Source: Streptomyces sp. P9-A2 (lineage in GTDB: Bacteria; Actinomycetota; Actinomycetes; Streptomycetales; Streptomycetaceae). Taken from it: a DNA stretch of 64,000 nt. This document shows positions 1 to 64,000 of the stretch, in pieces (positions within the stretch are counted from its first letter, which is position 1; each line of letters starts with the position of its first letter). Made by a program: the position numbers and the translations under genes. The notes beneath the pieces are model-generated. The model saw nothing but the letters and a program-made list of their open reading frames with translations, was not told where the DNA came from and ran no database searches. Location: the NCBI RefSeq assembly GCF_036634175.1, contig NZ_JAZIFX010000001.1:620001-684000 (forward strand). Reading direction: 5' to 3'.

Positions 1-1041
1 GACGTGCTGGCCTGCTACGCCGACGTACGTTCCCTGAGTTCCGCTCGTGGGACCGTGCTGGAGGTGCTGCTGAGCGGCGGTGACTCGGCGGGCGGCAAGA
101 TGCTCGCGGTCACCGACCGGCCCCGCCACCGCGAGCTGCGCAACCTGATGCTGCGCGCGTTCTCCCCACGCGTCCTCGGCGCGGTCGAACAGAGGGTACG
201 GGAACGGGCCTCACTGCTCGTCAGGAACCTCGCCCGGCAGGGCGAGTTCGACTTCGCGACGGAGGTCGCCGAGCACATTCCGATGCAGACGATCTGCGAT
301 CTGCTCTCCATTCCCGAGGCGGACCGCGAGAAGCTGCTGCGCTGGAACAAGCTGGCCCTCTCCTCGGACGACGCCGAGTCCGACCGGCTGGACTCGCTGG
401 AGGCCCGGAACGAGATCGTCGGCTACTTCATGGACCTCGCTCAGCACCGCCGCGGCGACCCCGGCGACGACGTCGTCAGCATGATCGCCACGGCAGAGGT
501 GGGAGACCGCCCGCTCACGCTGGAGGAGGTCGCGCTCAACTGCTATAGCCTCGTGCTCGGCGGCGACGAGTCCTCCCGGGTGTCCGCGATCTGCGCCGTG
601 AAGACGTTCGCCGAGCACCCCGACCAGTGGCGGGCGCTGCGCGCAGGGACGGTCACGATCGACACGGCGGTCGAGGAGGTGCTGCGCTGGGCCACGCCCG
701 CCATGCACTTTGCCCGCACCGCCATCCGGGACATGGAGATCGGCGGCCGACGGGTGCGCGCGGGCGACATCGTGACGCTGTGGAACACCTCAGCCAACAA
801 CGACGAGGAGGTGTTCGACCAGCCGCGCCGGTTCGACCCGGCCCGCACGCCCAACAAGCACCTCTCCTTCGGCCACGGCCCGCACTTCTGCGTCGGCGCG
901 TTCCTCGGCCGGGCGGAGCTGCGCGCACTGCTGAGCGCGCTCACCGGGTCGGTCACCGAGATCGAGGTGTGCGGCGAGCCCACACCGATCTACTCCAACT
1001 TCCTGAACGGCTACGCCGGCCTGCCGGTCGCCTTCCGCTGA
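1..1041 (+). CDS. Cytochrome P450, 5' end outside the window
   Basis: Haem monooxygenase. The frame is open from base 1, so the first roughly 60 residues lie upstream and the Met at base 4 is not the real start. Visible motifs are the I-helix LGGDESSR, the ExxR pair in EEVLRW, and the haem loop FGHGPHFCVG with its Cys ligand. It is closely similar along its whole length to the complete P450 at 44143-45357, sharing blocks such as SAGGKMLAVTD and ATPAMHFART. Known relatives hydroxylate amino acids held on NRPS carrier proteins; the adjacent convergent A-PCP gene fits that role (inference). Only 6 bases separate the two stop codons. The substrate is unknown. Confidence 0.93.
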   Translation, partial: DVLACYADVRSLSSARGTVLEVLLSGGDSAGGKMLAVTDRPRHRELRNLMLRAFSPRVLGAVEQRVRERASLLVRNLARQGEFDFATEVAEHIPMQTICDLLSIPEADREKLLRWNKLALSSDDAESDRLDSLEARNEIVGYFMDLAQHRRGDPGDDVVSMIATAEVGDRPLTLEEVALNCYSLVLGGDESSRVSAICAVKTFAEHPDQWRALRAGTVTIDTAVEEVLRWATPAMHFARTAIRDMEIGGRRVRAGDIVTLWNTSANNDEEVFDQPRRFDPARTPNKHLSFGHGPHFCVGAFLGRAELRALLSALTGSVTEIEVCGEPTPIYSNFLNGYAGLPVAFR

Positions 1042-1042
1042 C

Positions 1043-1075
1043 GGCCGTCAGTCGGGCAGCCGGCTCTCGACGGCC
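1043..1075. terminator. Possible bidirectional terminator hairpin
   Basis: A 7-base inverted repeat (GGCCGTC / GACGGCC, 19-base loop) sits at the convergent stop codons of the P450 and the A-PCP gene and overlaps the 3' end of the latter. No U-tract is present, which is common in actinobacteria. Position suggests termination of both transcripts; function is inferred. Confidence 0.35.
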
Positions 1076-2808
1076 ACGGCCAGCTCGCCTATCGTCGCCG
1101 CCTCCAGCACCGTCCGGATCGGCCGCGCGATCTCGAACCGCTCACGGATCCGGGCGGTCAGCCTGGTCGCCTGTACGGAGTGCCCGCCGAGCTGGAAGAA
1201 GTTGTCGGCGACCCTCGCCTCCTGGATCCCGATAATGTCCCGCACAATCGCGCAGATCACGGCCGCGCAGTTGTCCGGCTCGACGGCATCCGGCGCCCGC
1301 CCGCCGTGCGGCTGTCCGTCCGCCCCCGCGTTCGGCTGCGGAAGGGCCGCCCGGTCGATCTTGCCGTTGGCCAGCGTCGGGAAGCGGTCCAGCACCATGA
1401 CGTGTGCGGGCACCATGTGCGCGGGCAGTGACTGGGCGGCATGGGCGCGCAGGTCGTCCGGCCCTACCGTCGCCGTGGTGGTGACGTAGGCGACGACATG
1501 CGCGTCGGCGAGCTCGCCCCGCACCACGGCGACGGCGACTTCCACCGCCGGATGGGCGGCGAGCCGGGTCTCGATCTCACCGAGTTCGACGCGGAAGCCG
1601 CGCAGCTTCACCTGGCCGTCCACGCGGCCCGCGAAGAAAAGATCGCCGTCCTCCGCCCTGCGGCCCCGGTCGCCCGTGCGGTACATCCGGCTGCCGGGCG
1701 ACCCGAACGGGTCGGCCACGAACTTCGCCGCGGTCGACCGAAACCGGTGGAGATAGCCGCGCGCCAGCCCGCTGCCCGCGATGTACAGTTCGCCCTCCGT
1801 GCCGGGCGGCACCGGGCGCAGGCGCTCGTCGAGCACGTACACCTCGTTGCCGATCCACGGCATGCCGATCCCGACGTCACCGGCGCCGTGCACCGGCCCG
1901 CCGATCGTCGCCCCGACGGTCACCTCGGTCGGACCGTAACCGTTGAACATCCGCCGCTCCCGTGACCACTTGCGCACCAGCGTCGGCGTACAGCTGTCCC
2001 CCGTGGACATGACGGTTCCGCCGAGCAGGACGTCCTCGGCATCGGTCTCGCTAAGAGCCACCGGGGGCAGTACCGCGTGCGTGATGCCGTACTTGAACAA
2101 GGTGGTCCACAGCGGGTGGCCCGGCAGCAGCTCGTCGGCGGGCACCATCACGAGGGCCGCCCCGGACAGCAGCGCGAGGGACACGTCCCAGAAGGCGGCG
2201 TCGAAACTGATGGACGCCCACTGGAGCACTCGGTCGCCCGGGCCCGCCCGCAGAACGGCCGCCTGGGTGGCCGCCATGTCCCGCGCGCCGCTGTGCGGTA
2301 CGGCGACACCCTTGGGCGTTTCTGTCGATCCCGACGTGTAGATGACGTACATCAGGTGGTCGGGGCGCAGTACGGCGTGGCGCTCGTGCTGGGTGATGTC
2401 GTGCCCCGGCAGAGCCGCGCACGCGGCGCGGAACGCCGGGTCATCGAGGACGAGTTCCTCCGGACCCTCGCCGAGGGGCGCCACCGCGGAGGACCGCAGC
2501 AGCAGGGCCGGCCGCGCGTCGGACAGCATGAACGACAGGCGTTCCGCCGGATAGCCCGGGTCGAGCGGGAGGTAGGCGCCGCCGGCCTTGAGCACCGACA
2601 TGATCGCCACGATCAGTTCGCTCGACTTCGGCATCGCGACCGCGACGAGCGAGTCGGGACCGACACCGTGCGCTATGAGCCTGCGGGCGAGCCGGTTGCT
2701 CCGGGTGTTCAGCTCCGCGTACGCGAGGGTGCCCTGCCCGTCGATGAGGGCCGGCTCGTCGCCCCGTAGGGCGACGGTTGACTCGAACAGTGCCGGAACA
2801 GTGTTCAA
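1048..2808 (-). CDS. Stand-alone NRPS A-PCP didomain
   Basis: 586 aa. An adenylation domain (about residues 1-490) activates an amino acid as the AMP ester and loads it on the C-terminal peptidyl carrier domain (phosphopantetheine Ser in LGGHS, near residue 540). Seen: A3 loop YTSGSTETPKGV (residues 157-168), where the usual Gly after GST is Glu; A5 NGYGPTE; A7 YRTGD; A10 NGKIDR. Manual alignment to GrsA gives pocket residues of about D-A-W-V-M-T-G-V-G; Asp235 is present, so an alpha-amino acid is expected, but the residue is not predictable by eye. There is no C, E or TE domain. Its P450 neighbour suggests loading for carrier-bound hydroxylation, as in NovH/NovI-type pairs (inference). Confidence 0.93.
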   Translation of the reverse strand: MNTVPALFESTVALRGDEPALIDGQGTLAYAELNTRSNRLARRLIAHGVGPDSLVAVAMPKSSELIVAIMSVLKAGGAYLPLDPGYPAERLSFMLSDARPALLLRSSAVAPLGEGPEELVLDDPAFRAACAALPGHDITQHERHAVLRPDHLMYVIYTSGSTETPKGVAVPHSGARDMAATQAAVLRAGPGDRVLQWASISFDAAFWDVSLALLSGAALVMVPADELLPGHPLWTTLFKYGITHAVLPPVALSETDAEDVLLGGTVMSTGDSCTPTLVRKWSRERRMFNGYGPTEVTVGATIGGPVHGAGDVGIGMPWIGNEVYVLDERLRPVPPGTEGELYIAGSGLARGYLHRFRSTAAKFVADPFGSPGSRMYRTGDRGRRAEDGDLFFAGRVDGQVKLRGFRVELGEIETRLAAHPAVEVAVAVVRGELADAHVVAYVTTTATVGPDDLRAHAAQSLPAHMVPAHVMVLDRFPTLANGKIDRAALPQPNAGADGQPHGGRAPDAVEPDNCAAVICAIVRDIIGIQEARVADNFFQLGGHSVQATRLTARIRERFEIARPIRTVLEAATIGELAVAVESRLPD

Positions 2809-2897
2809 GCTCAGTCAGCTCCTTCGGAAGGCTCCCTGATCGACGGCGAATCTAATCTCCGGCGCCAAGGGAGCCCGCCGATTCCTTCCCGTCTCTG

Positions 2898-3446
2898 TCA
2901 GTGCCCGCTCCCCGCACCGGCGAGTACGCGCGGGCGGTTCCCGGCCCGGGTGACGGTGGTGCCGTCGCTGACGTGCAGGACCGCGTCGGATGTGGCCAGG
3001 GTGGCATGGTCAAGCGGGTAGTAGCCCTGCTGCGGGGTGGCGTCCGTCCGGCACCGGGCGGAGGCGACCGTGCCCGTGGGGGCCACGCCCCAACCGTTGA
3101 CGCGGTCCTGCAGGCGGCTCTCGTAGGTGCCCGGCTCGGGGTCGCCCAGCTCGATGGCCTCGCTGCGGCCCAGGCTGCCGACGACGAAGACGTACTGCTC
3201 GCCCAGCAGCGGTGCCACGACGGTGCCGGCCCCGGGCCAACTGACGCTGAGGTCTCCCAGGCTCCAGGCGCTCGGGGTCCGCTGGAGGTGCACGTTGGCC
3301 GAGCCGCCGCCCGACCGAGTGAAGGCCGCCCGCGCCCGCAGCACACCCCGCCCAGGCGCGTCACCCCCAGCCCCGGCCAGCCGTCTCCCCACGCTGTCAG
3401 CAGCCCGACCACCCTCGCGCGGCCACCCGTGAGGCCCCCTCCCCAC
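2898..3446 (-). CDS. Hypothetical protein, probably a fragment
   Basis: 182-residue open frame. The last 130 residues have a natural composition (Gly, Ser, Thr, Val rich, few Lys) and normal codon use; the first 50 look like GC-rich noise, so the true start is unclear. No family is recognised. It could be the C-terminal piece of a secreted beta-rich protein. It lies between the A-PCP gene and a broken methyltransferase at the edge of the element remnant. Confidence 0.35.
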   Translation of the reverse strand: MGRGPHGWPREGGRAADSVGRRLAGAGGDAPGRGVLRARAAFTRSGGGSANVHLQRTPSAWSLGDLSVSWPGAGTVVAPLLGEQYVFVVGSLGRSEAIELGDPEPGTYESRLQDRVNGWGVAPTGTVASARCRTDATPQQGYYPLDHATLATSDAVLHVSDGTTVTRAGNRPRVLAGAGSGH

Positions 3447-3473
3447 CAGCCTCTTCTGCCCCTGGAACTCGCC

Positions 3474-4752
3474 TTGATCTACCCCATCTCCGCAGCCGCG
3501 CCGGACCTACGTGCCACGACCCCGAGCCTCGCCACCCCGTTGATCGGGTCTCTCTGCTCGGGGTACGGCGGCCTCGACCTGGGCGTGCAGTCCGCGCTCG
3601 GCGGCACGCTCGCCTGGCATGCCGAGGTCGAACCGAACGCCTCACGCATCCTGGCCCGCCACTGGCCCGGCGTCCCGAACCTGGGCGATATCACCGCCGT
3701 CGACTGGTCCACCGTCCCCCGGGTGTGCGTCCTGACGGCCGGCTTCCCCTGTCAAAGACGTCTCGGTCGCCGGCCGCCGGGCCGGACTCAACGCCCAGAC
3801 CCGCTCCGGGCTCTGGCTGCACGTCGCCCGTGCGGTCGCAGCCCTCCGACCCTGCCTGGTTGTGATCGAGAATGTGCGCGGCCTCCTCACCTCCCCCGCC
3901 GGTTCCCCTGGCGACGTGGAACCCTGCCCGTGGTGTCTGGGAGACACCGCAGGTCAGCCTGCTCTGCGGGCACTCGGTGCCGTACTCGGATCCCTGGCCG
4001 ACCTCCGGTACGACGCGAAGTGGCTCGTGCTTCGCGCCTCCGACGTCGGGGCCCCGCACCGCCGCGAGCGGACCTTCCTCGCCGCATGGCCCGCCGGGCA
4101 CCCTGCTGAAGACGCCGACCAGCAACATCGGGAAGAACGGCGGCAGCCAGCATCCATCGAAGCGGAAGAGCGGGGGGCACGGTCCGAACCTGGCCGACGA
4201 GGTCGAGTGGCTGCTGCTGCCGACCCCGAAGGCGTCGGACGGAATCAAGGGTTCGCCGAACCAGCGGCACGGCAATGGCGACATGACCCTGCCCAGTGCG
4301 GCTGCGTCTCTGTTGCCGACGCCGAGGGCCAGCGACACGGGCACCCCGGGCCGCCGCCCCGGGGAGGGATGGCGGCCTCCCTTGTCGGCGGTGGTCCTGC
4401 CCCTCTGGGCGGAGGAGACGCCGGAGGCGGGGGCGCGGACCGGCGATGGGGAGCGTACGGATCCGCCATCACCCGATGGGAGAGCCTCACCCGCCCGGCC
4501 CCGGCCCTCACGGACGGCGCCGGTCGGCTCCGCGCGGACTTCGTGGAGTGGATGCAGGGCCTCGACGCCGGCTGGGTCACCGCGACTCCGGGGCTCGGCC
4601 GTCCAGCGCAACTCACCGCGCTCGGCAACGGCGTCGTCCCACAACAGGCTTCGCGCCTTGCAGTTGCTGGCACCACCCTTCCCCCGCTGTCCCCGCTGCG
4701 CCGACCGATAGCGCTCCACTACCGCGATTTTCCGGCCGGACCAAACCGCTGA
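3474..4752 (+). pseudogene. C5-cytosine DNA methyltransferase, frameshifted
   Basis: Phage/element-type Dcm-like enzyme. Conserved pieces occur in three frames in the right order: motif I LCSGYGGLDLGV, motif IV catalytic loop GFPCQ (ends near 3753), motif VI VIENVRG, motif VIII RRER, and a C-terminal block with LGNGVVPQQA (motif X). Frames change near 3755 (AA to AAA), near 4095 (an extra G) and near 4430 (a lost base). The variable target-recognition region is at 4100-4420. As written the gene cannot make a functional enzyme. It probably belonged to the same element as the next four genes. Confidence 0.75.
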
Positions 4753-4804
4753 TTCTCCGGATCCTCTCGGGCATGTCGCCGTCTCACAGATGGAGCACAC
4801 CCCC

Positions 4805-5404
4805 ATGGCCGACACCAGCCCGACCTCCCCCGGCCCCGAGCCGTACCGCGTCCCCGACGCAGACCTCGACGACCTCGCCAGCACCCTCGCCAAGACCATG
4901 GCCGAGGTCAGGCAGCACGGCGTCATCCTCGACCGCCTCGGCTCCGAGCCCGACCCCGGCGCCATCCAGCCGCCGGACGGCGCTCCGGAAGCCGAGGCGG
5001 CTGACGGGAAGAAGCCCGACGGCCCCGCCTCGGTGTTCATCCTCGCCCTGGGCGGCAAGGAGTACGCCGTCGAACTCGCTGCCCTCAGCGACTGGGTGAA
5101 CTACCTCTTCCTGCCGGTGTACGGCCGGGAGATCAGCACGAGCCGTCCCTGGTGCGCGCACTGGCACGAACACCCCGAGGCCGTCGCCCGGCTCCACGCA
5201 CTCTGGCTCGCCTGGCAGCAGTTCACCGACACGGAGGCTGGCCTGTCCGGCCCCTCGACCTGGCACCGCGACCACCTGGACCAAACCCTGGCGCACCTGC
5301 GTGCGCCCGACGGACCGTTCGCGGCCTGCACGACCAGCGCAACTCGCCCCAATCACCGGGTGCTGGCCACCCCGGCGCCCGAGCAGGCGGGGGTGACGGC
5401 GTGA
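4805..5404 (+). CDS. DUF4913-like protein
   Basis: 199 aa from ATG 4805, chosen because GGAG lies 8 bases upstream; an in-frame ATG at 4790 has no ribosome site. The central block (LSDWVNYLFLPVYGR, then a Trp-rich stretch with HPEAVARLHALWLAWQ) matches my memory of DUF4913 proteins of streptomycete integrative elements and phages. The C-terminus is disordered, rich in Ala, Pro and Thr. Function unknown; the context suggests element maintenance or transfer. It overlaps the next gene by four bases (GTGA). Confidence 0.6.
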   Translation: MADTSPTSPGPEPYRVPDADLDDLASTLAKTMAEVRQHGVILDRLGSEPDPGAIQPPDGAPEAEAADGKKPDGPASVFILALGGKEYAVELAALSDWVNYLFLPVYGREISTSRPWCAHWHEHPEAVARLHALWLAWQQFTDTEAGLSGPSTWHRDHLDQTLAHLRAPDGPFAACTTSATRPNHRVLATPAPEQAGVTA

Positions 5405-6180
5405 ACGACAGCCTCGACTTCGGCCTTGACGATCTCTCGCCGGTCGACGACGACTCCGAGGAGGCGATGGAGGCCCTCTGGACTGGCGACCTGACGGTGC
5501 TGTCCCAGAACCACACCACGCCCAACGGTTCGCACAGCTTCGTCCTCGCCCACGACCGATCGGTCACCTGGGGGATACCCGGCGAGCCACAGCTCGTTGC
5601 GATCGCGGTCGCTCGGGATCTGCGGCAGTCCACGTTCACGTTCGAGACTAGTCACCACGCCACGGCGTCCTTCGCACAGAACTGGCTGGCAGAACGCGGC
5701 TGCCCGCTCGAACGGATCGCACTGCACGGTGGCGACTACATCGAGCCCGCCGACGACCTCACCCTCCAGGTGGAACAGCAGATCCACAAGTCGGGCACCC
5801 GCTACGAGGTCCTCGACACCTACACCTCTGACGACAACCCCAGCGAGGCGTGGACACTCGTCAACGACTCCCAGGCCGCCCAGGCACCGGTTCGCCTCTT
5901 CTACGAGGAGTGGAACCACGGCGCCGGCACGTACACGATGCGCGAAGGCGCCTTCCCCGACGTCGGCGTCGCCCAGACCTGGCTGGACGAGCGCAGTGAA
6001 CCGCTGCCCGAGCCTCCGGAGTACAGCGACCACAACGGTGCTGTCGTCCGGGCCCGCATCGCCCGCGTCGCCCTTTCCCGGTCCGCCGGCACCTCTCCGA
6101 CACCGCAGACCGGGCTCGACGCGCCCCGTGCGACAGCGGCGGTACCGGTCCAGCGTGCGGTCCAGGGGAGGCTGCTGTGA
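5401..6180 (+). CDS. Hypothetical element protein
   Basis: 259 aa from GTG 5401, overlapping the preceding stop. Acidic N-terminus followed by two similar halves, each with a FTFET- or YTMRE-like strand and an AQxWLxER block (near residues 92 and 189), which suggests an internal duplication. No signal peptide or membrane segment. I do not recognise the family. Its tight GTGA coupling to both neighbours places it in one operon with the DUF4913-like and RelE-like genes. Confidence 0.55.
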   Translation: MNDSLDFGLDDLSPVDDDSEEAMEALWTGDLTVLSQNHTTPNGSHSFVLAHDRSVTWGIPGEPQLVAIAVARDLRQSTFTFETSHHATASFAQNWLAERGCPLERIALHGGDYIEPADDLTLQVEQQIHKSGTRYEVLDTYTSDDNPSEAWTLVNDSQAAQAPVRLFYEEWNHGAGTYTMREGAFPDVGVAQTWLDERSEPLPEPPEYSDHNGAVVRARIARVALSRSAGTSPTPQTGLDAPRATAAVPVQRAVQGRLL

Positions 6181-6653
6181 GCCGCGCCCGCTTCGCCTTC
6201 GCCGCGCATCCTGACGCCATTGCCGACCTGCGGGAACTCCCGTCTGAGATGCGCGATTTGGCCTTGCTGGAGCTGCAGAACCTGGTCCACGGAAGCGACG
6301 ACTGCTTGCCGTTGAAGGGCCGCCTCGCCGGCTTCCACAAGGTGTACGTCGACCCGGAGGTCTCTTACCGGCTGGTCATCCAGTTCCGCCAAGCGCCACC
6401 GACCTCGACCCACAAGCGCGAGATCTACCTCGTGGCGGCTGGCAGCCGGAAGGACTACGCGGTCTACCGCGCGGCCCACCTACGGACCGAGCCCCAGCAA
6501 GGGGTCGGCCCGCACTCCGCCACGGAGGCCCGCGTGCAGGCCGCCCGGTCTCGCTCGACGCTCACCACCGAACGGCCGACAACGGGCCGCGCGGCTGCCC
6601 CGTCACCAGCGCCGCCCTCGGCCACTGCTTCTCGAAAGGTCGCCCAGCGATGA
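6177..6653 (+). CDS. RelE/ParE-like protein
   Basis: 158 aa from GTG 6177, overlapping the previous stop codon. Residues 1-100 have the compact RelE/ParE layout: an N-terminal helix pair (PDAIADLRELPSEMRDLAL), then KGRLAGFHKVYV, a YRLVIQFR strand and a REIYLVAAGSRKDYAVY strand. The last 60 residues are a low-complexity Ala/Ser/Thr tail. It may be an mRNA interferase toxin or a derivative. No classical small antitoxin gene is adjacent; the following gene is larger than usual for one. Confidence 0.55.
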   Translation: MSRARFAFAAHPDAIADLRELPSEMRDLALLELQNLVHGSDDCLPLKGRLAGFHKVYVDPEVSYRLVIQFRQAPPTSTHKREIYLVAAGSRKDYAVYRAAHLRTEPQQGVGPHSATEARVQAARSRSTLTTERPTTGRAAAPSPAPPSATASRKVAQR

Positions 6654-7315
6654 CCAACGACCGTACTGCGCTCACCCGTTCAGAGCTGGCGAATCTCCTC
6701 ACCGAGGCCGCTCAGAACGTCGGCGGCATCCCTGCCGCCGAGTACCCGACGGCCGCCGCCCGCTCCTACCTGCATCCCGTCTTGGGTCCGCTGGCCGCTG
6801 GGCCCCGCGTGATCACCGAGCTGAACGACCGGTTCGAGGGCTTCGTGGCCATAGAGCCACGCCCTGCTGGTTCGGCGGGCCTGTTCGCTCTGGCCTCCTA
6901 CGCCTCCGCGCTGGGGTGGCTCACCGAGTCGTTCGCCGAGCTGACCTCCTCGGTCGACGAGATCTGTACCCGCGTGGGCATACCCACGGAGCCACGCGCC
7001 CCGATCGCCGCCGCGCCCGGTGGTACTGAGCGGGACGACGAGTTCGACTTCGCCTTCAACGCACTTGAGTTGGAGGCGGTCCGCAACGCAGCCGAGGCCG
7101 CCGGCCTCGCGCCGGACGACTACGTCGAGGTTCTCTCCCAGTCGCTGCTCGCCGCCGCCCGGATCACCGACGCCTGCATGGAGATCTCCAGCGGCCTGCT
7201 CGATGACGCCGATCTCCTCAGCGAAGTGAGCGACCGCCCTCGGCTCGACAACGATCCCGGGAGCCTGCCCGCTCTGGTCCGCTCCCTGCTCGCCCGGATG
7301 GAGACGACGGAGTGA
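6650..7315 (+). CDS. Hypothetical protein
   Basis: 221 aa, ATG overlapping the previous stop (ATGA). Acidic, mostly helical, no membrane segment, no recognised domain. The block PGSLPALVRSLLARMETTE closes the protein. Its position straight after a RelE-like gene would allow an antitoxin or regulatory partner role, but nothing in the sequence proves it. The next gene starts on GTGA at its stop. Confidence 0.5.
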   Translation: MTNDRTALTRSELANLLTEAAQNVGGIPAAEYPTAAARSYLHPVLGPLAAGPRVITELNDRFEGFVAIEPRPAGSAGLFALASYASALGWLTESFAELTSSVDEICTRVGIPTEPRAPIAAAPGGTERDDEFDFAFNALELEAVRNAAEAAGLAPDDYVEVLSQSLLAAARITDACMEISSGLLDDADLLSEVSDRPRLDNDPGSLPALVRSLLARMETTE

Positions 7316-8064
7316 ACCCGTACGACGCAGACACACACCCTGGGCCTTATCTCGTCGTCGAAGTGCTCGGTGTCGGGGATGTCAGCGTGCACGCCCTCGC
7401 ACATGGTCCGGAGGAGCCGCTGCACCAGGCCGCTACACGCGTCATCGAAGCCGCAGCGGCGCTGGACGAGCGACACGAGAGCGTGCTCAACGCGGTCCAG
7501 CGCGCTCAGCGGCTGCTCGAAGGCACTGGTCGCGGTGAAGTCGGCCGAGCCCAGGTCTCATACGCGCTGCTGCGCACATCTCTCCCGGACCTCGGAGACG
7601 GCCTGGCCCAGCAGGACCGGGCATACAGCCAGCTCGTCGAGTCCCTGTCCGCCTACCGCCGGCTTCTTTCCTCGCCCGAGCCTGCTCAACACGCGAGCAA
7701 CAAGAGCCATGGGCCGGGCCAGGAGACGAGGCCCCACCGGGACGACGACTGGGCCGTTGCCGGGGAGCGCGGGCTGGTAGCCCTCGAAGTGGTTGCGGCC
7801 GGAGGTGTTCGCTTTCGCCGCAACGCGATCGGCGAGGACCCGTACATCTCGCGGGAGAGGGCCCAGTGGCAGGACCCGGCGGTCTTCCCACAGACCGTGC
7901 AGCGGCTGGTCGCCGACGGGCTACTGCATCAGGACATCACCGAGAACGTGTACCGGCCCGGCCAGCTCCTCTCGCTCACTGCGCAGGGGGAAGCCGACCT
8001 GCGTCACCGCACATCCAACCGCCACGACCGCCAACCCGGCGAACCCATGCGGTCAGAGCACTAG
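7312..8064 (+). CDS. Hypothetical protein, last gene of the element operon
   Basis: 250 aa from GTG 7312. Residues 30-120 are predicted helical (AATRVIEAAAALDERHESVLNAV). The C-terminal third (residues 145-235: GLVALEVVAAGGVRFRRNAIG, then PQTVQRLVADGLLHQD and LSLTAQGEADLR) has the look of a winged-helix DNA-binding module. This would be a plausible regulator, but no family is recognised. About 190 bases without a gene follow. Confidence 0.5.
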   Translation: MNPYDADTHPGPYLVVEVLGVGDVSVHALAHGPEEPLHQAATRVIEAAAALDERHESVLNAVQRAQRLLEGTGRGEVGRAQVSYALLRTSLPDLGDGLAQQDRAYSQLVESLSAYRRLLSSPEPAQHASNKSHGPGQETRPHRDDDWAVAGERGLVALEVVAAGGVRFRRNAIGEDPYISRERAQWQDPAVFPQTVQRLVADGLLHQDITENVYRPGQLLSLTAQGEADLRHRTSNRHDRQPGEPMRSEH

Positions 8065-8253
8065 GGACCGCCACTAGCGCCCCTTGGCCCCGCTGCCACA
8101 GTCCGCAGACGGCGTCCGCCCGCCGAGGAAGGGGCGAAACAGGAGCACTTTCCAGTACTCCTGTTCAACCCCGGACCGAAGCCCCCATCTAACTACTGAT
8201 CGTTGCCGCTCCCGTTGGCGAAGGCGACGTGAATGGAACCCCGGGGGTCGGCG

Positions 8254-9408
8254 TCACCCGACGAAGCCCAGCTCCCTGGCGATCAGCATGCGCTGCACCT
8301 CGCTGGTGCCCTCGCCGATCTCCAGGATCTTGGAGTCCCGCCACATCCGGGCCACCGGATACTCGTTCATGAAGCCGTAGCCGCCGTGGATCTGCGTGGC
8401 CTCGCGGGCGTTGTCGACGGCGACCGTGGAGGAGTAGAGCTTCGCGATCGCCGCCTCCTTCTTGAAGGGCTCCCCGCCGATGAGGCGCGACGCCGCGTCC
8501 CGCCAGCCGACCCGTGCCATGTGCGCCCGCATCTCCATGTCGGCGATCTTGAACTGAATCGCTTGGTTCGCCCCGATCGGCTTCCCGAAGGCGTGCCGCT
8601 CCTTGGCGTACTTCACGGACTCGTCCACGCAACCCTGCGCGAGACCCGTCGCTAGCGCGGAGATGGCGACCCGGCCCTCGTCGAGAATCCGGAGGAACTG
8701 GGCATATCCTCGACCCTCTTCACCGAGGAGGTTCGCCGCCGGGACCCGCACGTCCGAGAAGGAGAGCTCGCGCGTGTCCGAGGCGCTCCAGCCGACCTTC
8801 GAGTACGGCGCCGCGACCGTGAACCCGGGCGTCCCCGACGGCACGATGATCGAGGAGATCAGCGGACGGCCGTCCGGCTTGCGGCCGGTGACGGCGGTGA
8901 CCGTGACCAGGCCCGTGATGTCCGTACCGGAGTTGGTGATGAAGCACTTGGAGCCGTTGATCACCCACTCGTCGCCGTCCCGCACCGCGGTCGTGCGGGT
9001 GCCGCCCGCGTCCGAGCCGCCGTCCGGCTCGGTCAGACCGAAGGCACCGAGCAGTTCACCGGAACAGAGCCGGGGCAGCCACTCCTGCTTCTGCTCGTCC
9101 GTGCCGAAGAGGTGTATCGGCATGGCGCCCAGCGAGACACCCGCTTCCAGTGTGATCGCCACGGAGGAGTCGACCCGCGCCAGCTCTTCGAGCGCGATGC
9201 CGAGCGCGAGATAGTCACCGCCCATGCCGCCGTACTCCTCGGGGAAGGGCAGGCCGAACAGGCCCATGCGGCCCATCTCGCGGACGATCTCGTACGGGAA
9301 CTCGTGGCGCTCGTAGTAGTCGCCGATCTTGGGGGCAACGACGTCGTGCGCGAACGCCTCGATCGTGCTGCGGAGTTCCTCGTGCTCGGGGGACAGATGG
9401 TGGTCCAT
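8254..9408 (-). CDS. Acyl-CoA dehydrogenase
   Basis: 384 aa from ATG 9408, with AGGAG just upstream. FAD enzyme introducing a 2,3-double bond into acyl-CoA. Seen: FGLTEPDGGSD and ITNSG in the FAD-binding middle domain, KPIGANQAIQFKIADM, QIHGGYGF, and the catalytic-base region near residue 365 (RDSKILEIGEGTSEVQRMLIAR), all typical of the short/branched-chain family. Third-position GC is very high. It resembles a housekeeping catabolic gene rather than a cluster gene. 325 bases with no visible gene separate it from the IS3 copy. Confidence 0.92.
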   Translation of the reverse strand: MDHHLSPEHEELRSTIEAFAHDVVAPKIGDYYERHEFPYEIVREMGRMGLFGLPFPEEYGGMGGDYLALGIALEELARVDSSVAITLEAGVSLGAMPIHLFGTDEQKQEWLPRLCSGELLGAFGLTEPDGGSDAGGTRTTAVRDGDEWVINGSKCFITNSGTDITGLVTVTAVTGRKPDGRPLISSIIVPSGTPGFTVAAPYSKVGWSASDTRELSFSDVRVPAANLLGEEGRGYAQFLRILDEGRVAISALATGLAQGCVDESVKYAKERHAFGKPIGANQAIQFKIADMEMRAHMARVGWRDAASRLIGGEPFKKEAAIAKLYSSTVAVDNAREATQIHGGYGFMNEYPVARMWRDSKILEIGEGTSEVQRMLIARELGFVG

Positions 9409-9812
9409 TCTTCTCCTCATTTGCGACTTGCAAGGTTTGGTCACTACATAAGTGCTGCATGTGAGGGAGTCGGCCGGCCCGCTGCAGCAGCTCGACATCA
9501 CACGCAGAGAACCGCGACCGTCGCCCAGGCTCTTTTGCTGGTGGTCTGCGCGGTCACGTCTGTCTCGCTAGCCCTGTCTTCGCTGATTGTTCTATCCCTT
9601 CGTTCTCCAGGCATGGCCAGGTTCCGTGTGGCGCTCGGAGCGCGGCTGCGGGGCCCCCGACAGCCGATCCGGGCGGCCGCCGCCGCGCGAATACGCTCTT
9701 CGCCGGCCTGTAGCGGGATGCCCAGCGGTCTCTCCCTCTCTGTCAGCCTTGGGTGAGACGTCCCGCTTCGGCGGGTTAGCCTGAGAGGGCACGACAGGAG
9801 AACCACCCCCTC

Positions 9813-10196
9813 ATGACCAGCAGCAAGTCCGCCGGATCCGACCCGGCTCCCCGGCCGAAGCGCCGCACTTTCAGCCCGGAGTACAAGCTGCGGATCGTGG
9901 CCGAGTACGACGCCGCCCCGCAGAACGAGAAGGGCGCGGTCCTGCGCCGCGAGCGGCTGTACCACTCGCATGTGAAGGAGTGGCGGGCCGCGCGGGATGC
10001 CGGGGCTCTGGAGAAGCTGGTCGACCAGCGTACCGGCCCGGCGAGGCCGAAGAAGTCTGCTGCCGAGGCGGAGAACGAGAAACTGCGCCGCCAGGTGGAG
10101 CGTCTGGAGAAGGAACTGGCGCGGAACAAGGCCGCGCTGGAGGTTATGGGAAAAGCTTCCGCGCTCTTGGAAATGATCTCCGAGGGCGCGGACTGA
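9813..10196 (+). CDS. IS3 transposase OrfA
   Basis: 127 aa. An N-terminal helix-turn-helix (KRRTFSPEYKLRIVAEYDA) binds the element ends, followed by a leucine-zipper-like coiled coil (about residues 78-110, AENEKLRRQVERLEKELARNK). GGGAAAA at 10148-10154 reads G-GGA-AAA in this frame, a classic -1 slippery heptamer, and leads into OrfB. In copy 2 the only visible protein change here is Gly to Ser near residue 76. Confidence 0.93.
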   Translation: MTSSKSAGSDPAPRPKRRTFSPEYKLRIVAEYDAAPQNEKGAVLRRERLYHSHVKEWRAARDAGALEKLVDQRTGPARPKKSAAEAENEKLRRQVERLEKELARNKAALEVMGKASALLEMISEGAD

Positions 10197-11221
10197 ACGC
10201 TGCCGTCACCCCGGTGGCCGATGACGCGTTCACCGGCGTCGAGGGCGTGCTGGGTGTGACTGCGGCGTGCCGGCTGACCGGCCGCTCGCGGGCCACCCAC
10301 TACCGCCGGCTGCGTCCGGCGCCACCACGCCGGCCCCGCAAGCCGCAGGTCCAGCCCTCGGCCCTGACGGCCGAAGAACGGTCTGCGGTAATGGAGTTGA
10401 TGAACAGCGACGAGTACGCCGAACTGGCGCCCGCGCAGATCTGGGCCCGCGAGCTGGATGCCGGGCGCTACCACTGCTCGGTCTCCACGATGTACCGGAT
10501 CCTGCGCGAGAAGGGCCAGTCCGGCGAGCGCCGAAGACAGGCCACCCACCCCGCCCAGGCGGTGCCCGAGCTGGTGGCCACCGCCCCGTCGCAGGTGTTC
10601 ACCTGGGACATCACCAAGGCGGCCGGACCGGCAAAGGGCATCTGGTATCACGCCTACGTCATCATCGACATCTTCAGCCGCTACATCGTCGGCCACACCG
10701 TCGAGGCCGCTGAATCGGCCGAACGGGCCGAGGAGTTGATCCGCGAGACCATCGTCCGCAACGGGATCGTGCCCGAGACCGTGCACGCCGACCGCGGCAC
10801 CTCGATGACGAGCAAGAAGGTCTCCCAGCTGCTGATCGACCTCGGGGTGACAAGGTCGCACTCGCGGCCGAAGGTCTCCAACGACAACCCCTACAGCGAG
10901 GCCCAGTTCAAGACCACGAAGTACATGTCGGACTATCCCGAACGGTTCGACTCGCTGGCCCACGCCCGCGAATGGTTCGACGCCTTCATCGCGTACTACA
11001 ACCACGAGCACCGGCACTCGGGCATCGGCTGGCACACACCCGCCTCCGTCCACTTCGGGACCGCCGAGGAGGTCCGCGACCAGCGCGCGGTCACCCTCGC
11101 CGAGGCATACGCCCGCCACCCCGAACGCTTCGGCCGCCGCCCCCGACCACCCGAGATACCCCAGACGGCCTGGATCAACGACCCGTCCAAGCGCCGCGAA
11201 CCCGCACCACAAACCTCATAG
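10148..11221 (+). CDS. IS3 transposase OrfB (DDE integrase), made by -1 frameshift
   Basis: The catalytic part is read from the slippery site in the -1 frame; the frame has no good start of its own near the junction, so the coordinates mark the fused portion. The rve integrase core is clear: FTWDITKA (first Asp), HADRGTSM (second Asp), then SNDNPYSEAQFKTTKY (Glu). An HTH_21-like domain precedes it. Copy 2 differs at a few residues (for example AQFK versus APFK after the catalytic Glu). Confidence 0.92.
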   Translation, partial: GKSFRALGNDLRGRGLNAAVTPVADDAFTGVEGVLGVTAACRLTGRSRATHYRRLRPAPPRRPRKPQVQPSALTAEERSAVMELMNSDEYAELAPAQIWARELDAGRYHCSVSTMYRILREKGQSGERRRQATHPAQAVPELVATAPSQVFTWDITKAAGPAKGIWYHAYVIIDIFSRYIVGHTVEAAESAERAEELIRETIVRNGIVPETVHADRGTSMTSKKVSQLLIDLGVTRSHSRPKVSNDNPYSEAQFKTTKYMSDYPERFDSLAHAREWFDAFIAYYNHEHRHSGIGWHTPASVHFGTAEEVRDQRAVTLAEAYARHPERFGRRPRPPEIPQTAWINDPSKRREPAPQTS

Positions 11222-11394
11222 CATCACGACCGTCTCACTGGACTTGAAATCTTCCGTCTTGACCCGCCCCCGTCACGAGCGCCCGGCTGCGTCCTCGCCG
11301 GGCCCGCGGCGCGGCAGGCGTGGACGCGGGAGAGGGGCGGTCGTTCCCTGTGCGTAGCGGGGGTGCCGCTGCGCCCGAAGCTCGCGGCGTCGGG

Positions 11395-12119
11395 TTACTT
11401 CACTGGGCCTCCCCTTATCGCGTCGGCTATCCGGTCGAGCGCCTGGAGGAGAACGGGCCATGAGGTTGCGAAGCCCAGCCGGACGAAGTCCTTGCTGACC
11501 GGCCCGAAGTCGGCACCCTCCATGGCCGACACTCTGGCTGCCCGCGAGATGAACTCCGCAGGGCCTGCGTTGCCCTGGCCGAGCCACTCAGGCAGTTCCA
11601 GCCACGACAGGTACGAAGCCTCTGGCTCGACGTAGCCGATGACGGGCAGCTCGGTGCGGGCGAAGAGGCTGACGACGTCGCGGTTTCCGGCTAGATAGTC
11701 GATCACCGAATCCAGCCACTCTGCGCCGTCGAGATACGCGGCCATCGCCGCGACAGCCCCCAGGGTGGAGGTTGAGTTCGACGTCGAGCGCAGCATCTCG
11801 GAGCCATCCCATGCTGCCACGGCGTTCCGGTGCGGCAGGATCACTTCTGCACACTTGATGCCGGAGATGTTCCATGCCTTGGACGCCGAGGTGATCGTGA
11901 AAGTGATGCTCGACGCTGTTTCACCAGGCAGCGAGGCGAAGGGGAGGTGCGTGGCGGAGGGGTAGGCCAACGGGGCATGGACCTCGTCACTGATCACCAT
12001 GCCGCCGTGCCTGCGCACCAGCTCCGCCAGCTGTACTAGCTCACCCTCCTTCAGAACGGACCCTGTCGGATTGTGCGGGTTGCACAGGACGACGAGACAC
12101 GGGCCCTCGGTCTTCAGAT
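11395..12119 (-). pseudogene. PLP aminotransferase (MalY/PatB-like), N-terminus lost
   Basis: About 240 C-terminal residues of a fold-type I aminotransferase or C-S lyase. Seen: NPHNPTG, ISDEVHAPL (Asp binding the PLP nitrogen), and the PLP lysine in TITSASKAWNISG. The expected first 150 or so residues are gone: at 12119 the reading frame runs into a truncated IS5-type element. In full-length relatives this enzyme transaminates or cleaves cysteine-type substrates. It is probably a former cluster gene downstream of the oxoamine synthase on the same strand. Confidence 0.85.
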
Positions 12120-12791
12120 GGCCTGTCGACCTCAACTGCATACCGCTACCTCCACGAGGTACTGGCCGTCCTGGCCGCCGGCGCACCGGACCTGTCCACC
12201 GCGCTGGAGCGCGCGAAGGCAGCCGGGCTGACGCATCTGCACCTCGACGGTACGGTCATCCGTACCGACCGCGTCGCCGCCCCGGGCCCCAACGGCGCAG
12301 ACCTCTGGTGGTCCGGAAAACACAAGCACCATGGCGGGAACGTGCAGGTCATCGCTACCCCGGACGGCTGGCCGATCTGGGTCTCGCCCGTACGGCCGGG
12401 CCGGGAACACGACACCACCTGCGCCCGCCACCACGGGCTGGTCGAAGCACTCAACCGCATCGCGGCCGAGCTGGACATGCCGACCCTGGTCGACCTCGGC
12501 TACGAGAACGTCGGCGACGGCTTCCGGCACCCGCACAAGAAGCCCGCCGGAGGCGAGCTGACCGAGGCCCAGCAGACGTACAACAAGGTCATCCGCGGCA
12601 TCCACGGCGTCTGCGAGCGCGCCAACTCCCTGCTCAAGACCACCTTCAAGGCACTGCGCAGGGTCAGCTTCGACCCCAGCCGCATCACGAAGATCGCCGC
12701 CGCGGCCCTCGTCCTGCTCCAGCTCGAGTACGACCGCACCATCTGAACAATCACACACCGTCGTGATCCATTACTGGCAAAGGCTCAATGG
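12119..12791 (+). mobile_element. Truncated IS5-type element (right-hand 673 bp)
   Basis: Matches the element at 23352-24368 (opposite strand) from the motif ATGGCCTGTCGACC to the right end CAATGG. Its left 340 bases, with the transposase N-terminus, are missing. The open frame (about 12131-12746) encodes the DDE_Tnp_4-like catalytic part (LHLDGTVIRTDR, WSGKHKHHGGNVQV, VDLGYENVG, CERANSLLK). Both flanks are broken PLP-enzyme genes, so it marks a deletion that removed parts of both. Confidence 0.85.
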
Positions 12792-13545
12792 CTCTCCCCG
12801 CGGCTCCGAATCCCTTGTTCAGCGAGGTAATGATCATCGTGCGCTCGTTGGTCGAACCCATCACGTCCAGGGCGTGGCCGCGCCCGTTTGCCCCCACTAC
12901 CGACGTGCTGTGGGCTTCGTCGAAGTACAGGAACAATCCGCACTCCGCCTGAAGACGCATGAGTTCGCGGATGGGCGCGACGGTCCCACCGGTGCTGTAA
13001 ACAGAATCACATATGTATGCAACGGCCTCATGCTCGCGGCATATCTCCTCGAGGGCTTCCATGTCGTTGTGCAACACGGTCATAACCTGCGTCTCGTCAG
13101 CACAGGCCGCCTTCAGCGCCAGCATGCAGAAGTGCGCCCTCTCGTCGAAGACGACAACGGGAGGATTCTCCCCTGTCAGCAGACCCGAAGCCAGAACGGG
13201 CAAGGTCGCCCAGGCCGCCGCCGCACACGAGTTGATGGTCCCGGTATCCGCATCGAACAGGTCGCTCAGCTCGGCTTCGGCCTCCTCGAGGAGCGGCATG
13301 GTCATCCTCACGCGCGACAGCGAGCTGTTGAGGACCCCGGTGCGCTGAACGGCAGCAGCGGCCGCCGCAATGATTTTGGGGTGTTCGTCAAGTCCCAGAT
13401 ATGAGTAGGACGACATATTGACGATACTTCTGTCGTCGGGCGTGCGCAGCAGCCCTCCGCTGCTCGGCTCCAGCACGCATCCGTGGACGCCTTCCTCCCG
13501 GGCGTAGTCCCAGTTGTGATTGCTGAGCGCCTGCATCTTCTTCAC
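12792..13545 (-). pseudogene. Alpha-oxoamine synthase 1, C-terminus lost
   Basis: About 250 N-terminal residues of a PLP-dependent alpha-oxoamine synthase (KBL/BioF/ALAS/CqsA family, joining an amino acid to an acyl thioester with loss of CO2). Start GTG 13545. Seen: NMSSYSYLGLDE, NSSLSRVRMT, FDEAHSTSVVG and the PLP lysine in SLNKGFGAAG. The frame runs into the IS5-type fragment five residues after that lysine motif, so the small C-terminal domain is gone. It is a clear paralogue of the intact gene at 25795-27024. It is divergent from dnaE across a 359-base gap. Confidence 0.9.
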
Positions 13546-13904
13546 GTTTCCGTACTGGTGAAACGTCTACATCCTGCCCCCCGCGCCTTTCGTTGGTAGC
13601 TGCATCGATCGTAGTAGCGACCGCATGGTGCACCCCGCCGAGGCCTGCGGCAATGACGCCTTCAGGTCGGCCTTCCAAGACCAAGGGCGACAAAAGCCTC
13701 AAACGCCGTGCTCGTGTGTGGCGTTTGACGCAAAATCGACCAAGAGCCCGACGTGTTGGCCTCCCTGTTGCACCGCCAGCACCAGCACCTGGCCCCGGAC
13801 GTGACCCGGACGCCACCTCCAACAGCAATGCGCCCGCCCACCGGTTGCAGCTAGCCTATCGGGACTCCCCTCAACAGTCCCCCTCGCACCTGGAGGCCAA
13901 AGCC

Positions 13905-16900
13905 GTGACAAAGCCGCCATTCACACATCTGCACGTCCACACCCAGTACTCGATGCTGGACGGCGCCGCGCGGCTGAACGACATGTTCAAGGTCAGCAAC
14001 GAGATGGGCATGACGCACATCGCGATGACCGACCACGGCAACCTCCACGGGGCGTACGACTTCTTCCACTCCGCTCAGAAGGCGGGCGTCACGCCGATCA
14101 TCGGGATGGAGGCGTATGTGGCGCCGGAGTCCCGCCGCAACAAGCGGAAGATCAAGTGGGGCCAGCCGCACCAGAAGCGGGACGACGTGTCCGGTGGTGG
14201 CTCCTACACCCACCTGACCATGTGGGCGACGAACAAGACCGGCCTGCACAACCTGTTCAAGCTCTCCTCGGACGCGTACGCGGAGGGCTGGCTGCAGAAA
14301 TGGCCGCGGATGGACAAGGAGGTCCTCGCCCAGTGGTCGGAGGGCATCGTGGCCTCCACCGGGTGCCCCTCCGGAGAGGTCCAGACCCGGCTGCGCCTGG
14401 GGCAGTTCGACGAGGCGCTCCAGGCAGCCGCTGACTACCAGGACATCTTCGGCAAGGACCGCTTCTTTCTGGAGCTGATGGAGCACGACCTCGACCTCGA
14501 ACACCGAGTCCGCGACGACCTGCTCCGGGTCGGCAAGAAACTCGGCCTCCCGCCGCTGGTGACGAACGACTCGCACTACACCTACGCGCACGAGGCGACC
14601 GCCCACGACGCGCTGCTGTGCATCCAGACCGGCAAGAACCTCTCGGACCCCGACCGCTTCAGACTGGCGGGAGGGGGCTATTACCTGAAGTCGACCGACG
14701 AGATGTACGCCCTGGTCAACTCAGACGTCTGGCGTGAAGGCTGCGACAACACCCGGCTGATCGCCGACATGGTCGACACCTCCGGCATGTTCGAGAAGCG
14801 CGACCTCATGCCGAAGTTCGACATCCCCGAGGGCTTCACCGAGGTCACCTGGTTCCGCGAGGAGACCATGCGCGGGATGCACCGCCGCTTCCCGGACGGC
14901 ATCCCGGACGACCGCATGAAGCAGGTCGAGTACGAGATGGACACCATCATCTCGATGGGCTTCCCGGGCTACTTCCTCGTGGTCGCCGACTTCATCATGT
15001 GGGCCAAGAAGCAGGGCATCGCCGTCGGCCCCGGCCGCGGCTCCGCCGCCGGCTCGATCGTCGCGTACGCCATGGGCATCACCGACCTCGACCCGATCCC
15101 GCACGGACTGATCTTCGAGCGGTTCCTCAACCCCGAGCGCGTCTCGATGCCCGACGTCGACATCGACTTCGACGAGCGCAGGCGCGTCGAGGTGATCCGG
15201 TACGTCACCGAGAAGTACGGCGCCGACAAGGTCGCCATGATCGGCACCTACGGCAAGATCAAGGCGAAGAACGCCATCAAGGACTCCGCGCGCGTGCTGG
15301 GCTACCCGTACGCCATGGGCGACCGGCTCACCAAGGCCATGCCCGCCGACGTCCTCGGCAAGGGCATCGACCTCGACGGCATCACCAACCCCTCGCACCC
15401 GCGCTACAACGAGGCCGGCGAGATCCGCGCGATGTACGAGAACGAGCCGGACGTGAAGAAGGTCATCGACACCGCCAAGGGCGTCGAGGGCCTCGTGCGG
15501 CAGATGGGCGTGCACGCGGCCGGCGTGATCATGTCCAGCGAACCCATCGTCGACCACGCCCCGCTCTGGACGCGGCACACCGACGGCGTGACCATCACGC
15601 AGTGGGACTACCCGCAGTGCGAGTCGCTCGGCCTGCTGAAGATGGACTTCCTGGGCCTGCGCAACCTCACCATCATGGACGACGCCATCAAGATGGTGAA
15701 GGCCAACAAGGGCATCGACCTGGAGATGCTCGCGCTTCCGCTGGACGACCCCAAGACCTTCGAACTGCTCTGCCGCGGTGACACCCTCGGCGTCTTCCAG
15801 TTCGACGGCGGCCCGATGCGCTCGCTGCTCCGCCAGATGCAGCCCGACAACTTCGAGGACATCTCCGCCGTCTCGGCCCTCTACCGGCCGGGCCCGATGG
15901 GCATGAACTCGCACATCAACTACGCGGAGCGCAAGAACGGCCGCCAGGAGATCACCCCGATCCACAAGGAGCTGGAGGAGCCGCTCCGGGAGGTGCTGTC
16001 GGTCACCTACGGCCTGATCGTCTACCAGGAGCAGGTGCAGAAGGCCGCCCAGATCATCGCGGGCTACTCGCTCGGCGAGGCCGACATCCTCCGCCGCGTG
16101 ATGGGCAAGAAGAAGCCCGACGAGCTGGCGAAGAACTTCACCATCTTCCAGGCCGGTGCCAAGAAGAACGGCTACAGCGACGAGGCCATCCAGGCCCTGT
16201 GGGACGTCCTGGTGCCCTTCGCCGGCTACGCCTTCAACAAGGCCCACTCCGCCGCGTACGGCCTCGTCTCCTACTGGACCGCGTACCTCAAGGCCAACTA
16301 CCCGGCCGAGTACATGGCGGCGCTGCTCACCTCGGTCAAGGACGACAAGGACAAGTCGGCCGTCTACCTCAACGAGTGCCGCCGCATGGGCATCAAGGTG
16401 CTCCCGCCGAACGTCAACGAGTCGGAGCACAACTTCGCCGCCCAGGGCGACGACGTCATCCTGTTCGGCCTCGAAGCCGTGCGCAACGTCGGCACCAACG
16501 TGGTCGAGTCGATCATCCGCAGCCGCAAGGCCAAGGGGAAGTACGCCTCCTTCCCCGACTACCTCGACAAGGTCGAGGCCGTCGCCTGCAACAAGCGCAC
16601 CACGGAGTCGCTGATCAAGGCGGGCGCCTTCGACACGATGGGGCACACCCGCAAGGGCCTCACCGCGCACTTCGACTCGATGATCGACAACGTGGTCGCG
16701 GTCAAGCGCAAGGAGGCCGAGGGCCAGTTCGACCTCTTCGGCGGGATGGGTGAGGAGGAGAGCAGCGAGCCGGGCTTCGGGCTCGACGTCGAGTTCACCA
16801 CCGACGAGTGGGAGAAGACCTATCTCCTCGCCCAGGAGCGGGAGATGCTCGGCCTCTACGTCTCCGACCACCCCCTTTTCGGACTGGAGCACGTGCTCGC

Positions 16901-17441
16901 CGACAAGGCCGACGCGGGCATCGCCCAGCTCACCGGCGGCGAGCACGCGGACGGCGCGGTCGTCACCATCGGCGGCATCATCTCCGGCCTGCAGCGCAAG
17001 ATGACCAAGCAGGGCAACGCCTGGGCCATCGCCACCGTGGAGGACCTCGCCGGTTCCATCGAGTGCATGTTCTTCCCGGCGTCCTACCAGCTCGTGTCGA
17101 CCCAACTCGTCGAGGACGCGGTCGTGTTCGTCAAGGGCCGCCTCGACAAGCGCGAGGAGGTGCCGCGGCTCGTCGCCATGGAGATGCAGGTCCCCGACCT
17201 GTCGAACGCAGGCATCGATGCCCCAGTGATCCTCAGCATTCTCGAGAACCGGGTGACCCCGCCCTTGGTCACCCGACTCGGGGAGATCCTCAGCCACCAT
17301 CGCGGCAACAGCGAAGTACGCATCAAGGTCCAAGGCCGACAGAAGACAACGGTGCTGCGTCTCGACCGACACCGCGTCACACCGAGCCCGGCGCTTTTCG
17401 GCGACCTCAAAGCACTGCTGGGATCCTCCTGCTTGGTTTGA
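13905..17441 (+). CDS. dnaE: DNA polymerase III alpha subunit (DnaE1 type)
   Basis: 1178 aa, the length I recall for streptomycete DnaE1. Start GTG 13905 with GGAGG 8 bases upstream; the frame is open further up but without a second good site. Seen: N-terminal PHP domain (HLHVHTQYSMLDG, MTDHGNLHG), palm motif PDVDIDFDERRR with catalytic aspartates near residue 420, GRGSAAGS, fingers, tandem helix-hairpin-helix, and OB fold near residue 1015 (VVTIGGIISGLQRK). It synthesises the chromosome with the sliding clamp. Oddities: it sits among IS elements, next to a broken cluster gene, and codon use changes at both ends (see findings). Whether this is the only dnaE of the host cannot be seen here. 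Confidence 0.97.
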   Translation: MTKPPFTHLHVHTQYSMLDGAARLNDMFKVSNEMGMTHIAMTDHGNLHGAYDFFHSAQKAGVTPIIGMEAYVAPESRRNKRKIKWGQPHQKRDDVSGGGSYTHLTMWATNKTGLHNLFKLSSDAYAEGWLQKWPRMDKEVLAQWSEGIVASTGCPSGEVQTRLRLGQFDEALQAAADYQDIFGKDRFFLELMEHDLDLEHRVRDDLLRVGKKLGLPPLVTNDSHYTYAHEATAHDALLCIQTGKNLSDPDRFRLAGGGYYLKSTDEMYALVNSDVWREGCDNTRLIADMVDTSGMFEKRDLMPKFDIPEGFTEVTWFREETMRGMHRRFPDGIPDDRMKQVEYEMDTIISMGFPGYFLVVADFIMWAKKQGIAVGPGRGSAAGSIVAYAMGITDLDPIPHGLIFERFLNPERVSMPDVDIDFDERRRVEVIRYVTEKYGADKVAMIGTYGKIKAKNAIKDSARVLGYPYAMGDRLTKAMPADVLGKGIDLDGITNPSHPRYNEAGEIRAMYENEPDVKKVIDTAKGVEGLVRQMGVHAAGVIMSSEPIVDHAPLWTRHTDGVTITQWDYPQCESLGLLKMDFLGLRNLTIMDDAIKMVKANKGIDLEMLALPLDDPKTFELLCRGDTLGVFQFDGGPMRSLLRQMQPDNFEDISAVSALYRPGPMGMNSHINYAERKNGRQEITPIHKELEEPLREVLSVTYGLIVYQEQVQKAAQIIAGYSLGEADILRRVMGKKKPDELAKNFTIFQAGAKKNGYSDEAIQALWDVLVPFAGYAFNKAHSAAYGLVSYWTAYLKANYPAEYMAALLTSVKDDKDKSAVYLNECRRMGIKVLPPNVNESEHNFAAQGDDVILFGLEAVRNVGTNVVESIIRSRKAKGKYASFPDYLDKVEAVACNKRTTESLIKAGAFDTMGHTRKGLTAHFDSMIDNVVAVKRKEAEGQFDLFGGMGEEESSEPGFGLDVEFTTDEWEKTYLLAQEREMLGLYVSDHPLFGLEHVLADKADAGIAQLTGGEHADGAVVTIGGIISGLQRKMTKQGNAWAIATVEDLAGSIECMFFPASYQLVSTQLVEDAVVFVKGRLDKREEVPRLVAMEMQVPDLSNAGIDAPVILSILENRVTPPLVTRLGEILSHHRGNSEVRIKVQGRQKTTVLRLDRHRVTPSPALFGDLKALLGSSCLV

Positions 17442-17626
17442 AACCCGGTACGCATGTCCCTGCGCGGTGTCCCGCAGAGGCGCTGTCTTCACGAACTCCT
17501 GTACGGCGGCCCGCGGATGAGGCCGCTGGCTTGGGGAGGCGCCAGTGATGGCAGCGGCCCCCTGCGGGAGCGGGCTGCGGCGTCCCGTCTCGTCAGCTGC
17601 CAGGCTCCGCAATGCGCTGCTCGAGG

Positions 17627-18326
17627 GCTCGGCTACACGAAGGCCGCCGGCCTCGGGCACGCCTCCTTGACCTGCAACGATAGGACTTGCTGAGGGTCCT
17701 GTTGGCTGCGAGGAAAAGAGCACTTTCCAGGTGAGAGAGCCTACCGGGTCATACCCGTCTGTCCGGGTCCAGGGCGACGGCCGTCAGGTGGTCTCGCAGG
17801 CTGGCTCGGTCCTGCTGGTGGAGACGGTCCGCAAGGCCGGTCTGGACACCGCGATATCCGAGGCACTCGGGCCGTGGCGGAAGCCACGGGCCGTTCACGA
17901 TCCCGGGAAGGTCCTCCTGGACGTCGCCCTGGCGGTCGCGTTGGGCGGCGACTGTCTCGCGGATGTCGGCATGCTGCGGGCCGAGCCGGCGGTGTTCGGG
18001 CCGGTCGCCTCCGACCCAACGGTCTCCCGCCTGCTCGACTCCCTCGCGGCCTCCGGGGAGAAGGCCCTGCGGGCGATCCGTTCCGCGCGGGCCGAAGCAC
18101 GCGAGCGCGTCTGGCGAACGGCGGCCGGGCCGCGCCCGACACCGGCGGGATGGTGACCGTCGATCTCGACGGGGTACTGGCGATCGCGCACTCCGACAAG
18201 GAGGACGCAGCCCCGACCTGGAAGCGGACCTATGGTCACCACCCGCTCATGGGTTTCGTCGACCACGGACCGGGAGGCACCGGAGAGCCCGTGGCGGCTC
18301 TGCTGAGGCCGGGGAACGCAGGCTCG
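17627..18326 (+). pseudogene. IS1380 element copy A, 5' part
   Basis: N-terminal 200 codons of an IS1380-family transposase (compare intact copy B at 30304-31964). It begins near GTG 17731 after GCACTTTCCAG, with conserved VVSQAGSVLLVETVRK and VDLDGVLAIAHSDK. The frame breaks near 18112, where comparison with copy B implies GGG has become GG. At 18326, after the codons for PGNAGS, a group II intron interrupts the gene. The left terminal repeat is too degenerate to place exactly; about 17627 is an estimate. Confidence 0.8.
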
Positions 18327-18463
18327 GTGCGACACGAGGTCGCACAGTTTGAGTGGTTGCACCGATTGGAGGTTCGACTGATGTCGAAGGTGTAGATCCG
18401 GGCCAGTGTCCAAGGCCCGTCCCCGCTTCGGAAGATTTCAAGTCCAGTGAGACGGTCGTGATG

Positions 18464-19537
18464 CTATGAGGTTTGTGGTGCGGGTTCGCGGCGCTTGGAC
18501 GGGTCGTTGATCCAGGCCGTCTGGGGTATCTCGGGTGGTCGGGGGCGGCGGCCGAAGCGTTCGGGGTGGCGGGCGTATGCCTCGGCGAGGGTGACCGCGC
18601 GCTGGTCGCGGACCTCCTCGGCGGTCCCGAAGTGGACGGAGGCGGGTGTGTGCCAGCCGATGCCCGAGTGCCGGTGCTCGTGGTTGTAGTACGCGATGAA
18701 GGCGTCGAACCATTCGCGGGCGTGGGCCAGCGAGTCGAACCGTTCGGGATAGTCCGACATGTACTTCGTGGTCTTGAACGGGGCCTCGCTGTAGGGGTTG
18801 TCGTTGGAGACCTTCGGCCGCGAGTGCGACCTTGTCACCCCGAGGTCGATCAGCAGCTGGGAGACCTTCTTGCTCGTCATCGAGGTGCCGCGGTCGGCGT
18901 GCACGGTCTCGGGCACGATCCCGTTGCGGACGATGGTCTCGCGGATCAACTCCTCGGCCCGTTCGGCCGATTCAGCGGCCTCGACGGTGTGGCCGACGAT
19001 GTAGCGGCTGAAGATGTCGATGATGACGTAGGCGTGATACCAGATGCCCTTTGCCGGTCCGGCCGCCTTGGTGATGTCCCAGGTGAACACCTGCGACGGG
19101 GCGGTGGCCACCAGTTCGGGCACCGCCTGGGCGGGGTGGGTGGCCTGTCTTCGGCGCTCGCCGGACTGGCCCTTCTCGCGCAGGATCCGGTACATCGTGG
19201 AGACCGAGCAGTGGTAGCGCCCGGCATCCAGCTCGCGGGCCCAGATCTGCGCGGGCGCCAGTTCGGCGTACTCGTCGCTGTTCATCAACTCCAGTACCGC
19301 AGACCGTTCTTCGGCCGTCAGGGCCGAGGGCTGGACCTGCGGCTTGCGGGGCCGGCGTGGTGGCGCCGGACGCAGCCGGCGGTAGTGGGTGGCCCGCGAG
19401 CGGCCGGTCAGCCGGCACGCCGCAGTCACACCCAGCACGCCCTCGACGCCGGTGAACGCGTCATCGGCCACCGGGGCGACGGCAGCGTTCAGTCCGCGCC
19501 CTCGGAGATCATTTCCAAGAGCGCGGAAGCTTTTCCC
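18464..19537 (-). CDS. IS3 transposase OrfB, copy 2
   Basis: DDE integrase core as in copy 1, read by -1 frameshift from OrfA at the slippery heptamer (complement at 19531-19537). Catalytic motifs FTWDITKA, HADRGTSM and SNDNPYSEAPF are intact. Differences from copy 1 include ELMN context (VLELMN versus VMELMN) and Pro instead of Gln after the catalytic Glu. Confidence 0.92.
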   Translation of the reverse strand, partial: GKSFRALGNDLRGRGLNAAVAPVADDAFTGVEGVLGVTAACRLTGRSRATHYRRLRPAPPRRPRKPQVQPSALTAEERSAVLELMNSDEYAELAPAQIWARELDAGRYHCSVSTMYRILREKGQSGERRRQATHPAQAVPELVATAPSQVFTWDITKAAGPAKGIWYHAYVIIDIFSRYIVGHTVEAAESAERAEELIRETIVRNGIVPETVHADRGTSMTSKKVSQLLIDLGVTRSHSRPKVSNDNPYSEAPFKTTKYMSDYPERFDSLAHAREWFDAFIAYYNHEHRHSGIGWHTPASVHFGTAEEVRDQRAVTLAEAYARHPERFGRRPRPPEIPQTAWINDPSKRREPAPQTS

Positions 19538-19872
19538 ATAACCTCCAGCGCGGCCTTGTTCCGCGCCAGTTCCTTCTCCAGACGCTCCACCTGGCGGCGC
19601 AGTTTCTCGTTCTCCGCCTCGGCGGCGGACTTCTTCGGCCTCGCCGGGCTGGTGCGCTGGTCGACCAGCTTCTCCAGGGCCCCGGCGTCCCGCGCTGCCC
19701 GCCACTCCTTCACATGCGAGTGGTACAGCCGCTCGCGGCGCAGGACCGCGCCCTTCTCGTTCTGCGGGGCGGCGTCGTACTCGGCCACGATCCGCAGCTT
19801 GTACTCCGGGCTGAAAGTGCGGCGCTTCGGCCGGGGAGCCGGGTCGGATCCGGCGGACTTGCTGCTGGTCAT
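19489..19872 (-). CDS. IS3 transposase OrfA, copy 2
   Basis: 127 aa, same helix-turn-helix and coiled-coil layout as copy 1, with QRTSPARPKK where copy 1 has QRTGPARPKK. Intact, so this copy could be mobile. Confidence 0.92.
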   Translation of the reverse strand: MTSSKSAGSDPAPRPKRRTFSPEYKLRIVAEYDAAPQNEKGAVLRRERLYHSHVKEWRAARDAGALEKLVDQRTSPARPKKSAAEAENEKLRRQVERLEKELARNKAALEVMGKASALLEMISEGAD

Positions 19873-20489
19873 GAGGGGGTGGTTCTCCTGTCGTGCCCTC
19901 TCAGGCTAACCCGCCGAAGCGGGACGTCTCACCCAAGGCTGACAGAGAGGGCTTCGACGTGCGTCACTGGCAACAGTGGGGTGCGGAGCTCGAAGAAGAC
20001 GCCCAAGGGTTCCCGATCCGTCCGGGGGCCACAGGCAAGGGGAAGACCGGACGGGTGAACGCGAGTGAACCCCTGATGATGCCTCGTCACGTTTGGGCTC
20101 CGCCAGACGGAAGTCTTCAGCGGAGTGCAGGGACTGGCCGCGGAGAAGCGGTGGGTGCCGGTCGGACTGCGAACCGCCGACCGGGAGGACACCACCGTCC
20201 CCGGGGTATAGAGAGCGCCCACCCCGATTCTATCTCAACTGTGTGGAACGTGGAAACCCCGACGGGGTCCGCTCAGGCGACTGAGCGGTGAGCCGACTGC
20301 GAGGAAGGCCCAGCCCCCGGGCGGGAACAGGATGACCCAAGAAGCGAACGCCGGCAGCTGAAAGGCAGCGGGAAGACGGGGCAACACGTTCGGCCCTCCG
20401 CCGATCGCCCTGCATAACCGGCCGGATACGGGCACGTGCCCGAACTCGAAAGGGTGCCGACGTGGGTCGGGTGAGTCTGTGGAGACCAG

Positions 20490-22124
20490 ATGCTCGAACA
20501 CCCCGAACCGAGGGACAAGTTGGACGCCCCAGCCGAGGCTGCGGTGAACGGACCTGGGGACGAGATCACCGACTGGCTGGCCGTCGACTGGCAGCAGGTC
20601 GAAGACGACGTACGGCGACTTCGGCAACGCATCTTCACGGCATCGCAGGCAGGGGACCTGAAAAGGGTCCGCAATCTGCAGAAGCTGATGCTCCGCTCCC
20701 GCGCCAACACGCTGCTCAGCGTGCGCCGGGTCACGGAGATCAACGCTGGCCGCACGACCGCCGGGATCGACGGGAAGGTGGTGCTGCTGCCCCAGGGCAA
20801 GGCCGAACTGGCCGACTGGATGCAGCGATCCGCCGACACGTGGAGGGCCCGGCCGGTCAGGCGGGTGTATATCCCCAAGGCAGGAGGGAAGAAACAGCGC
20901 CCGCTCGGTATCCCGGTGATCATTGATCGCGCTCTCCAGGCGCGGGCCCTCAACGCGCTGGAACCCGAGTGGGAGGCACGGTTCGAGCCGAAGTCGTACG
21001 GTTTTCGGCCCGGCCGTGGCTGCCATGACGCCATCGAGGCAATCTTCAACGCGGTCGGGGGAAAGAATCCGCACCGCCGGTGGATTCTCGACGCGGACCT
21101 GGCAGCGGCGTTCGACCGCATCGACCACGACCATCTTCTCCGCCAGCTCGGCACGTTCCCCGCGCGGGAACAGATCAGGCAGTGGCTGAAGACGGGCGTG
21201 GTCGAGCGTGAACAACTCACCCCGACCGAGGAGGGAGCTCCACAAGGCGGGGTGATCAGCCCCACGCTACTGAATGTCGCCCTGCACGGGCTGAAACAAG
21301 CCGCCGGGGTCCGGTACTTCCCTGACGGGATGAGGCACGCGGGCAAGTCGGAGCCGGGCACCCCCGTGGTGATCCGCTATGCCGACGATCTGGTGGCCTT
21401 GTGCGTCAGCGGGGAACAGGCCCGGCAGGTCAAGCAGCAGCTCGCGGTGTGGCTGACGCCGAGGGGACTGGCCTTCAACGAGGACAAGACGCACGTCGTC
21501 CGTCTCGAAGACGGCTTCGACTTCCTCGGGTTCAACGTCCGCCGCTACCGCAACGGCAAGCTGCTGACCAAGCCCAGCAAGGCAGCGGTGCGGCGCATTC
21601 GCAGCAGGCGCGCCGCCGAGGTCAAGGCTCTACACGGGGCCAACGCCCAAGCGGTGATCAACAAGCTCAACCCCGTGATCCGGGGCTGGGCGGCCTACTA
21701 CCGCACCGGGGTGTCCAAGGAGATCTTCTCCTCCTTGGACCACTACCTGTGGCGGCTCACCTACCGGTGGGGACTGCGGGCGCACCCGAACAAGTCGAAA
21801 CGCTGGGTCGTGGCCCGGTACTTCGGCGCGTTCCACCACTCCAGACGGGACCGCTGGGTGTTCGGCGACCGGGACACCGGCCGCTACCTGGTGAAGTTCT
21901 CCTGGACGAAGATCGTCCGACATCGGCTGGTCAAAGGCAGGGCGTCTCCGGACGACCCGGCTCTGACCGGTTACTGGGCTGATCGGCGACGGCGGCGAAA
22001 GCCCCCGCTGGGGCCGTTCGTGCTGCGGCTGCTACACGCGCAGCACGGCCGCTGTCCCGGCTGCGGCACTCTGCTGCTGCACGCCGATCAAGAGCCGCAA
22101 AGTCCCACCGAGTGGGAGCAGTGA
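20490..22124 (+). CDS. Group II intron maturase/reverse transcriptase, HNH domain cut by a stop
   Basis: 544 aa. Reverse transcriptase domains: YGFRPGRGCHDAI, ILDADLAAAFDRIDHDHLL, GAPQGGVISPTLLN, RYADDLV (catalytic YADD), then LGFNVRRYRNGK and maturase domain X (KLNPVIRGWAAYYR). The C-terminus starts an HNH endonuclease (GRCPGCG) but ends at TGA 22122-22124. The same frame continues beyond it with LTAVRKAIRRTAL and CLMHAHCARRR, which completes the HNH zinc-finger pattern. The stop is therefore a nonsense mutation that removes the endonuclease while leaving RT and maturase. Confidence 0.93.
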   Translation: MLEHPEPRDKLDAPAEAAVNGPGDEITDWLAVDWQQVEDDVRRLRQRIFTASQAGDLKRVRNLQKLMLRSRANTLLSVRRVTEINAGRTTAGIDGKVVLLPQGKAELADWMQRSADTWRARPVRRVYIPKAGGKKQRPLGIPVIIDRALQARALNALEPEWEARFEPKSYGFRPGRGCHDAIEAIFNAVGGKNPHRRWILDADLAAAFDRIDHDHLLRQLGTFPAREQIRQWLKTGVVEREQLTPTEEGAPQGGVISPTLLNVALHGLKQAAGVRYFPDGMRHAGKSEPGTPVVIRYADDLVALCVSGEQARQVKQQLAVWLTPRGLAFNEDKTHVVRLEDGFDFLGFNVRRYRNGKLLTKPSKAAVRRIRSRRAAEVKALHGANAQAVINKLNPVIRGWAAYYRTGVSKEIFSSLDHYLWRLTYRWGLRAHPNKSKRWVVARYFGAFHHSRRDRWVFGDRDTGRYLVKFSWTKIVRHRLVKGRASPDDPALTGYWADRRRRRKPPLGPFVLRLLHAQHGRCPGCGTLLLHADQEPQSPTEWEQ

Positions 22125-22296
22125 CTCACCGCCGTCCGCAAGGCGATCCGCCGCACGGCGCTCGCCACTGAGGACGGCCACCCGCCAGACGACACCGCAC
22201 GCTGCCTCATGCACGCCCACTGCGCGCGACGGCGCATCGCCGCCCGCGCACCGGGACCAGCAGTTCTGCCTGCCCGCGAGCCTTTGGGGCTTGCTT

Positions 22297-22372
22297 GAGC
22301 CGGGTGCCTGGAAAGCGGGCACGCACGGTTCTGAGGGGGCCCCGGCGCAGTAATGCGCTGGGGCTACCCGAC
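22297..22372 (+). ncRNA. Group II intron 1, domains V and VI
   Basis: Domain V is the 35-base hairpin beginning GAGCCGGGTGCC with a GAAA-type tetraloop region and ending GCACGCACGGTTC, the catalytic core of the ribozyme. Domain VI follows (CCCCGGCGCAG / TGCGCTGGGG, with an unpaired A as branch-point candidate). The intron ends in CTACCCGAC. Confidence 0.88.
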
Positions 22373-23312
22373 AACACCGCGTCCGACCACACCACCGCCG
22401 CCCAACTGGCCCTGGCCCAGCTGCCAAAGAAGTACCGGCGTGGGCGCCGGACCCTGGTCCGCACGGACTCCGCGGGCGGTACCCACGACTTCGTCGCCTG
22501 GCTCGCCCAGCGAGGACGGTGGCTGTCCTACTCGGTCGGCATGGTGATCACCGAGGTCATCCACAGCCACGTCCTGAAGGTTCCGCCTCGGCCTGGACGC
22601 CGGCCGTCGGGGCGGACGGCGAGGTCCGTGACGGGGCCTGGGTCGCCGAGCTCACCGGCGACGTCCTGGACGGCCGGCCCGAGGGCGTGCGGCTGATCGT
22701 GAGGAAAGAGCGTCCGCATCCTGGGGCCCAGTTGAGGCTCACGGACGCGGACGGCATGAGGCTCACCTGCTTCGCCACCAACACGCCCGGCCGGCCGATC
22801 GCCGAGCTCGAGCTCCGTCACCGGCTGCGGGCCAGGGCCGAGGACCGCATCCGGGCCGCCCGGGCCACCGGTCCGCGCAACCTGCCCCTCAAGCGCATGG
22901 CACAAAACCGGGTCTGGCTGGAGATCGTGCAGATCGCTCTCGACCTGCTGGCCTGGATGCCCATGCTCGCGCTGACCGGCGAAGCCATACTCTGGGAGCC
23001 CCGCCGCCTGCGGCTTCGTCTGCTCAGCACGGCTGGACAGCTCGTGACCACCGGCCGCCGCCGGATCCTCCGCCTGGCCGGCACTGGCCCTGGACCAGCC
23101 ACATCACCGCAGCTCTCGACCGACTCGCACTCCTCCCGAACCTCGGCTGATCAGCAGATTCACCCGTCCCTGCGAAAGAACCCTCCACCCCGGAGCAGTG
23201 GAACCCGGCGTCCGCCCGAGACGACACTCGGGACCTCAGCCTGCACAGCCTCAGACCACAGCACGAAAACGGTCCACCGACTCCGTCGGCGGACCGTCAC
23301 GAAACTTCGAGG
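22373..23312 (+). pseudogene. IS1380 element copy A, 3' part
   Basis: Continuation of the transposase after the intron: NTASDHTTAAQLALAQLPKK, TLVRTDSAGGTHDFVAWL, WVAELTGDVLDG, CFATNTPGRPIAELELRH. Two more frame breaks near 22588 and 23085 are each explained by one lost base in a G or C run when compared with copy B. It ends with a terminal repeat at 23312 followed by CTAG. Bases 22757-23312 recur as a perfect-looking inverted copy at 25228-25783. Confidence 0.85.
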
Positions 23313-23351
23313 CTAGCCCTTCGGGCAGTCTACTCGCCTGCGCACACCGGC

Positions 23352-24368
23352 CCATTGAGCCTTTGCCAGTAATGGATCACGACGGTGTGTGATTGTTCAG
23401 ATGGTGCGGTCGTACTCGAGCTGGAGCAGGACGAGGGCCGCGGCGGCGATCTTCGTGATGCGGCTGGGGTCGAAGCTGACCCTGCGCAGTGCCTTGAAGG
23501 TGGTCTTGAGCAGGGAGTTGGCGCGCTCGCAGACGCCGTGGATGCCGCGGATGACCTTGTTGTACGTCTGCTGGGCCTCGGTCAGCTCGCCTCCGGCGGG
23601 CTTCTTGTGCGGGTGCCGGAAGCCGTCGCCGACGTTCTCGTAGCCGAGGTCGACCAGGGTCGGCATGTCCAGCTCGGCCGCGATGCGGTTGAGTGCTTCG
23701 ACCAGCCCGTGGTGGCGGGCGCAGGTGGTGTCGTGTTCCCGGCCCGGCCGTACGGGCGAGACCCAGATCGGCCAGCCGTCCGGGGTAGCGATGACCTGCA
23801 CGTTCCCGCCATGGTGCTTGTGTTTTCCGGACCACCAGAGGTCTGCGCCGTTGGGACCCGGGGCGGCGACGCGGTCGGTACGGATGACCGTACCGTCGAG
23901 GTGCAGATGCGTCAGCCCGGCTGCCTTCGCGCGCTCCAGCGCGGTGGACAGGTCCGGTGCGCCGGCGGCCAGGACGGCCAGTACCTCGTGGAGGTAGCGG
24001 TATGCAGTTGAGGTCGACAGGCCATTGTCACGGGCGTTGGGCCAGGCGGGTGCCGTCGAGGAACCAGCGCAGCACGAGCACGGCCTGCTTGAAGCAGCCC
24101 AGCGCGCGTCGCCCCTTGCGGGTCCTGGTCACGATCCGGTGGTCGCGCAGGAGGCCGGCCAGGTACTCGGCGGTGGACCGCTTCACATCGAGCACGGCGG
24201 TGTACGTGACACTGGTCGGCATGTGAGGCCCCTCGGTCGGATCTTTCTGTCGCAAGATCGTTCCTACCAGGGGCCTCACGCCTGCCCGGACTTGGGGATA
24301 CCACGGACCGCACGACACGCCGCTCGCTCACGGACGGTGGCCGACGGTTACTGGGAACAGCTCATTGC
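23352..24368 (-). mobile_element. IS5-type element, full copy
   Basis: About 1017 bp. Terminal repeats: right end CATTGAGCCTTTGCCAGTAA and left end (complement) AATGAGCTGTTCCCAGTAA, about 75% identical. It encodes one DDE transposase in two frames. A target duplication could not be resolved. A truncated copy is at 12119-12791. Confidence 0.82.
23397..24222 (-). pseudogene. IS5-type (DDE_Tnp_4) transposase, frameshifted
   Basis: Starts at ATG 24222 (MPTSVTYTAVLDVKRSTAEYL). The first frame stops near 24028 after GTRLAQRP; the second continues ARDNGLSTSTAYRYLHEVL and carries the catalytic part (LHLDGTVIRTDR, VDLGYENVG, CERANSLLK) to 23397. Either a base or two was gained or lost at GCCCAACGCCC, or this is programmed frameshifting as in some IS5 subgroups. 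The sequence alone cannot decide. Confidence 0.75.
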
Positions 24369-24391
24369 CCCCGAGTTGTAGCCTACCGTCC

Positions 24392-25186
24392 ATGTTGAAC
24401 GAAAAATGGAAGGCCTCGGAGAGTCGCTCTCGCCAATTGATGGCCCTTTGCGCTGCTGCTCCCTACGGAACTCAGCCTGGGCCGGCTCCCAAGTCGACAC
24501 CCTCAACAGTCGAAGACCGGTGGTCTCTGCTGGTGTACGCGATCGCCGGAAGCACCGCGCTCGATCCCGGGGACATCGGACTTCGACATTTGCGTTTCCG
24601 AATATCCCAGTCGGCAAGCCCGGATGCCCTTGAAGGCTGGCTGTGTGCTTGCTTGCAGCGCTTGGGGCACGGAGTGCGCCGCGGATCACCGATCTCCATC
24701 GAGGAGAACGACGAGTCCGCCGAACTTCTCAGGAAACTACTGATCCGGAGCGCCACCAAGGATGCGACCGCAGACGAAGACCCGGTACTTCGCGCCTGGC
24801 ACGCTGTGGAGTTCATCGACGCACACGTGAAGGAGCGCCCGGATGGACCAGCCACAGGCACGATTGAGACCCGGCGCTTCGCAAGCCTGCAACCCATGAC
24901 TGCCGCCATCGATCTGGCGCTGACGGCTGCTGGCGGTGGTTACGCTCTAGGTGCCGCCATACGGTTCCGGTCGGGCACTGAATCACTTGCCGGAACCGTG
25001 GAATCACCTCTGTGGAGCCTCGACTCGGATACACAGACAGTTAGCGCAGGCCCCCCAAGCGGATACTTCGTCAGCGTAGTTGACGCTCACACCGGACTTC
25101 CGAGCGAGAAGACCATGACCATTTCGTCACGAGACGTATTCGTTCAGACTGATCCGGGCGAGGAGCCACGCCCTGAACGCCCGTGA
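24392..25186 (+). CDS. Hypothetical protein
   Basis: 264 aa from ATG 24392. Codon use is less GC-biased than in the neighbours, hinting at recent transfer. No signal peptide or membrane segment. Seen: a conserved-looking core (WSLLVYAIAGSTALDPGDIG, SPDALEGWLCACLQRLGHGV) and a beta-rich C-terminal half. Family not recognised. It lies between the IS5-type element and an inverted IS1380 fragment and may be cargo of the rearranged segment. Confidence 0.6.
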   Translation: MLNEKWKASESRSRQLMALCAAAPYGTQPGPAPKSTPSTVEDRWSLLVYAIAGSTALDPGDIGLRHLRFRISQSASPDALEGWLCACLQRLGHGVRRGSPISIEENDESAELLRKLLIRSATKDATADEDPVLRAWHAVEFIDAHVKERPDGPATGTIETRRFASLQPMTAAIDLALTAAGGGYALGAAIRFRSGTESLAGTVESPLWSLDSDTQTVSAGPPSGYFVSVVDAHTGLPSEKTMTISSRDVFVQTDPGEEPRPERP

Positions 25187-25227
25187 AGTACACGACTTTT
25201 GTGTATATGGGTATCGCGCATGCCTAG

Positions 25228-25783
25228 CCTCGAAGTTTCGTGACGGTCCGCCGACGGAGTCGGTGGACCGTTTTCGTGCTGTGGTCTGAGGCTGTGCAGG
25301 CTGAGGTCCCGAGTGTCGTCTCGGGCGGACGCCGGGTTCCACTGCTCCGGGGTGGAGGGTTCTTTCGCAGGGACGGGTGAATCTGCTGATCAGCCGAGGT
25401 TCGGGAGGAGTGCGAGTCGGTCGAGAGCTGCGGTGATGTGGCTGGTCCAGGGCCAGTGCCGGCCAGGCGGAGGATCCGGCGGCGGCCGGTGGTCACGAGC
25501 TGTCCAGCCGTGCTGAGCAGACGAAGCCGCAGGCGGCGGGGCTCCCAGAGTATGGCTTCGCCGGTCAGCGCGAGCATGGGCATCCAGGCCAGCAGGTCGA
25601 GAGCGATCTGCACGATCTCCAGCCAGACCCGGTTTTGTGCCATGCGCTTGAGGGGCAGGTTGCGCGGACCGGTGGCCCGGGCGGCCCGGATGCGGTCCTC
25701 GGCCCTGGCCCGCAGCCGGTGACGGAGCTCGAGCTCGGCGATCGGCCGGCCGGGCGTGTTGGTGGCGAAGCAGGTGAGCCTCA
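25228..25783 (-). mobile_element. IS1380 3' fragment (copy C), inverted repeat of copy A
   Basis: 556 bases identical in translation to 22757-23312 but in the opposite orientation. The outer end has the IS1380 terminal repeat CCTCGAAGTTTCGTGA preceded by CTAG (25224-25227). The inner end stops abruptly 11 bases before the stop codon of the oxoamine synthase gene. A duplicated and inverted end of copy A, not an independent full element. Confidence 0.9.
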
Positions 25784-25794
25784 GACTCGACCTC

Positions 25795-27024
25795 CTACTG
25801 CTGATCGACCCCGAGCTTGTGCCACACGTGTGCGAACTGCTCGATGTCCGCGGTCGACATGGAGGACCGGATTCGGGCGCGCAGGCCCGCCGCACCCCTG
25901 CTGACGATTGGGAAGAAGTCCGGCTCCACGTAGAATCCGTTGTCGAACAGGTAAGCCGACGTTTCCAGCGTATCGGCCTCGGAACCCAGCTCCAGGTATC
26001 GGATCGGGACGCTGTTTCCCTGGCCAGCGGCACGAACGAGGCCATCGAAAAGCGCAATGTTGCTGTGCAGTTTGGCTTGCAACTCAGGCAGAGCCTCACT
26101 GCGGTGGAGCTTGGCGGACTCGATGATCGCGCCCAGTGCCGGAGTGGTCAAACGCTGGGACCACATCATCGGGCCGCTGCTGCGCTGGATGATCTTTCGT
26201 TTGCGGTCGTCGTCCCTGGGGCCGAACACGATGGCACCGCCTGATGCACCGAAACCCTTGTTCAGCGACGTGATGAGCATGGTCGAATCGTTGATCGCGC
26301 CCATCCGGTCCAGAACATAACCCCGGCCCATGTCACCGATCACCGACGTGCTGTGTGCTTCGTCGAAGTAGAGGAAGAGCCCGAACTCCTCCTGGAGCTC
26401 GAAGAGTTCCTCAAGTGGCGCTAGAGTCCCTCCCGTGCTGTAGACGGAATCGCAGACATAAGCTACGCGTTTGTTCTTCCTGCAGATGTCGGCAAGAGCG
26501 TCGACGTCGTTGTGCCTGATCGTCTCGACCCTGGTCTCGTCGGCACACAGGGACTTGAGCGCCGCCATGCAGAAATGGGCGCGCTTGTCGAACACCATCA
26601 CCGGGGCGACACCATCGGTGAGGAGACCGGAAGCCAGGACCGGCAACGTGGCCCACGCCGCTGCCGAGCACGAATTGAGGGTCGCCACATCCGCCCCGAA
26701 CAGATCGCCGAGTGCGCACTCGGCTTCTTCGAGGAGCGGAAGGGTCATCCGGACTCGCGACAACGAACTGTTCAGGACCATGTTGCTCCGCAGCGCGGCG
26801 ATCGCGGCGTCGATGATCCTCGGGCTCTCGTCCAGCCCCAGATAGGAGTAGGACGACATGTTGACCGCTACTCGACCGTCCGGCGCGCTGAGTCTTCCTC
26901 CCGGGACGGCCTGCAGCACTGCGCCATGGACTCCGAGCCGTGCCGCCGAGTCCCAGTAGCCGTCACTCAGGTGCCGGAGCTTCTTGACGTCGGAGAAGCC
27001 GTGACGCGAATTTTCCATCCCCAC
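25795..27024 (-). CDS. Alpha-oxoamine synthase 2 (PLP-dependent)
   Basis: 409 aa (GTG 27024; ATG 27018 is an alternative), full family length. It condenses an amino acid with an acyl-CoA or acyl-carrier thioester and loses CO2, giving an alpha-aminoketone. Seen: NMSSYSYLGLDES, NSSLSRVRMTLPLLEEAE, CDSVYSTGGT, LYFDEAHSTSVIG, PLP lysine in SLNKGFGASGG, and an intact C-terminal domain. It resembles CqsA/glycine-C-acetyltransferase types. Last gene of a minus-strand operon, 16 bases after the ATP-grasp gene; known ketomemicin pathways pair these two enzyme types. Substrates unknown. Confidence 0.93.
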   Translation of the reverse strand: MGMENSRHGFSDVKKLRHLSDGYWDSAARLGVHGAVLQAVPGGRLSAPDGRVAVNMSSYSYLGLDESPRIIDAAIAALRSNMVLNSSLSRVRMTLPLLEEAECALGDLFGADVATLNSCSAAAWATLPVLASGLLTDGVAPVMVFDKRAHFCMAALKSLCADETRVETIRHNDVDALADICRKNKRVAYVCDSVYSTGGTLAPLEELFELQEEFGLFLYFDEAHSTSVIGDMGRGYVLDRMGAINDSTMLITSLNKGFGASGGAIVFGPRDDDRKRKIIQRSSGPMMWSQRLTTPALGAIIESAKLHRSEALPELQAKLHSNIALFDGLVRAAGQGNSVPIRYLELGSEADTLETSAYLFDNGFYVEPDFFPIVSRGAAGLRARIRSSMSTADIEQFAHVWHKLGVDQQ

Positions 27025-27040
27025 ATTCCCTCTCGCATCC

Positions 27041-28363
27041 TTAAGACAACGTTCCGGCCGTCGTGGCGATCTCGTCCTTCATCGCTGTGAGCCGATCCCA
27101 GTTCTTGGAGAACACGAGCAGTTCGGCTCCCGGACCGAGATCCGAGTTGCAGCCGAGAACCACAGCCCCTTCACCTGAGTCCTTGTCGTACCTCACGCCC
27201 GCCCTCTCGATCGACCGGAGAAGGTCCGCGAGCCCCGCGGGCACAACATTGAGGATGGAAGAGAAGAAGTTGTTGCGGGCGTAGTCGTGCCCGAGGAGTC
27301 GTTCGGCGACGGTGTGGTAGATGAGACCGCCGCTCCAGCGAGCGTTGATCTCGTGGAAGAAGACCCGGCCATCGTCCAGCACGATGCCGTCGATGTTCAC
27401 GTACCCGCGGTAGCCGATGGTCCGGACCAGTTCGATGAACTCTTCCGCGGGCTTCAAGGTCGCCTCGAACTCAGAACGTGACGGGGAGTCCAGTCCGATC
27501 CACTTGGCGCTGCCGCCAGAACCCTCCGGCAACTGCTCGTACTTCAGGATCGAGCTGTGCAGGAAACGTGCACGGTCGCCGTCGAGGTGGTACTCGAAGA
27601 AGAATCGTTGGTCTGCGCGGTGGTACGTCTCCAACGTGATGAACTGGTTCTGGGTGTCCGTCAGCTGCGACCACAGGGTGTCTGCGAGGGTATCGAGCTG
27701 GTCGTTGGCGTACGCCAGGACCTCGCGCGTTCCCGGGAAGGACGACTCCGGCGACGTCGATATTCCGATGTTGCCGTGGCCGCCACCACTCCTGTCCTGC
27801 TTGGCGATGACCATTCCGGTCTCAGCGATCAGTTCCTGGATCGCGCTCCGCACCTCAGCCGGACCGCGAGCGACGACGCCGTCCGTCAGCGGGGTGCCGA
27901 GACCGGCCGCCAGCCTGCGGAACGTCGACTTCATGTTCAGCAGATCGATGCCGTTCTGCATGGCGAACTCGTAGCCGTCGAGCGCTGCGACGTTCAGCTT
28001 CCGGGTCAGCTGCGCGGCGGCGCGCGTCGACACGCAGGGGAACAAGCTCCATCCCGCGCCGGTTCCCGTGTGCGCGGCGAGCCGGTCGATGAACTCCGGA
28101 TCCTGCAGGACCGCTTCGCTCAGCGGAGTCTGCGTCCGCTCCACGTGGACGCTCGTGCCGTCGATGCCGAGGGTGTCCGCAACGTAGCCCGGGAAGTCGG
28201 GGTCCACGGTGTCGGGTATGACCAGCACGTCCCCGTCCTCCGCGTGCCACAGGAACCTCGCCGTCGTGTCGGTCGACGACGCCGTCGCATCCGAGATTCC
28301 CAACCAGTCGCGAACCTGCTCCGAGTAGTCGGCCCGGAAGTTCGGAAGGATGATCTTTGGCAA
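27041..28363 (-). CDS. PGM1-like ATP-grasp peptide ligase
   Basis: 440 aa from TTG 28363 with GGAG 8 bases upstream. ATP-grasp enzymes form amide bonds through an acyl phosphate. Seen: an N-terminal pre-ATP-grasp domain (about 1-150), the nucleotide loop AKQDRSGGGHGNIG (near 215), LETYHRADQRFFFEYH, and the metal site FFHEINARWSGG (near 340). The order and C-terminal region resemble the PGM1 family (pheganomycin, ketomemicin), which adds an amino acid to a free amine outside an NRPS. It could replace the missing condensation domains here (inference). Confidence 0.85.
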   Translation of the reverse strand: MPKIILPNFRADYSEQVRDWLGISDATASSTDTTARFLWHAEDGDVLVIPDTVDPDFPGYVADTLGIDGTSVHVERTQTPLSEAVLQDPEFIDRLAAHTGTGAGWSLFPCVSTRAAAQLTRKLNVAALDGYEFAMQNGIDLLNMKSTFRRLAAGLGTPLTDGVVARGPAEVRSAIQELIAETGMVIAKQDRSGGGHGNIGISTSPESSFPGTREVLAYANDQLDTLADTLWSQLTDTQNQFITLETYHRADQRFFFEYHLDGDRARFLHSSILKYEQLPEGSGGSAKWIGLDSPSRSEFEATLKPAEEFIELVRTIGYRGYVNIDGIVLDDGRVFFHEINARWSGGLIYHTVAERLLGHDYARNNFFSSILNVVPAGLADLLRSIERAGVRYDKDSGEGAVVLGCNSDLGPGAELLVFSKNWDRLTAMKDEIATTAGTLS

Positions 28364-28408
28364 CCGTGATCTCCGCTCTCTGTGGATACGTCATGCCGGC
28401 CGGACGCG

Positions 28409-28957
28409 TCAGGGATTCTCGTGGCGGAAGTCGAGCTCCGCGTGCAGTTTCGGGATCCCGTCGGACGTGATGGTCACCACGTTGTGCAGATGCCCTGGTC
28501 CGTCGGAGGTGAAATCGTCGGTCATGATGACGTCGCCGCCGTGGTCGCGCAACAGGATCGCGCCCGAGAAGATCAGGTGACCGTCGACCCAACCAGCACC
28601 GGACGTGACCGCATCGATGTGGTTGCCCCGATCGTCGAAGTAGATCGACACGAACTGCTCGAGCTCGGGGCTCCAGCCGAAGATGTATCGGCAGTGCTGA
28701 CCCGTCGGGTGCAGCTCGTTCGGTTCCTGGGTGTAGTCCCACTCGTACCACGTGCCCCGGAGGATCGGCGAGAGCTTGCCCCGGAACAATCCCTTCACCG
28801 GGGAATCCTCGCGTCCCGGAGGGTACACCGTGGATTCGCATCGCCAGTTGCCCAGGAAGGGGGTGAGGGGACGCATCTCCTCGCGGGGTACGAACCCATC
28901 CGGCACGGGCAGGACGAGGCCCTGCGGGAGTTCGTGGGAGCTGGAGGTCTCGGACAT
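28409..28957 (-). CDS. DUF1579-like small beta-barrel protein
   Basis: 182 aa from ATG 28957 with AGGAG upstream. Seen: LTPFLGNWRCESTVYPPG near residue 30, RGTWYEWDYTQ, a YIFGWSPELEQFVSIYFDDRG strand pair and a terminal LDFRHENP. This is the pattern of calycin-like DUF1579 proteins, which bind small ligands or have no known role. No signal peptide. Its place between the PanD-like and ATP-grasp genes (gaps of 117 and 45 bases) suggests it handles a pathway intermediate; this is inference. Confidence 0.65.
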   Translation of the reverse strand: MSETSSSHELPQGLVLPVPDGFVPREEMRPLTPFLGNWRCESTVYPPGREDSPVKGLFRGKLSPILRGTWYEWDYTQEPNELHPTGQHCRYIFGWSPELEQFVSIYFDDRGNHIDAVTSGAGWVDGHLIFSGAILLRDHGGDVIMTDDFTSDGPGHLHNVVTITSDGIPKLHAELDFRHENP

Positions 28958-29074
28958 CGTGTGCTGCTCCTGTCGATCGTCGTGCTGATGGGGATCTCGG
29001 AACACCGCGTGGTCGGCGTCGCGATGCGCCGGGCCCTCGCGCCGGCCGCTCATCGCGTCGAACGACGTGTGCAG

Positions 29075-29896
29075 CTACTGCCGGATCGCCGCAGTTCCGT
29101 CGGTCAGCACCAGCGACATGCGATGGTTCTTGTCGGCGAACCGGAACGACGCGACGCTGACCGTTGCTCCGAGCGGAGCGAATCCGGCCATGGCCCCGGT
29201 GGTCATGATCACGCCGTCGGGCATGGGCACGGCGTAGGTGTTCGTCCCGCCGCCGGCCGACGAGTTGTAGACCGTCACCATTGTGTGCCGGGACATGTTG
29301 GCTTCGCGCATCACGCTGCCCGGGATCTCCGCGCTCCCGAGCAGGCAGTCGTCCTTCGTGTCGTTGACGACGAGCCCCGTGATCAAGCTGTTGACCATCA
29401 GCCTGGGCATCAGCTCCTCCCTGAGCGGGTGTTCGTCCGGCACCGACCCCAGTTCCTCGTCACCGGTCAGGCGCTCGTACTTCAACGTCCCGGTGTCCAG
29501 CTTGTTGCCCGGGATGATGCCGTAGTCGACGATGGGCAGCGTTCCGTCCGCGTGGAGTTCCTGGCCGCGATCCCCGAGCCTGGTCTCCGATATGATGCAC
29601 ACCAGGTCGCCTGTGCTCAGGAAGTGGGCGACGCTGCCGCGGGCTTCCACCATGCCGGTGTCGGAATGCACGACGAACGTGTGCACCCGGTTCTCGATGT
29701 TGCTGGCGCCGATGCGAGCGACGATCACCGCCTCCCCGAGCACGAGATCGCTCACGGCGCACAGCTCCGGCGGCAGCGCGATGCCCTCACCGATGGCGGA
29801 GTCCGACCGCGCGCTCTCGTTCGTGGATCGATAGGCCGCATCAATGGTCAGGTTGTGGATCGCGCTCCGCTTGCACGGCATCTCGGGACCGATCAC
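29075..29896 (-). CDS. Tandem PanD-like (aspartate-decarboxylase-fold) protein
   Basis: 273 aa from GTG 29896, chosen for GGAGGA 6 bases upstream. Two copies of the PanD double-psi barrel appear in tandem. Domain 1 (about 10-115): KRSAIHNLTIDAAY, SDSAIGEGIALP, HTFVVHSDTG, GSVAHFLSTGDLVCIIS. Domain 2 (about 140-260): NSLITGLVVND, LLGSAEIPGSVM, NTYAVPMPDG, TGAMAGFAPLGATVSVASF. PanD self-cleaves at a Gly-Ser to make a pyruvoyl group; domain 2 keeps Gly-Ser, domain 1 has Asp-Ser. The PanD lysine and arginine of the active site are not obvious. Possibly a pyruvoyl decarboxylase with a new substrate, or a non-catalytic relative. First gene of the operon. Confidence 0.6.
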   Translation of the reverse strand: MIGPEMPCKRSAIHNLTIDAAYRSTNESARSDSAIGEGIALPPELCAVSDLVLGEAVIVARIGASNIENRVHTFVVHSDTGMVEARGSVAHFLSTGDLVCIISETRLGDRGQELHADGTLPIVDYGIIPGNKLDTGTLKYERLTGDEELGSVPDEHPLREELMPRLMVNSLITGLVVNDTKDDCLLGSAEIPGSVMREANMSRHTMVTVYNSSAGGGTNTYAVPMPDGVIMTTGAMAGFAPLGATVSVASFRFADKNHRMSLVLTDGTAAIRQ

Positions 29897-30303
29897 GGAT
29901 GCTCCTCCGAATTCGTTGTTGACTAATTGCCAGGTTCCTGCGCGCCGATCACCTGTCGGACCGGCGCTGCGGGTGTGGATACCGGCCGACCCGTGGACGT
30001 CGGCTCGTGCGCATCGGTGCATCGTCGTCTGCGTCCTCGGACCGAAGCCTGCACTCCCATCTTCCGAATTCGAGTTCGTGCAGTCGGAACCCCGCGAGAT
30101 GTTCGACGATTCGCCCGCTTGGTCGGGCAGTCGGCACTGATTCTGATAACCGGCGCCAGCTATCCTGCTACCGTCATGGAGATGGTGCCACATCAGAAGC
30201 CCCCACTAGTGAGTGGCTGTGATGTTGGCCGGAATTCGACGGCGAGATGTACGCGAGGGCACGTGAAACGGACGCCGATGCTAACAACCATGTCCCCCTC
30301 TAA
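29897..30303. other. Upstream region of the PanD-like operon
   Basis: 407 bases without a supported gene. It should hold the promoter of the four-gene minus-strand operon. The left end of IS1380 copy B, with its CTAA target duplication, lies at its far edge, so any divergent partner gene has been separated. No operator or riboswitch could be identified by eye. Confidence 0.4.
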
Positions 30304-31964
30304 CCTCGATCTTTCGTGATGGGCCGCCGACGGAGTCGGGGGCCCATTTCGTTGTCGGTGGCTGGGACCGGGCAGGTTGAGGGCCCGGGTGTCGTCTCGG
30401 GTGGACGCCGGGTTCCACTGCTCCGGGCTGGCACGTTGTCTTGCAGGGACAGGTGAGTTGGCTGGTCAGCCAGGGGTTGGCAGGGGTGCGAGCCGTTCGA
30501 GGGCCTCTGTGATCTCGCGGGTCCAGGGCCAGTGGCGGGCGAGGCGAAGGAGGAGGCGCCGGCCGGTGGTGACGAGCTGGCCGGCCGCGGAGAACAGGCG
30601 GAGTCGCAGGCGGCGGGGTTCCCAGAGCCGGGTCTGGCCGGTCAGGGCGAGCATGGGCATCCAGGCCAGCAGGTCGAGGGCGATCTGGACGATCTCCAGC
30701 CAGATGCCGTTCTGCGCGGTGTCGTGCAGGGGCAGGTTGCGCAGTCCGGTCGCTCGCGCGGCCCGGATGCGGTCCTCCGCGCGGGCTCGCAGCCGGTGGC
30801 GGAGTTCGAGTCCGGCGATCGGCTGGTTGAGGGTGTTGGTGGCGAAGCAGGTGATACGCATGCCGTCGGCGTCCGTGATTCTCAACTGGGCTCCGGGATG
30901 AGGCCGTTCCTTGCGGACGATCAACCGAATGTCCTGTGGCCAGCCGTCGAGCAGGTCACCGGTGAGTTCGGCGACCCAGGCCCCGCCACGGACCTCGCCG
31001 TCCGATTCGACCGCCGGCGTCCAGGCCGATGCGGGGATCTTCAGAACGTGCTCGTGGATGGCCTCGGTGATCACCATGCCGACCGAGCAGGACAGCCAGC
31101 GTCCGCGCTGGGCGAGCCAGGCCACGAACTCGTGGGTGCCGCCCGCGGAATCACAGCGGATCAGTGTCCGCCGTCCCCGCCGGTATTTCTTGGGCAGTTG
31201 AGCGAGGGCGAGGCGAGCGACGGTGATGTGGTCGGCGGCCGTGTTCGAGCCCGCGTTGCCGGGCCGGAGGTGGGCTGCGACAGGTTCGCCGGTTCCTCCC
31301 GGGCCGTGGTCGACGAAGCCCATGAGCGGATGGTGTCCGTAGGTCTTCTTCCAGGTCGGGGCCGCGTCCTGCTTGTCCGAGTGCGCGACGACCAGGACCC
31401 CGTCCAGGTCCACGGTCACCTGCCCGCCGACATCCGGAGCCCGCTCGCCGGCCAACTCCCAGACCCTTTTGCGGACTTCGGAACGTGCGGCGCGGATCGC
31501 GGTCAGCGCCTTCTCGCCGGAGGCGGCGAGGGTGCCGATCAAACGGGAGACCGTCGGATCGGAGGCGACCGGGCCGAACACACCCGGCTCGGCCCGCAGC
31601 ATGCCGACGTCGGCCAGGCAGTCGCCGCCGAGTGCGACCGCCAGTGCGAGGTCCACGAGCATCTTGCCGGGATCGTGGACGGCTCGCGGTCTCCGCCACG
31701 GGGTCAGGGCTGCGGATATCGCCTGGTCAAAGCCGATCTTGCGGACCGTTTCGACCAACAGGACCGAACCGGCCTGCGAGACCACGGCCCGGCCGTCATC
31801 CCGGACAAGGACATGGGGATAGGACCCGATAGGCTGCTTCACCTGGAAAGTGCCTCCGACAGGGGCGGGAACAAGGACCTCAGCAATCCTCATTCTCGCT
31901 GGTCAGAGGCACTTTCTGCTTCCCTGACCGCCTACCGGACAGCCCGCTTCATGAAAGCGCGAGG
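30304..31964 (-). mobile_element. IS1380-family element, intact copy B (1661 bp)
   Basis: Terminal inverted repeats CCTCGATCTTTCGTGAT (left) and CCTCGCGCTTTCATGAA (right, complement). Flanked by a perfect 4-base duplication CTAA at 30300-30303 and 31965-31968, which fixes the ends. Carries one intact transposase gene. Confidence 0.96.
30466..31893 (-). CDS. IS1380 transposase
   Basis: 475 aa, full family length, DDE type. Seen: VVSQAGSVLLVETVRK near the N-terminus, VTVDLDGVLVVAHSDKQDA (first Asp), TLIRCDSAGGTHEFVAWLA (second Asp) and WLEIVQIALDLLAWMPML near the C-terminus (Glu). A GTG at the AAGCAGCC context about 18 codons in is an alternative start. This copy is the uninterrupted reference that reveals the intron and frame breaks in copy A. 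Confidence 0.95.
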   Translation of the reverse strand: MRIAEVLVPAPVGGTFQVKQPIGSYPHVLVRDDGRAVVSQAGSVLLVETVRKIGFDQAISAALTPWRRPRAVHDPGKMLVDLALAVALGGDCLADVGMLRAEPGVFGPVASDPTVSRLIGTLAASGEKALTAIRAARSEVRKRVWELAGERAPDVGGQVTVDLDGVLVVAHSDKQDAAPTWKKTYGHHPLMGFVDHGPGGTGEPVAAHLRPGNAGSNTAADHITVARLALAQLPKKYRRGRRTLIRCDSAGGTHEFVAWLAQRGRWLSCSVGMVITEAIHEHVLKIPASAWTPAVESDGEVRGGAWVAELTGDLLDGWPQDIRLIVRKERPHPGAQLRITDADGMRITCFATNTLNQPIAGLELRHRLRARAEDRIRAARATGLRNLPLHDTAQNGIWLEIVQIALDLLAWMPMLALTGQTRLWEPRRLRLRLFSAAGQLVTTGRRLLLRLARHWPWTREITEALERLAPLPTPG

Positions 31965-32311
31965 CTAACCAGACTTGAACTTCCGGGCGCTTGCTGGTTC
32001 TGTGTCGCGCGTGTCGCGCGTCAGAGTTCTTGGCAGAGCCCGTTGCCTACGGGTGTTCTACCGCCTGAGGAGAAGACCCGTGAAGGTCTACGGCGTAACC
32101 GTGGCGATGCCGCAGGGGCATAGCCGGGCGCCTCACCCGTCGATCGATCAGCGGTGAACGTGGGAACCGTCCGCGATCTGCTCCCGACCCAAGTCGCCTC
32201 CAGCGGCACGGGACGGGATAGGCGCGTTGCCCGCCGAAGGGCGTGGGCGGGGCGGAGCCGCCGTAGTACTCCGGGGCCGGGAGAGCCGGCCGCACGGGGA
32301 AGGGCGGCAGC

Positions 32312-33797
32312 GTGACAGACAAGGAGAGGACTGCAACGTCCGAAGATGCCCTGGTGAACACCGGGGTCGGGATGGCCGCCGCTTGGCGGCTGGGTGTCCC
32401 GGTATGGAAGATGCAGCTCAAGTTGCACCAGCGGGCGCAGGCGGATGCCTCGCGCCGATTCGACGATCTGTACAACACTGGTCTACGACCCGGGGTTCCT
32501 GATCGATGCCTGGCACAGGGTCGCGGGCAACACCGGGGCGAAGACGGCTGGGATCGACGGGCTGACCGTGGCCGCGATCGAATCCGGGCCGGGAGTACAG
32601 CCGTTCCTGATGGACATCAGGGACGAGCTCAAGGCGCGGATCTACCGGCCCGCACCGGTGCGGCGCACCCAGATCCCCAAGTCCAACGGGAAGATGCGTG
32701 ATCTTGGCATTCCGACCGTGAAGGACCGGGGCGTGCAAGCCGCACTGAAGGCGGTCCTGGAGCCCATCTTCGAGGCCGACTTCCTGCCGGTCTCCTACGG
32801 GTTCCGGCCGGGCCGCCGAGCCCATGACGCCATCGCGGAGATTGTGTATCTGGCCCGCCGGGGCTACTCCGTAGTCCTGGAAGCCGACATCGAGGCGTGT
32901 TTCGACAACATCGATCACGTCGCCCTGATGGACCGGCTACGGGCCAGGATCTCCGACAAGCGCGTCCTGGCGCTGGTGAAGGCGTACTTGAAGGCCGGGG
33001 TCATGCACCACGGCATCGCCAAGGACACCCCCACCGGCACTCCCCAGGGCGGGATCCTCTCCCCGCTGCTGGCCAACATCGCTCTGACGGCACTGGACGA
33101 GCACTTCCACGTCCGGTGGCACACCCTGATGGGCACCAGTTGGCAGCGCGAGAAGCGACGCAAGATCGGAACGGGAAACTGGAGATTGGTCCGCTACGCG
33201 GACGACTTCGTCGTCCTCGTCAGCGGCCCGGCCCACCGGGCCGAGGTGTCGGCCCTGTGCGAGCAGGTCGCCGAGGTCCTGGCCCCGCTCGGACCGCGGC
33301 TTTCACCGGAGAAGACCCGTGTGGTCCACATCGAAGACGGCTTCGACTTTCTCGACCACCACATCCGCCGCCAGCGGAAACGCGACACGAACAAGCTCGT
33401 CGTCTATACCCGGCCCTCGAAGAAGGCCATCAAGGCCGTCAAGGACCGAGTCTCGGAACGGACCTACAGATACACCCAGAATCAGAGTCTGGCCACCCTC
33501 CTGGAGGGCCTGAACCGGACGATGACCGGGTGGGCGACCTACTTCCGACACGGCGCGGCGAAGCGGACATTCAACGCGGTCGACCACCACGCGTGGCACC
33601 GCGTCGCGATCTGGCTCCGCCGCAAACACGGCATCCCCAGCAGCCAGTTGAAGGGATTCTGTGACCAGGGATGGAGGTTCGCCGACAGCGGCACCGTGTT
33701 CCTCGGCGCATCCAGCGTCATGATCGAACGCTACCGCTACCGCGGAGCTCGGATCCCGACTCCGTGGACCATCGAACCGGCAGCCAACAACGGCTGA
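32312..33797 (+). pseudogene. Group II intron 2 reverse transcriptase/maturase, frameshifted near its start
   Basis: The natural start is ATG 32312 (MTDKERTATSEDAL). After RRFDDLYN, near 32477, an extra AC shifts the frame; restoring it gives RFDDLYN-LVYDPGFL, the usual class C N-terminus. The remainder is intact: YGFRPGRRAHDAIAEI, EADIEACFDNIDHVAL, GTPQGGILSPLLAN, RYADDFVVLV (catalytic YADD), domain X (LLEGLNRTMTGWATYFRHG). No HNH domain. Translation could restart internally, but full activity is doubtful. Confidence 0.85.
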
Positions 33798-33818
33798 CCA
33801 CTGGCCAAGCCACGTGGA

Positions 33819-33918
33819 GAGCCGGATGCGTGGCCAACACGCACGTCCGGTTCGGGTCGGCGGCCCAGAGAAACGGAACGGCAGCAATGCCGTTCACCGC
33901 GCTCTGGGCCGACCGCAC
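33819..33918 (+). ncRNA. Group II intron 2, domains V and VI
   Basis: Domain V starts GAGCCGGATGCGTGG and ends CACGCACGTCCGGTTC (33819-33853). Domain VI is the long hairpin CGGCCCAGAG ... CTCTGGGCCG around GAACGGCAGCAATGCCGTTC. The same structure, with one base change just upstream, occurs inverted at 41579-41677. Confidence 0.85.
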
Positions 33919-34681
33919 ATGGTCAAAGCTGCTGCTGCGCCACGTCGAGCAGATCCGGCCGCACCTCGAACACGCCGTCCGGGTGCTGGGTGTCCAGCAT
34001 GCCTGGGGCCGCAACGCAGCACCGGTTTCTGGCGCGGACGGCGGGCAGCCCCGCCCCTGGACGCTGCCGGTGTCCTACCACGAGATCCGGGGCCTGGTCA
34101 CCGCGGTCCGCACCGCCTGCCTGATCCTCACCGCGGCGGCCAGCGGCATGCGGACGAGCGAACTGCTGGAACTGCGGGTCGGCTCCCGGCTGTCTCCCCG
34201 CATGGTCACCGGCGGCGGCCAGCGGTTCCGCCTGGCCAGCAAGGTCATCAAGGGCCGCCAGTTCGGCGGCGAGAACGACGAGTGGGTCGTCGTCGCCGAG
34301 GTCGACCAAGCGATCGCGCTCGCCAAACGCCTCCACGGCGGCGACATCGGCGAACCCGTGTTCGGCGCGATGGTCTTCCACACCAGCTACCCACGGCTGC
34401 GGAACTGGATCAACGGCCCCGCCGGGCATCGACTCGGTCTGACACCGATCCCCGCCGGCCCGCTCAACCTCCGGATGCTGCGCCGCACCCTTGCCCAGGA
34501 ACTAGCCCAACGTCCCGGCGGACTGCTCGCGGCGAAGATCCACCTCAAGCACGTGTCGACTGCCACCACCGAGGGCTACGCCAAGGCTCGGGAATTGCAT
34601 CAGACGGGCGAGAAGTCGCAGGTCGCCAGCTCGGGGCGAGGGCCTGATGGACTCCAACGCTACTACGAAGTGGCCTCCTGA
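33919..34681 (+). pseudogene. Tyrosine recombinase 1, N-terminus missing
   Basis: About 250 residues of the catalytic half of a phage-type integrase: SGMRTSELLELRVG (first Arg), NLRMLRRTLAQEL (an RHT-like box with Arg in the His position), and KHVSTATTEGYAKAREL (His and nucleophile Tyr). The N-terminal DNA-binding domain is absent; group II intron 2 abuts the truncated end. First of three recombinases in a row on this strand. Their order suggests a recombinase-in-trio or Tn554-like element. Confidence 0.75.
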
Positions 34682-34746
34682 TCAGGAAGTTTGCCAGACG
34701 AATCCCATCTGATGCAGGATTTGCCCTCCAGAAGGGAGGGTCTGGA

Positions 34747-35849
34747 GTGGTGCAAGAGCGGAAGGTGGCCCTGGCCGGGGCGGCTCATCTGGAGCTTGTC
34801 TCCGGGGTGATCCAGCTGCGTCCGGAGGACGCGATGGTCGATGCGATGCTGCGGGGCTGGCGGGCTCAGCAGATGTCCCGGGGTTTGAAGGAAGGCACGA
34901 TCGCCGGGCGGGAACGGCTGATCCGGCGCTTCCATGAATTCACCAACGAGTACCCGTGGTCGTGGCTGCCGGGCCACATGGACGAGTGGTCAGCCTCGCT
35001 GACGGGCGAGAAGCACCTGGCACCGTCCACGATCCGCAGCTACCAAGGCGACGTTCGGCAGTTCACAGAGTTCCTCGTCGACGGCCGCTACGGCTGGGGG
35101 CGGCCTGCGAGGACGCCTTCGGCACCCACCCCGTGGCGATCTGCCACGAGTGGAACACCATCGCCCATCTCAACGACTACGAGGGCGACCCGGAGGCCAG
35201 GCCGTTCACCCGGGCAGAACTACAGCGGTTCCTCGACTACGCCGACGATCAGGTCGAACGCGCCGTGAAGTCCAAGCGCAAGGGCGCCCTTGCCGCCTAC
35301 CGCGACGCCACACTGTTCAAGGTCGTCTACGGGTGGGGTCTGCGTCGGACGGAGACTTCGAAGCTGGATGTCGTTGACTTCGGCCGCAACGCGAAGGCGC
35401 GACAGTTCGGCCGGTACGGCACGCTCAACGTCCGCTACGGCAAGGCGAAGAAGGGCCAGCCGCCGCGGCGCCGGAACGTGCTGTCGGTGATGGACTGGGC
35501 GGTGGACGCGGTCCAGGACTATGTGGAGAACGTCCGGCCGCGGTTCGGCTGCGAGGACCACCCGGCGTTGTGGGTCACTGAGCGGGGAGGGCGGGTCAAG
35601 CCCTCCGAGATCAACGCCCGGTTTGTGGCCTACCGCGACGCGTTGAAGCTCCCGAAGGAGCTCGTCCCCCACTCAATTCGCCATTCGTACGTCACGCATC
35701 TGACCGAGGACGGGGTTGACCGTCGGTTCATCCAGCAGCAAGTCGGCCACGAGTGCGACAGCTCCACCGCCATCTACACCCACGTCAGCGACGACTTCAT
35801 GAACACTGCCCTGAGCAAGGCACTTGCCCCGGCGTTCGCCGGGACGTGA
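34747..35849 (+). pseudogene. Tyrosine recombinase 2, single frameshift
   Basis: N-terminal SAM-like DNA-binding part (GLKEGTIAGRERLIRRFHEF, LAPSTIRSYQGDVRQF) in one frame, catalytic part in another: VYGWGLRRTETSKLDV (Arg), HSIRHSYVTHLTEDG (His-x-x-Arg), QQVGHECDSSTAIYTHVS (His, Tyr). The break near 35097 is a run of five G where six would restore the frame. All catalytic residues are present, so a sequencing error is possible. Confidence 0.8.
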
Positions 35850-35866
35850 CGAGGAAGGACCCGACG

Positions 35867-36211
35867 ATGGCCGCCAAGCTCGACTACCAGTGGCACCTGC
35901 GCAAGATCATGGCGGACCGCGGGATGTTCTCCACGACCGACCTGATCGCTCCGCTCGAGGAACGCGGCATCACGCTGTCCTCCAGCCAGGTCTACCGGCT
36001 CGTCGTGGACCGGCCCGAGCGGCTCAGCTTGAAGATCCTCATGTCCTTGCTGGACATCCTGGACTGCACTATGGACGACCTCATCGAGCCGATCGCAACG
36101 GCCGGCGTCGTGAAGAAGCCGAAGAAGGTGGCGGCAGGCGGGGCACCCGCCGCCGAGGGAGTCGGTGACCTGCGGCCCAAGCGGGCCCGGATCGCACCGG
36201 TGGACCGTTGA
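35867..36211 (+). CDS. Small helix-turn-helix (XRE-like) protein
   Basis: 114 aa from ATG 35867. Cro/C1-type domain in residues 1-75 (LRKIMADRGMFSTTDLIAPL, SSSQVYRLVVDRPERLSLKIL, LLDILDCTMDDLI) and a basic Lys/Arg-rich tail. Lies between recombinases 2 and 3 and overlaps the latter by four bases. Probably the element's regulator or an accessory factor comparable in position to small proteins of recombinase-trio elements. Confidence 0.8.
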   Translation: MAAKLDYQWHLRKIMADRGMFSTTDLIAPLEERGITLSSSQVYRLVVDRPERLSLKILMSLLDILDCTMDDLIEPIATAGVVKKPKKVAAGGAPAAEGVGDLRPKRARIAPVDR

Positions 36212-38618
36212 ACGGGTACGCGGAGGAGGTTCTGGCCGATCCGGTCGGCATGGTCGTGCGGCTGGTCGGAAACGTCGAGCGGCACCTGGACGCCGACCGC
36301 GTTCGCGAGATCGTCTGCACGGTGATGCGTGAACGAGCCGGTCGTCGGCGCCTCGCCCAGGCCCTGCATAACGATCCGTCGCTGCTGCGGACCGGACGGC
36401 CTCCGGCACCGTTCTGCGTCGCGCGGTTGCTGATGGCTCTTCGCGAAGCCGGCGCCCAGGACATCGCGCTTCCCCGCTGCGGTGAGTGCGGCCGCGGACG
36501 CCCCTACGTGGGCAGCCGCACCGGCGGCAGGTGGGGATGCTCGCCCTGCTTCGACAAGCCAGCCGTCTGCGCAGGCTGCCGCCAGCAGCGGCGCGTCGTC
36601 AGCCGGGACCGCAACGGCGACCCTCGTTGCGCGAAATGCCCGGACACAAACGGCGATCCACTCGCCGAACTCACCAGACTCGTCACCGCCGTCGATCCCC
36701 TGCTGACCGCCAACACTGTTCGATCAGCCCTCGAACGCGCCACCGTCCGAACGGCTGGCCGGCGACGTCTGGCCTGGGCGGTCATCGCCCAGCCCGACCT
36801 GCTGACCGGCGCCGGCTACGACGCCCCGACCCCCGCCGTCCTGCGGTTCATCAGCGAACTCGTCCAAGCCGGGGCCACGACGGTGGTCAACCCGGCCTGC
36901 TTCCGCTGCCAGGAGGTCAAGGCACTGTCGAAGCTGCTGGACGGCAAACGGGTCTGCCGCAACTGCTTCGCCCGCAACTCGGCCGTGCCCTGCATCCGCT
37001 GCGGAGCCATCCGCGAGCCCGCCGCCCGGGATGCCGAAGGGCACCCGCTCTGCCCCAACTGCCTCGTCAGCGACCCCGTCAACCTGGAGGAATGCTGCGG
37101 CTGCGGGCGCCGCCAGAAAGTCGCCGTCCGCCTTCCCGACGGACCCCGTTGCGCCAACTGCCGGCCCAGGACCGCCACCCAGTGCGGCATCTGCGGACGG
37201 ACAGCGGCCTGTGAGATTTCCCGGGTCACGGACGAACCCTGGTGCAACCGGTGCCAGCTGCGGTGGACACCATGCAGCAGCTGCGGCACCGTCGACCACG
37301 TCCGCGGCGGCAGCTGGGACGCGCCTTTGTGCGCGAAGTGCACCAACCCGGATCCGGACTTCTGGGGCCGCTGCCCGGTCTGCCGCACCACATGGCAGCT
37401 CAGCACCCGCCCCTGCCAGCGATGCACGCTCGACCAGTTGGTACGCGACCTCCTTGGCGGCAACACCGGCACAGTCCGGCAGGACCTCGTCCCCTCTACG
37501 AGGCACTGTCCGGAGCCGAACGCCCCACCAGCACCATGTTCTGGCTATCGGGCTCGAAGGTCAGCATCCTGCTCCAGCAGATCGGCCGCGACGAACGCCC
37601 CGTCACGCACGAAACGCTCGACGAGCTGCCCGCGAGCAAGGTTCTCGCGCATCTCCGCAGCGTCATGGTCGCCACCGGAGCACTGCCGCCCGCGACGAAC
37701 GCCTTGTCGCGCTGGAGGGCTGGATCACCGCGGCAGTTCATGCCCGCGCCGATCCCACCGAACGCCGGATCCTGCACGGATACGCAAGCTGGCATCACCT
37801 GCGGCGACTCCGACGACGCCTCGGCAATGAACACACCACCCATCTCCAAGCCCTGAACGTCCGCTGCCACGTCACCGCAGCGGCCAACTTCCTCGACTGG
37901 CTGGCCGGCAACGGCCTGACGCTCAGCGACTGCACCCAGCCTGACCTGGAGCGATGGACCTCAGACGCCGATGCCAGCTACCGGGACGAGACCGGCCACT
38001 TCGTCCGCTGGTCGGTACAGCACCACCACGCCCGCGGCCTCACCTACGGCACCACCCGCTGGACGGGCCCCTCAGCACCATCGACAGCGAGAAACGCTGG
38101 TCAGATGCCCGACGGCTCCTCCACGACGACGCCCTGCCCACCCCGGACCGCGTCGCCGGACTGCTGCTGGTCCTCTACGCGCAGAAGATCGCCACGATCA
38201 GCCAGCTCACTGTCGACGACGTCCACCTCGACAACGACACCGTCGCGATCACGTTCGGCACCTCGCCAGTCGTCCTACCCGAGCCGCTGGCCGCACTCGT
38301 CCGCGAGCTCGTCGCGACCCGCCGAGGCAAAGCCAAGATCGGAACCCCGAGGACGTCCCCTGGCTGTTTCCCGGCGGCCGCCCAGGACACCCCCTCGGCG
38401 ATGACCGGATCGGCCAGCGTCTCCACAAGATCGGGATCCGGCCCCGGCAGGACCGCTCCACCGCACTGTTCACCCTCGCCGCCGAACTGCCCGCCGCCAT
38501 CCTCGCCCGGGTACTCGGCGTCCACATCCAAGTCGCCGTCCAATGGCAGAAGGCATCAGCCGGCGACTGGGCCTCTTACGCCGCCGATGTCAGCCGCCGT
38601 GTCCCGGAGAACCAATGA
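36208..38618 (+). pseudogene. Zinc-finger tyrosine recombinase 3, four frameshifts
   Basis: The first 430 codons from 36208 encode at least eight Cys-x-x-Cys pairs (RCGECGRGRP, CAGCRQQR, CIRCGAIRE, CCGCGRRQK, CGICGRTA, CPVCRTTW), then a recombinase-like region continues in successive frames with breaks near 37490, 37690, 38075 and 38342. Each break equals one base lost from a G or C run. Segments include LLLVLYAQKIATISQLTVDDV, LFPGGRPGHPLGDDRIGQRL and RVLGVHIQVAVQWQKAS. Such multi-zinc-ribbon integrases occur as the third member of actinobacterial recombinase sets (recollection). It ends on ATGA with the next gene. Confidence 0.65.
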
Positions 38619-39268
38619 AGCTACCCATCACCATCCACCAAGCACGGCTCGGATCCACGGAGTTCAAGGTCATCCGACCCGCCCGGCCCCTGGTCCACGC
38701 AGTGCTCATCGACCACGATCGGCACCTGGACACCTACCTCGATCAGGACGCCGCCCAGCGAATCGGTGGGCTATGGAAGCTCGCTGCCTCTTCACCGCGC
38801 TCGCTGGTCCACCTGCCGATGCGGGGGAACCGTGGCCCCTCCCGTGAGCTGCCAGAAGACGGCACACGGCAGCTTGATCTCGTGCTGCTGCACCACTCGC
38901 TCCAGTTCGCACCCTCACGTTGGAAGGAAATACGAGGACGGCTCGGCCCAGGGCGTCCGCAGACCGTGACACTGCCCGGCCCAGGACACACCGACGAAGC
39001 CGTGATTGATCACGAGGCACGGCACCACCAGGAGAACCGGGATCTGTTCCACCAGCATCTCCGCGCCGAGACCCTGTTCATGACCGGCAGCGCGAAGGTG
39101 TTCAGGGACACCGCCCGGCACTTCTTCGACGTCGCCCGAAACGGCCCCGGATACGTCCCCGTCCATCCGAGCTACCCGCACTTCTGCACCGAGCTCCACT
39201 CCAACGACGGCATTCTCGGCGGCGCGCGCGAGATCCACATCGAGTACTGCGACCAGTGGGACTCATGA
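38615..39268 (+). CDS. Hypothetical protein of the recombinase element
   Basis: 217 aa from ATG 38615, overlapping the recombinase stop. Soluble, with VHAVLIDHDRHLDTYLD near the N-terminus and a His-rich stretch (DHEARHHQENRDLFHQHL) that could bind metal. Family not recognised. Stop overlaps the next start. Confidence 0.5.
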   Translation: MKLPITIHQARLGSTEFKVIRPARPLVHAVLIDHDRHLDTYLDQDAAQRIGGLWKLAASSPRSLVHLPMRGNRGPSRELPEDGTRQLDLVLLHHSLQFAPSRWKEIRGRLGPGRPQTVTLPGPGHTDEAVIDHEARHHQENRDLFHQHLRAETLFMTGSAKVFRDTARHFFDVARNGPGYVPVHPSYPHFCTELHSNDGILGGAREIHIEYCDQWDS

Positions 39269-39873
39269 CCCTGACCGACAGGACCCCGCCGACCATGACG
39301 TTCAACGATCACCTCCAGCATCTCGTCGAGAGGGCCCTCGCATCCATCCCGGCCGCCGACGCCGGCGACATCTACGCTGTCTCCTTCCTCATCGACAACG
39401 AGGACGACGACCCTCGTCAGCCGACCTTGACGATCGGCTACAACACTGAAACTCAGGCCCGACGCAGCATCCAGGACGCCTCTGACCAGGCAGAAGCCCG
39501 CTGGAACTACGCTTTCTGGATCCAGAACGAGCTGACTGTGGTCGGCAACCTGACCAGCGACCCCGCCGGGGCCACAGCTCGCCAGGAGTGGATCACCGAA
39601 CTCGGACTTTGGTACGACGAGCCGACCGACCTCGCCGACTGGGATTCAGTCATCGGGCCACTCGCCGCGCAGATCGAGGCCCGCTTCAACCAGACCTGCT
39701 GCCAGCTCGCCCGAACCCTCCATACGACCGGCGTCATCGGAAGATCTGTCGGCCGAACCGTGCCGGTGATCGTCCACGAGCTGGAGTACTACGAGGCGAT
39801 CGCCCGGCAGACCGAGGCCGCCAACCCGCCCGGCCTCGCCGACGAGTTCACCTCATGGGTCCGCAATGGCTGA
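39265..39873 (+). CDS. Hypothetical acidic protein (DUF4303-like appearance)
   Basis: 202 aa from ATG 39265. Seen: AGDIYAVSFLIDNEDDDPRQPTLTIGYNT near residue 30 and EARWNYAFWIQNEL, an arrangement reminiscent of DUF4303-type proteins of the immunity/toxin world; assignment is tentative. Overlaps the next gene by 8 bases. Confidence 0.5.
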   Translation: MTLTDRTPPTMTFNDHLQHLVERALASIPAADAGDIYAVSFLIDNEDDDPRQPTLTIGYNTETQARRSIQDASDQAEARWNYAFWIQNELTVVGNLTSDPAGATARQEWITELGLWYDEPTDLADWDSVIGPLAAQIEARFNQTCCQLARTLHTTGVIGRSVGRTVPVIVHELEYYEAIARQTEAANPPGLADEFTSWVRNG

Positions 39874-40522
39874 GGCATTCGGACAGTTCCAATACCCGAC
39901 TCCACCATTAAACCGCCCCGGCGGATCACAAGCACTGTTCCACGCCCAGGTCCAGGAACTGGAAGAGGAACACCACCTGCACCTGACCATCGACGCGTTC
40001 CGCCAGTTCCAAGCCGGACAGCTCCCCGCCGGACCCGGCGCTCGGGATCTCATCGCGACATTCACCCACGTCGACGGAGCGCTCCAGGAGGGCGCCTCGT
40101 TGGAGCCGTCGGTGCTGGACACCGACCGTCGAGTGGAGAACCTGCTCCGCACCCACGCAGGAACCCTGCATGTCGGCCCGGCCAACTACTGCTGGTTCCG
40201 CGACCCAACGAAAGCGCTCTGCCTGCGGCTGGCCGGGACCACCGAGGCGACTCGGCCGCTGATCGGACTGTGCGACTCGGCCCGCTGTCCGCAGGCCACC
40301 CATCATGCCTGTCACCGCCCGATCTGGGCCGAGCAGGCGGCCACCTTTCAAGCGTTCCTCGGCAACCCCAGAGTCCCCACAGGGGAGAAGACCCGGCTAC
40401 GACGCGAGCACGACCGCGTCCAACGAGTGCTCGACAGCATCGACCAGGCCACCAGCACCGCTATGAGTACACCCGCATGTCCTTCGGTTCCGAGTGGCGA
40501 GCCCGACATATGCAGAAGTTAG
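39866..40522 (+). CDS. Recombinase-associated Cys-rich hypothetical protein
   Basis: 218 aa from ATG 39866. A likely metal site CDSARCPQATHHACH near residue 145 and a helical tail (TGEKTRLRREHDRVQRVLDSID) resemble proteins seen downstream of actinobacterial integrase sets, from memory. It overlaps the convergent methyltransferase stop by four bases. Confidence 0.5.
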   Translation: MAEAFGQFQYPTPPLNRPGGSQALFHAQVQELEEEHHLHLTIDAFRQFQAGQLPAGPGARDLIATFTHVDGALQEGASLEPSVLDTDRRVENLLRTHAGTLHVGPANYCWFRDPTKALCLRLAGTTEATRPLIGLCDSARCPQATHHACHRPIWAEQAATFQAFLGNPRVPTGEKTRLRREHDRVQRVLDSIDQATSTAMSTPACPSVPSGEPDICRS

Positions 40523-41172
40523 GGCTTACTGCGTGCGAAAAGAATCGCTTGCTGAGCTTTCGCATCCGGGTCGAGCAGCATCTCGGCCTCGACCACGAAT
40601 CCGGCATCGCGCAGCCAGGATGCCACCTGATCCGGCTGACGGCGGTACACATGGACCTTCATCGGGTGACCGCCATAGCCCTCCGTCTTCAACTGCGACT
40701 CGTCACCCACCTGAAACAGGAGCTGCAGCGGTCCGCCTGGACGCATTGCTCGGTGGAAGTGCCCGAACACAGTCGGCACCTCGTCGTCGGGGATGTGGAT
40801 CAACGACTGCCAGGCGAGCAGGCCGGCCACCGAAGCAACGGGGAGGTCCAGTTCCGCCATCGAGCCCACCTCGAACCGCAGGCCGGGGTGGTCGCGCCGG
40901 GCCACGTCAATCATCCCCGGAGAGAGGTCGACACCGAAGGCGTCGACACCGAGCTCATGCAGGTGGGCGGTGACTTCACCGGGGCCGCAGCCGACGTCCG
41001 CGACCGGCCCGCCGCCAGCGACCCGCACGCTGTCGGCGAACAACGCCAGCGCCGCGCAAAGGTACTGGTGTCCGGCGAGGGCACCTCGCACTTGGTCGGC
41101 ATAGCTGACCGCGACCGTGTCATAAGAGGTGCGGGTGTCAGCCAACCAGTCATCCGTGGTCATGACCGGCAC
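40519..41172 (-). CDS. Class I SAM-dependent methyltransferase
   Basis: 217 aa (GTG 41172; ATG 41163 possible). Seen: motif I VADVGCGPGEVTAHL, motif II FGVDLSPGMIDVAR, and FHRAMRPGGPLQLLF (motif III). Methyltransf_11/25 type; N-, O- or C-specificity cannot be read. It lies inside the recombinase element, opposite to its genes, so it may be cargo or a displaced cluster gene. Confidence 0.85.
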   Translation of the reverse strand: MPVMTTDDWLADTRTSYDTVAVSYADQVRGALAGHQYLCAALALFADSVRVAGGGPVADVGCGPGEVTAHLHELGVDAFGVDLSPGMIDVARRDHPGLRFEVGSMAELDLPVASVAGLLAWQSLIHIPDDEVPTVFGHFHRAMRPGGPLQLLFQVGDESQLKTEGYGGHPMKVHVYRRQPDQVASWLRDAGFVVEAEMLLDPDAKAQQAILFARSKP

Positions 41173-41288
41173 GATATTCCATGATCACGACCTCGTGAAC
41201 GGCCGACGCAGAGGGACCGATCATTGGCCCGCCAACTGGCCCAGACCTCCGCCACGTTTCCGCAGACCGCAATGCAGGAGTGCACATC

Positions 41289-41573
41289 ATGCCGCTGACC
41301 ACCGAACAGCGCCGTCGCAACGAGGCCAGCATCCGTGCTGCGATGGACCGCCTACTGCTGGGGCAGCTTCCAGCCCGCGGCGGTTGCAACCTCAAGACTC
41401 TTGCACGAGAAGCCGGCGTCGCCAGAACGGGCTTCTACGCACGCACCGACCCACAGGGCAACCAGCGGCCAGGGCCCTATCAGCACCTGGCCGAGGAGTT
41501 TCAGCGTCGGCTGGCCGATCTCCGCGAGGCGGGCACCGTCTCAGACCCGCGCGAACTCCAGATCACCCGTGAC
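41289..41573 (+). pseudogene. Small helix-turn-helix protein cut by intron fragment
   Basis: From ATG 41289 with AGGAG 8 bases upstream: RRRNEASIRAAMDRLLLG, then LKTLAREAGVARTGFYARTD, the pattern of DUF6262-like small proteins that accompany recombinase sets. After about 95 codons (LQIT) the frame enters the 3' fragment of group II intron 2 and loses its natural end. Confidence 0.65.
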
Positions 41574-41578
41574 CATGT

Positions 41579-41793
41579 GCGGTCGGCCCAGAGCGCGGTG
41601 AACGGCATTGCTGCCGTTCCGTTTCTCTGGGCCGCCGACCCGAACCGGACGTGCGTGTTGGCCACGCATCCGGCTCTCCACGTGGCTTGCCCAGTGGTCA
41701 GCCGTTGTTGGCTGCCGGTTCGATGGTCCACGGAGTCGGGATCCGAGCTCCGCGGTAGCGGTAGCGTTCGATCATGACGCTGGATGCGCCGAG
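41579..41793 (-). mobile_element. 5'-truncated copy of group II intron 2
   Basis: About 215 bases matching the last part of intron 2: the final 30 codons of the maturase (SSVMIERYRYRGARIPTPW, EPAANNG), domain V and domain VI, in inverted orientation. It differs from the full copy by a single base in the compared 3' region. The copy starts abruptly at CTCGGCGCATCC. Truncation at the intron 5' end is the usual result of incomplete reverse transcription during retrohoming. Confidence 0.85.
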
Positions 41794-41831
41794 GTGGCAG
41801 CCCGCTCAGCGCGGTGATCGCCTGCTACGGA

Positions 41832-42575
41832 TTACGGATCGATCTTGTGGAGGAAGGCTATGGAACTGTCCCCCGTACGTCGGATCCGGGCGGTCGAACC
41901 GGTTTCCGCCAGGAAGTCGTGAACAGCCCTGCTGCACCCGTCCCAGAAGTCGTAGTCGTCGAGGATGACCACACCGTCGACCTCGACGTGCTGGAACATG
42001 ACGTCGAGGCACAGCTTGGTGGATCGGTACCAGTCCCCGTCGATGCGCAGGACCGCGATCGGATCACCGCAGTAGTTCGGGACGGTGTCGTCGAACCACC
42101 CCTTCTCGACAGAGACGTGGTCAGCGTGATCGCCCGAGGAACGGATGAGGGAGAGGAACTCGTCGTAATCCGCGTGGAGGTTGTCGAGGTAGAACGGATC
42201 GTCGGAGTCGGACTGCCAGGCGACAGCGTCGGGTCCATCGATGGTGGCCGCCGGAGGAAGGCCTTCGAACGAGTCGTAGAAGTGGTACTTGCGCCCGGGA
42301 CCGCCGATCTGCATCATCGCCGCGGCCATCCCGCCCTTCCAGGTACCGCATTCGACGAACGCGCCTCGGAGTGCGCGCGATCGCTCATGGATCAGGGCGA
42401 GGTTGTCGCAGAAGGAGTCTTCGGGTATAAGCGTGTAGTTCGCAAAACGGTCGTAGATCTCTTCGTAATGGGTCTGGTGCTCTTCTTGGAACGACCGGGT
42501 GACAAATTGCCGGAACCACTTCCTCTTGATTCGTTCGGACATATCATCCGCGTCTCGCCACGACCCCATCTTCAC
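41832..42575 (-). CDS. TylF/NovP-like O-methyltransferase
   Basis: 247 aa as drawn (GTG 42575); ATG 42542 (MSERIKRKWFRQF) is a good alternative. Seen: FVECGTWKGGMAAAMMQIG (SAM site), YHFYDSFEGLP, LRIDGDWYRSTKLCLDVMF, and VVILDDYDFWDGCSRAV (Asp residues that bind Mg). This family methylates hydroxyls of antibiotic sugars or aryl groups. Same strand as the next methyltransferase, suggesting late tailoring. Confidence 0.9.
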   Translation of the reverse strand: MKMGSWRDADDMSERIKRKWFRQFVTRSFQEEHQTHYEEIYDRFANYTLIPEDSFCDNLALIHERSRALRGAFVECGTWKGGMAAAMMQIGGPGRKYHFYDSFEGLPPAATIDGPDAVAWQSDSDDPFYLDNLHADYDEFLSLIRSSGDHADHVSVEKGWFDDTVPNYCGDPIAVLRIDGDWYRSTKLCLDVMFQHVEVDGVVILDDYDFWDGCSRAVHDFLAETGSTARIRRTGDSSIAFLHKIDP

Positions 42576-42800
42576 AACGTATCAGCAAGGACAGATGGGG
42601 GGGGAGGTGGCGTGAGCCGACGATATGTTGGACGCGGGTTGCCGGGACGCGGGATGTCCGCTGCTCCACGGCTCCGAGCGGACGGGCCGTGGTCGTGGTT
42701 CTTGCGGCCTTCCCGCCGGTCAGGCCCTCGCCGGCGCGATCTGCACGGCGACCCCACCGCCCGTGCCCGTGTTCTCCCCCGAGCCGTGGCGGGCGCGCGT

Positions 42801-43682
42801 TCAGCTCTTGGCTGCCCGCACCAGGACGTAGTCGAGGCCGTCGATCTGCGCGTGCAGCGCCGCCTGGTCGCTGAGGTTCTCCCGGACGAGGTCGGCGAGC
42901 TCGGTACCGACGCGCTCGACGTACTCCGGGTCGTCGACGGTCCGGAGCGCAGCGCGCAGGTAGGGTGCGAACACGTCGCCGTGGATCGACCTGATCTCGA
43001 CGTCGTCGAACCCGGCCGTGGCCAACCGGTCACGGTAGGTGTCGACGCCGTACCAGTTCGCCTCCGGTGCCATACCCGCGAACATCGACGTGCGCAGCGG
43101 GTCGTCGGTGCCGGTCGCCTGCGGATGCCGGGGCACGATGTCGGTCACGGCGAGCACCCCACCCGGGCGCAGCAGGGTGTGGGCCTGGCGGAAGAACTCC
43201 GCGCGCGTGTCGAAGTGGAAAGCCGCCTCCAGCGCCAGCACCCGGTCGAAGGATCCGGCGATGAAGGCCTGTTCGATCGCGGTCGCCGAGCACCGATGGA
43301 AGGTGATCCGCTCGGTGAGGCCCTCGCGTTCCGCGCGCGATCTGGCGTGCGCGAGGTGGCTCGCGGTGATCGTCACGGCGTCGATGGTGCTGTGCGGGTA
43401 CGTCGTGAGCCATCGGAAGTCCTGCGCGCCGAAACCGAAGCCCACGTCGAGGACACGGTCCCCGGGTGCGAGCCCTGCCGTGCGGGCGAGCGCGTCGGTG
43501 AGCGCTTCGCTGGCCCCGGTGAACGTGGTGGCCTCCGCCCAGTACCCGAAGTTGATGTAGGTGCTGTCGTGGGCGAACAGCTTCCCCGGGTCATAGAGCT
43601 CGTAGCGCCCGAGGGCCAGCTCCTCGGGCGCGGGCTCGGTCGTGTCGTCGACCAGTGGCGCGGCGCCGTCGGCGGTCGTCAT
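42801..43682 (-). CDS. SAM methyltransferase, EryG-like
   Basis: 293 aa from ATG 43682. Seen: YINFGYWAEATTFTGASEAL, motif I VLDVGFGFGAQDF, TSMFAGMAPEANWYGVDTYRD. The INFGYW opening and GFG variant of motif I are typical of the EryG/SpnH/RebM-like group that methylates macrolide and indolocarbazole sugars, also small aminoketones. Here no glycosyltransferase or sugar gene is in view, so the acceptor is open. Confidence 0.9.
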   Translation of the reverse strand: MTTADGAAPLVDDTTEPAPEELALGRYELYDPGKLFAHDSTYINFGYWAEATTFTGASEALTDALARTAGLAPGDRVLDVGFGFGAQDFRWLTTYPHSTIDAVTITASHLAHARSRAEREGLTERITFHRCSATAIEQAFIAGSFDRVLALEAAFHFDTRAEFFRQAHTLLRPGGVLAVTDIVPRHPQATGTDDPLRTSMFAGMAPEANWYGVDTYRDRLATAGFDDVEIRSIHGDVFAPYLRAALRTVDDPEYVERVGTELADLVRENLSDQAALHAQIDGLDYVLVRAAKS

Positions 43683-44142
43683 GGTGCTGTCTCCTTCGCC
43701 TGGTGGGTGTCGCCTCGGCGGCCCGGTGGGCGGCCCGTGGCGGTACCGGGTCGGGGTCGATCACGATCTGCGCGACCGACCCTACCGACCCTACGTGCTC
43801 GGGCGTCGGCGTCCCGGGAATCTGCCAAAACAACGTGCCGCGGCAGGTGTTGCCCGCCGTGCACATCGGCGTCACCAGCACGTTCGGAGTTGGTCCGGCA
43901 GTTGTTCCGCAGCAGGTCAGACAACGGCCCGAATGGAATCCGCAGCAGCAACGGTGACCCTCGACGCGGGCGATCCGCCCGCCATCGGACCGAGCTGTCC
44001 GTCCTCGATCGACCGTCGGAGCACGAGCCTGCTCGTGGGCCCGGGGCAGATGCGCACGTTGACGATCCCGATGTTCATCAAGTAGACCATTGCGTGTGAA
44101 CAGCCACGCACTCGAACGCCGGCACGGTACGAGGAGATACTG
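43683..44142. other. Divergent intergenic region
   Basis: 460 bases between the minus-strand methyltransferases and the plus-strand P450 operon, expected to hold promoters for both. Several short open frames overlap on both strands, one of them Cys-rich, but none has a convincing ribosome site or codon pattern. Confidence 0.4.
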
Positions 44143-45357
44143 ATGGTGTCAGCGGACGGCGTGTGGCCCATCGAGCAGGATCTGGCGGACCCCTCTTTCA
44201 TGGGCGGCACCGGAGCTGGCGACGATTTCTGGGCGGAGTCCCGCCGTCGGGGCGTCACCTGGCACGAGCCGAGGAGCGATCGTCCCGGATTCTGGGTCGT
44301 ATCGCGCTACCGGGACGTTCGTGATGCGTACGTGAATGTCGACGGTCTGTCCTCGTCCCGGGGGACCGTGTTGGACGTGCTCCTCCGGGGCCCTGATTCT
44401 GCGGGCGGGAAGATGCTCGCGGTGACCGATCCGCCGCGGCACCGCGAGCTGCGCATCCTCATGGCCCGTGCCTTGTCGCCGGAGTACGTCCGCCGCATGG
44501 AGCCGACGTTGCTCAGACGCAGTCGTCAACTGGTGCGGCGATGGACCGGGAGCGGTGAGTTCGACTTCGTCGAGTCGATAGCGGACCGTATGCCGATCGA
44601 GACCATCTGTGATGTGCTGCAGGTGCCGGGCAGTGATCGTACAATGCTGATGGAGTGGAACAAGCAGACGCTGTCGTCCACGAGCCTGGATGATACGCTG
44701 CTCGACGCCCTGAACGCCCGGAACGAGATCATCCTCTACTTCATCGATCTGGTGGAGGAGAGACGGGCGGCACCCGGAGATGACCCGATCAGCGCTCTGG
44801 CGCACGGGCGCGTACAGGGTGAACAGCTCAGCACAGAAGACGTCGCACTCAACTGCTACAGCCTCATACTGGGTGGTGACGAATCGTCTCGCATGTCCGC
44901 GACCTCGGCCGTGAGAGCGCTGCACGGCCACCCTGACCAGTGGCGGTCGTTGAAGAGCGGGTCGGTCGACTACGACACCGCCGTCGAAGAGCTCATCCGT
45001 TGGGCCACGCCGGCGATGCACTTCGCCCGCACCGCGGAGAAGGATGTCACCGTCGGTGGGACCCGGATCGCTCGCGGCGACGTCGTGAGCCTGTGGAACG
45101 TCTCGGCGAACCGCGACGAGGAGGCGTTCGACGATCCCGGCTCGTTGAACCTGTCCCGGCGTCCCAACAAGCACCTCGGCTTCGGCTGGGGTCCCCACTT
45201 CTGCCTGGGTGCCGCCCTGGGCCGGGCGAGTCTCACGTACCTGCTGCAGGCGCTCGCCGAGTCCGTTACGTCGATCGAGACCGAGGAACATCCGCAGCGC
45301 GTGTACTCGAACTTCCTGTACGGCTACAGGTCCCTCAGGACGACGCTCGTCCCCTAG
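44143..45357 (+). CDS. Cytochrome P450, carrier-protein-type hydroxylase
   Basis: 404 aa from ATG 44143 with GAGGAG upstream. Seen: I-helix LGGDESSRMSA (Ser in place of the usual Thr), ExxR in EELIRW, haem loop FGWGPHFCLG with the Cys ligand near residue 352. It is the complete paralogue of the partial P450 at the window start. Directly upstream of a hydrolase, an A-PCP-E protein and a TDO-family enzyme, the set echoes quinoxaline pathways in which a P450 beta-hydroxylates PCP-bound tryptophan. The role is inferred; haem monooxygenase is certain. Confidence 0.95.
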   Translation: MVSADGVWPIEQDLADPSFMGGTGAGDDFWAESRRRGVTWHEPRSDRPGFWVVSRYRDVRDAYVNVDGLSSSRGTVLDVLLRGPDSAGGKMLAVTDPPRHRELRILMARALSPEYVRRMEPTLLRRSRQLVRRWTGSGEFDFVESIADRMPIETICDVLQVPGSDRTMLMEWNKQTLSSTSLDDTLLDALNARNEIILYFIDLVEERRAAPGDDPISALAHGRVQGEQLSTEDVALNCYSLILGGDESSRMSATSAVRALHGHPDQWRSLKSGSVDYDTAVEELIRWATPAMHFARTAEKDVTVGGTRIARGDVVSLWNVSANRDEEAFDDPGSLNLSRRPNKHLGFGWGPHFCLGAALGRASLTYLLQALAESVTSIETEEHPQRVYSNFLYGYRSLRTTLVP

Positions 45358-45404
45358 GCGCCCCCACTCCACCTCCACCGTCACTGCGAAAGGAGCCGGC
45401 GGCG

Positions 45405-46814
45405 ATGACCAGCAACACGTCGAACGAGGTTGCCGTGGAAACCGAAGAGAGGTTGCGCCGCGTCCGGGCTGCGCTCGACGATGTCGTCGACGCGGAGGGC
45501 CTGCCGGGTGGGGCTGTTGCACTCCTCGACGGCGACAGCACGTACTACACGTTCTCGGGCCACGGCGACCTCGACACCGCGCGGGACTGGTCCGACGAGT
45601 CCCGGCAGCCCATCGGTTGCCTCTCCAAGGTCCTCATCGCGTACGTGGCCATGATGCTCGTCGACCGGGGCGTCGTCTCGCTGGACGAACCGTTGTGCGA
45701 CCGCGTTCCCGGGGCGTGCTTACGACGGGACGGCGTGAGCGCACCGATCACGCTGCGATCCGCGCTCAGTCATTCAACGGGGGTGGACCAGGCGTTCGAG
45801 GTCTGGAACCAGGTGAATCCTCGAACTCCTGCAGAGTACGTGGAGGGTCTCCAGGGCTATCGGCAGATCGCTGAACCCGGCCAGGTCTTCGCCTACAACA
45901 ACATCGGTACGGCCGTGGCTGCCGTGCTGATCGAGAACATCCTGCAGGAGAGTTGGCAGCGCGCCGTCAACACGATGCTGCTCACGCCGCTCGGGATATC
46001 GGCGATCGCGGAGCCGGAGGACGGAGGCGGGCTCTCCGGACTCGACGAGACCGTGGTTACGGGGTACTCGGCGCGTGCGGGAGGCCAGGGATACCAACCC
46101 GTGGCGCCGGCTGATCTCGAACGGGTGGCCGACTGCTTCGGATCGACCACCATCTACATGACGCCGCACGAGATCAGCCTCTTGGCGCGGTGCGCGATGT
46201 CCGACGGTGTCGGCGAGAACGGCGTCCGGGTGCTGTCGGAGACCCTCGCTCGCGAGATGCGCTCGCCGCAGATCGGTATCCCCGGCCATCCGATGTACGA
46301 CTCATGGGGACTCGGGTGGCTGCTCTTCGACGACGAGTCCTTCGGCTTCGAAGCTGCGACCGAGGGGCAGCACATCTTCCTGAGGATGTTCAAGGAAGAG
46401 GACCGTGGATTCCTGGTCATGACCAATTCGTTCCCGTCTTTCCCCCTGTACTCCGAGATCCTGCTGGCCGCGACCGATCGGCAGTGGCCGGCCGACGGAG
46501 CTGCCGCCAACACGTTGCAGGAATCCCACTGCGTGGGAACGTACGAGGCGGACGGCCACAAGCTGGAGATCCGGGCGGCGAGCGACGGCATGGAGTTCAA
46601 GCTGTTCCTGGGCGGCGGTTCCGAGAACTGGTACCTGCTGCACCAGGGTCAGTCGGCGTTCGCAGGAGGTGGGGCGCTCGTGCTGTCGTCGGTGAACAGG
46701 GGGTTCCAGAGCGCGGCGGTTCCGATCTGGGTGGACGATCGGGCGGAGCCATCCTTCCTCAGATTCGGGATGATCGTTCTCGAGAAGGTCTCCTCGACCG
46801 ATCCTGGGAAATGA
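45405..46814 (+). CDS. Beta-lactamase-fold hydrolase with Cys nucleophile position
   Basis: 469 aa from ATG 45405 (AGGAG upstream). Family S12/class C-like. The first catalytic box reads GCLSK: a Cys stands where family members have Ser (S-x-x-K). The second box is intact, AYNN (Y-x-N); the third is GQHIF, where relatives have K/H-T/S-G. A C-terminal lipocalin-like barrel (about 360-465) is added, as in many S12 esterases. By position it could release or transfer the acyl group from the next protein's PCP, replacing a thioesterase. A non-catalytic role cannot be excluded. Confidence 0.82.
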   Translation: MTSNTSNEVAVETEERLRRVRAALDDVVDAEGLPGGAVALLDGDSTYYTFSGHGDLDTARDWSDESRQPIGCLSKVLIAYVAMMLVDRGVVSLDEPLCDRVPGACLRRDGVSAPITLRSALSHSTGVDQAFEVWNQVNPRTPAEYVEGLQGYRQIAEPGQVFAYNNIGTAVAAVLIENILQESWQRAVNTMLLTPLGISAIAEPEDGGGLSGLDETVVTGYSARAGGQGYQPVAPADLERVADCFGSTTIYMTPHEISLLARCAMSDGVGENGVRVLSETLAREMRSPQIGIPGHPMYDSWGLGWLLFDDESFGFEAATEGQHIFLRMFKEEDRGFLVMTNSFPSFPLYSEILLAATDRQWPADGAAANTLQESHCVGTYEADGHKLEIRAASDGMEFKLFLGGGSENWYLLHQGQSAFAGGGALVLSSVNRGFQSAAVPIWVDDRAEPSFLRFGMIVLEKVSSTDPGK

Positions 46815-46821
46815 GGGCACG

Positions 46822-49800
46822 ATGAACGCGCACGCGAACCCGCCGTCGACCACGATCAACGATCTCCTCAGGGACCAGGCCGAACGAACCCCGGATGCTG
46901 TCGCGATCGTCTACGGCGACGACACGAGGCTCACCTACGCCGAACTCGACGCCGTCATCGTCCGACGGTCACGTGCGCTCGTCGACCGTGGGGTCGGGCG
47001 GGAGTCCGTCGTCGCTCTGGCGGTGCGGAACCCCCTGAGCTTCTGGACCACCGTGCTGTCCGTGCTCCGCGCGGGAGGTGCGTACCTGCCGATCGATCCC
47101 GACAGCCCGGGGAAGCGGATCGAGTTCATGATCGGCGATGCCTCGCCGTTCCTGATCGTCGCCGACGAGAGCGTCCGGTCGGCTCTGCCGCAGCGGAGCG
47201 GCATCGTGACGGTCGAGGCCCTCGACGCCGAGCGTCGTCCTCCCGACCCGGAGCGCGAGGCGGAGCAGCGTCATGCGCCCGCGACGCGCGACGATCTGGC
47301 GTACGTCATGTACACCTCGGGGTCGACCGGCAACCCGAAGGGTGTTTTGGTCTCGCACGCGGGGATTCCCGGCCTCGTTTCCACGCTGGCGACATCGATG
47401 GACATCACGTCGCGGAGCAGGGTCCTCCAGTTCGCCTTCCCGACCTTCGACGCGTCGCTGTCCGAGGTGTGCGTCGCTCTCGCCTCCGGGAGCACCCTGG
47501 TGCTCGCCGACCGAGCTGACCTGTCTCCTGGGAAGTCGCTCTCCGACACCATCGCCCGTCACGGGGTCACCGCGGTGATGCTGACACCGCAGGTGCTCGC
47601 GGCGGCCGGCGACGGAACCCTGTCGACCGTCGAGTCGCTCCTCACCACCGGGGACAAGGTCTCGCTCGGCCTCATCCGGACGTGGTCCGCGCGACGCCGG
47701 ATGGTGAACGGGTACGGGCCGACCGAGACGACGGTCTGCGCCACCGTGAGCCGTGCACTGTCGGCGGACGAGGTCGAGATCCCGATCGGGCCGGCGATGG
47801 CGGGCACCGACGCGTACGTCCTCGACGGCCGGCTGGAGCCGCTCCCAACGGGCGAGCCGGGCGAGCTCTACCTGCACGGCCCGCACCTCGCGCGGGGGTA
47901 CCTGGGGCAGCCGGGCCTGACCGCGTCCCGGTTCGTGGCATGCCCCTTCGCCGAGCCCGGGGACCGCATGTACCGGACCGGCGACCTGGTCTCCTGGAAC
48001 GAGGCTGGCGAACTGGTGTTCCGCGGCCGGGTGGACGGGCAGGTGAAGATCAACGGCGTCCGCATCGAGCCCGGCGAGATCGAGGAGGTCCTCGTCCAAC
48101 ACCCTGATGTCGACCAGGCGGTCGTCCGCGCCGCGGGTGGTCGGTTCGAGGACGACGGGCGCCGGTTGATCGCGTATGCGGTGCCGACGGGCAGCGCCGG
48201 GACGTGGTCGGGGACCAGCGGGAGCGACCCGGGTGCGTGGCGGGACGAGCTGGCAGCGCGGTGCCGGACGTGGCTCGTCGACAGGCTGCCCGCGAGCATG
48301 ATTCCCGCCGTCCTCGTGGTCCTCGAGCGCTTGCCCCTGATGCCCAACGGCAAGCTCGACGCGGCCGCGTTGCCGGTGCCGGAGTTCACGTCCGAGGCCT
48401 CCGCGTCGCCGTCCAGTCCGGCGGAACGCAGCGTGGCCGACATCTTCTGCGAGGTCCTCGGACGCGAGACCATCGGTGTCGACGATGATTTCTACACGGT
48501 GGGCGGGGACAGCGTCCGCGCGATGCGCGTCGTCTCGTTGGCTCGCGCCCGTGGCCTGCGGTTCAGTGTTCGACAGATGATCGAGCTCCGGACCGTGGCC
48601 AAACTGGCCGCTGTCGCCCGGACGACCGCCGTGAAGGTGCCGTCGTCCGACCGGGCGACCGGGCCGGCGCAGGAGAAGCGCATTCCGCTCCTCCCGGTCA
48701 CGCAGTGGAACCGGGACGCCGGACCCGGGTTCGAGCGGTCCGCGCAGGCGGCCCTCTTCGAGGCTCCGGACGGCTTCCTCCGGACCGACCTGGTCCCTTT
48801 GCTGGAGAAGGTGGTTGAGCGGCACGAGCTGCTCCGATGCCGTCTGGATCGCGACGGCTGCCTGGTCGTCGGCCCACGCGCGAACGTCCCCGTGGCGACA
48901 TCGATCACAGTGGTCGACGTGCCTGACGGTGTCGAGGGCGCGGCATGGCAGTCGCTCGTGGTCGCGGAACGCGACTCGGCAGTGCAGAGGTTGGATCCCG
49001 CAGGGGGCGTGATCGGCCAGTTCGTCTGGTTCGAGTCTGCGACGACGCAGGCACGTCGGCTCCTGGCGGTGGTCCACCACGCGGTGGTGGACGGGGTGTC
49101 GTGGCGTGTCCTGCTGGATGATCTGGCCGCTCTCTCGGCGCCCGCAGCGGTGGCCGGCAGCCGAGAGGTCCCGCCGTTGCCAGCGACCGGGATGGGGGAG
49201 TGGGTCGACATCCTCACCAGGGAAGCTGCTGCGCGCACGCGCGTCCAGGAACTCGAGTACTGGCGGTCGGTCGTCGACGGGCCCGACGAGCCCGTGGGGC
49301 GCAACCGCCTGGACCCCACGGTCGACCTGACGGACACGCTCGTCCACGCACGTCTCGTACTCCCTCCCGACCACACCGCATCGTTGCTGGCGGCCGCGGA
49401 ACGGGGTGCGGGCGGCATGGACGGTCTGCTGGTGGCGAGCGTCGCGGTGGCGGTGGCCGAGTTCCGTCGGACCGATGCGACCGTGGGCTCGTCCGTGCTC
49501 CTGTGGCTGGAGGGGCACGGGAGGGAGGAGTCCGTCTTCCCGGGCGTGGACCTGACGAGAACGTTTGGGTGCTTCACCACCGCCTATCCCGTGCGTGTCG
49601 CCGTGCCGGGGTCCCCCTCCGTCTCGGCCCGCGCAGCTCACGCCAGTGCGGTCGACGCGCTGTCGGGTCTTCCCGACAAGGGCATCGGTTACGGGCTCCT
49701 GCGACACCTCAACCCCGAGACGAGGGCCGTTCTCGAGAAGCATCCCATCGGGCAGATCGGCGTGAACTACCTCGGGAGGTTCGGATCGAGATCGGGTTCG

Positions 49801-50055
49801 AGCTCGGGCTGGGACTTCTGCTCGGAGGTCCCGGAGCTGGGGGCACTCGATGTGCCGGAGCCGCCCGGCCGTTCGGCGTTGACGGAGCTGAACATCGACG
49901 CATGGGTGTTCGACACCCCGGGGCAGTCGACGTTCGGTGTCTCTCTCACGGCCCCGCGACGTGTGCTGTCGTCGGGCGACCTGGAGGTATTGGGGGGCCT
50001 CTTGGAGCACGCCCTCGCCGACGTGGCCCGAGCAGCACTCGACGACGAGGCGTGA
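46822..50055 (+). CDS. NRPS A-PCP-E module without condensation domain
   Basis: 1077 aa. Adenylation domain about 1-520 (YTSGSTGNPKGVLV; NGYGPTETTVCAT; YRTGD), carrier with VGGDSVRAM (Ser near residue 562; the GGDS form is typical before an E domain), and epimerisation domain 600-1060 (HHAVVDGVSW near 752, VNYLGRF near 982). Manual pocket residues are about D-A-S-M-L-T-G-V-C, suggesting a large, perhaps aromatic, alpha-amino acid. It activates, tethers and inverts the amino acid. With the P450 and TDO-family genes around it, tryptophan is a reasonable guess. It starts 7 bases after the hydrolase stop. Confidence 0.95.
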   Translation: MNAHANPPSTTINDLLRDQAERTPDAVAIVYGDDTRLTYAELDAVIVRRSRALVDRGVGRESVVALAVRNPLSFWTTVLSVLRAGGAYLPIDPDSPGKRIEFMIGDASPFLIVADESVRSALPQRSGIVTVEALDAERRPPDPEREAEQRHAPATRDDLAYVMYTSGSTGNPKGVLVSHAGIPGLVSTLATSMDITSRSRVLQFAFPTFDASLSEVCVALASGSTLVLADRADLSPGKSLSDTIARHGVTAVMLTPQVLAAAGDGTLSTVESLLTTGDKVSLGLIRTWSARRRMVNGYGPTETTVCATVSRALSADEVEIPIGPAMAGTDAYVLDGRLEPLPTGEPGELYLHGPHLARGYLGQPGLTASRFVACPFAEPGDRMYRTGDLVSWNEAGELVFRGRVDGQVKINGVRIEPGEIEEVLVQHPDVDQAVVRAAGGRFEDDGRRLIAYAVPTGSAGTWSGTSGSDPGAWRDELAARCRTWLVDRLPASMIPAVLVVLERLPLMPNGKLDAAALPVPEFTSEASASPSSPAERSVADIFCEVLGRETIGVDDDFYTVGGDSVRAMRVVSLARARGLRFSVRQMIELRTVAKLAAVARTTAVKVPSSDRATGPAQEKRIPLLPVTQWNRDAGPGFERSAQAALFEAPDGFLRTDLVPLLEKVVERHELLRCRLDRDGCLVVGPRANVPVATSITVVDVPDGVEGAAWQSLVVAERDSAVQRLDPAGGVIGQFVWFESATTQARRLLAVVHHAVVDGVSWRVLLDDLAALSAPAAVAGSREVPPLPATGMGEWVDILTREAAARTRVQELEYWRSVVDGPDEPVGRNRLDPTVDLTDTLVHARLVLPPDHTASLLAAAERGAGGMDGLLVASVAVAVAEFRRTDATVGSSVLLWLEGHGREESVFPGVDLTRTFGCFTTAYPVRVAVPGSPSVSARAAHASAVDALSGLPDKGIGYGLLRHLNPETRAVLEKHPIGQIGVNYLGRFGSRSGSSSGWDFCSEVPELGALDVPEPPGRSALTELNIDAWVFDTPGQSTFGVSLTAPRRVLSSGDLEVLGGLLEHALADVARAALDDEA

Positions 50056-50096
50056 AGCCCGACCAGGACGAGCCCCTCTCACGTCAGGTGGACGGC

Positions 50097-50918
50097 ATGA
50101 CTTCTCCGCACGGAACTGGTGCCCCTGCTCGGGATCACGGTTCGTACGCGCAGTACCTCCAGTTGGACAAGCTCCTGTCCTTGCAGGCGTGCATCACGAA
50201 CGGCGCCGGCGAACCCCTGTTCCTCATCATGCACCAGGTCGCCGAGCTGACGTTGAAGCTCCTGGTGGGGGAGATCGACCGCCTGCAGCGCCACGTCGAG
50301 CAGGGAGACCTGCTCGACGCCATCACCCAGGTGGGGCGCGCGCAACGCGTCCACGGAGTGCTGAGGGAGACGTGGGAAGTCCTCGGCACCCTGAGCCCGG
50401 CGGAGTTCGGGGCGTTCCGCGGTGCGCTCGGTTCGGCCTCGGGTGCCCAGTCCGTCACCTATCGGGAGCTGATGACGCGCCTCGGGGAACGGGATCACAC
50501 GTTCCTCCTCCGCGGCGGCGTGCCGGCCGCGGAGGCCCGACGTCTGCGTGAGCTGCTGTCCCGGCCCAGCCTCTACGACGCCGTCCTCGAGCAGCTGCAC
50601 AAGGGAGGCGTTCCCCTGCCGGACCGGTGCCTCGACCGCGACTGGAGTGAGCCCTACGAGGAGCACCCGGACGTGGTCGACGCCTGGCGGGAGGTCTACC
50701 AGAACCGCCGCGAGCACCAGTCCCTCTTCGACCTGGCGGAAGCGCTCATCGAGCTGTCCTACGGATTCTGCCGGTGGCGGGCGGTTCATGCACTCGTCGC
50801 GGAGCGGCTGATCGGCGCCAAGGTCGGCACCGGAGGCACGTCAGGCGTGAGTTGGCTGCAGCGGCGGGTCCAGCGCCGGGAGTTCCCGGAGTTGTGGACG
50901 GTCCGGACGCTGCTCTAG
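50097..50918 (+). CDS. Tryptophan 2,3-dioxygenase family enzyme
   Basis: 273 aa from ATG 50097 (AGGTGG 6 bases upstream; GTG 50052, overlapping the NRPS stop, is possible). Haem enzyme opening the indole ring to N-formylkynurenine, or a relative doing aromatic hydroxylation. Seen: SYAQYLQLDKLLSLQ, FLIMHQVAELTLKLLVGEI (substrate/haem region), SVTYRELM and GTGGTSGVSWLQ, the conserved C-terminal loop. In echinomycin-type pathways this family acts on beta-hydroxytryptophan. An IS701 element is inserted exactly at its stop codon; the CTAG duplication restores the TAG. Confidence 0.9.
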   Translation: MTSPHGTGAPARDHGSYAQYLQLDKLLSLQACITNGAGEPLFLIMHQVAELTLKLLVGEIDRLQRHVEQGDLLDAITQVGRAQRVHGVLRETWEVLGTLSPAEFGAFRGALGSASGAQSVTYRELMTRLGERDHTFLLRGGVPAAEARRLRELLSRPSLYDAVLEQLHKGGVPLPDRCLDRDWSEPYEEHPDVVDAWREVYQNRREHQSLFDLAEALIELSYGFCRWRAVHALVAERLIGAKVGTGGTSGVSWLQRRVQRREFPELWTVRTLL

Positions 50919-51060
50919 TACTCCAGCAGGATTTCGCTGTTTGACCTGGCCTTTTCGTCGGGTGGCGGGAGTGTAGCGGGACTTCGGTCGTGCGGGGGCG
51001 GTCTCACGGAGACCGCCCCTCGATCGTGCGACAACGCCGCAGGGTAGTGACAGCGGCGGG
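50919..51060 (+). repeat. IS701 left terminal inverted repeat
   Basis: About 142 bases, matched by 52364-52504 in inverted orientation. It includes a perfect hairpin GGCGGTCT-CACGG-AGACCGCC that could insulate the transposase from outside transcription. Confidence 0.9.
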
Positions 51061-51073
51061 GCAGCCTCAGAGG

Positions 51074-52297
51074 GTGATCACCGAGTCTGCCGCCGCGCAG
51101 TGGGACCTCGAACTGGACGATCTCTTCCTGACCATCGGGCACCGCTTCGGCCGGGTCGAGCTCCGCCGCCGCATGCGGGACTACGTGCGCGGGCTGCTCG
51201 CCCCGGTTGCCCGCAAGAACAGCTGGCAGCTGGCCGAACAGGCCGGCCACTCCACCCCTGACGGCCTGCAGCACCTCCTCGCCGGACCGAAGTGGGAGCC
51301 CGATGACATCCGCGACGACCTGCAGGAATACGTCGCCGCCAAGCTCGGCGAGGCCGGCGGCGTCCTGATCATCGACGACACCGGGTTCATCAAGAAGGGC
51401 ACCACCTCGGCCGGAGTCCAGCGCCAGTACTCCGGAACCGCAGGCCGGACCGAGAACTGCCAGATCGGCGTCTTCGCCGCCTACGCCTCCGCCCGCGGCC
51501 GGGCCCTGGTCGACCGTGAGCTCTACCTCCCGAAGTCCTGGACTGAGGACCGGGAACGCTGCCGCACCGCAAGGGTCCCCGACCAGCGGGAGTTCGCCAC
51601 CAAGGGCGAACTGGCCCGGCACATGGTGCTGCGGGCCCTGGCCTCGCCGCTGCCCATTACCTGGGTCACTGCGGATTCCGCCTACGGCCAGGACAACCGA
51701 TTCCGCCGGCTGCTGGAACAGTCGGGTGTCGGCTACGTACTGGCGGTGCCCAAGTCCCAGTTCAGCGTGGGCTGTTCACGGATCGAGGGTCTGTTCGCGC
51801 AGGCCCCGGACGAGGCATGGGAGAAGATCTCCTGCGGCGACGGCGCAAAGGGGCCCCGCGTCTACCACTGGGCAGCGGTGCGGCTGCCGGCCGTCGCCGA
51901 ATTCGACTATCAGGGCGAGGTCCCTCACCGGATGCGGTGGGCACTGGCCCGGCGCAGCATCAGCAAGCCCGACGAGATCGCCTACTACCTCGCCTACGCA
52001 CCCCTTCAGGCCACCGTCCAGGAACTGGTGCGGGTCGCCGGGGCGCGCTGGGCGATCGAGGAGTGCTTCCAGGCCGCGAAGAACGAGTGCGGCCTGGACC
52101 AGTACGAGGTCCGCCGTTACGTGGGCTGGTATCGGCACATCACTCTGGCCATACTCGCTCACGCCTTCCTGGCCGCCACGGCACACCAGCCCTGGGAAAA
52201 AGGGGCGGAACAGGTGAGACGCCCGGGGTCATCGGGCTCACAGTGGCGGAGGTTCGGCGACTCCTGGCAGCTTGTCGTGCCCGGCCCCCGCACCTGA
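51074..52297 (+). CDS. IS701 transposase
   Basis: 407 aa from GTG 51074; the frame is open upstream into the terminal repeat. Seen: GVLIIDDTGFIKKG (first Asp of DDE), WVTADSAYGQDNRFRR (second Asp), WAIEECFQAAKNECGLDQYE (Glu). Intact, so the element is probably active. Confidence 0.95.
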   Translation: MITESAAAQWDLELDDLFLTIGHRFGRVELRRRMRDYVRGLLAPVARKNSWQLAEQAGHSTPDGLQHLLAGPKWEPDDIRDDLQEYVAAKLGEAGGVLIIDDTGFIKKGTTSAGVQRQYSGTAGRTENCQIGVFAAYASARGRALVDRELYLPKSWTEDRERCRTARVPDQREFATKGELARHMVLRALASPLPITWVTADSAYGQDNRFRRLLEQSGVGYVLAVPKSQFSVGCSRIEGLFAQAPDEAWEKISCGDGAKGPRVYHWAAVRLPAVAEFDYQGEVPHRMRWALARRSISKPDEIAYYLAYAPLQATVQELVRVAGARWAIEECFQAAKNECGLDQYEVRRYVGWYRHITLAILAHAFLAATAHQPWEKGAEQVRRPGSSGSQWRRFGDSWQLVVPGPRT

Positions 52298-52363
52298 GCG
52301 GACACCGCGGACGACACCACGCGCTGAGCTGGTCGAACTGGCGCCGCCGACGCCAAGCGGTCG

Positions 52364-52504
52364 CCCGCCGCTGTCACTACCTGCGGCGTTGTCGCACGAT
52401 CGAGGGGCGGTCTCCGTGAGACCGCCCCCGCACGACCGAAGTCCCGCTACACTCCCGCCACCCGGCGAAAAGGCCAGGTCAAACAGCGAAATCCTGCTGG
52501 AGTA
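52364..52504 (-). repeat. IS701 right terminal inverted repeat
   Basis: Inverted partner of 50919-51060: one substitution (TCGTCGG versus TCGCCGG) and one missing G near CGCCGCAGG. Unusually long for an insertion sequence. Confidence 0.9.
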
Positions 52505-52565
52505 CTAGGCGGCATCGTCCGCTGTGCGCCGGGTCCCAGGACGATCAGGCGGCTGCACCCCCGCC

Positions 52566-53507
52566 TCAGACGACCGAGAAAGCCATGCATCCCCACGAGT
52601 TGTAGCCCGAAACGATGGCCAGGATCCGATCGCCCGGCTCGATGATGCTCTCCGACGCCATCACGGACACGTTGATGAGAGCGTCTGCCGCGAAGCAGTG
52701 GGAGTAGCCCGCCACGGTGCCCCGGTAGGTCCGGTCGAACGGCACCTCCGCCGCGTTCGCGAAGGTCCTCAGCGTGGGCTCGAGGTAGTTGTTGGTGACG
52801 AGGTAGGAGAAGTCTGCCGGACCGAGCCCGGTCCTCTCGTAGAGCGCCGCGGCTGCCCGGCGCACTCCGCGGGCCGTCGCCATGGCCATCGCCATCGGCT
52901 CGGACTCCGACGTCAGAGCATGCAGTCCTGCCTCGACGGTCATGGTCGTGCCGAGCAGCTGCAGACCGTGCTCGGGGCGACGGGTACTGACGACGCAGGT
53001 GGCAGCGCCATCGCTGAGCACCCCGATGCCGCCACCGAGCAGGCGTTGCCCCGGTCGGCAGACATCGGTGGTGGCGACCAGCGCGGTGGTGGCGTCGCCG
53101 CCGCGCAAGCAGGCCACCGCGGTGCGCACGGCGACGGCCAGGTTCGCGCAGTTGGCCAGGCCGACGCCGATCAGCGGGGTGCGGTTCAGTCCTATGGCCT
53201 GAAGGAACCGCGCCGCGTCCAGCTCGGGGTCGGCGCTGTCCCAGAACGTGTTGGTCGCGTAGACGACCAGATCGACGGCTGCGGTCGAGGAGGACGGATC
53301 GAGCGTCGACGTCGCGCTGTCTGCTGCCAGCTGCCAGGCCTGCCGGTCGGACTGCCGGAAGTGCGCCAGCCCGCCTCGCGTCAGCTGCTCCAGCGCCTCC
53401 GACGACAAGATTTCGGGCAGCACCGCGATGTCGTTCGACTCTCCGACCGCGACGCCGATCCGGGTCAGGAAGATGTCGGGCCAGGCTTCACCCGCCCCCG
53501 TGGTCAT
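52566..53507 (-). CDS. KAS III-like acyltransferase
   Basis: 313 aa, ATG 53507 overlapping the A-PCP stop (ATGA, translational coupling). FabH fold: catalytic Cys in LANCANLAVA (near residue 117), GYSHCFAADALINVS (His) and NNYLEPT, where FabH has other catalytic residues. Such divergent members (CloN2, CerJ types) transfer an acyl group from a carrier to a hydroxyl instead of making a C-C bond. The coupled A-PCP is the obvious acyl donor. Acceptor unknown. Confidence 0.85.
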   Translation of the reverse strand: MTTGAGEAWPDIFLTRIGVAVGESNDIAVLPEILSSEALEQLTRGGLAHFRQSDRQAWQLAADSATSTLDPSSSTAAVDLVVYATNTFWDSADPELDAARFLQAIGLNRTPLIGVGLANCANLAVAVRTAVACLRGGDATTALVATTDVCRPGQRLLGGGIGVLSDGAATCVVSTRRPEHGLQLLGTTMTVEAGLHALTSESEPMAMAMATARGVRRAAAALYERTGLGPADFSYLVTNNYLEPTLRTFANAAEVPFDRTYRGTVAGYSHCFAADALINVSVMASESIIEPGDRILAIVSGYNSWGCMAFSVV

Positions 53508-55219
53508 CGTCGAGCGAGGTGGCGGCGGCAGGCGGAGGCGAGTTCTTCGATCGTCTCCGCTCCCTGGAACACCTCGAACGGCAGCTCGGTCGCCAGCAGG
53601 CTGTCCAACCTGCTGGCGACGTCGACCGCCTGCAACGAGTCACCACCGAGGTCCTTGGTGAAGGAGTCCTGGACGCTGATGTCGTCGAGGTCGAGCACCT
53701 GCTGCCAGATCCGGAGTATCTCCGCCTCCATGTCGTCACGCGGCGCGACGATCGGGCGGGTCCGCTCCACCGGTGATTCGCGGGGCTCGGGAAGTGCTCC
53801 CCGGTCGACCTTGCCGTTCGTCGAGAGCGGAATCTCGGGAAGGTTGATGAACCGGGCGGGAACCATGTACTCGGGGAGTCGGCTCGCGAGGTGCTCGCGC
53901 AGTTCTCGGCGCCCGGCCCGGCCCACGACGTAGGCCACCAGCTGGCTCTGGCCCTCGGATTCACGCACCACCGCGACGGCTTGACGGACGTCCGGGTGCG
54001 TCCCGAGGCTGGCCTCCACCTCGCCGAGTTCGATGCGGAACCCCCTGACCTTGGCGAGGTGATCGGCTCGTCCTGCTGAGGTCAGGAGACCATCCGCGTC
54101 CTGACGGACCAGATCCCCCGTGCGGAAACCCACCTCGGAGAACTGGCCGGCATTGAGCTCGGCCTGGCCGAAGTAGCCCAGGGTGACACCGGGTCCGCTG
54201 ACGTGCAGTTCGCCGATCTCGCCCGGAGCTGTCGGAGTGTGGTCGGGGTTCAGCACGCGCACGTCGACGATGTCCGTGACCGGATAGCCCATCGGTGCGG
54301 GGCGCTCCTCGCCCGGCTTGCACCGCCAGTGCGAGACCACCGGCACCTCGCTGCTGCTGAACACGTTGTGCAGCGCAGTCTCCGGGAAGATCGCGAAGAA
54401 CCGCTGCTGCAGGGCCGGGGGCAGGGGTTCGCCCGCACACAGGACATGGCGCACCGCGGTGCAGCTCGCGGCCTCGGGCTGTTCGAGGAACAAGCGCATG
54501 ACCGACGGGATGAAGGTGGAGATGGTGATCTGCTTCCTGGCCGTCAACCTCGCCAGGTAGCCGAGGTCGGTCTGTCGGCCCGGAGGGACGACCACCGTGC
54601 TGCCGCCGGTCAGCAGCGGCCAGAGCAGGCCGTGCACGAGGGCCACGAAGTTCACCGACATCTTGAGCAGGTGGCGATCGCCGGGGCCGACGCCGAACGC
54701 GTCGACGATCCACGGGATCTGGACCGCGCAGTTCTCGTGGGACAGAGTCACCTGCTTCGGCCGGCCGGTCGAGCCCGAGGTGCTGAAAATGAAGGCTGCG
54801 TCGCCCGGCACCGTGACGACGGCCGGCGCGGTCGTCGACACGCGATCGGACACCTCGAAGTGCGGGTGCGCGAAGTCGAGCCGCTCGGCCGCGGCGCCGG
54901 GCGCGATGAGCGCTGCAGCGGCCCCGTTCCGCAGGATCTCCTGGTTGCGCTCGGACGGCTCGTCCGGGCTCAGCGGGAGGCAGACGGCTCCCGCCTTGAG
55001 GATGCCGACCACGGCCGCGGCGTACTCGACCGAGCGATCGAGGCAGACGGCCACCGAATCACCGTGCTCGACACCGCGGTCGAGCAGTGCTTCCGCCACC
55101 GCGTTGGCACGGGCGTCGAACTCCGCGTAGGTGACGGAAGCATCGTTGACATGAATTGCATCGAGGTCCGCGTACTTCCTCGCTGCGACCGCGAACAAAT
55201 CTATCAGCGTTGCTGTCAC
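53504..55219 (-). CDS. A-PCP didomain lacking the amino-acid Asp
   Basis: 571 aa from GTG 55219 (AAGAGG 9 bases upstream; the 44 residues before it are not plausible). Adenylation domain with FSTSGSTGRPKQV, GYPVTD, FRTGDLV and NGKVDRG; carrier with KDLGGDSLQAV (Ser near 526). At the A4 core (SVNFVALVHGLLWPL) the Asp that binds the alpha-amino group is absent, so an aryl, hydroxy, fatty or beta-amino acid is expected. It loads the acid for the coupled KAS III-like enzyme (inference). Confidence 0.9.
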   Translation of the reverse strand: MTATLIDLFAVAARKYADLDAIHVNDASVTYAEFDARANAVAEALLDRGVEHGDSVAVCLDRSVEYAAAVVGILKAGAVCLPLSPDEPSERNQEILRNGAAAALIAPGAAAERLDFAHPHFEVSDRVSTTAPAVVTVPGDAAFIFSTSGSTGRPKQVTLSHENCAVQIPWIVDAFGVGPGDRHLLKMSVNFVALVHGLLWPLLTGGSTVVVPPGRQTDLGYLARLTARKQITISTFIPSVMRLFLEQPEAASCTAVRHVLCAGEPLPPALQQRFFAIFPETALHNVFSSSEVPVVSHWRCKPGEERPAPMGYPVTDIVDVRVLNPDHTPTAPGEIGELHVSGPGVTLGYFGQAELNAGQFSEVGFRTGDLVRQDADGLLTSAGRADHLAKVRGFRIELGEVEASLGTHPDVRQAVAVVRESEGQSQLVAYVVGRAGRRELREHLASRLPEYMVPARFINLPEIPLSTNGKVDRGALPEPRESPVERTRPIVAPRDDMEAEILRIWQQVLDLDDISVQDSFTKDLGGDSLQAVDVASRLDSLLATELPFEVFQGAETIEELASACRRHLARR

Positions 55220-56346
55220 AGGCGTACCTCTTAGAGTGTGGGACGAACGACGAGCACGGCGGCGACCGGACTGGGAGCTCGCACGAACCACGTGGGTCCG
55301 GGTGTGCCGAACAATCGAGTGCGGGATGTTGGGGAACGCAACGCGCCGCATATCTAGGTCAGTTCACGAAATCAAAAGCATTGTCATGATGTCAAGGTCT
55401 CGGGCGTCGCGCAATGTCGTTCGTGGTGCGTTCGTGACAGGCCGTCCCATTTCGTCGCCCACCCGTTCTCGGGCTGCGCGAAGAGCCGTCGATCACCGCG
55501 TCGATGCTCGACAGTGGGCCGGGGAACGATGCGTGGAGAGCGGTTTCCCGGTAGGGGCGAGGATGCACGGGCCGGACGAGAGCGGGGCGTCGCCAGGCGC
55601 CGCCGACCGGACGTCCGTCGAGCCGTGTTCCGGGGACCGGGACGCGGTGCGGCGCGGCGGGAGCGGAGATCGACGGCGGATCCCGGTGCGTGTTCGCCGG
55701 TGCGCCGAGGAGGCCGAAGGCTCCGCCGGATCGCGGTCGCGACCACCGGTGAACTGGTGCTGGGCGCCGGATCGGGCGGCACGGACGGCCGGGGTGACGG
55801 AGCCCTCCACGTCGTCGCCCTCGCCGGTCAGGAGCTCGGTCCGGGCCGCCGGCGCGACCGGCAGGACTTGACCGGGCGCCGCGGACGCGCCGATGCTGCG
55901 TCCCACCGCGGGTCGACGTGTCCTGGTGGGCCCACCGACGGCACGTCACCGCCTGCGTCGACCAGGACCGCGCCGAGCTGGTCGGTTCCGAACACCCACA
56001 ATCAGCGGAACGGCCGCGAAGGCCAATAGATGCACGGCAGGATCACAGCGGACTCGGTGCGACAGATCGAGGGTGGACCCGTCGACGAGGCTTCCCGCCG
56101 GCGTCGATCGCGGCGTGCGAACCTGCATCATCGGTCACTGGTGGCGCGCCTCATCACGCCGACCCGGTTCCCTCGCGCCGGGCTGGCCCGGGCCTGCGTG
56201 CACCCCGTTTCCCGAAGACCCGTAATGCTGTAGCTTGCAGTCCGGAAGGCAGGGAATCTGCGCGATTAGCCGCTGGTGGCTCTTCGGCCAGCCACCTCGA
56301 CGAGTATCGGTGACGGCGTCCTGCGGCCATGGGAGGGATGTAGTCC
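55220..56346. other. Divergent 1.1-kb region without a supported gene
   Basis: Separates the minus-strand A-PCP/KAS III pair from the plus-strand ACP operon and should contain both promoters. Open frames between 55400 and 56240 exist on both strands but are Arg/Pro/Gly-rich with no recognisable domain or ribosome site. It may contain a decayed gene. Confidence 0.4.
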
Positions 56347-56616
56347 TTGTCCAACGAATCTATCGCATCAATCTTAGATCGACTGCTCCGCGCGCACCTG
56401 CCGAATATCGGGGACGACATGGTCATCGGTCAGCACGAACCTCTTTCGAGGTTGGGTCTGGACTCCTTGGGCATGGTCCGGCTGGCGATGCGGATGGAGC
56501 GAGAGTTCCAGGTGGACCTCCCGGACGGGTTCCTGGTTCCCGAGACCTTCGAGACCCCCGCCTCCATCGCATCTGCCGTCGCGGCCCTGCGCCCGGATCT
56601 GGACATCGCGTCATGA
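56347..56616 (+). CDS. Free-standing acyl/peptidyl carrier protein
   Basis: 89 aa from TTG 56347 (GGAGGG about 10 bases upstream). Phosphopantetheine site LGLDSLGMVRLAMRME (Ser near residue 39) in a four-helix carrier fold, with acidic helices. First gene of a tight operon; the stop overlaps the dehydrogenase start (ATGA). It carries the acyl group for the next two enzymes. Confidence 0.92.
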   Translation: MSNESIASILDRLLRAHLPNIGDDMVIGQHEPLSRLGLDSLGMVRLAMRMEREFQVDLPDGFLVPETFETPASIASAVAALRPDLDIAS

Positions 56617-57767
56617 CCACCGTCGGGGCGCAGGCGACCTCCGAGGCCGTCACCGCGGTCGCGGACGTCGCCGCGGCGCACGCGGAGCAGGTCGACCGTG
56701 AGTCGCGGTTCCCGGTCGCGGCGGTGGAGGCGCTGCGGAGCGGTCGCCTGCTGTCCATGGGTGTCCCGGCCGGGTTCGGCGGCGGCGACCAGGGCATCGG
56801 CACGGTGGCGCGGACGACCACTGCGCTCGCCCGGAAGTGCGGATCCACCGGCCTGATCTTCGCGATGCACCAGAGCCAGATCGCGTCCTTGGTCCGGCAC
56901 TCTGAGGACGAGGCGGTCCAGCGTGCTCTGCGGCGCATCGCCGCCGAGGAACTGCTGGTCGCGTCGGCCACGACGGAGGCGAGCGTCGGGGGTGACGTGC
57001 GCACGAGTTCCTGCTTCGTCGAGCGGGTCGGCACCCGCTTCCGGCTGGCGAAGCAGGCGTCCGTGATCTCGTACGGTGGACACGCCGACATCATCCTGGT
57101 GACCGCCCGGCGGGACGCGGCCAGCGATCCGCAGGACCAGGTCCTGGTCCTCTGCGACCGGGACGGCGTCACCCTGGAGCAGAACGTCGTCTGGGACGTG
57201 CTCGGCATGCGCGGCACGTGCAGCCACGGCTACGCGCTGCTGGCCGAAGGCGACGGGGACGCCGTCATGACCACCCCGTACGCCGTCATCAGCGCCCAGA
57301 CGATGTTGCCGGTGTCCCACGTCCTCTGGGCGGCGGCGTGGCTGGGGCTGGCCGAGGAAGCCGTCGAGAGGGCCCGGCTGTTCGTCCAGGCGTCCGCCCG
57401 GAAGAAGCCGGAGGTGGTGCCGCTCGGCACGGTGCGGCTCGCCGAGGCGACAGCTCGGCTGCACCAGATGCGGGCACTCGTGGGCGCCGGGGTCGGCCGC
57501 TTCAAGGAACTCGCCGCCGTCCCCCACGAGCTCTCGCGCATGTCGACGGTGGTCGAGTTCAACAGCCTCAAGGTCTCCGCCTCGACGCTGGTGGTGGAGA
57601 TCGCGGCAGCGGCCATGTCGATCTGCGGCATCGCCGGCTACCGCTGCGACGGCCCCTACAGCGTGGCCCGGATCCTGCGCGATGCGTACGGCGCTGCTCT
57701 CATGGTCAACAACGATCGGATCAACGGCAACAACGGGCAGCTCATGCTCGTGGGGAAGTCGTTCTGA
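56613..57767 (+). CDS. Acyl-CoA-dehydrogenase-type flavoenzyme
   Basis: 384 aa from ATG 56613. Acyl-CoA dehydrogenase fold: ATTEASVGGDVRTSS and VISYGGHADIILVTAR in the FAD domain, NSLKVSASTLVVEIAAAAMSICGIAGY near the C-terminus. Divergent from the catabolic enzyme at 8254-9408. In homologous trios it oxidises a carrier-bound aminoacyl group (prolyl to pyrrolyl, or seryl-derived aminomalonyl intermediates). Coupled at both ends by overlapping stop/start codons. Confidence 0.9.
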   Translation: MTTVGAQATSEAVTAVADVAAAHAEQVDRESRFPVAAVEALRSGRLLSMGVPAGFGGGDQGIGTVARTTTALARKCGSTGLIFAMHQSQIASLVRHSEDEAVQRALRRIAAEELLVASATTEASVGGDVRTSSCFVERVGTRFRLAKQASVISYGGHADIILVTARRDAASDPQDQVLVLCDRDGVTLEQNVVWDVLGMRGTCSHGYALLAEGDGDAVMTTPYAVISAQTMLPVSHVLWAAAWLGLAEEAVERARLFVQASARKKPEVVPLGTVRLAEATARLHQMRALVGAGVGRFKELAAVPHELSRMSTVVEFNSLKVSASTLVVEIAAAAMSICGIAGYRCDGPYSVARILRDAYGAALMVNNDRINGNNGQLMLVGKSF

Positions 57768-59239
57768 TGCGGTTGGAGGACCGGTTCCTGGCTGTGCTGG
57801 CCGACCACCGGGACGAACCCGCCATCGTGGAACCGCATCGTTCGTGGACGTTCGCCGAGGTCGACGCGCTCGCCCGGCACTGGGCCGCAGGGCTGCGCTC
57901 CCGAGACGGCAGCCGTCCCGCTGCGGTCGCCGTGCTCGCGGGACGCAACGCGACCGGCTGCATCGGCGTGCTCGCGGCGTTGTACGCCGATGCCGCGTTC
58001 GTGCCGGTCAATCCGGCGTTCCCGGCCGTGCGCAGTGCGGGCGCGATGGCCGCGACCGGGGTGGGCGTGCTCATCGCCGATGTGACCGCCGACCAGGAGC
58101 TGGTCGCTGCGATCCTCGCCGCCCATCCGGTTCCGGTGCTGTGGGCGGATCCCGACGCCCCGGTGCCGGTCAGCGACGCCGGACTCGGCCGGCGATTTTC
58201 CGAGATCGCGTACGTGCTCTTCACGTCCGGTTCGTCGGGGAGCCCGAAGGGCGTGTCGATCTCCCACGCCAACGTCGACGCGTTCCTCGACGCCGCTGTC
58301 GCCCGCTATCCGATGGGTCCCCCGGACCGGTCGGCTCTGACCTGCGACCTGACCTTCGACCTCGCTCTGGCGTCGCTGTTCCTGGCCTGGTCGCAGGGAT
58401 GCGCGATCGTGCCGGCCTCCGTGTTCGCCATGGGGGATCCGGCGCGGTTCGCGGCCCGCTACGGGATCACCGTGTGGACGTCGGTGCCGTCGGCCATCGG
58501 CCTGGCGAGGGATGCCGGGTCGCTGGTCCCGGGTTGCCTGCCCGGCCTGCGGATCAGCATGTTCTGCGGTGAGGCCCTGACGGTCGACGCGGCCACCGCC
58601 TGGTCGCGGGCCGCACCCGGCTCCGCCGTCGTCAACAACTACGGTCCGACCGAGGTGACGATGTTCTGCACCGCGTTCGAGTTCCGCTCCGACCCACCGC
58701 TGGACGGCCCCACCGTTCCCATCGGACACCCCTTCGAGGGCGTCGAGATCGCTGTCGTCGACGCCGACGGCCGCCCGGCTGAGGCCGGTGAGCTCCTGCT
58801 GCGAGGACCTCAGATGTTCGGCGGCTACGTGGACCCCGGCCAGGACGACGGAGCGTTCACGGAGACGGACGCGCCGGGCGGTCGCTGGTACCGGACCGGC
58901 GACGTGGTCCGGTCGGGCGTCGACGGTCTCACCTACATCGGCCGACGCGACGATCAGCTGCAGGTCGGCGGCTTCAGGGTGGAGCCGGCCGAGGTGGAAC
59001 AGGCGATCCGTGCCCTGCTCGGAGTGGCCACCGCGGTCGCGGTCCAGCGGAGGAACACGATCGTCGCGTTCGTGTCGCCGGCGCCGGCGGCCGAGGATCC
59101 GCTCCTCCTGGTCGAGGAGGTGCTGCCGGCCTACATGTGTCCGAAGCACCTGATCGTCGTCGACGAGCCGCGGCTCAACGCCAACGGCAAGATCGACCGC
59201 CGCTACTACCGGGACCGTGCCACCGAGCTCGCGGTCTGA
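57767..59239 (+). CDS. Stand-alone adenylation enzyme
   Basis: 490 aa from ATG 57767 (TGATG overlap). No carrier domain. Seen: VLFTSGSSGSPKGVSISH (A3), LTFDLALASLFLAW (A4 with Asp235), MFCGEAL, NNYGPTEVTMF (A5), YRTGDVV, NGKIDRRYY. The style resembles DltA/PltF-like free-standing ligases. Pocket residues by eye are about D-L-A-T-M-C-N-M-F, which does not clearly match proline or serine. It should load the carrier at 56347. Confidence 0.92.
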   Translation: MRLEDRFLAVLADHRDEPAIVEPHRSWTFAEVDALARHWAAGLRSRDGSRPAAVAVLAGRNATGCIGVLAALYADAAFVPVNPAFPAVRSAGAMAATGVGVLIADVTADQELVAAILAAHPVPVLWADPDAPVPVSDAGLGRRFSEIAYVLFTSGSSGSPKGVSISHANVDAFLDAAVARYPMGPPDRSALTCDLTFDLALASLFLAWSQGCAIVPASVFAMGDPARFAARYGITVWTSVPSAIGLARDAGSLVPGCLPGLRISMFCGEALTVDAATAWSRAAPGSAVVNNYGPTEVTMFCTAFEFRSDPPLDGPTVPIGHPFEGVEIAVVDADGRPAEAGELLLRGPQMFGGYVDPGQDDGAFTETDAPGGRWYRTGDVVRSGVDGLTYIGRRDDQLQVGGFRVEPAEVEQAIRALLGVATAVAVQRRNTIVAFVSPAPAAEDPLLLVEEVLPAYMCPKHLIVVDEPRLNANGKIDRRYYRDRATELAV

Positions 59240-59320
59240 ACCGGATCCCCAGGCATCGCGGCCGCTCCCAGGTCCCCGGCTCGCTGCAACCCGTAGCTCC
59301 GACCTCGCTAGGAGATTCCA

Positions 59321-60022
59321 ATGAACACATCGGCCGAGTCGGTACCCGACGATGCGCTCGGCGTCAGCTCGTGGGAGGTGACCCAGGAGACCGAGGTCGA
59401 GTTCGGTGGCCTCGGCTGGACCGTGCTCCCCAGCGTGTATCCCATGCACCTGGTCCGATCGAGCGAGTTCTTCCGGCGGCAGCTGAGCGCTCTTCCGCCG
59501 GTCCACTCCTTCCTGGAGGTCGGCTGCGGCGCCGGTGCGCTGTCGGTGCTCGCCGTCAAGAACGGTCTCTGCCAGGAGGCCACGGGCGTCGACATCAATC
59601 CCAACGCACTGGCCGCGTCGCAGATGAACGCTCGTCGGCACGGCGTCGAGGACGCGACGACGTTCGTCTACAGCGATGTGTTCGACGGGGTCTCGGACTC
59701 GCAGTTCGATCTCATCTTCTGGAACTCGAACGGCGCCCTTCCGGATTCCGGGGAGATCCTCGACGAGGATGCGGCCATCTCGCACCACGAGAGAGCCATC
59801 TTCGATCCCGGCTACGCCAGTCACCTGCGGTACCTCGAACTGGGCCGGAACCATCTCCGACCCGGAGGTCGGCTCCTGATCGGGTTCTGCGGTAACGGGG
59901 ATCTCGAGTTCATCAAGGAGAAGGCAGCGGGCCTCGGCCTGAGCCTGGAACTCCTGGCCACCGACGATGAAGGAAGTCACCCGCACTACCTCCTGGAGAT
60001 CCGGGAGACCTCTCCCGCCTAG
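59321..60022 (+). CDS. SAM methyltransferase, PrmA/HemK-like fold
   Basis: 233 aa from ATG 59321 (AGGAG upstream). Seen: FLEVGCGAGALSVLAVKNG (motif I), GVDINPNALAASQMNARRHG (motif II), YSDVFDG, and FWNSNGALPDSGE where HemK/PrmA relatives have the NPPY-type motif that grips a planar amide or amine nitrogen. LRPGGRLLIGFCG follows. The changed motif suggests a different acceptor. Last gene of the ACP operon; 417 bases without a clear gene follow. Confidence 0.85.
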   Translation: MNTSAESVPDDALGVSSWEVTQETEVEFGGLGWTVLPSVYPMHLVRSSEFFRRQLSALPPVHSFLEVGCGAGALSVLAVKNGLCQEATGVDINPNALAASQMNARRHGVEDATTFVYSDVFDGVSDSQFDLIFWNSNGALPDSGEILDEDAAISHHERAIFDPGYASHLRYLELGRNHLRPGGRLLIGFCGNGDLEFIKEKAAGLGLSLELLATDDEGSHPHYLLEIRETSPA

Positions 60023-60439
60023 GGTGCTCGGTGCTCGACCTGCGCCGGCGGGGCGGCGACCATCGTGCTGGTCGCGGCGCGCGATCACGCGGAGAGGAGC
60101 TGCGCGGCGGGGACGTCGCGGTCGGCCGCCGTCGGGTCCGCGGTCGGCCTGACGACGACGGTCGGTGAGCGCTGGCCGACACGGAGTTCGCCGCGCTGAT
60201 CGCCCCTTCGCGCCTGGTCCGTCGCCATGCCGCGGAGGTCCTCGGGCCCACGAGCTCAGCGCTGCCGCGGCCACCGGGGCCGATCCGCGGATCGCGGACG
60301 TCGCCCGACGGTGCCTCGACGGGTCCTGGGCCGGCGGCGCCGGGCGACCCGAGCCCACCGGCTCGCCTCGGCCGCCGGCAGCGGAACTCGACGGATCCCC
60401 CATCCGGACGACCGTGCCTGCCTCCGCCATTCGCCGTGA

Positions 60440-60705
60440 TCTTGAAGGTGGCGTGCCGGAACAAGGAAAAGTGCCCCTGAGCTGGGGTAATGCGGTCTGC
60501 TGAGACTGCAGGACACCCAGGACGAGGAGCACTTTTCAGGTGCACGACAGCGCGTGGTCGAAAGATCTGACGGTCGACGTCGATGGGCACGGGGTCGCAC
60601 ACCGGGTCGGCGGTGCTGCGCCTGATCGCGGACAACACCGGGCTGACCGCCGGGTTGTCCCGGGCGGTGACCCGCCGCGGGTTCACCCCGGTCCACGACC
60701 GCGGC
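60440..60705 (+). pseudogene. IS1380-type transposase, N-terminal scrap
   Basis: Begins with the family's leader GAGGAGCACTTTTCAGGTG and GTG start; codes HDSAWSKDLTVDVDGHGV, then after a frame shift SHTGSAVLRLIADNTGLTAG and VTRRGFTPVHDRGRV, stopping near 60705. It belongs to a different IS1380 subtype from copies A to C. Confidence 0.7.
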
Positions 60706-61027
60706 CGGGTCGATGACCCCTGTCGCTTCGGCCACGCCGATCGCCGAGGCTCAGGTTTCGCGCGCTCCGACTCCGCTGGACGTACGCCGCACCGCGGTGA
60801 CCCAGGCCGTACACCGTGCCGCGCGGGCACCACGCACAGCAGCCGACCTCCGGGTGATGGCCGCGCAGAGCCGCTCCACGGGGGCGGCGCAGAAACGGAC
60901 GGGACACCCCGCGCCCGCGACCTCTGCCCGGCTGCCGGCCAGCTCGCCGACGCCCCGGCGCGGACGCTGACTCCCACCCCAGGCCGCACTCCACTCGCGA
61001 CCGTCCCCGCCCAACAGGAGTTCCACC

Positions 61028-61120
61028 ATGCCCACCACCACCATGCTCGACCAGGCCACGGCCATGATCGAGAACACCTGGGGCCAGCCCATCGAAGCTC
61101 TTGAGGTCCTAGATGAGTAG
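61028..61120 (+). CDS. Short ORF truncated by IS982
   Basis: 30 codons from ATG 61028, with CAGGAG 6 bases upstream: starts MPTTTMLDQATAMIENTWG and continues PIEALEVLDE. The stop TAG lies in the end of the IS982 element, so the natural C-terminus is lost. The acidic, helical, leader-like sequence with a good ribosome site could be the N-terminus of a small protein or a RiPP precursor; this is speculative. Confidence 0.35.
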   Translation: MPTTTMLDQATAMIENTWGQPIEALEVLDE

Positions 61121-62089
61121 TTCCGATGTGGCTCAGTGGTCGTAGGCGATCAGTGACCTGGTGATGGGTGCGCCGATGGTGCGGTTGTGCCAGATCGCGC
61201 AGGTCATCGCCAGGATCCGCTGGGCCACCCGGACGCTGGCGCCCTCGATGGTGCGGCCGCCGTGCTGTTCGAGGTCGAGCTGGCCCTTGAGGGTGTCGTT
61301 GACCGACTCGATCAGCTGCCGCACCGTCTTGAGCAGGGCTTCTGCGGGCTGTGGGGTGCCGCGGTTGCGGTAGGAGGGCCGTAGCAGGCTGATGCCGCGG
61401 GCGGCGAGGAAGCGGTCGAGTCCGGCGGAGATGTAGCCCTTGTCCGCCAGGATCAGCAGCCCCGGCCGGGCGGCTGTCAGGTGCGGTTCGTCGTCGATCA
61501 GGGCGGCCAGGACCTGTCGTTCGTCGATCTTGGGGTCGGCCAGGGCCCAGGTGACGGGCAGTCCGGCCGGGGTGCACACCAGGTGCAGTTTCAGGCCCCA
61601 GTAGAAGCGGGAGTGGGAGCGGCAGTAGCCGTAGTTGGCCCAGCCGGCCAGGTCGGAGCGTTTGACGGTCTCGCGGGAGCGGGCGCACTCGACGGGGGTG
61701 GAGTCCACGATCCACACGTCGTCCAGCCATAGGTCGGTGTCTGCGGCCAGCGATCGGATGGCCCGTTTGACCAGGGGCAGAGCGGCTCGCAGCCGTTTGT
61801 TGTAGGCGGGGCGTTGGGGCAGGTAGGGGAACATCGGGTGCAGGTGGGCGTGGGCGTAGCGCAGCCAGCGGGCCTCGCAGTGGAAGCCCAGCACGGCCTG
61901 GGCCACCGCCAGGGTCACCAGCTCGGCATCGGTCAGCCGCGGCGGACGTCCACGCCACTGCGGGGTCTTCGAACGGTCATCGACATGCACGTACAGTGCC
62001 GTCAAGAGGGTGTCTAAATCGGTCGTCACAAACCCGATGTTGGACACCCTCCCTCCGTCTGAGAACCCCGCAATTGGAACTACTCGTCT
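61111..62089 (-). mobile_element. IS982-family element
   Basis: Terminal repeats AGATGAGTAGTTCCGA (left) and AGACGAGTAGTTCCAA (right, complement). About 980 bp, one transposase gene. A target duplication is not evident. Confidence 0.88.
61133..62029 (-). CDS. IS982 transposase
   Basis: 298 aa from GTG 62029. Seen: WRGRPPRLTDAELVTLAVAQ, DVWIVDSTPVECARSRETVK (first Asp), LILADKGYISAGLDRFL (second Asp), RQLIESVNDTLKGQLDLE (Glu). Intact. Confidence 0.93.
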   Translation of the reverse strand: MTTDLDTLLTALYVHVDDRSKTPQWRGRPPRLTDAELVTLAVAQAVLGFHCEARWLRYAHAHLHPMFPYLPQRPAYNKRLRAALPLVKRAIRSLAADTDLWLDDVWIVDSTPVECARSRETVKRSDLAGWANYGYCRSHSRFYWGLKLHLVCTPAGLPVTWALADPKIDERQVLAALIDDEPHLTAARPGLLILADKGYISAGLDRFLAARGISLLRPSYRNRGTPQPAEALLKTVRQLIESVNDTLKGQLDLEQHGGRTIEGASVRVAQRILAMTCAIWHNRTIGAPITRSLIAYDH

Positions 62090-62159
62090 AGCGGTGGCGC
62101 TGGACCGACCGGCTCGAGCTGCCATTGGAGACCTGCCCAGTGCCCCAGCTTCAGCTGGC

Positions 62160-62561
62160 TCAGGCGTCACCCGTCGAGGCGCTGCCAATATGACCGCCCG
62201 CTGCGACGGATCTGTCGCCGACTGCGGTTACCGTCCCGGACGCCGGAGGCGGAGTGGGGGCCGCGGACGGTGTCGGCGCGGATGCGGGCGCGGCGCCATT
62301 GCCTGTCGTGGCGGCGCCGATGCTGCCTCCGGCCGCGATGGACCGTTCTCCGTCGGCGCTGACCTGGGTTCCGCTGGTGGCAGGAGCGGCCGACCGAGCG
62401 AATTGGGCGTACAGCGCCAGGGCGATACCCGCCAGACTTGCGATGCCACCACCGACGCTGGCCCACGGGTCCGCCGCGTCGACGTCGACAACCGCGCCGA
62501 CAATCAATGCGACCATGCCGGCACCGCAGAGTCCGACTCCGGTGTACACGAGCGGCTCCAT
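62160..62561 (-). CDS. Small membrane protein with GDRS-type repeats
   Basis: 133 aa from ATG 62561. Two membrane segments (VYTGVGLCGAGMVALIVGAV and VGGGIASLAGIALALYAQF) and a Pro/Ala linker between two related repeats, DGERSIAAGGSIGAATTG and GDRSVAAGGHIGSASTG. Such GDRSIA-like repeats occur in streptomycete proteins linked to effector or NTPase systems (recollection). Function unknown. Confidence 0.6.
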   Translation of the reverse strand: MEPLVYTGVGLCGAGMVALIVGAVVDVDAADPWASVGGGIASLAGIALALYAQFARSAAPATSGTQVSADGERSIAAGGSIGAATTGNGAAPASAPTPSAAPTPPPASGTVTAVGDRSVAAGGHIGSASTGDA

Positions 62562-62638
62562 GTCTCGATCAACTCCTGTGTTGGCCGTAGGCTGGCAGGT
62601 CACGCCTGCCATCGTGGCAGGGTCTCAGCCCGTCCATC

Positions 62639-64000
62639 TCATCGGTGTGGGTTGGTCTTTCGAAGGCCCGAGCGCGCTGGGGGTGGCTCGCCCTGCGATG
62701 CCAGGTCCTGTTTCCCTCGTAGCAGTGGCCCCAGTGCGGTTGGCAGAGCCTGGGATGCCGTCCGGCGAACCGCCTCCAAACAGGTGGGCCACGAGGCAAG
62801 GCTCAGTGCTTCGACTGCGGCTGCACGGCCTGCGGGGCAGTCCCCCCATCCTTCGGCCGCGGCGGCCTGAAGGAGGCCTCGCCGGCGTTTCGCCCAGTCT
62901 TCCGTCGACTCCGAGGCGGCTGCCAGGAGGGCACCGACCTCGTTGGTGAACTCGTCGACGCAGTGGCGGGCACCGTGCCGACGGGCGGCCGCCGCGATGG
63001 CGCACAGTGCGCGCACCTGGTCCGCGGTGTCCCGGAGGGCGCGGGCGGCGGTAGCGGCTTCAGCGTACTGCCGCTTCGCCGCCGCGAGGTTTACGACGTT
63101 GAGCAGAGGAAACCTCTGTTGCTCAACGGGGTGTTCCGCAGCAGACAGGTCGATGGCGATGAGGAAGTCTCCGCGCCGAGCGGCCCAGCAGGCGACGTCG
63201 TCAAGCACCCGCTCTCGCTCGACCCCTTTCGGCAGGCTCCATGCCAGTTCGCGAGCCACCGCGTAATGCCCAGACGCCGCAAGGGCCTCGGCCGACGCGG
63301 CAGCAGCGTCATCCCTGCTGGGGCTGTCGTCCGGCAGTGCCTTGAGCAGGGACCAGGCGCGGTCGTGCTGTTCAGTCCAGGCCAGAGCGGCCACGACGGA
63401 GCCGAGGTCCCGCTGGTGATCGTGCACATTCGTGATCTGTTCTGCGAGGAAGGCCGCCTCAGCGGTCATGTCCTCGTCGTCCGGGTCGGCGCCGGTAACT
63501 GCCGTCAACCCAGCGGGAGTGCCACACAAAGCATCACACTCCGAACGTCTTCCGGGGTCTGCGATGTGCTGGCTCAGGGCCGCGGCGAGGTCGGTGCGGT
63601 CGTGGCGGAGCAGCAGTCCCACCTGTTCTGACAGCGCACGGTCGGTCCAACCCGGGCTGCTCAGAACGTCAGCCAGGGCGTGGGCGTGACGGGCCAGGAC
63701 CGAGTCCCGTACGATGCCGTCCGCCCCGGCCAGGGACTTCGCGGTCAGCGCCAGGGCCTCCGCCTGGTCCGCCGCCCGTGGCAGGAGATCAAGAACAGCC
63801 AGTGCGCGCGGAGTTGATCCGGCCTTCGCCCATACAGTGGCGATCGGCGCGGTAAGGCGCGCAGCACGCGGAGATGTAACCAAGTGGCCCACGAGCGAGA
63901 GTGCTTTGTCATCCTCTCCGCGCTCGGCGAGACTCCCGGCGATGGCCGCGAGGACCGCCGCCCGGCTCCCGTTCTGTTTTACGGTGTCGGCTACGGTATC
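62639..64000 (-). CDS. Helical-repeat (TPR-like) protein, start outside the window
   Basis: The frame is open to base 64000 (first visible residues DTVADTVKQNGSRAAVLAAI), so the N-terminus lies beyond the window; the visible part is 453 residues. Repeating helical pairs such as IAGSLAERGEDDKALSLVGH, VWAKAGSTPRALAVLDLL, AEALAASGHYAVARELAWSL and LAAAKRQYAEAATAARAL resemble tetratricopeptide-like repeats. Probably the C-terminal scaffold of a larger protein, perhaps an NTPase of the STAND type; the catalytic part is not visible. Confidence 0.65.
   Translation of the reverse strand, partial: DTVADTVKQNGSRAAVLAAIAGSLAERGEDDKALSLVGHLVTSPRAARLTAPIATVWAKAGSTPRALAVLDLLPRAADQAEALALTAKSLAGADGIVRDSVLARHAHALADVLSSPGWTDRALSEQVGLLLRHDRTDLAAALSQHIADPGRRSECDALCGTPAGLTAVTGADPDDEDMTAEAAFLAEQITNVHDHQRDLGSVVAALAWTEQHDRAWSLLKALPDDSPSRDDAAAASAEALAASGHYAVARELAWSLPKGVERERVLDDVACWAARRGDFLIAIDLSAAEHPVEQQRFPLLNVVNLAAAKRQYAEAATAARALRDTADQVRALCAIAAAARRHGARHCVDEFTNEVGALLAAASESTEDWAKRRRGLLQAAAAEGWGDCPAGRAAAVEALSLASWPTCLEAVRRTASQALPTALGPLLRGKQDLASQGEPPPARSGLRKTNPHR

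Follow-up and report, generated by a model that had tools for sequence, protein, structure and literature searches.

A mosaic second copy of the replicative polymerase gene dnaE1 beside a decayed alpha-oxoamine synthase operon in Streptomyces sp. P9-A2

Why does a complete gene for a replicative polymerase stand beside a broken biosynthetic gene? In Streptomyces sp. P9-A2 (8.39 Mb, two contigs) dnaE1, encoding the alpha subunit of DNA polymerase III, is divergent from a truncated alpha-oxoamine synthase (AOS) gene. Both lie in the 64,000-nucleotide stretch that we analysed (C1:620001-684000), hereafter the window. A replisome target duplicated beside a cluster is among the best pointers to the target of the product. 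A sequence-only reading had proposed a self-resistance copy, with a cluster landing beside the only chromosomal dnaE as its alternative. Our analysis confirms and extends the observation and partly supports the resistance interpretation.

The gene is the complete replicative polymerase gene that had been claimed. Its full 1178-aa frame carries the whole Pfam domain order (PHP, alpha NTPase, finger, HHH and OB) and scores 1503 bits against PRK05673, the NCBIfam DnaE1 equivalog, passing the cut-off of 1002. Against PRK05672, the error-prone subfamily, it scores 579 bits, under the 939 cut-off. By these profile scores the gene is of the DnaE1 type, not DnaE2. Its 91% identity to the other DnaE of the genome and a dN/dS of 0.20 in its family-specific ends indicate that the frame is not a chance one. 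Nine PHP metal-ligand positions, part of which follow a numbering that we take to be correct, are kept in the window copy, suggesting that its exonuclease should be active. The PHP metal centre, long loop and DNA-path residues were taken from the excerpted text of PMC5636811.

The genome was then found to hold a second dnaE1. Two alpha NTPase-domain (PF07733) matches exist in the whole genome, both DnaE1-type, and no DnaE2 was found among them. The copy outside the window is 99.2, 97.1 and 96.4% identical to the dnaE of the genomes G130, G142 and G160, and its surroundings are colinear with those of G130 across 11.1 kb at 95% nucleotide identity. Orthologous position and the sequence of the closest relatives both occur at this locus, marking it as the housekeeping gene, and neither occurs at the window copy. 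The best-scoring match of the window copy among 295 genus genomes was 92%. When its residues 1-295 were searched in 392 genus genomes, 387 matched at 1e-100, and the best-scoring among the matches listed, own genome aside, was 87%. The genome thus contains a second copy of an essential target, as expected of a self-resistance gene, and the conserved chromosomal dnaE locus lies elsewhere. The idea that the window gene is the only chromosomal dnaE, beside which a cluster landed, found no supporting point and is refuted by the second dnaE1.

The neighbourhood of the window copy (Table 1) is rich in mobile elements. The window AOS is 96% identical in amino acids to residues 18-282 of the open AOS of Streptomyces flavidovirens and is interrupted early by an in-frame stop, which corresponds to S. 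flavidovirens residue 22. Positions 12787-18326 align in one piece with S. flavidovirens and no mobile element lies between AOS and dnaE, bearing out the earlier description of the divergent pair. A promoter scan of the region between the two genes recognised none. The pair is enclosed by two inverted 1523-nt copies of a transposase element, 99% alike and with 7172 nt between them. The 413-aa frame of the left copy contains the rve integrase core. The inverted bracket that had been described stands, and its putative IS3 label fits. The window also carries transposases, an integrase and group II introns. In a second, related gene set, AOS2 is 65%, the ligase 43% and the DUF1579-like protein 65% identical in amino acids to the S. 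flavidovirens counterparts. Adenylation motifs, read at what we take to be the code positions, gave no clear substrate from which to guess a product.

Table 1. Features around the second dnaE1; positions are those of the window except where C1 is given.
Feature	Position	Strand	Remarks
Acyl-CoA-dehydrogenase-type enzyme	8254..9501	-	same operon as AOS; 98.8% aa to S. flavidovirens
Transposase element, left bracket copy	9734..11256		rve core
Truncated PLP enzyme (PatB C-S-lyase-like)	11395..12132	-	residues 157-401 of S. flavidovirens protein
674-nt element arm ending AOS fragment	12118..12791		inverted copy at 23352-24025
Truncated AOS (BioF/Kbl-type PLP acyltransferase)	12751..13545	-	divergent from dnaE
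Second dnaE1 (DNA polymerase III alpha)	13905..17441	+	intact, 1178 aa, start GTG
Family-specific 5' part, residues 1-277 (PHP domain)	13905..14735	+	19 family-fixed residues
Converted core, residues 361-720	14985..16064	+	100% aa, 98.4% nt to own housekeeping dnaE
Family-specific 3' part, residues 1104-1178 (tail after OB fold)	17214..17441	+	10 family-fixed residues
Transposase-like remnant 3' of dnaE	17731..18326	+	label by inspection; likewise downstream of S. flavidovirens copy
Transposase element, right bracket copy	18429..19951		inverted copy of left bracket
AOS2, pre-ATP-grasp ligase, DUF1579-like, PanD-like decarboxylase	25795..30193	-	second related set
Housekeeping dnaE	C1:1882993-1886520		91% aa identical to window copy

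A loose degenerate pattern, drawn from the family-specific 5' part of the window dnaE and run over genome contigs (80 of 116 stretches listed), led to S. flavidovirens DSM 40150, the one locus with dnaE among 143 examined after the search. There a window-type dnaE, 94% identical, is divergent from an open AOS gene; the strain has its native dnaE (86%) as well, and in addition a DnaE2-like gene (30% identity). The genes downstream of AOS, which share its strand, encode a GFA-fold protein, a DUF1579-like protein, a pre-ATP-grasp ligase whose C-terminal domain is PGM1, a PatB-type C-S-lyase/aminotransferase and an acyl-CoA-dehydrogenase-type enzyme. All six operon genes, AOS included, are open. 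Three portions of this operon survive in the window: the dehydrogenase (1403 bases at 99.0% nucleotide identity), the latter part of the PLP enzyme (865 bases at 98.6%) and the initial part of AOS; the operon genes between the kept parts had no match at this place.

A protein search added Streptomyces sp. 35G-GA-8, with a 98% identical copy on a 23,823-bp contig, the next among the matches listed being 91%. The database was clustered at 90% and the S. flavidovirens copy was absent from the best 120 matches, so further members may be hidden. An AOS of 35G-GA-8, matching 52% of the query at 97% identity, is also on a 23,823-bp contig, and the equal length and strain name make it very probable that dnaE and AOS share one contig. 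Similarity to this AOS ends at a different residue from the window AOS. The linkage of dnaE to a biosynthetic gene, first noticed in the window, therefore recurs in S. flavidovirens and, by the equal 23,823-bp contigs, in 35G-GA-8. No description of this locus was found in the open-licence PMC literature.

Window and S. flavidovirens are mostly 97-100% identical in nucleotides across AOS and the 5' part of dnaE, and again across the 3' flank. The window copy is of foreign origin, common with S. flavidovirens in one IS-rich block that includes the AOS-type operon. A single block, transferred recently, is probably common to the linked strains: their dS is about 0.05, compared with 0.31-0.70 between the two native dnaE genes. 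The linkages are thus not three independent events.

What is new here is the mosaic build of the second DnaE1. Over residues 1-300 amino acid identity is 97-98% with the copies of S. flavidovirens and 35G-GA-8 but does not exceed 85% with any of 31 native genes, with a best non-family match for the 5' end of 88% in the protein search, and the C-terminal tail is about 80% identical to natives. These family-specific ends were found here in S. flavidovirens and 35G-GA-8 only, besides the window. By contrast, the core (residues 361-720) matches the cell's own housekeeping enzyme throughout and is equally 98.4% identical in nucleotides to the dnaE of G130, with unbroken identity over as many as 302 bases. 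Up to 71 variable sites in succession matched, a length reached in none of 10,000 shuffles (largest 42). Synonymous difference from S. flavidovirens was 0.05 over residues 1-295 and 0.06 over 1086-1178, compared with 0.32 over 296-1085; for the two native dnaE genes the values are 0.31 to 0.70.

Trees (FastTree, about 170 sequences, clades relative to the default root) followed the same division. The three copies grouped together over residues 1-277 (support 1.0) and again over 1100-1178 (no support value), whilst for 361-720 they were spread through a group of 28, in which the window copy adjoined the native gene of its own genome. We called a residue family-fixed when all three copies have it and no more than 5% of 164 other DnaE1 sequences do, some of these natives being search representatives taken irrespective of copy number in their genomes. 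Such residues number 29, with 19 in 1-277, 10 in 1104-1178 and none in 278-1103. An earlier alignment had given 11 window residues found in none of 148 others, all 11 common to 35G-GA-8. The PHP long loop was not enriched, holding 3 of the 19 fixed residues in 29 of the 277 positions. Judged by its sequence, the window dnaE is a mosaic of a native-like core and two distinct ends, and the core has become identical with the housekeeping enzyme by gene conversion. Gene ends adjoining foreign flanks may also escape conversion without selection.

Compared with S. flavidovirens, dN/dS is 0.20 in the unconverted dnaE ends, as in the intact dehydrogenase (0.20), 0.66 in the broken AOS and 0.43 in the broken PLP enzyme. 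As the dnaE ends have few changes (9.5 non-synonymous, 14.5 synonymous), these ratios are weak evidence for continued maintenance of dnaE. There was no excess of amino acid change in the ends, dN/dS of residues 1-295 against natives being 0.22-0.29 and that of native pairs 0.15-0.29.

A polymerase site changed in the manner of nargenicin resistance, as the self-resistance idea had suggested, was not borne out. The available text of PMC8922275 gives Gln638, Arg667 and His787 as the nargenicin contacts in M. tuberculosis DnaE1. Comparison of both proteins at these inhibitor-binding residues revealed no difference, the equivalents Q632, R661 and H781 being the same in the native and second copies. 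With those three unchanged and the core native-identical, the known nargenicin contacts are excluded as the seat of a resistance change. In the PHP domain, the family copies have Gly98 at the position of the M. tuberculosis DNA-path residue Ser102, which is Ser in 164 of 164 natives; Ser96, Tyr101, Lys132 and Trp133, also DNA-path positions, are kept.

Our best single reading, tentatively held, is that the window dnaE is a target-copy (self-resistance) gene of the AOS operon. The operon product would impair native DnaE1, whilst the second DnaE1, with its differing PHP exonuclease domain and C-terminal tail, would keep replicating in its presence. As the core has been overwritten by native sequence, any useful difference must be in the two ends, where it would affect the proofreading site, primer path or subunit contacts; alternatively the benefit would be extra dosage from an own promoter, or regulation. 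In favour are the second copy with the housekeeping locus elsewhere, the same divergent pair with an open operon in S. flavidovirens, a dnaE intact where the operon has decayed, and the confinement of all family-fixed residues to the ends, together with the precedents narR/ngnU and griR/mypR described below. Against it stand the single shared block, the native contact residues, the lack of excess change in the ends and the occurrence of second dnaE1 copies elsewhere in Streptomyces without AOS. Outside the block, dnaE was absent from all eight other AOS-bearing loci fetched (G079 over 30 kb; G161, G332, G016, G076, G034, G337 and G375 over 20 kb each), which also argues against self-resistance; at 1e-60, 27 other genus genomes had an AOS match, and the eight were drawn from these.

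A more specific form of the self-resistance reading is doubtful: that the operon makes an inhibitor acting on DnaE1 via its PHP proofreading domain or its subunit-binding C-terminal region, and that resistance is provided by a chimeric replicase with ends held by selection and a core renewed by gene conversion with the host enzyme. We know of no natural product that inhibits DnaE1 through either region. The mosaic points to the PHP exonuclease domain and C-terminal tail, not the polymerase active site, and S. flavidovirens DSM 40150, a culture-collection strain with the open pair, makes the idea directly testable.

The main rival, possible but somewhat less probable, is that dnaE is a passenger caught with the operon in an IS- or plasmid-mediated transfer, redundant, kept working by recombination with the native gene and unrelated to the product. 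One recent block accounts for the linkages, the eight dnaE-free AOS loci fit such an accident, and plasmids can carry dnaE genes or parts of them (43 records). Yet dnaE is open in three of three strains while two of them have the neighbouring AOS cut short, each at its own point, dN/dS in the family-specific ends is purifying, and those ends remain distinct though the core recombines. The locus also shows that the gene for a replicative polymerase can pass from one Streptomyces species to another and recombine there with the copy already present.

It is improbable that the gene encodes a specialised DnaE1, with other proofreading or subunit contacts, that serves under stress or replaces the absent DnaE2. 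The restriction of family-fixed differences to the PHP (proofreading) region and C-terminal tail, Gly98 included, would fit, as does the lack of DnaE2 among the PF07733 matches of the source genome. However, S. flavidovirens has both the copy and a DnaE2-like gene, the PHP metal ligands and the four other DNA-path residues are kept, and the protein scores as DnaE1, under the error-prone cut-off. Moreover, the four mutants with reduced exonuclease in the excerpt of PMC5636811 did not include Ser102.

That the gene served the replication of a mobile element, such as a linear plasmid since integrated, is very unlikely. The window's transposases, integrase and group II introns, and dnaE sequence on plasmid records (34 of the 43 matching records from Streptomyces), are consistent with it, but none of the 43 covers 80% of the window dnaE. 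In 37 the match is below 80% nucleotide identity, and the six above are pieces of 9-28% of the gene. These counts come from a dnaE-only query; a query with the whole block was read for the best 20 of 53 records. The plasmid pieces of S. yangpuensis and S. coeruleorubidus for the most part resembled natives as closely as they did the window copy; one 560-nt core piece was 92.7% identical to the window copy and 90.9% to one native. No plasmid replication gene was present among 40 Pfam-scanned window frames, a part of the total.

Extra DnaE1 copies are not confined to this block. Two PHP-type matches at 1e-100 were found in 12 of 392 genus genomes, own included; seven of the 11 others have two full-length frames (G047, G105, G120, G165, G184, G198 and G200), and G123, G150, G180 and G230 have at least one dnaE copy split or partial. 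The extra DnaE1-type copies of the seven are likewise full-length and are 56-80% identical to the window copy. Queries with the S. flavidovirens AOS, ligase, PLP-enzyme and dehydrogenase proteins had no match in nine stretches of about 20 kb from eight such genomes (G184, G105, G047, G165, G180, G200 twice, G198 and G120). An NRPS lies near the extra dnaE1-type copy of G165. According to the portion of PMC3919608 at hand, a census of bacterial alpha subunits, genomes with two DnaE1 are rare: 0.3% have no DnaE2 besides, and another 0.3% do. A survey of the pan-genome of 121 Streptomyces, with a strict filter for duplicated targets within clusters, named, in the excerpt of PMC8510958, GAPDH, the proteasome and DnaN, not DnaE.

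With the housekeeping Streptomyces DnaE1 the window copy has all domains, the metal ligands and the core in common, and differs in residues 1-300 and the tail. A close parallel by description is narR/ngnU, the dnaE homologue that adjoins the nargenicin genes in Nocardia sp. CS682, for which the available part of PMC8922275 postulates a resistance role. In both, a second DnaE adjoins biosynthetic genes. Unlike that system, the window showed no modular polyketide synthase, the mark of a nargenicin-type cluster, among the 40 scanned frames, and here the core is native, the contact residues are unchanged and the block has moved between Streptomyces. In griR/mypR, a second DnaN lies near transposases in the griselimycin and mycoplanecin clusters (PMC10817943, in excerpt). 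The likeness is a duplicate replisome target in or beside a cluster and near transposase genes; the difference is that GriR/MypR are sliding clamps, not polymerases, with product and binding shown in that excerpt.

A search of the whole P9-A2 genome with the DnaE alpha NTPase domain (PF07733) returned two matches, both of the replicative DnaE1 type, and no error-prone DnaE2-type polymerase. The alpha-oxoamine synthase (AOS) of Streptomyces sp. 35G-GA-8, a strain that also holds a relative of the window dnaE, is listed on a contig equal in size to that bearing this relative. Its truncation point differs from that of the window AOS, and two separate losses of the gene thus seem to have occurred.

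The window contains a second, related AOS set close to the dnaE/AOS pair. The components of this set resemble a larger cluster in Streptomyces genome G079; the G079 cluster additionally holds a P450, an MFS pump, an ornithine/lysine monooxygenase and a Cys/Met PLP enzyme. Two further sets in the window combine a P450 with an adenylation-carrier component, and their P450s share 57% identity. Group II introns were also observed, two with a reverse transcriptase; in the window scan, none was seen at the third, an intron end only.

Features located in the window and in plasmid loci
Feature	Record	Position	Strand	Remark
P450 + adenylation-carrier set, first	window	4-2808
Group II intron	window	20490-22372
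AOS/pre-ATP-grasp/DUF1579/PanD-like set	window	25795-30193	-	~8 kb from dnaE/AOS pair
Group II intron	window	32394-33918
Tyrosine-recombinase frame, weaker	window	33671-34681		score below cut-off
Tyrosine-recombinase frame	window	34956-35849
Group II intron end	window	41577-41678
P450 + adenylation-carrier set, second	window	44143-50055		also condensation domain, beta-lactamase-fold protein
Plasmid dnaE sequence	L227	12001-13079
Plasmid dnaE sequence	L228	12001-12829

Among plasmid records, 43 carried dnaE sequence (34 from Streptomyces). Six of the 43 are short dnaE pieces with >80% identity, whose annotation is absent or hypothetical.

Second dnaE copies were also found in other Streptomyces. 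Three genomes (G184, G105 and G047) carry another second dnaE1 (79% identity), close to a chromosome end. In G047 its neighbours encode an MFS pump, a SpoIIE phosphatase, a methyltransferase and a regulator of the BTAD (SARP-like) type, which may form a further dnaE-linked cluster. More distant second copies (55-56%) occur in G200 and G198, that of G200 lying near a condensation-domain protein, an S-adenosylmethionine synthetase and a UvrD-like helicase.
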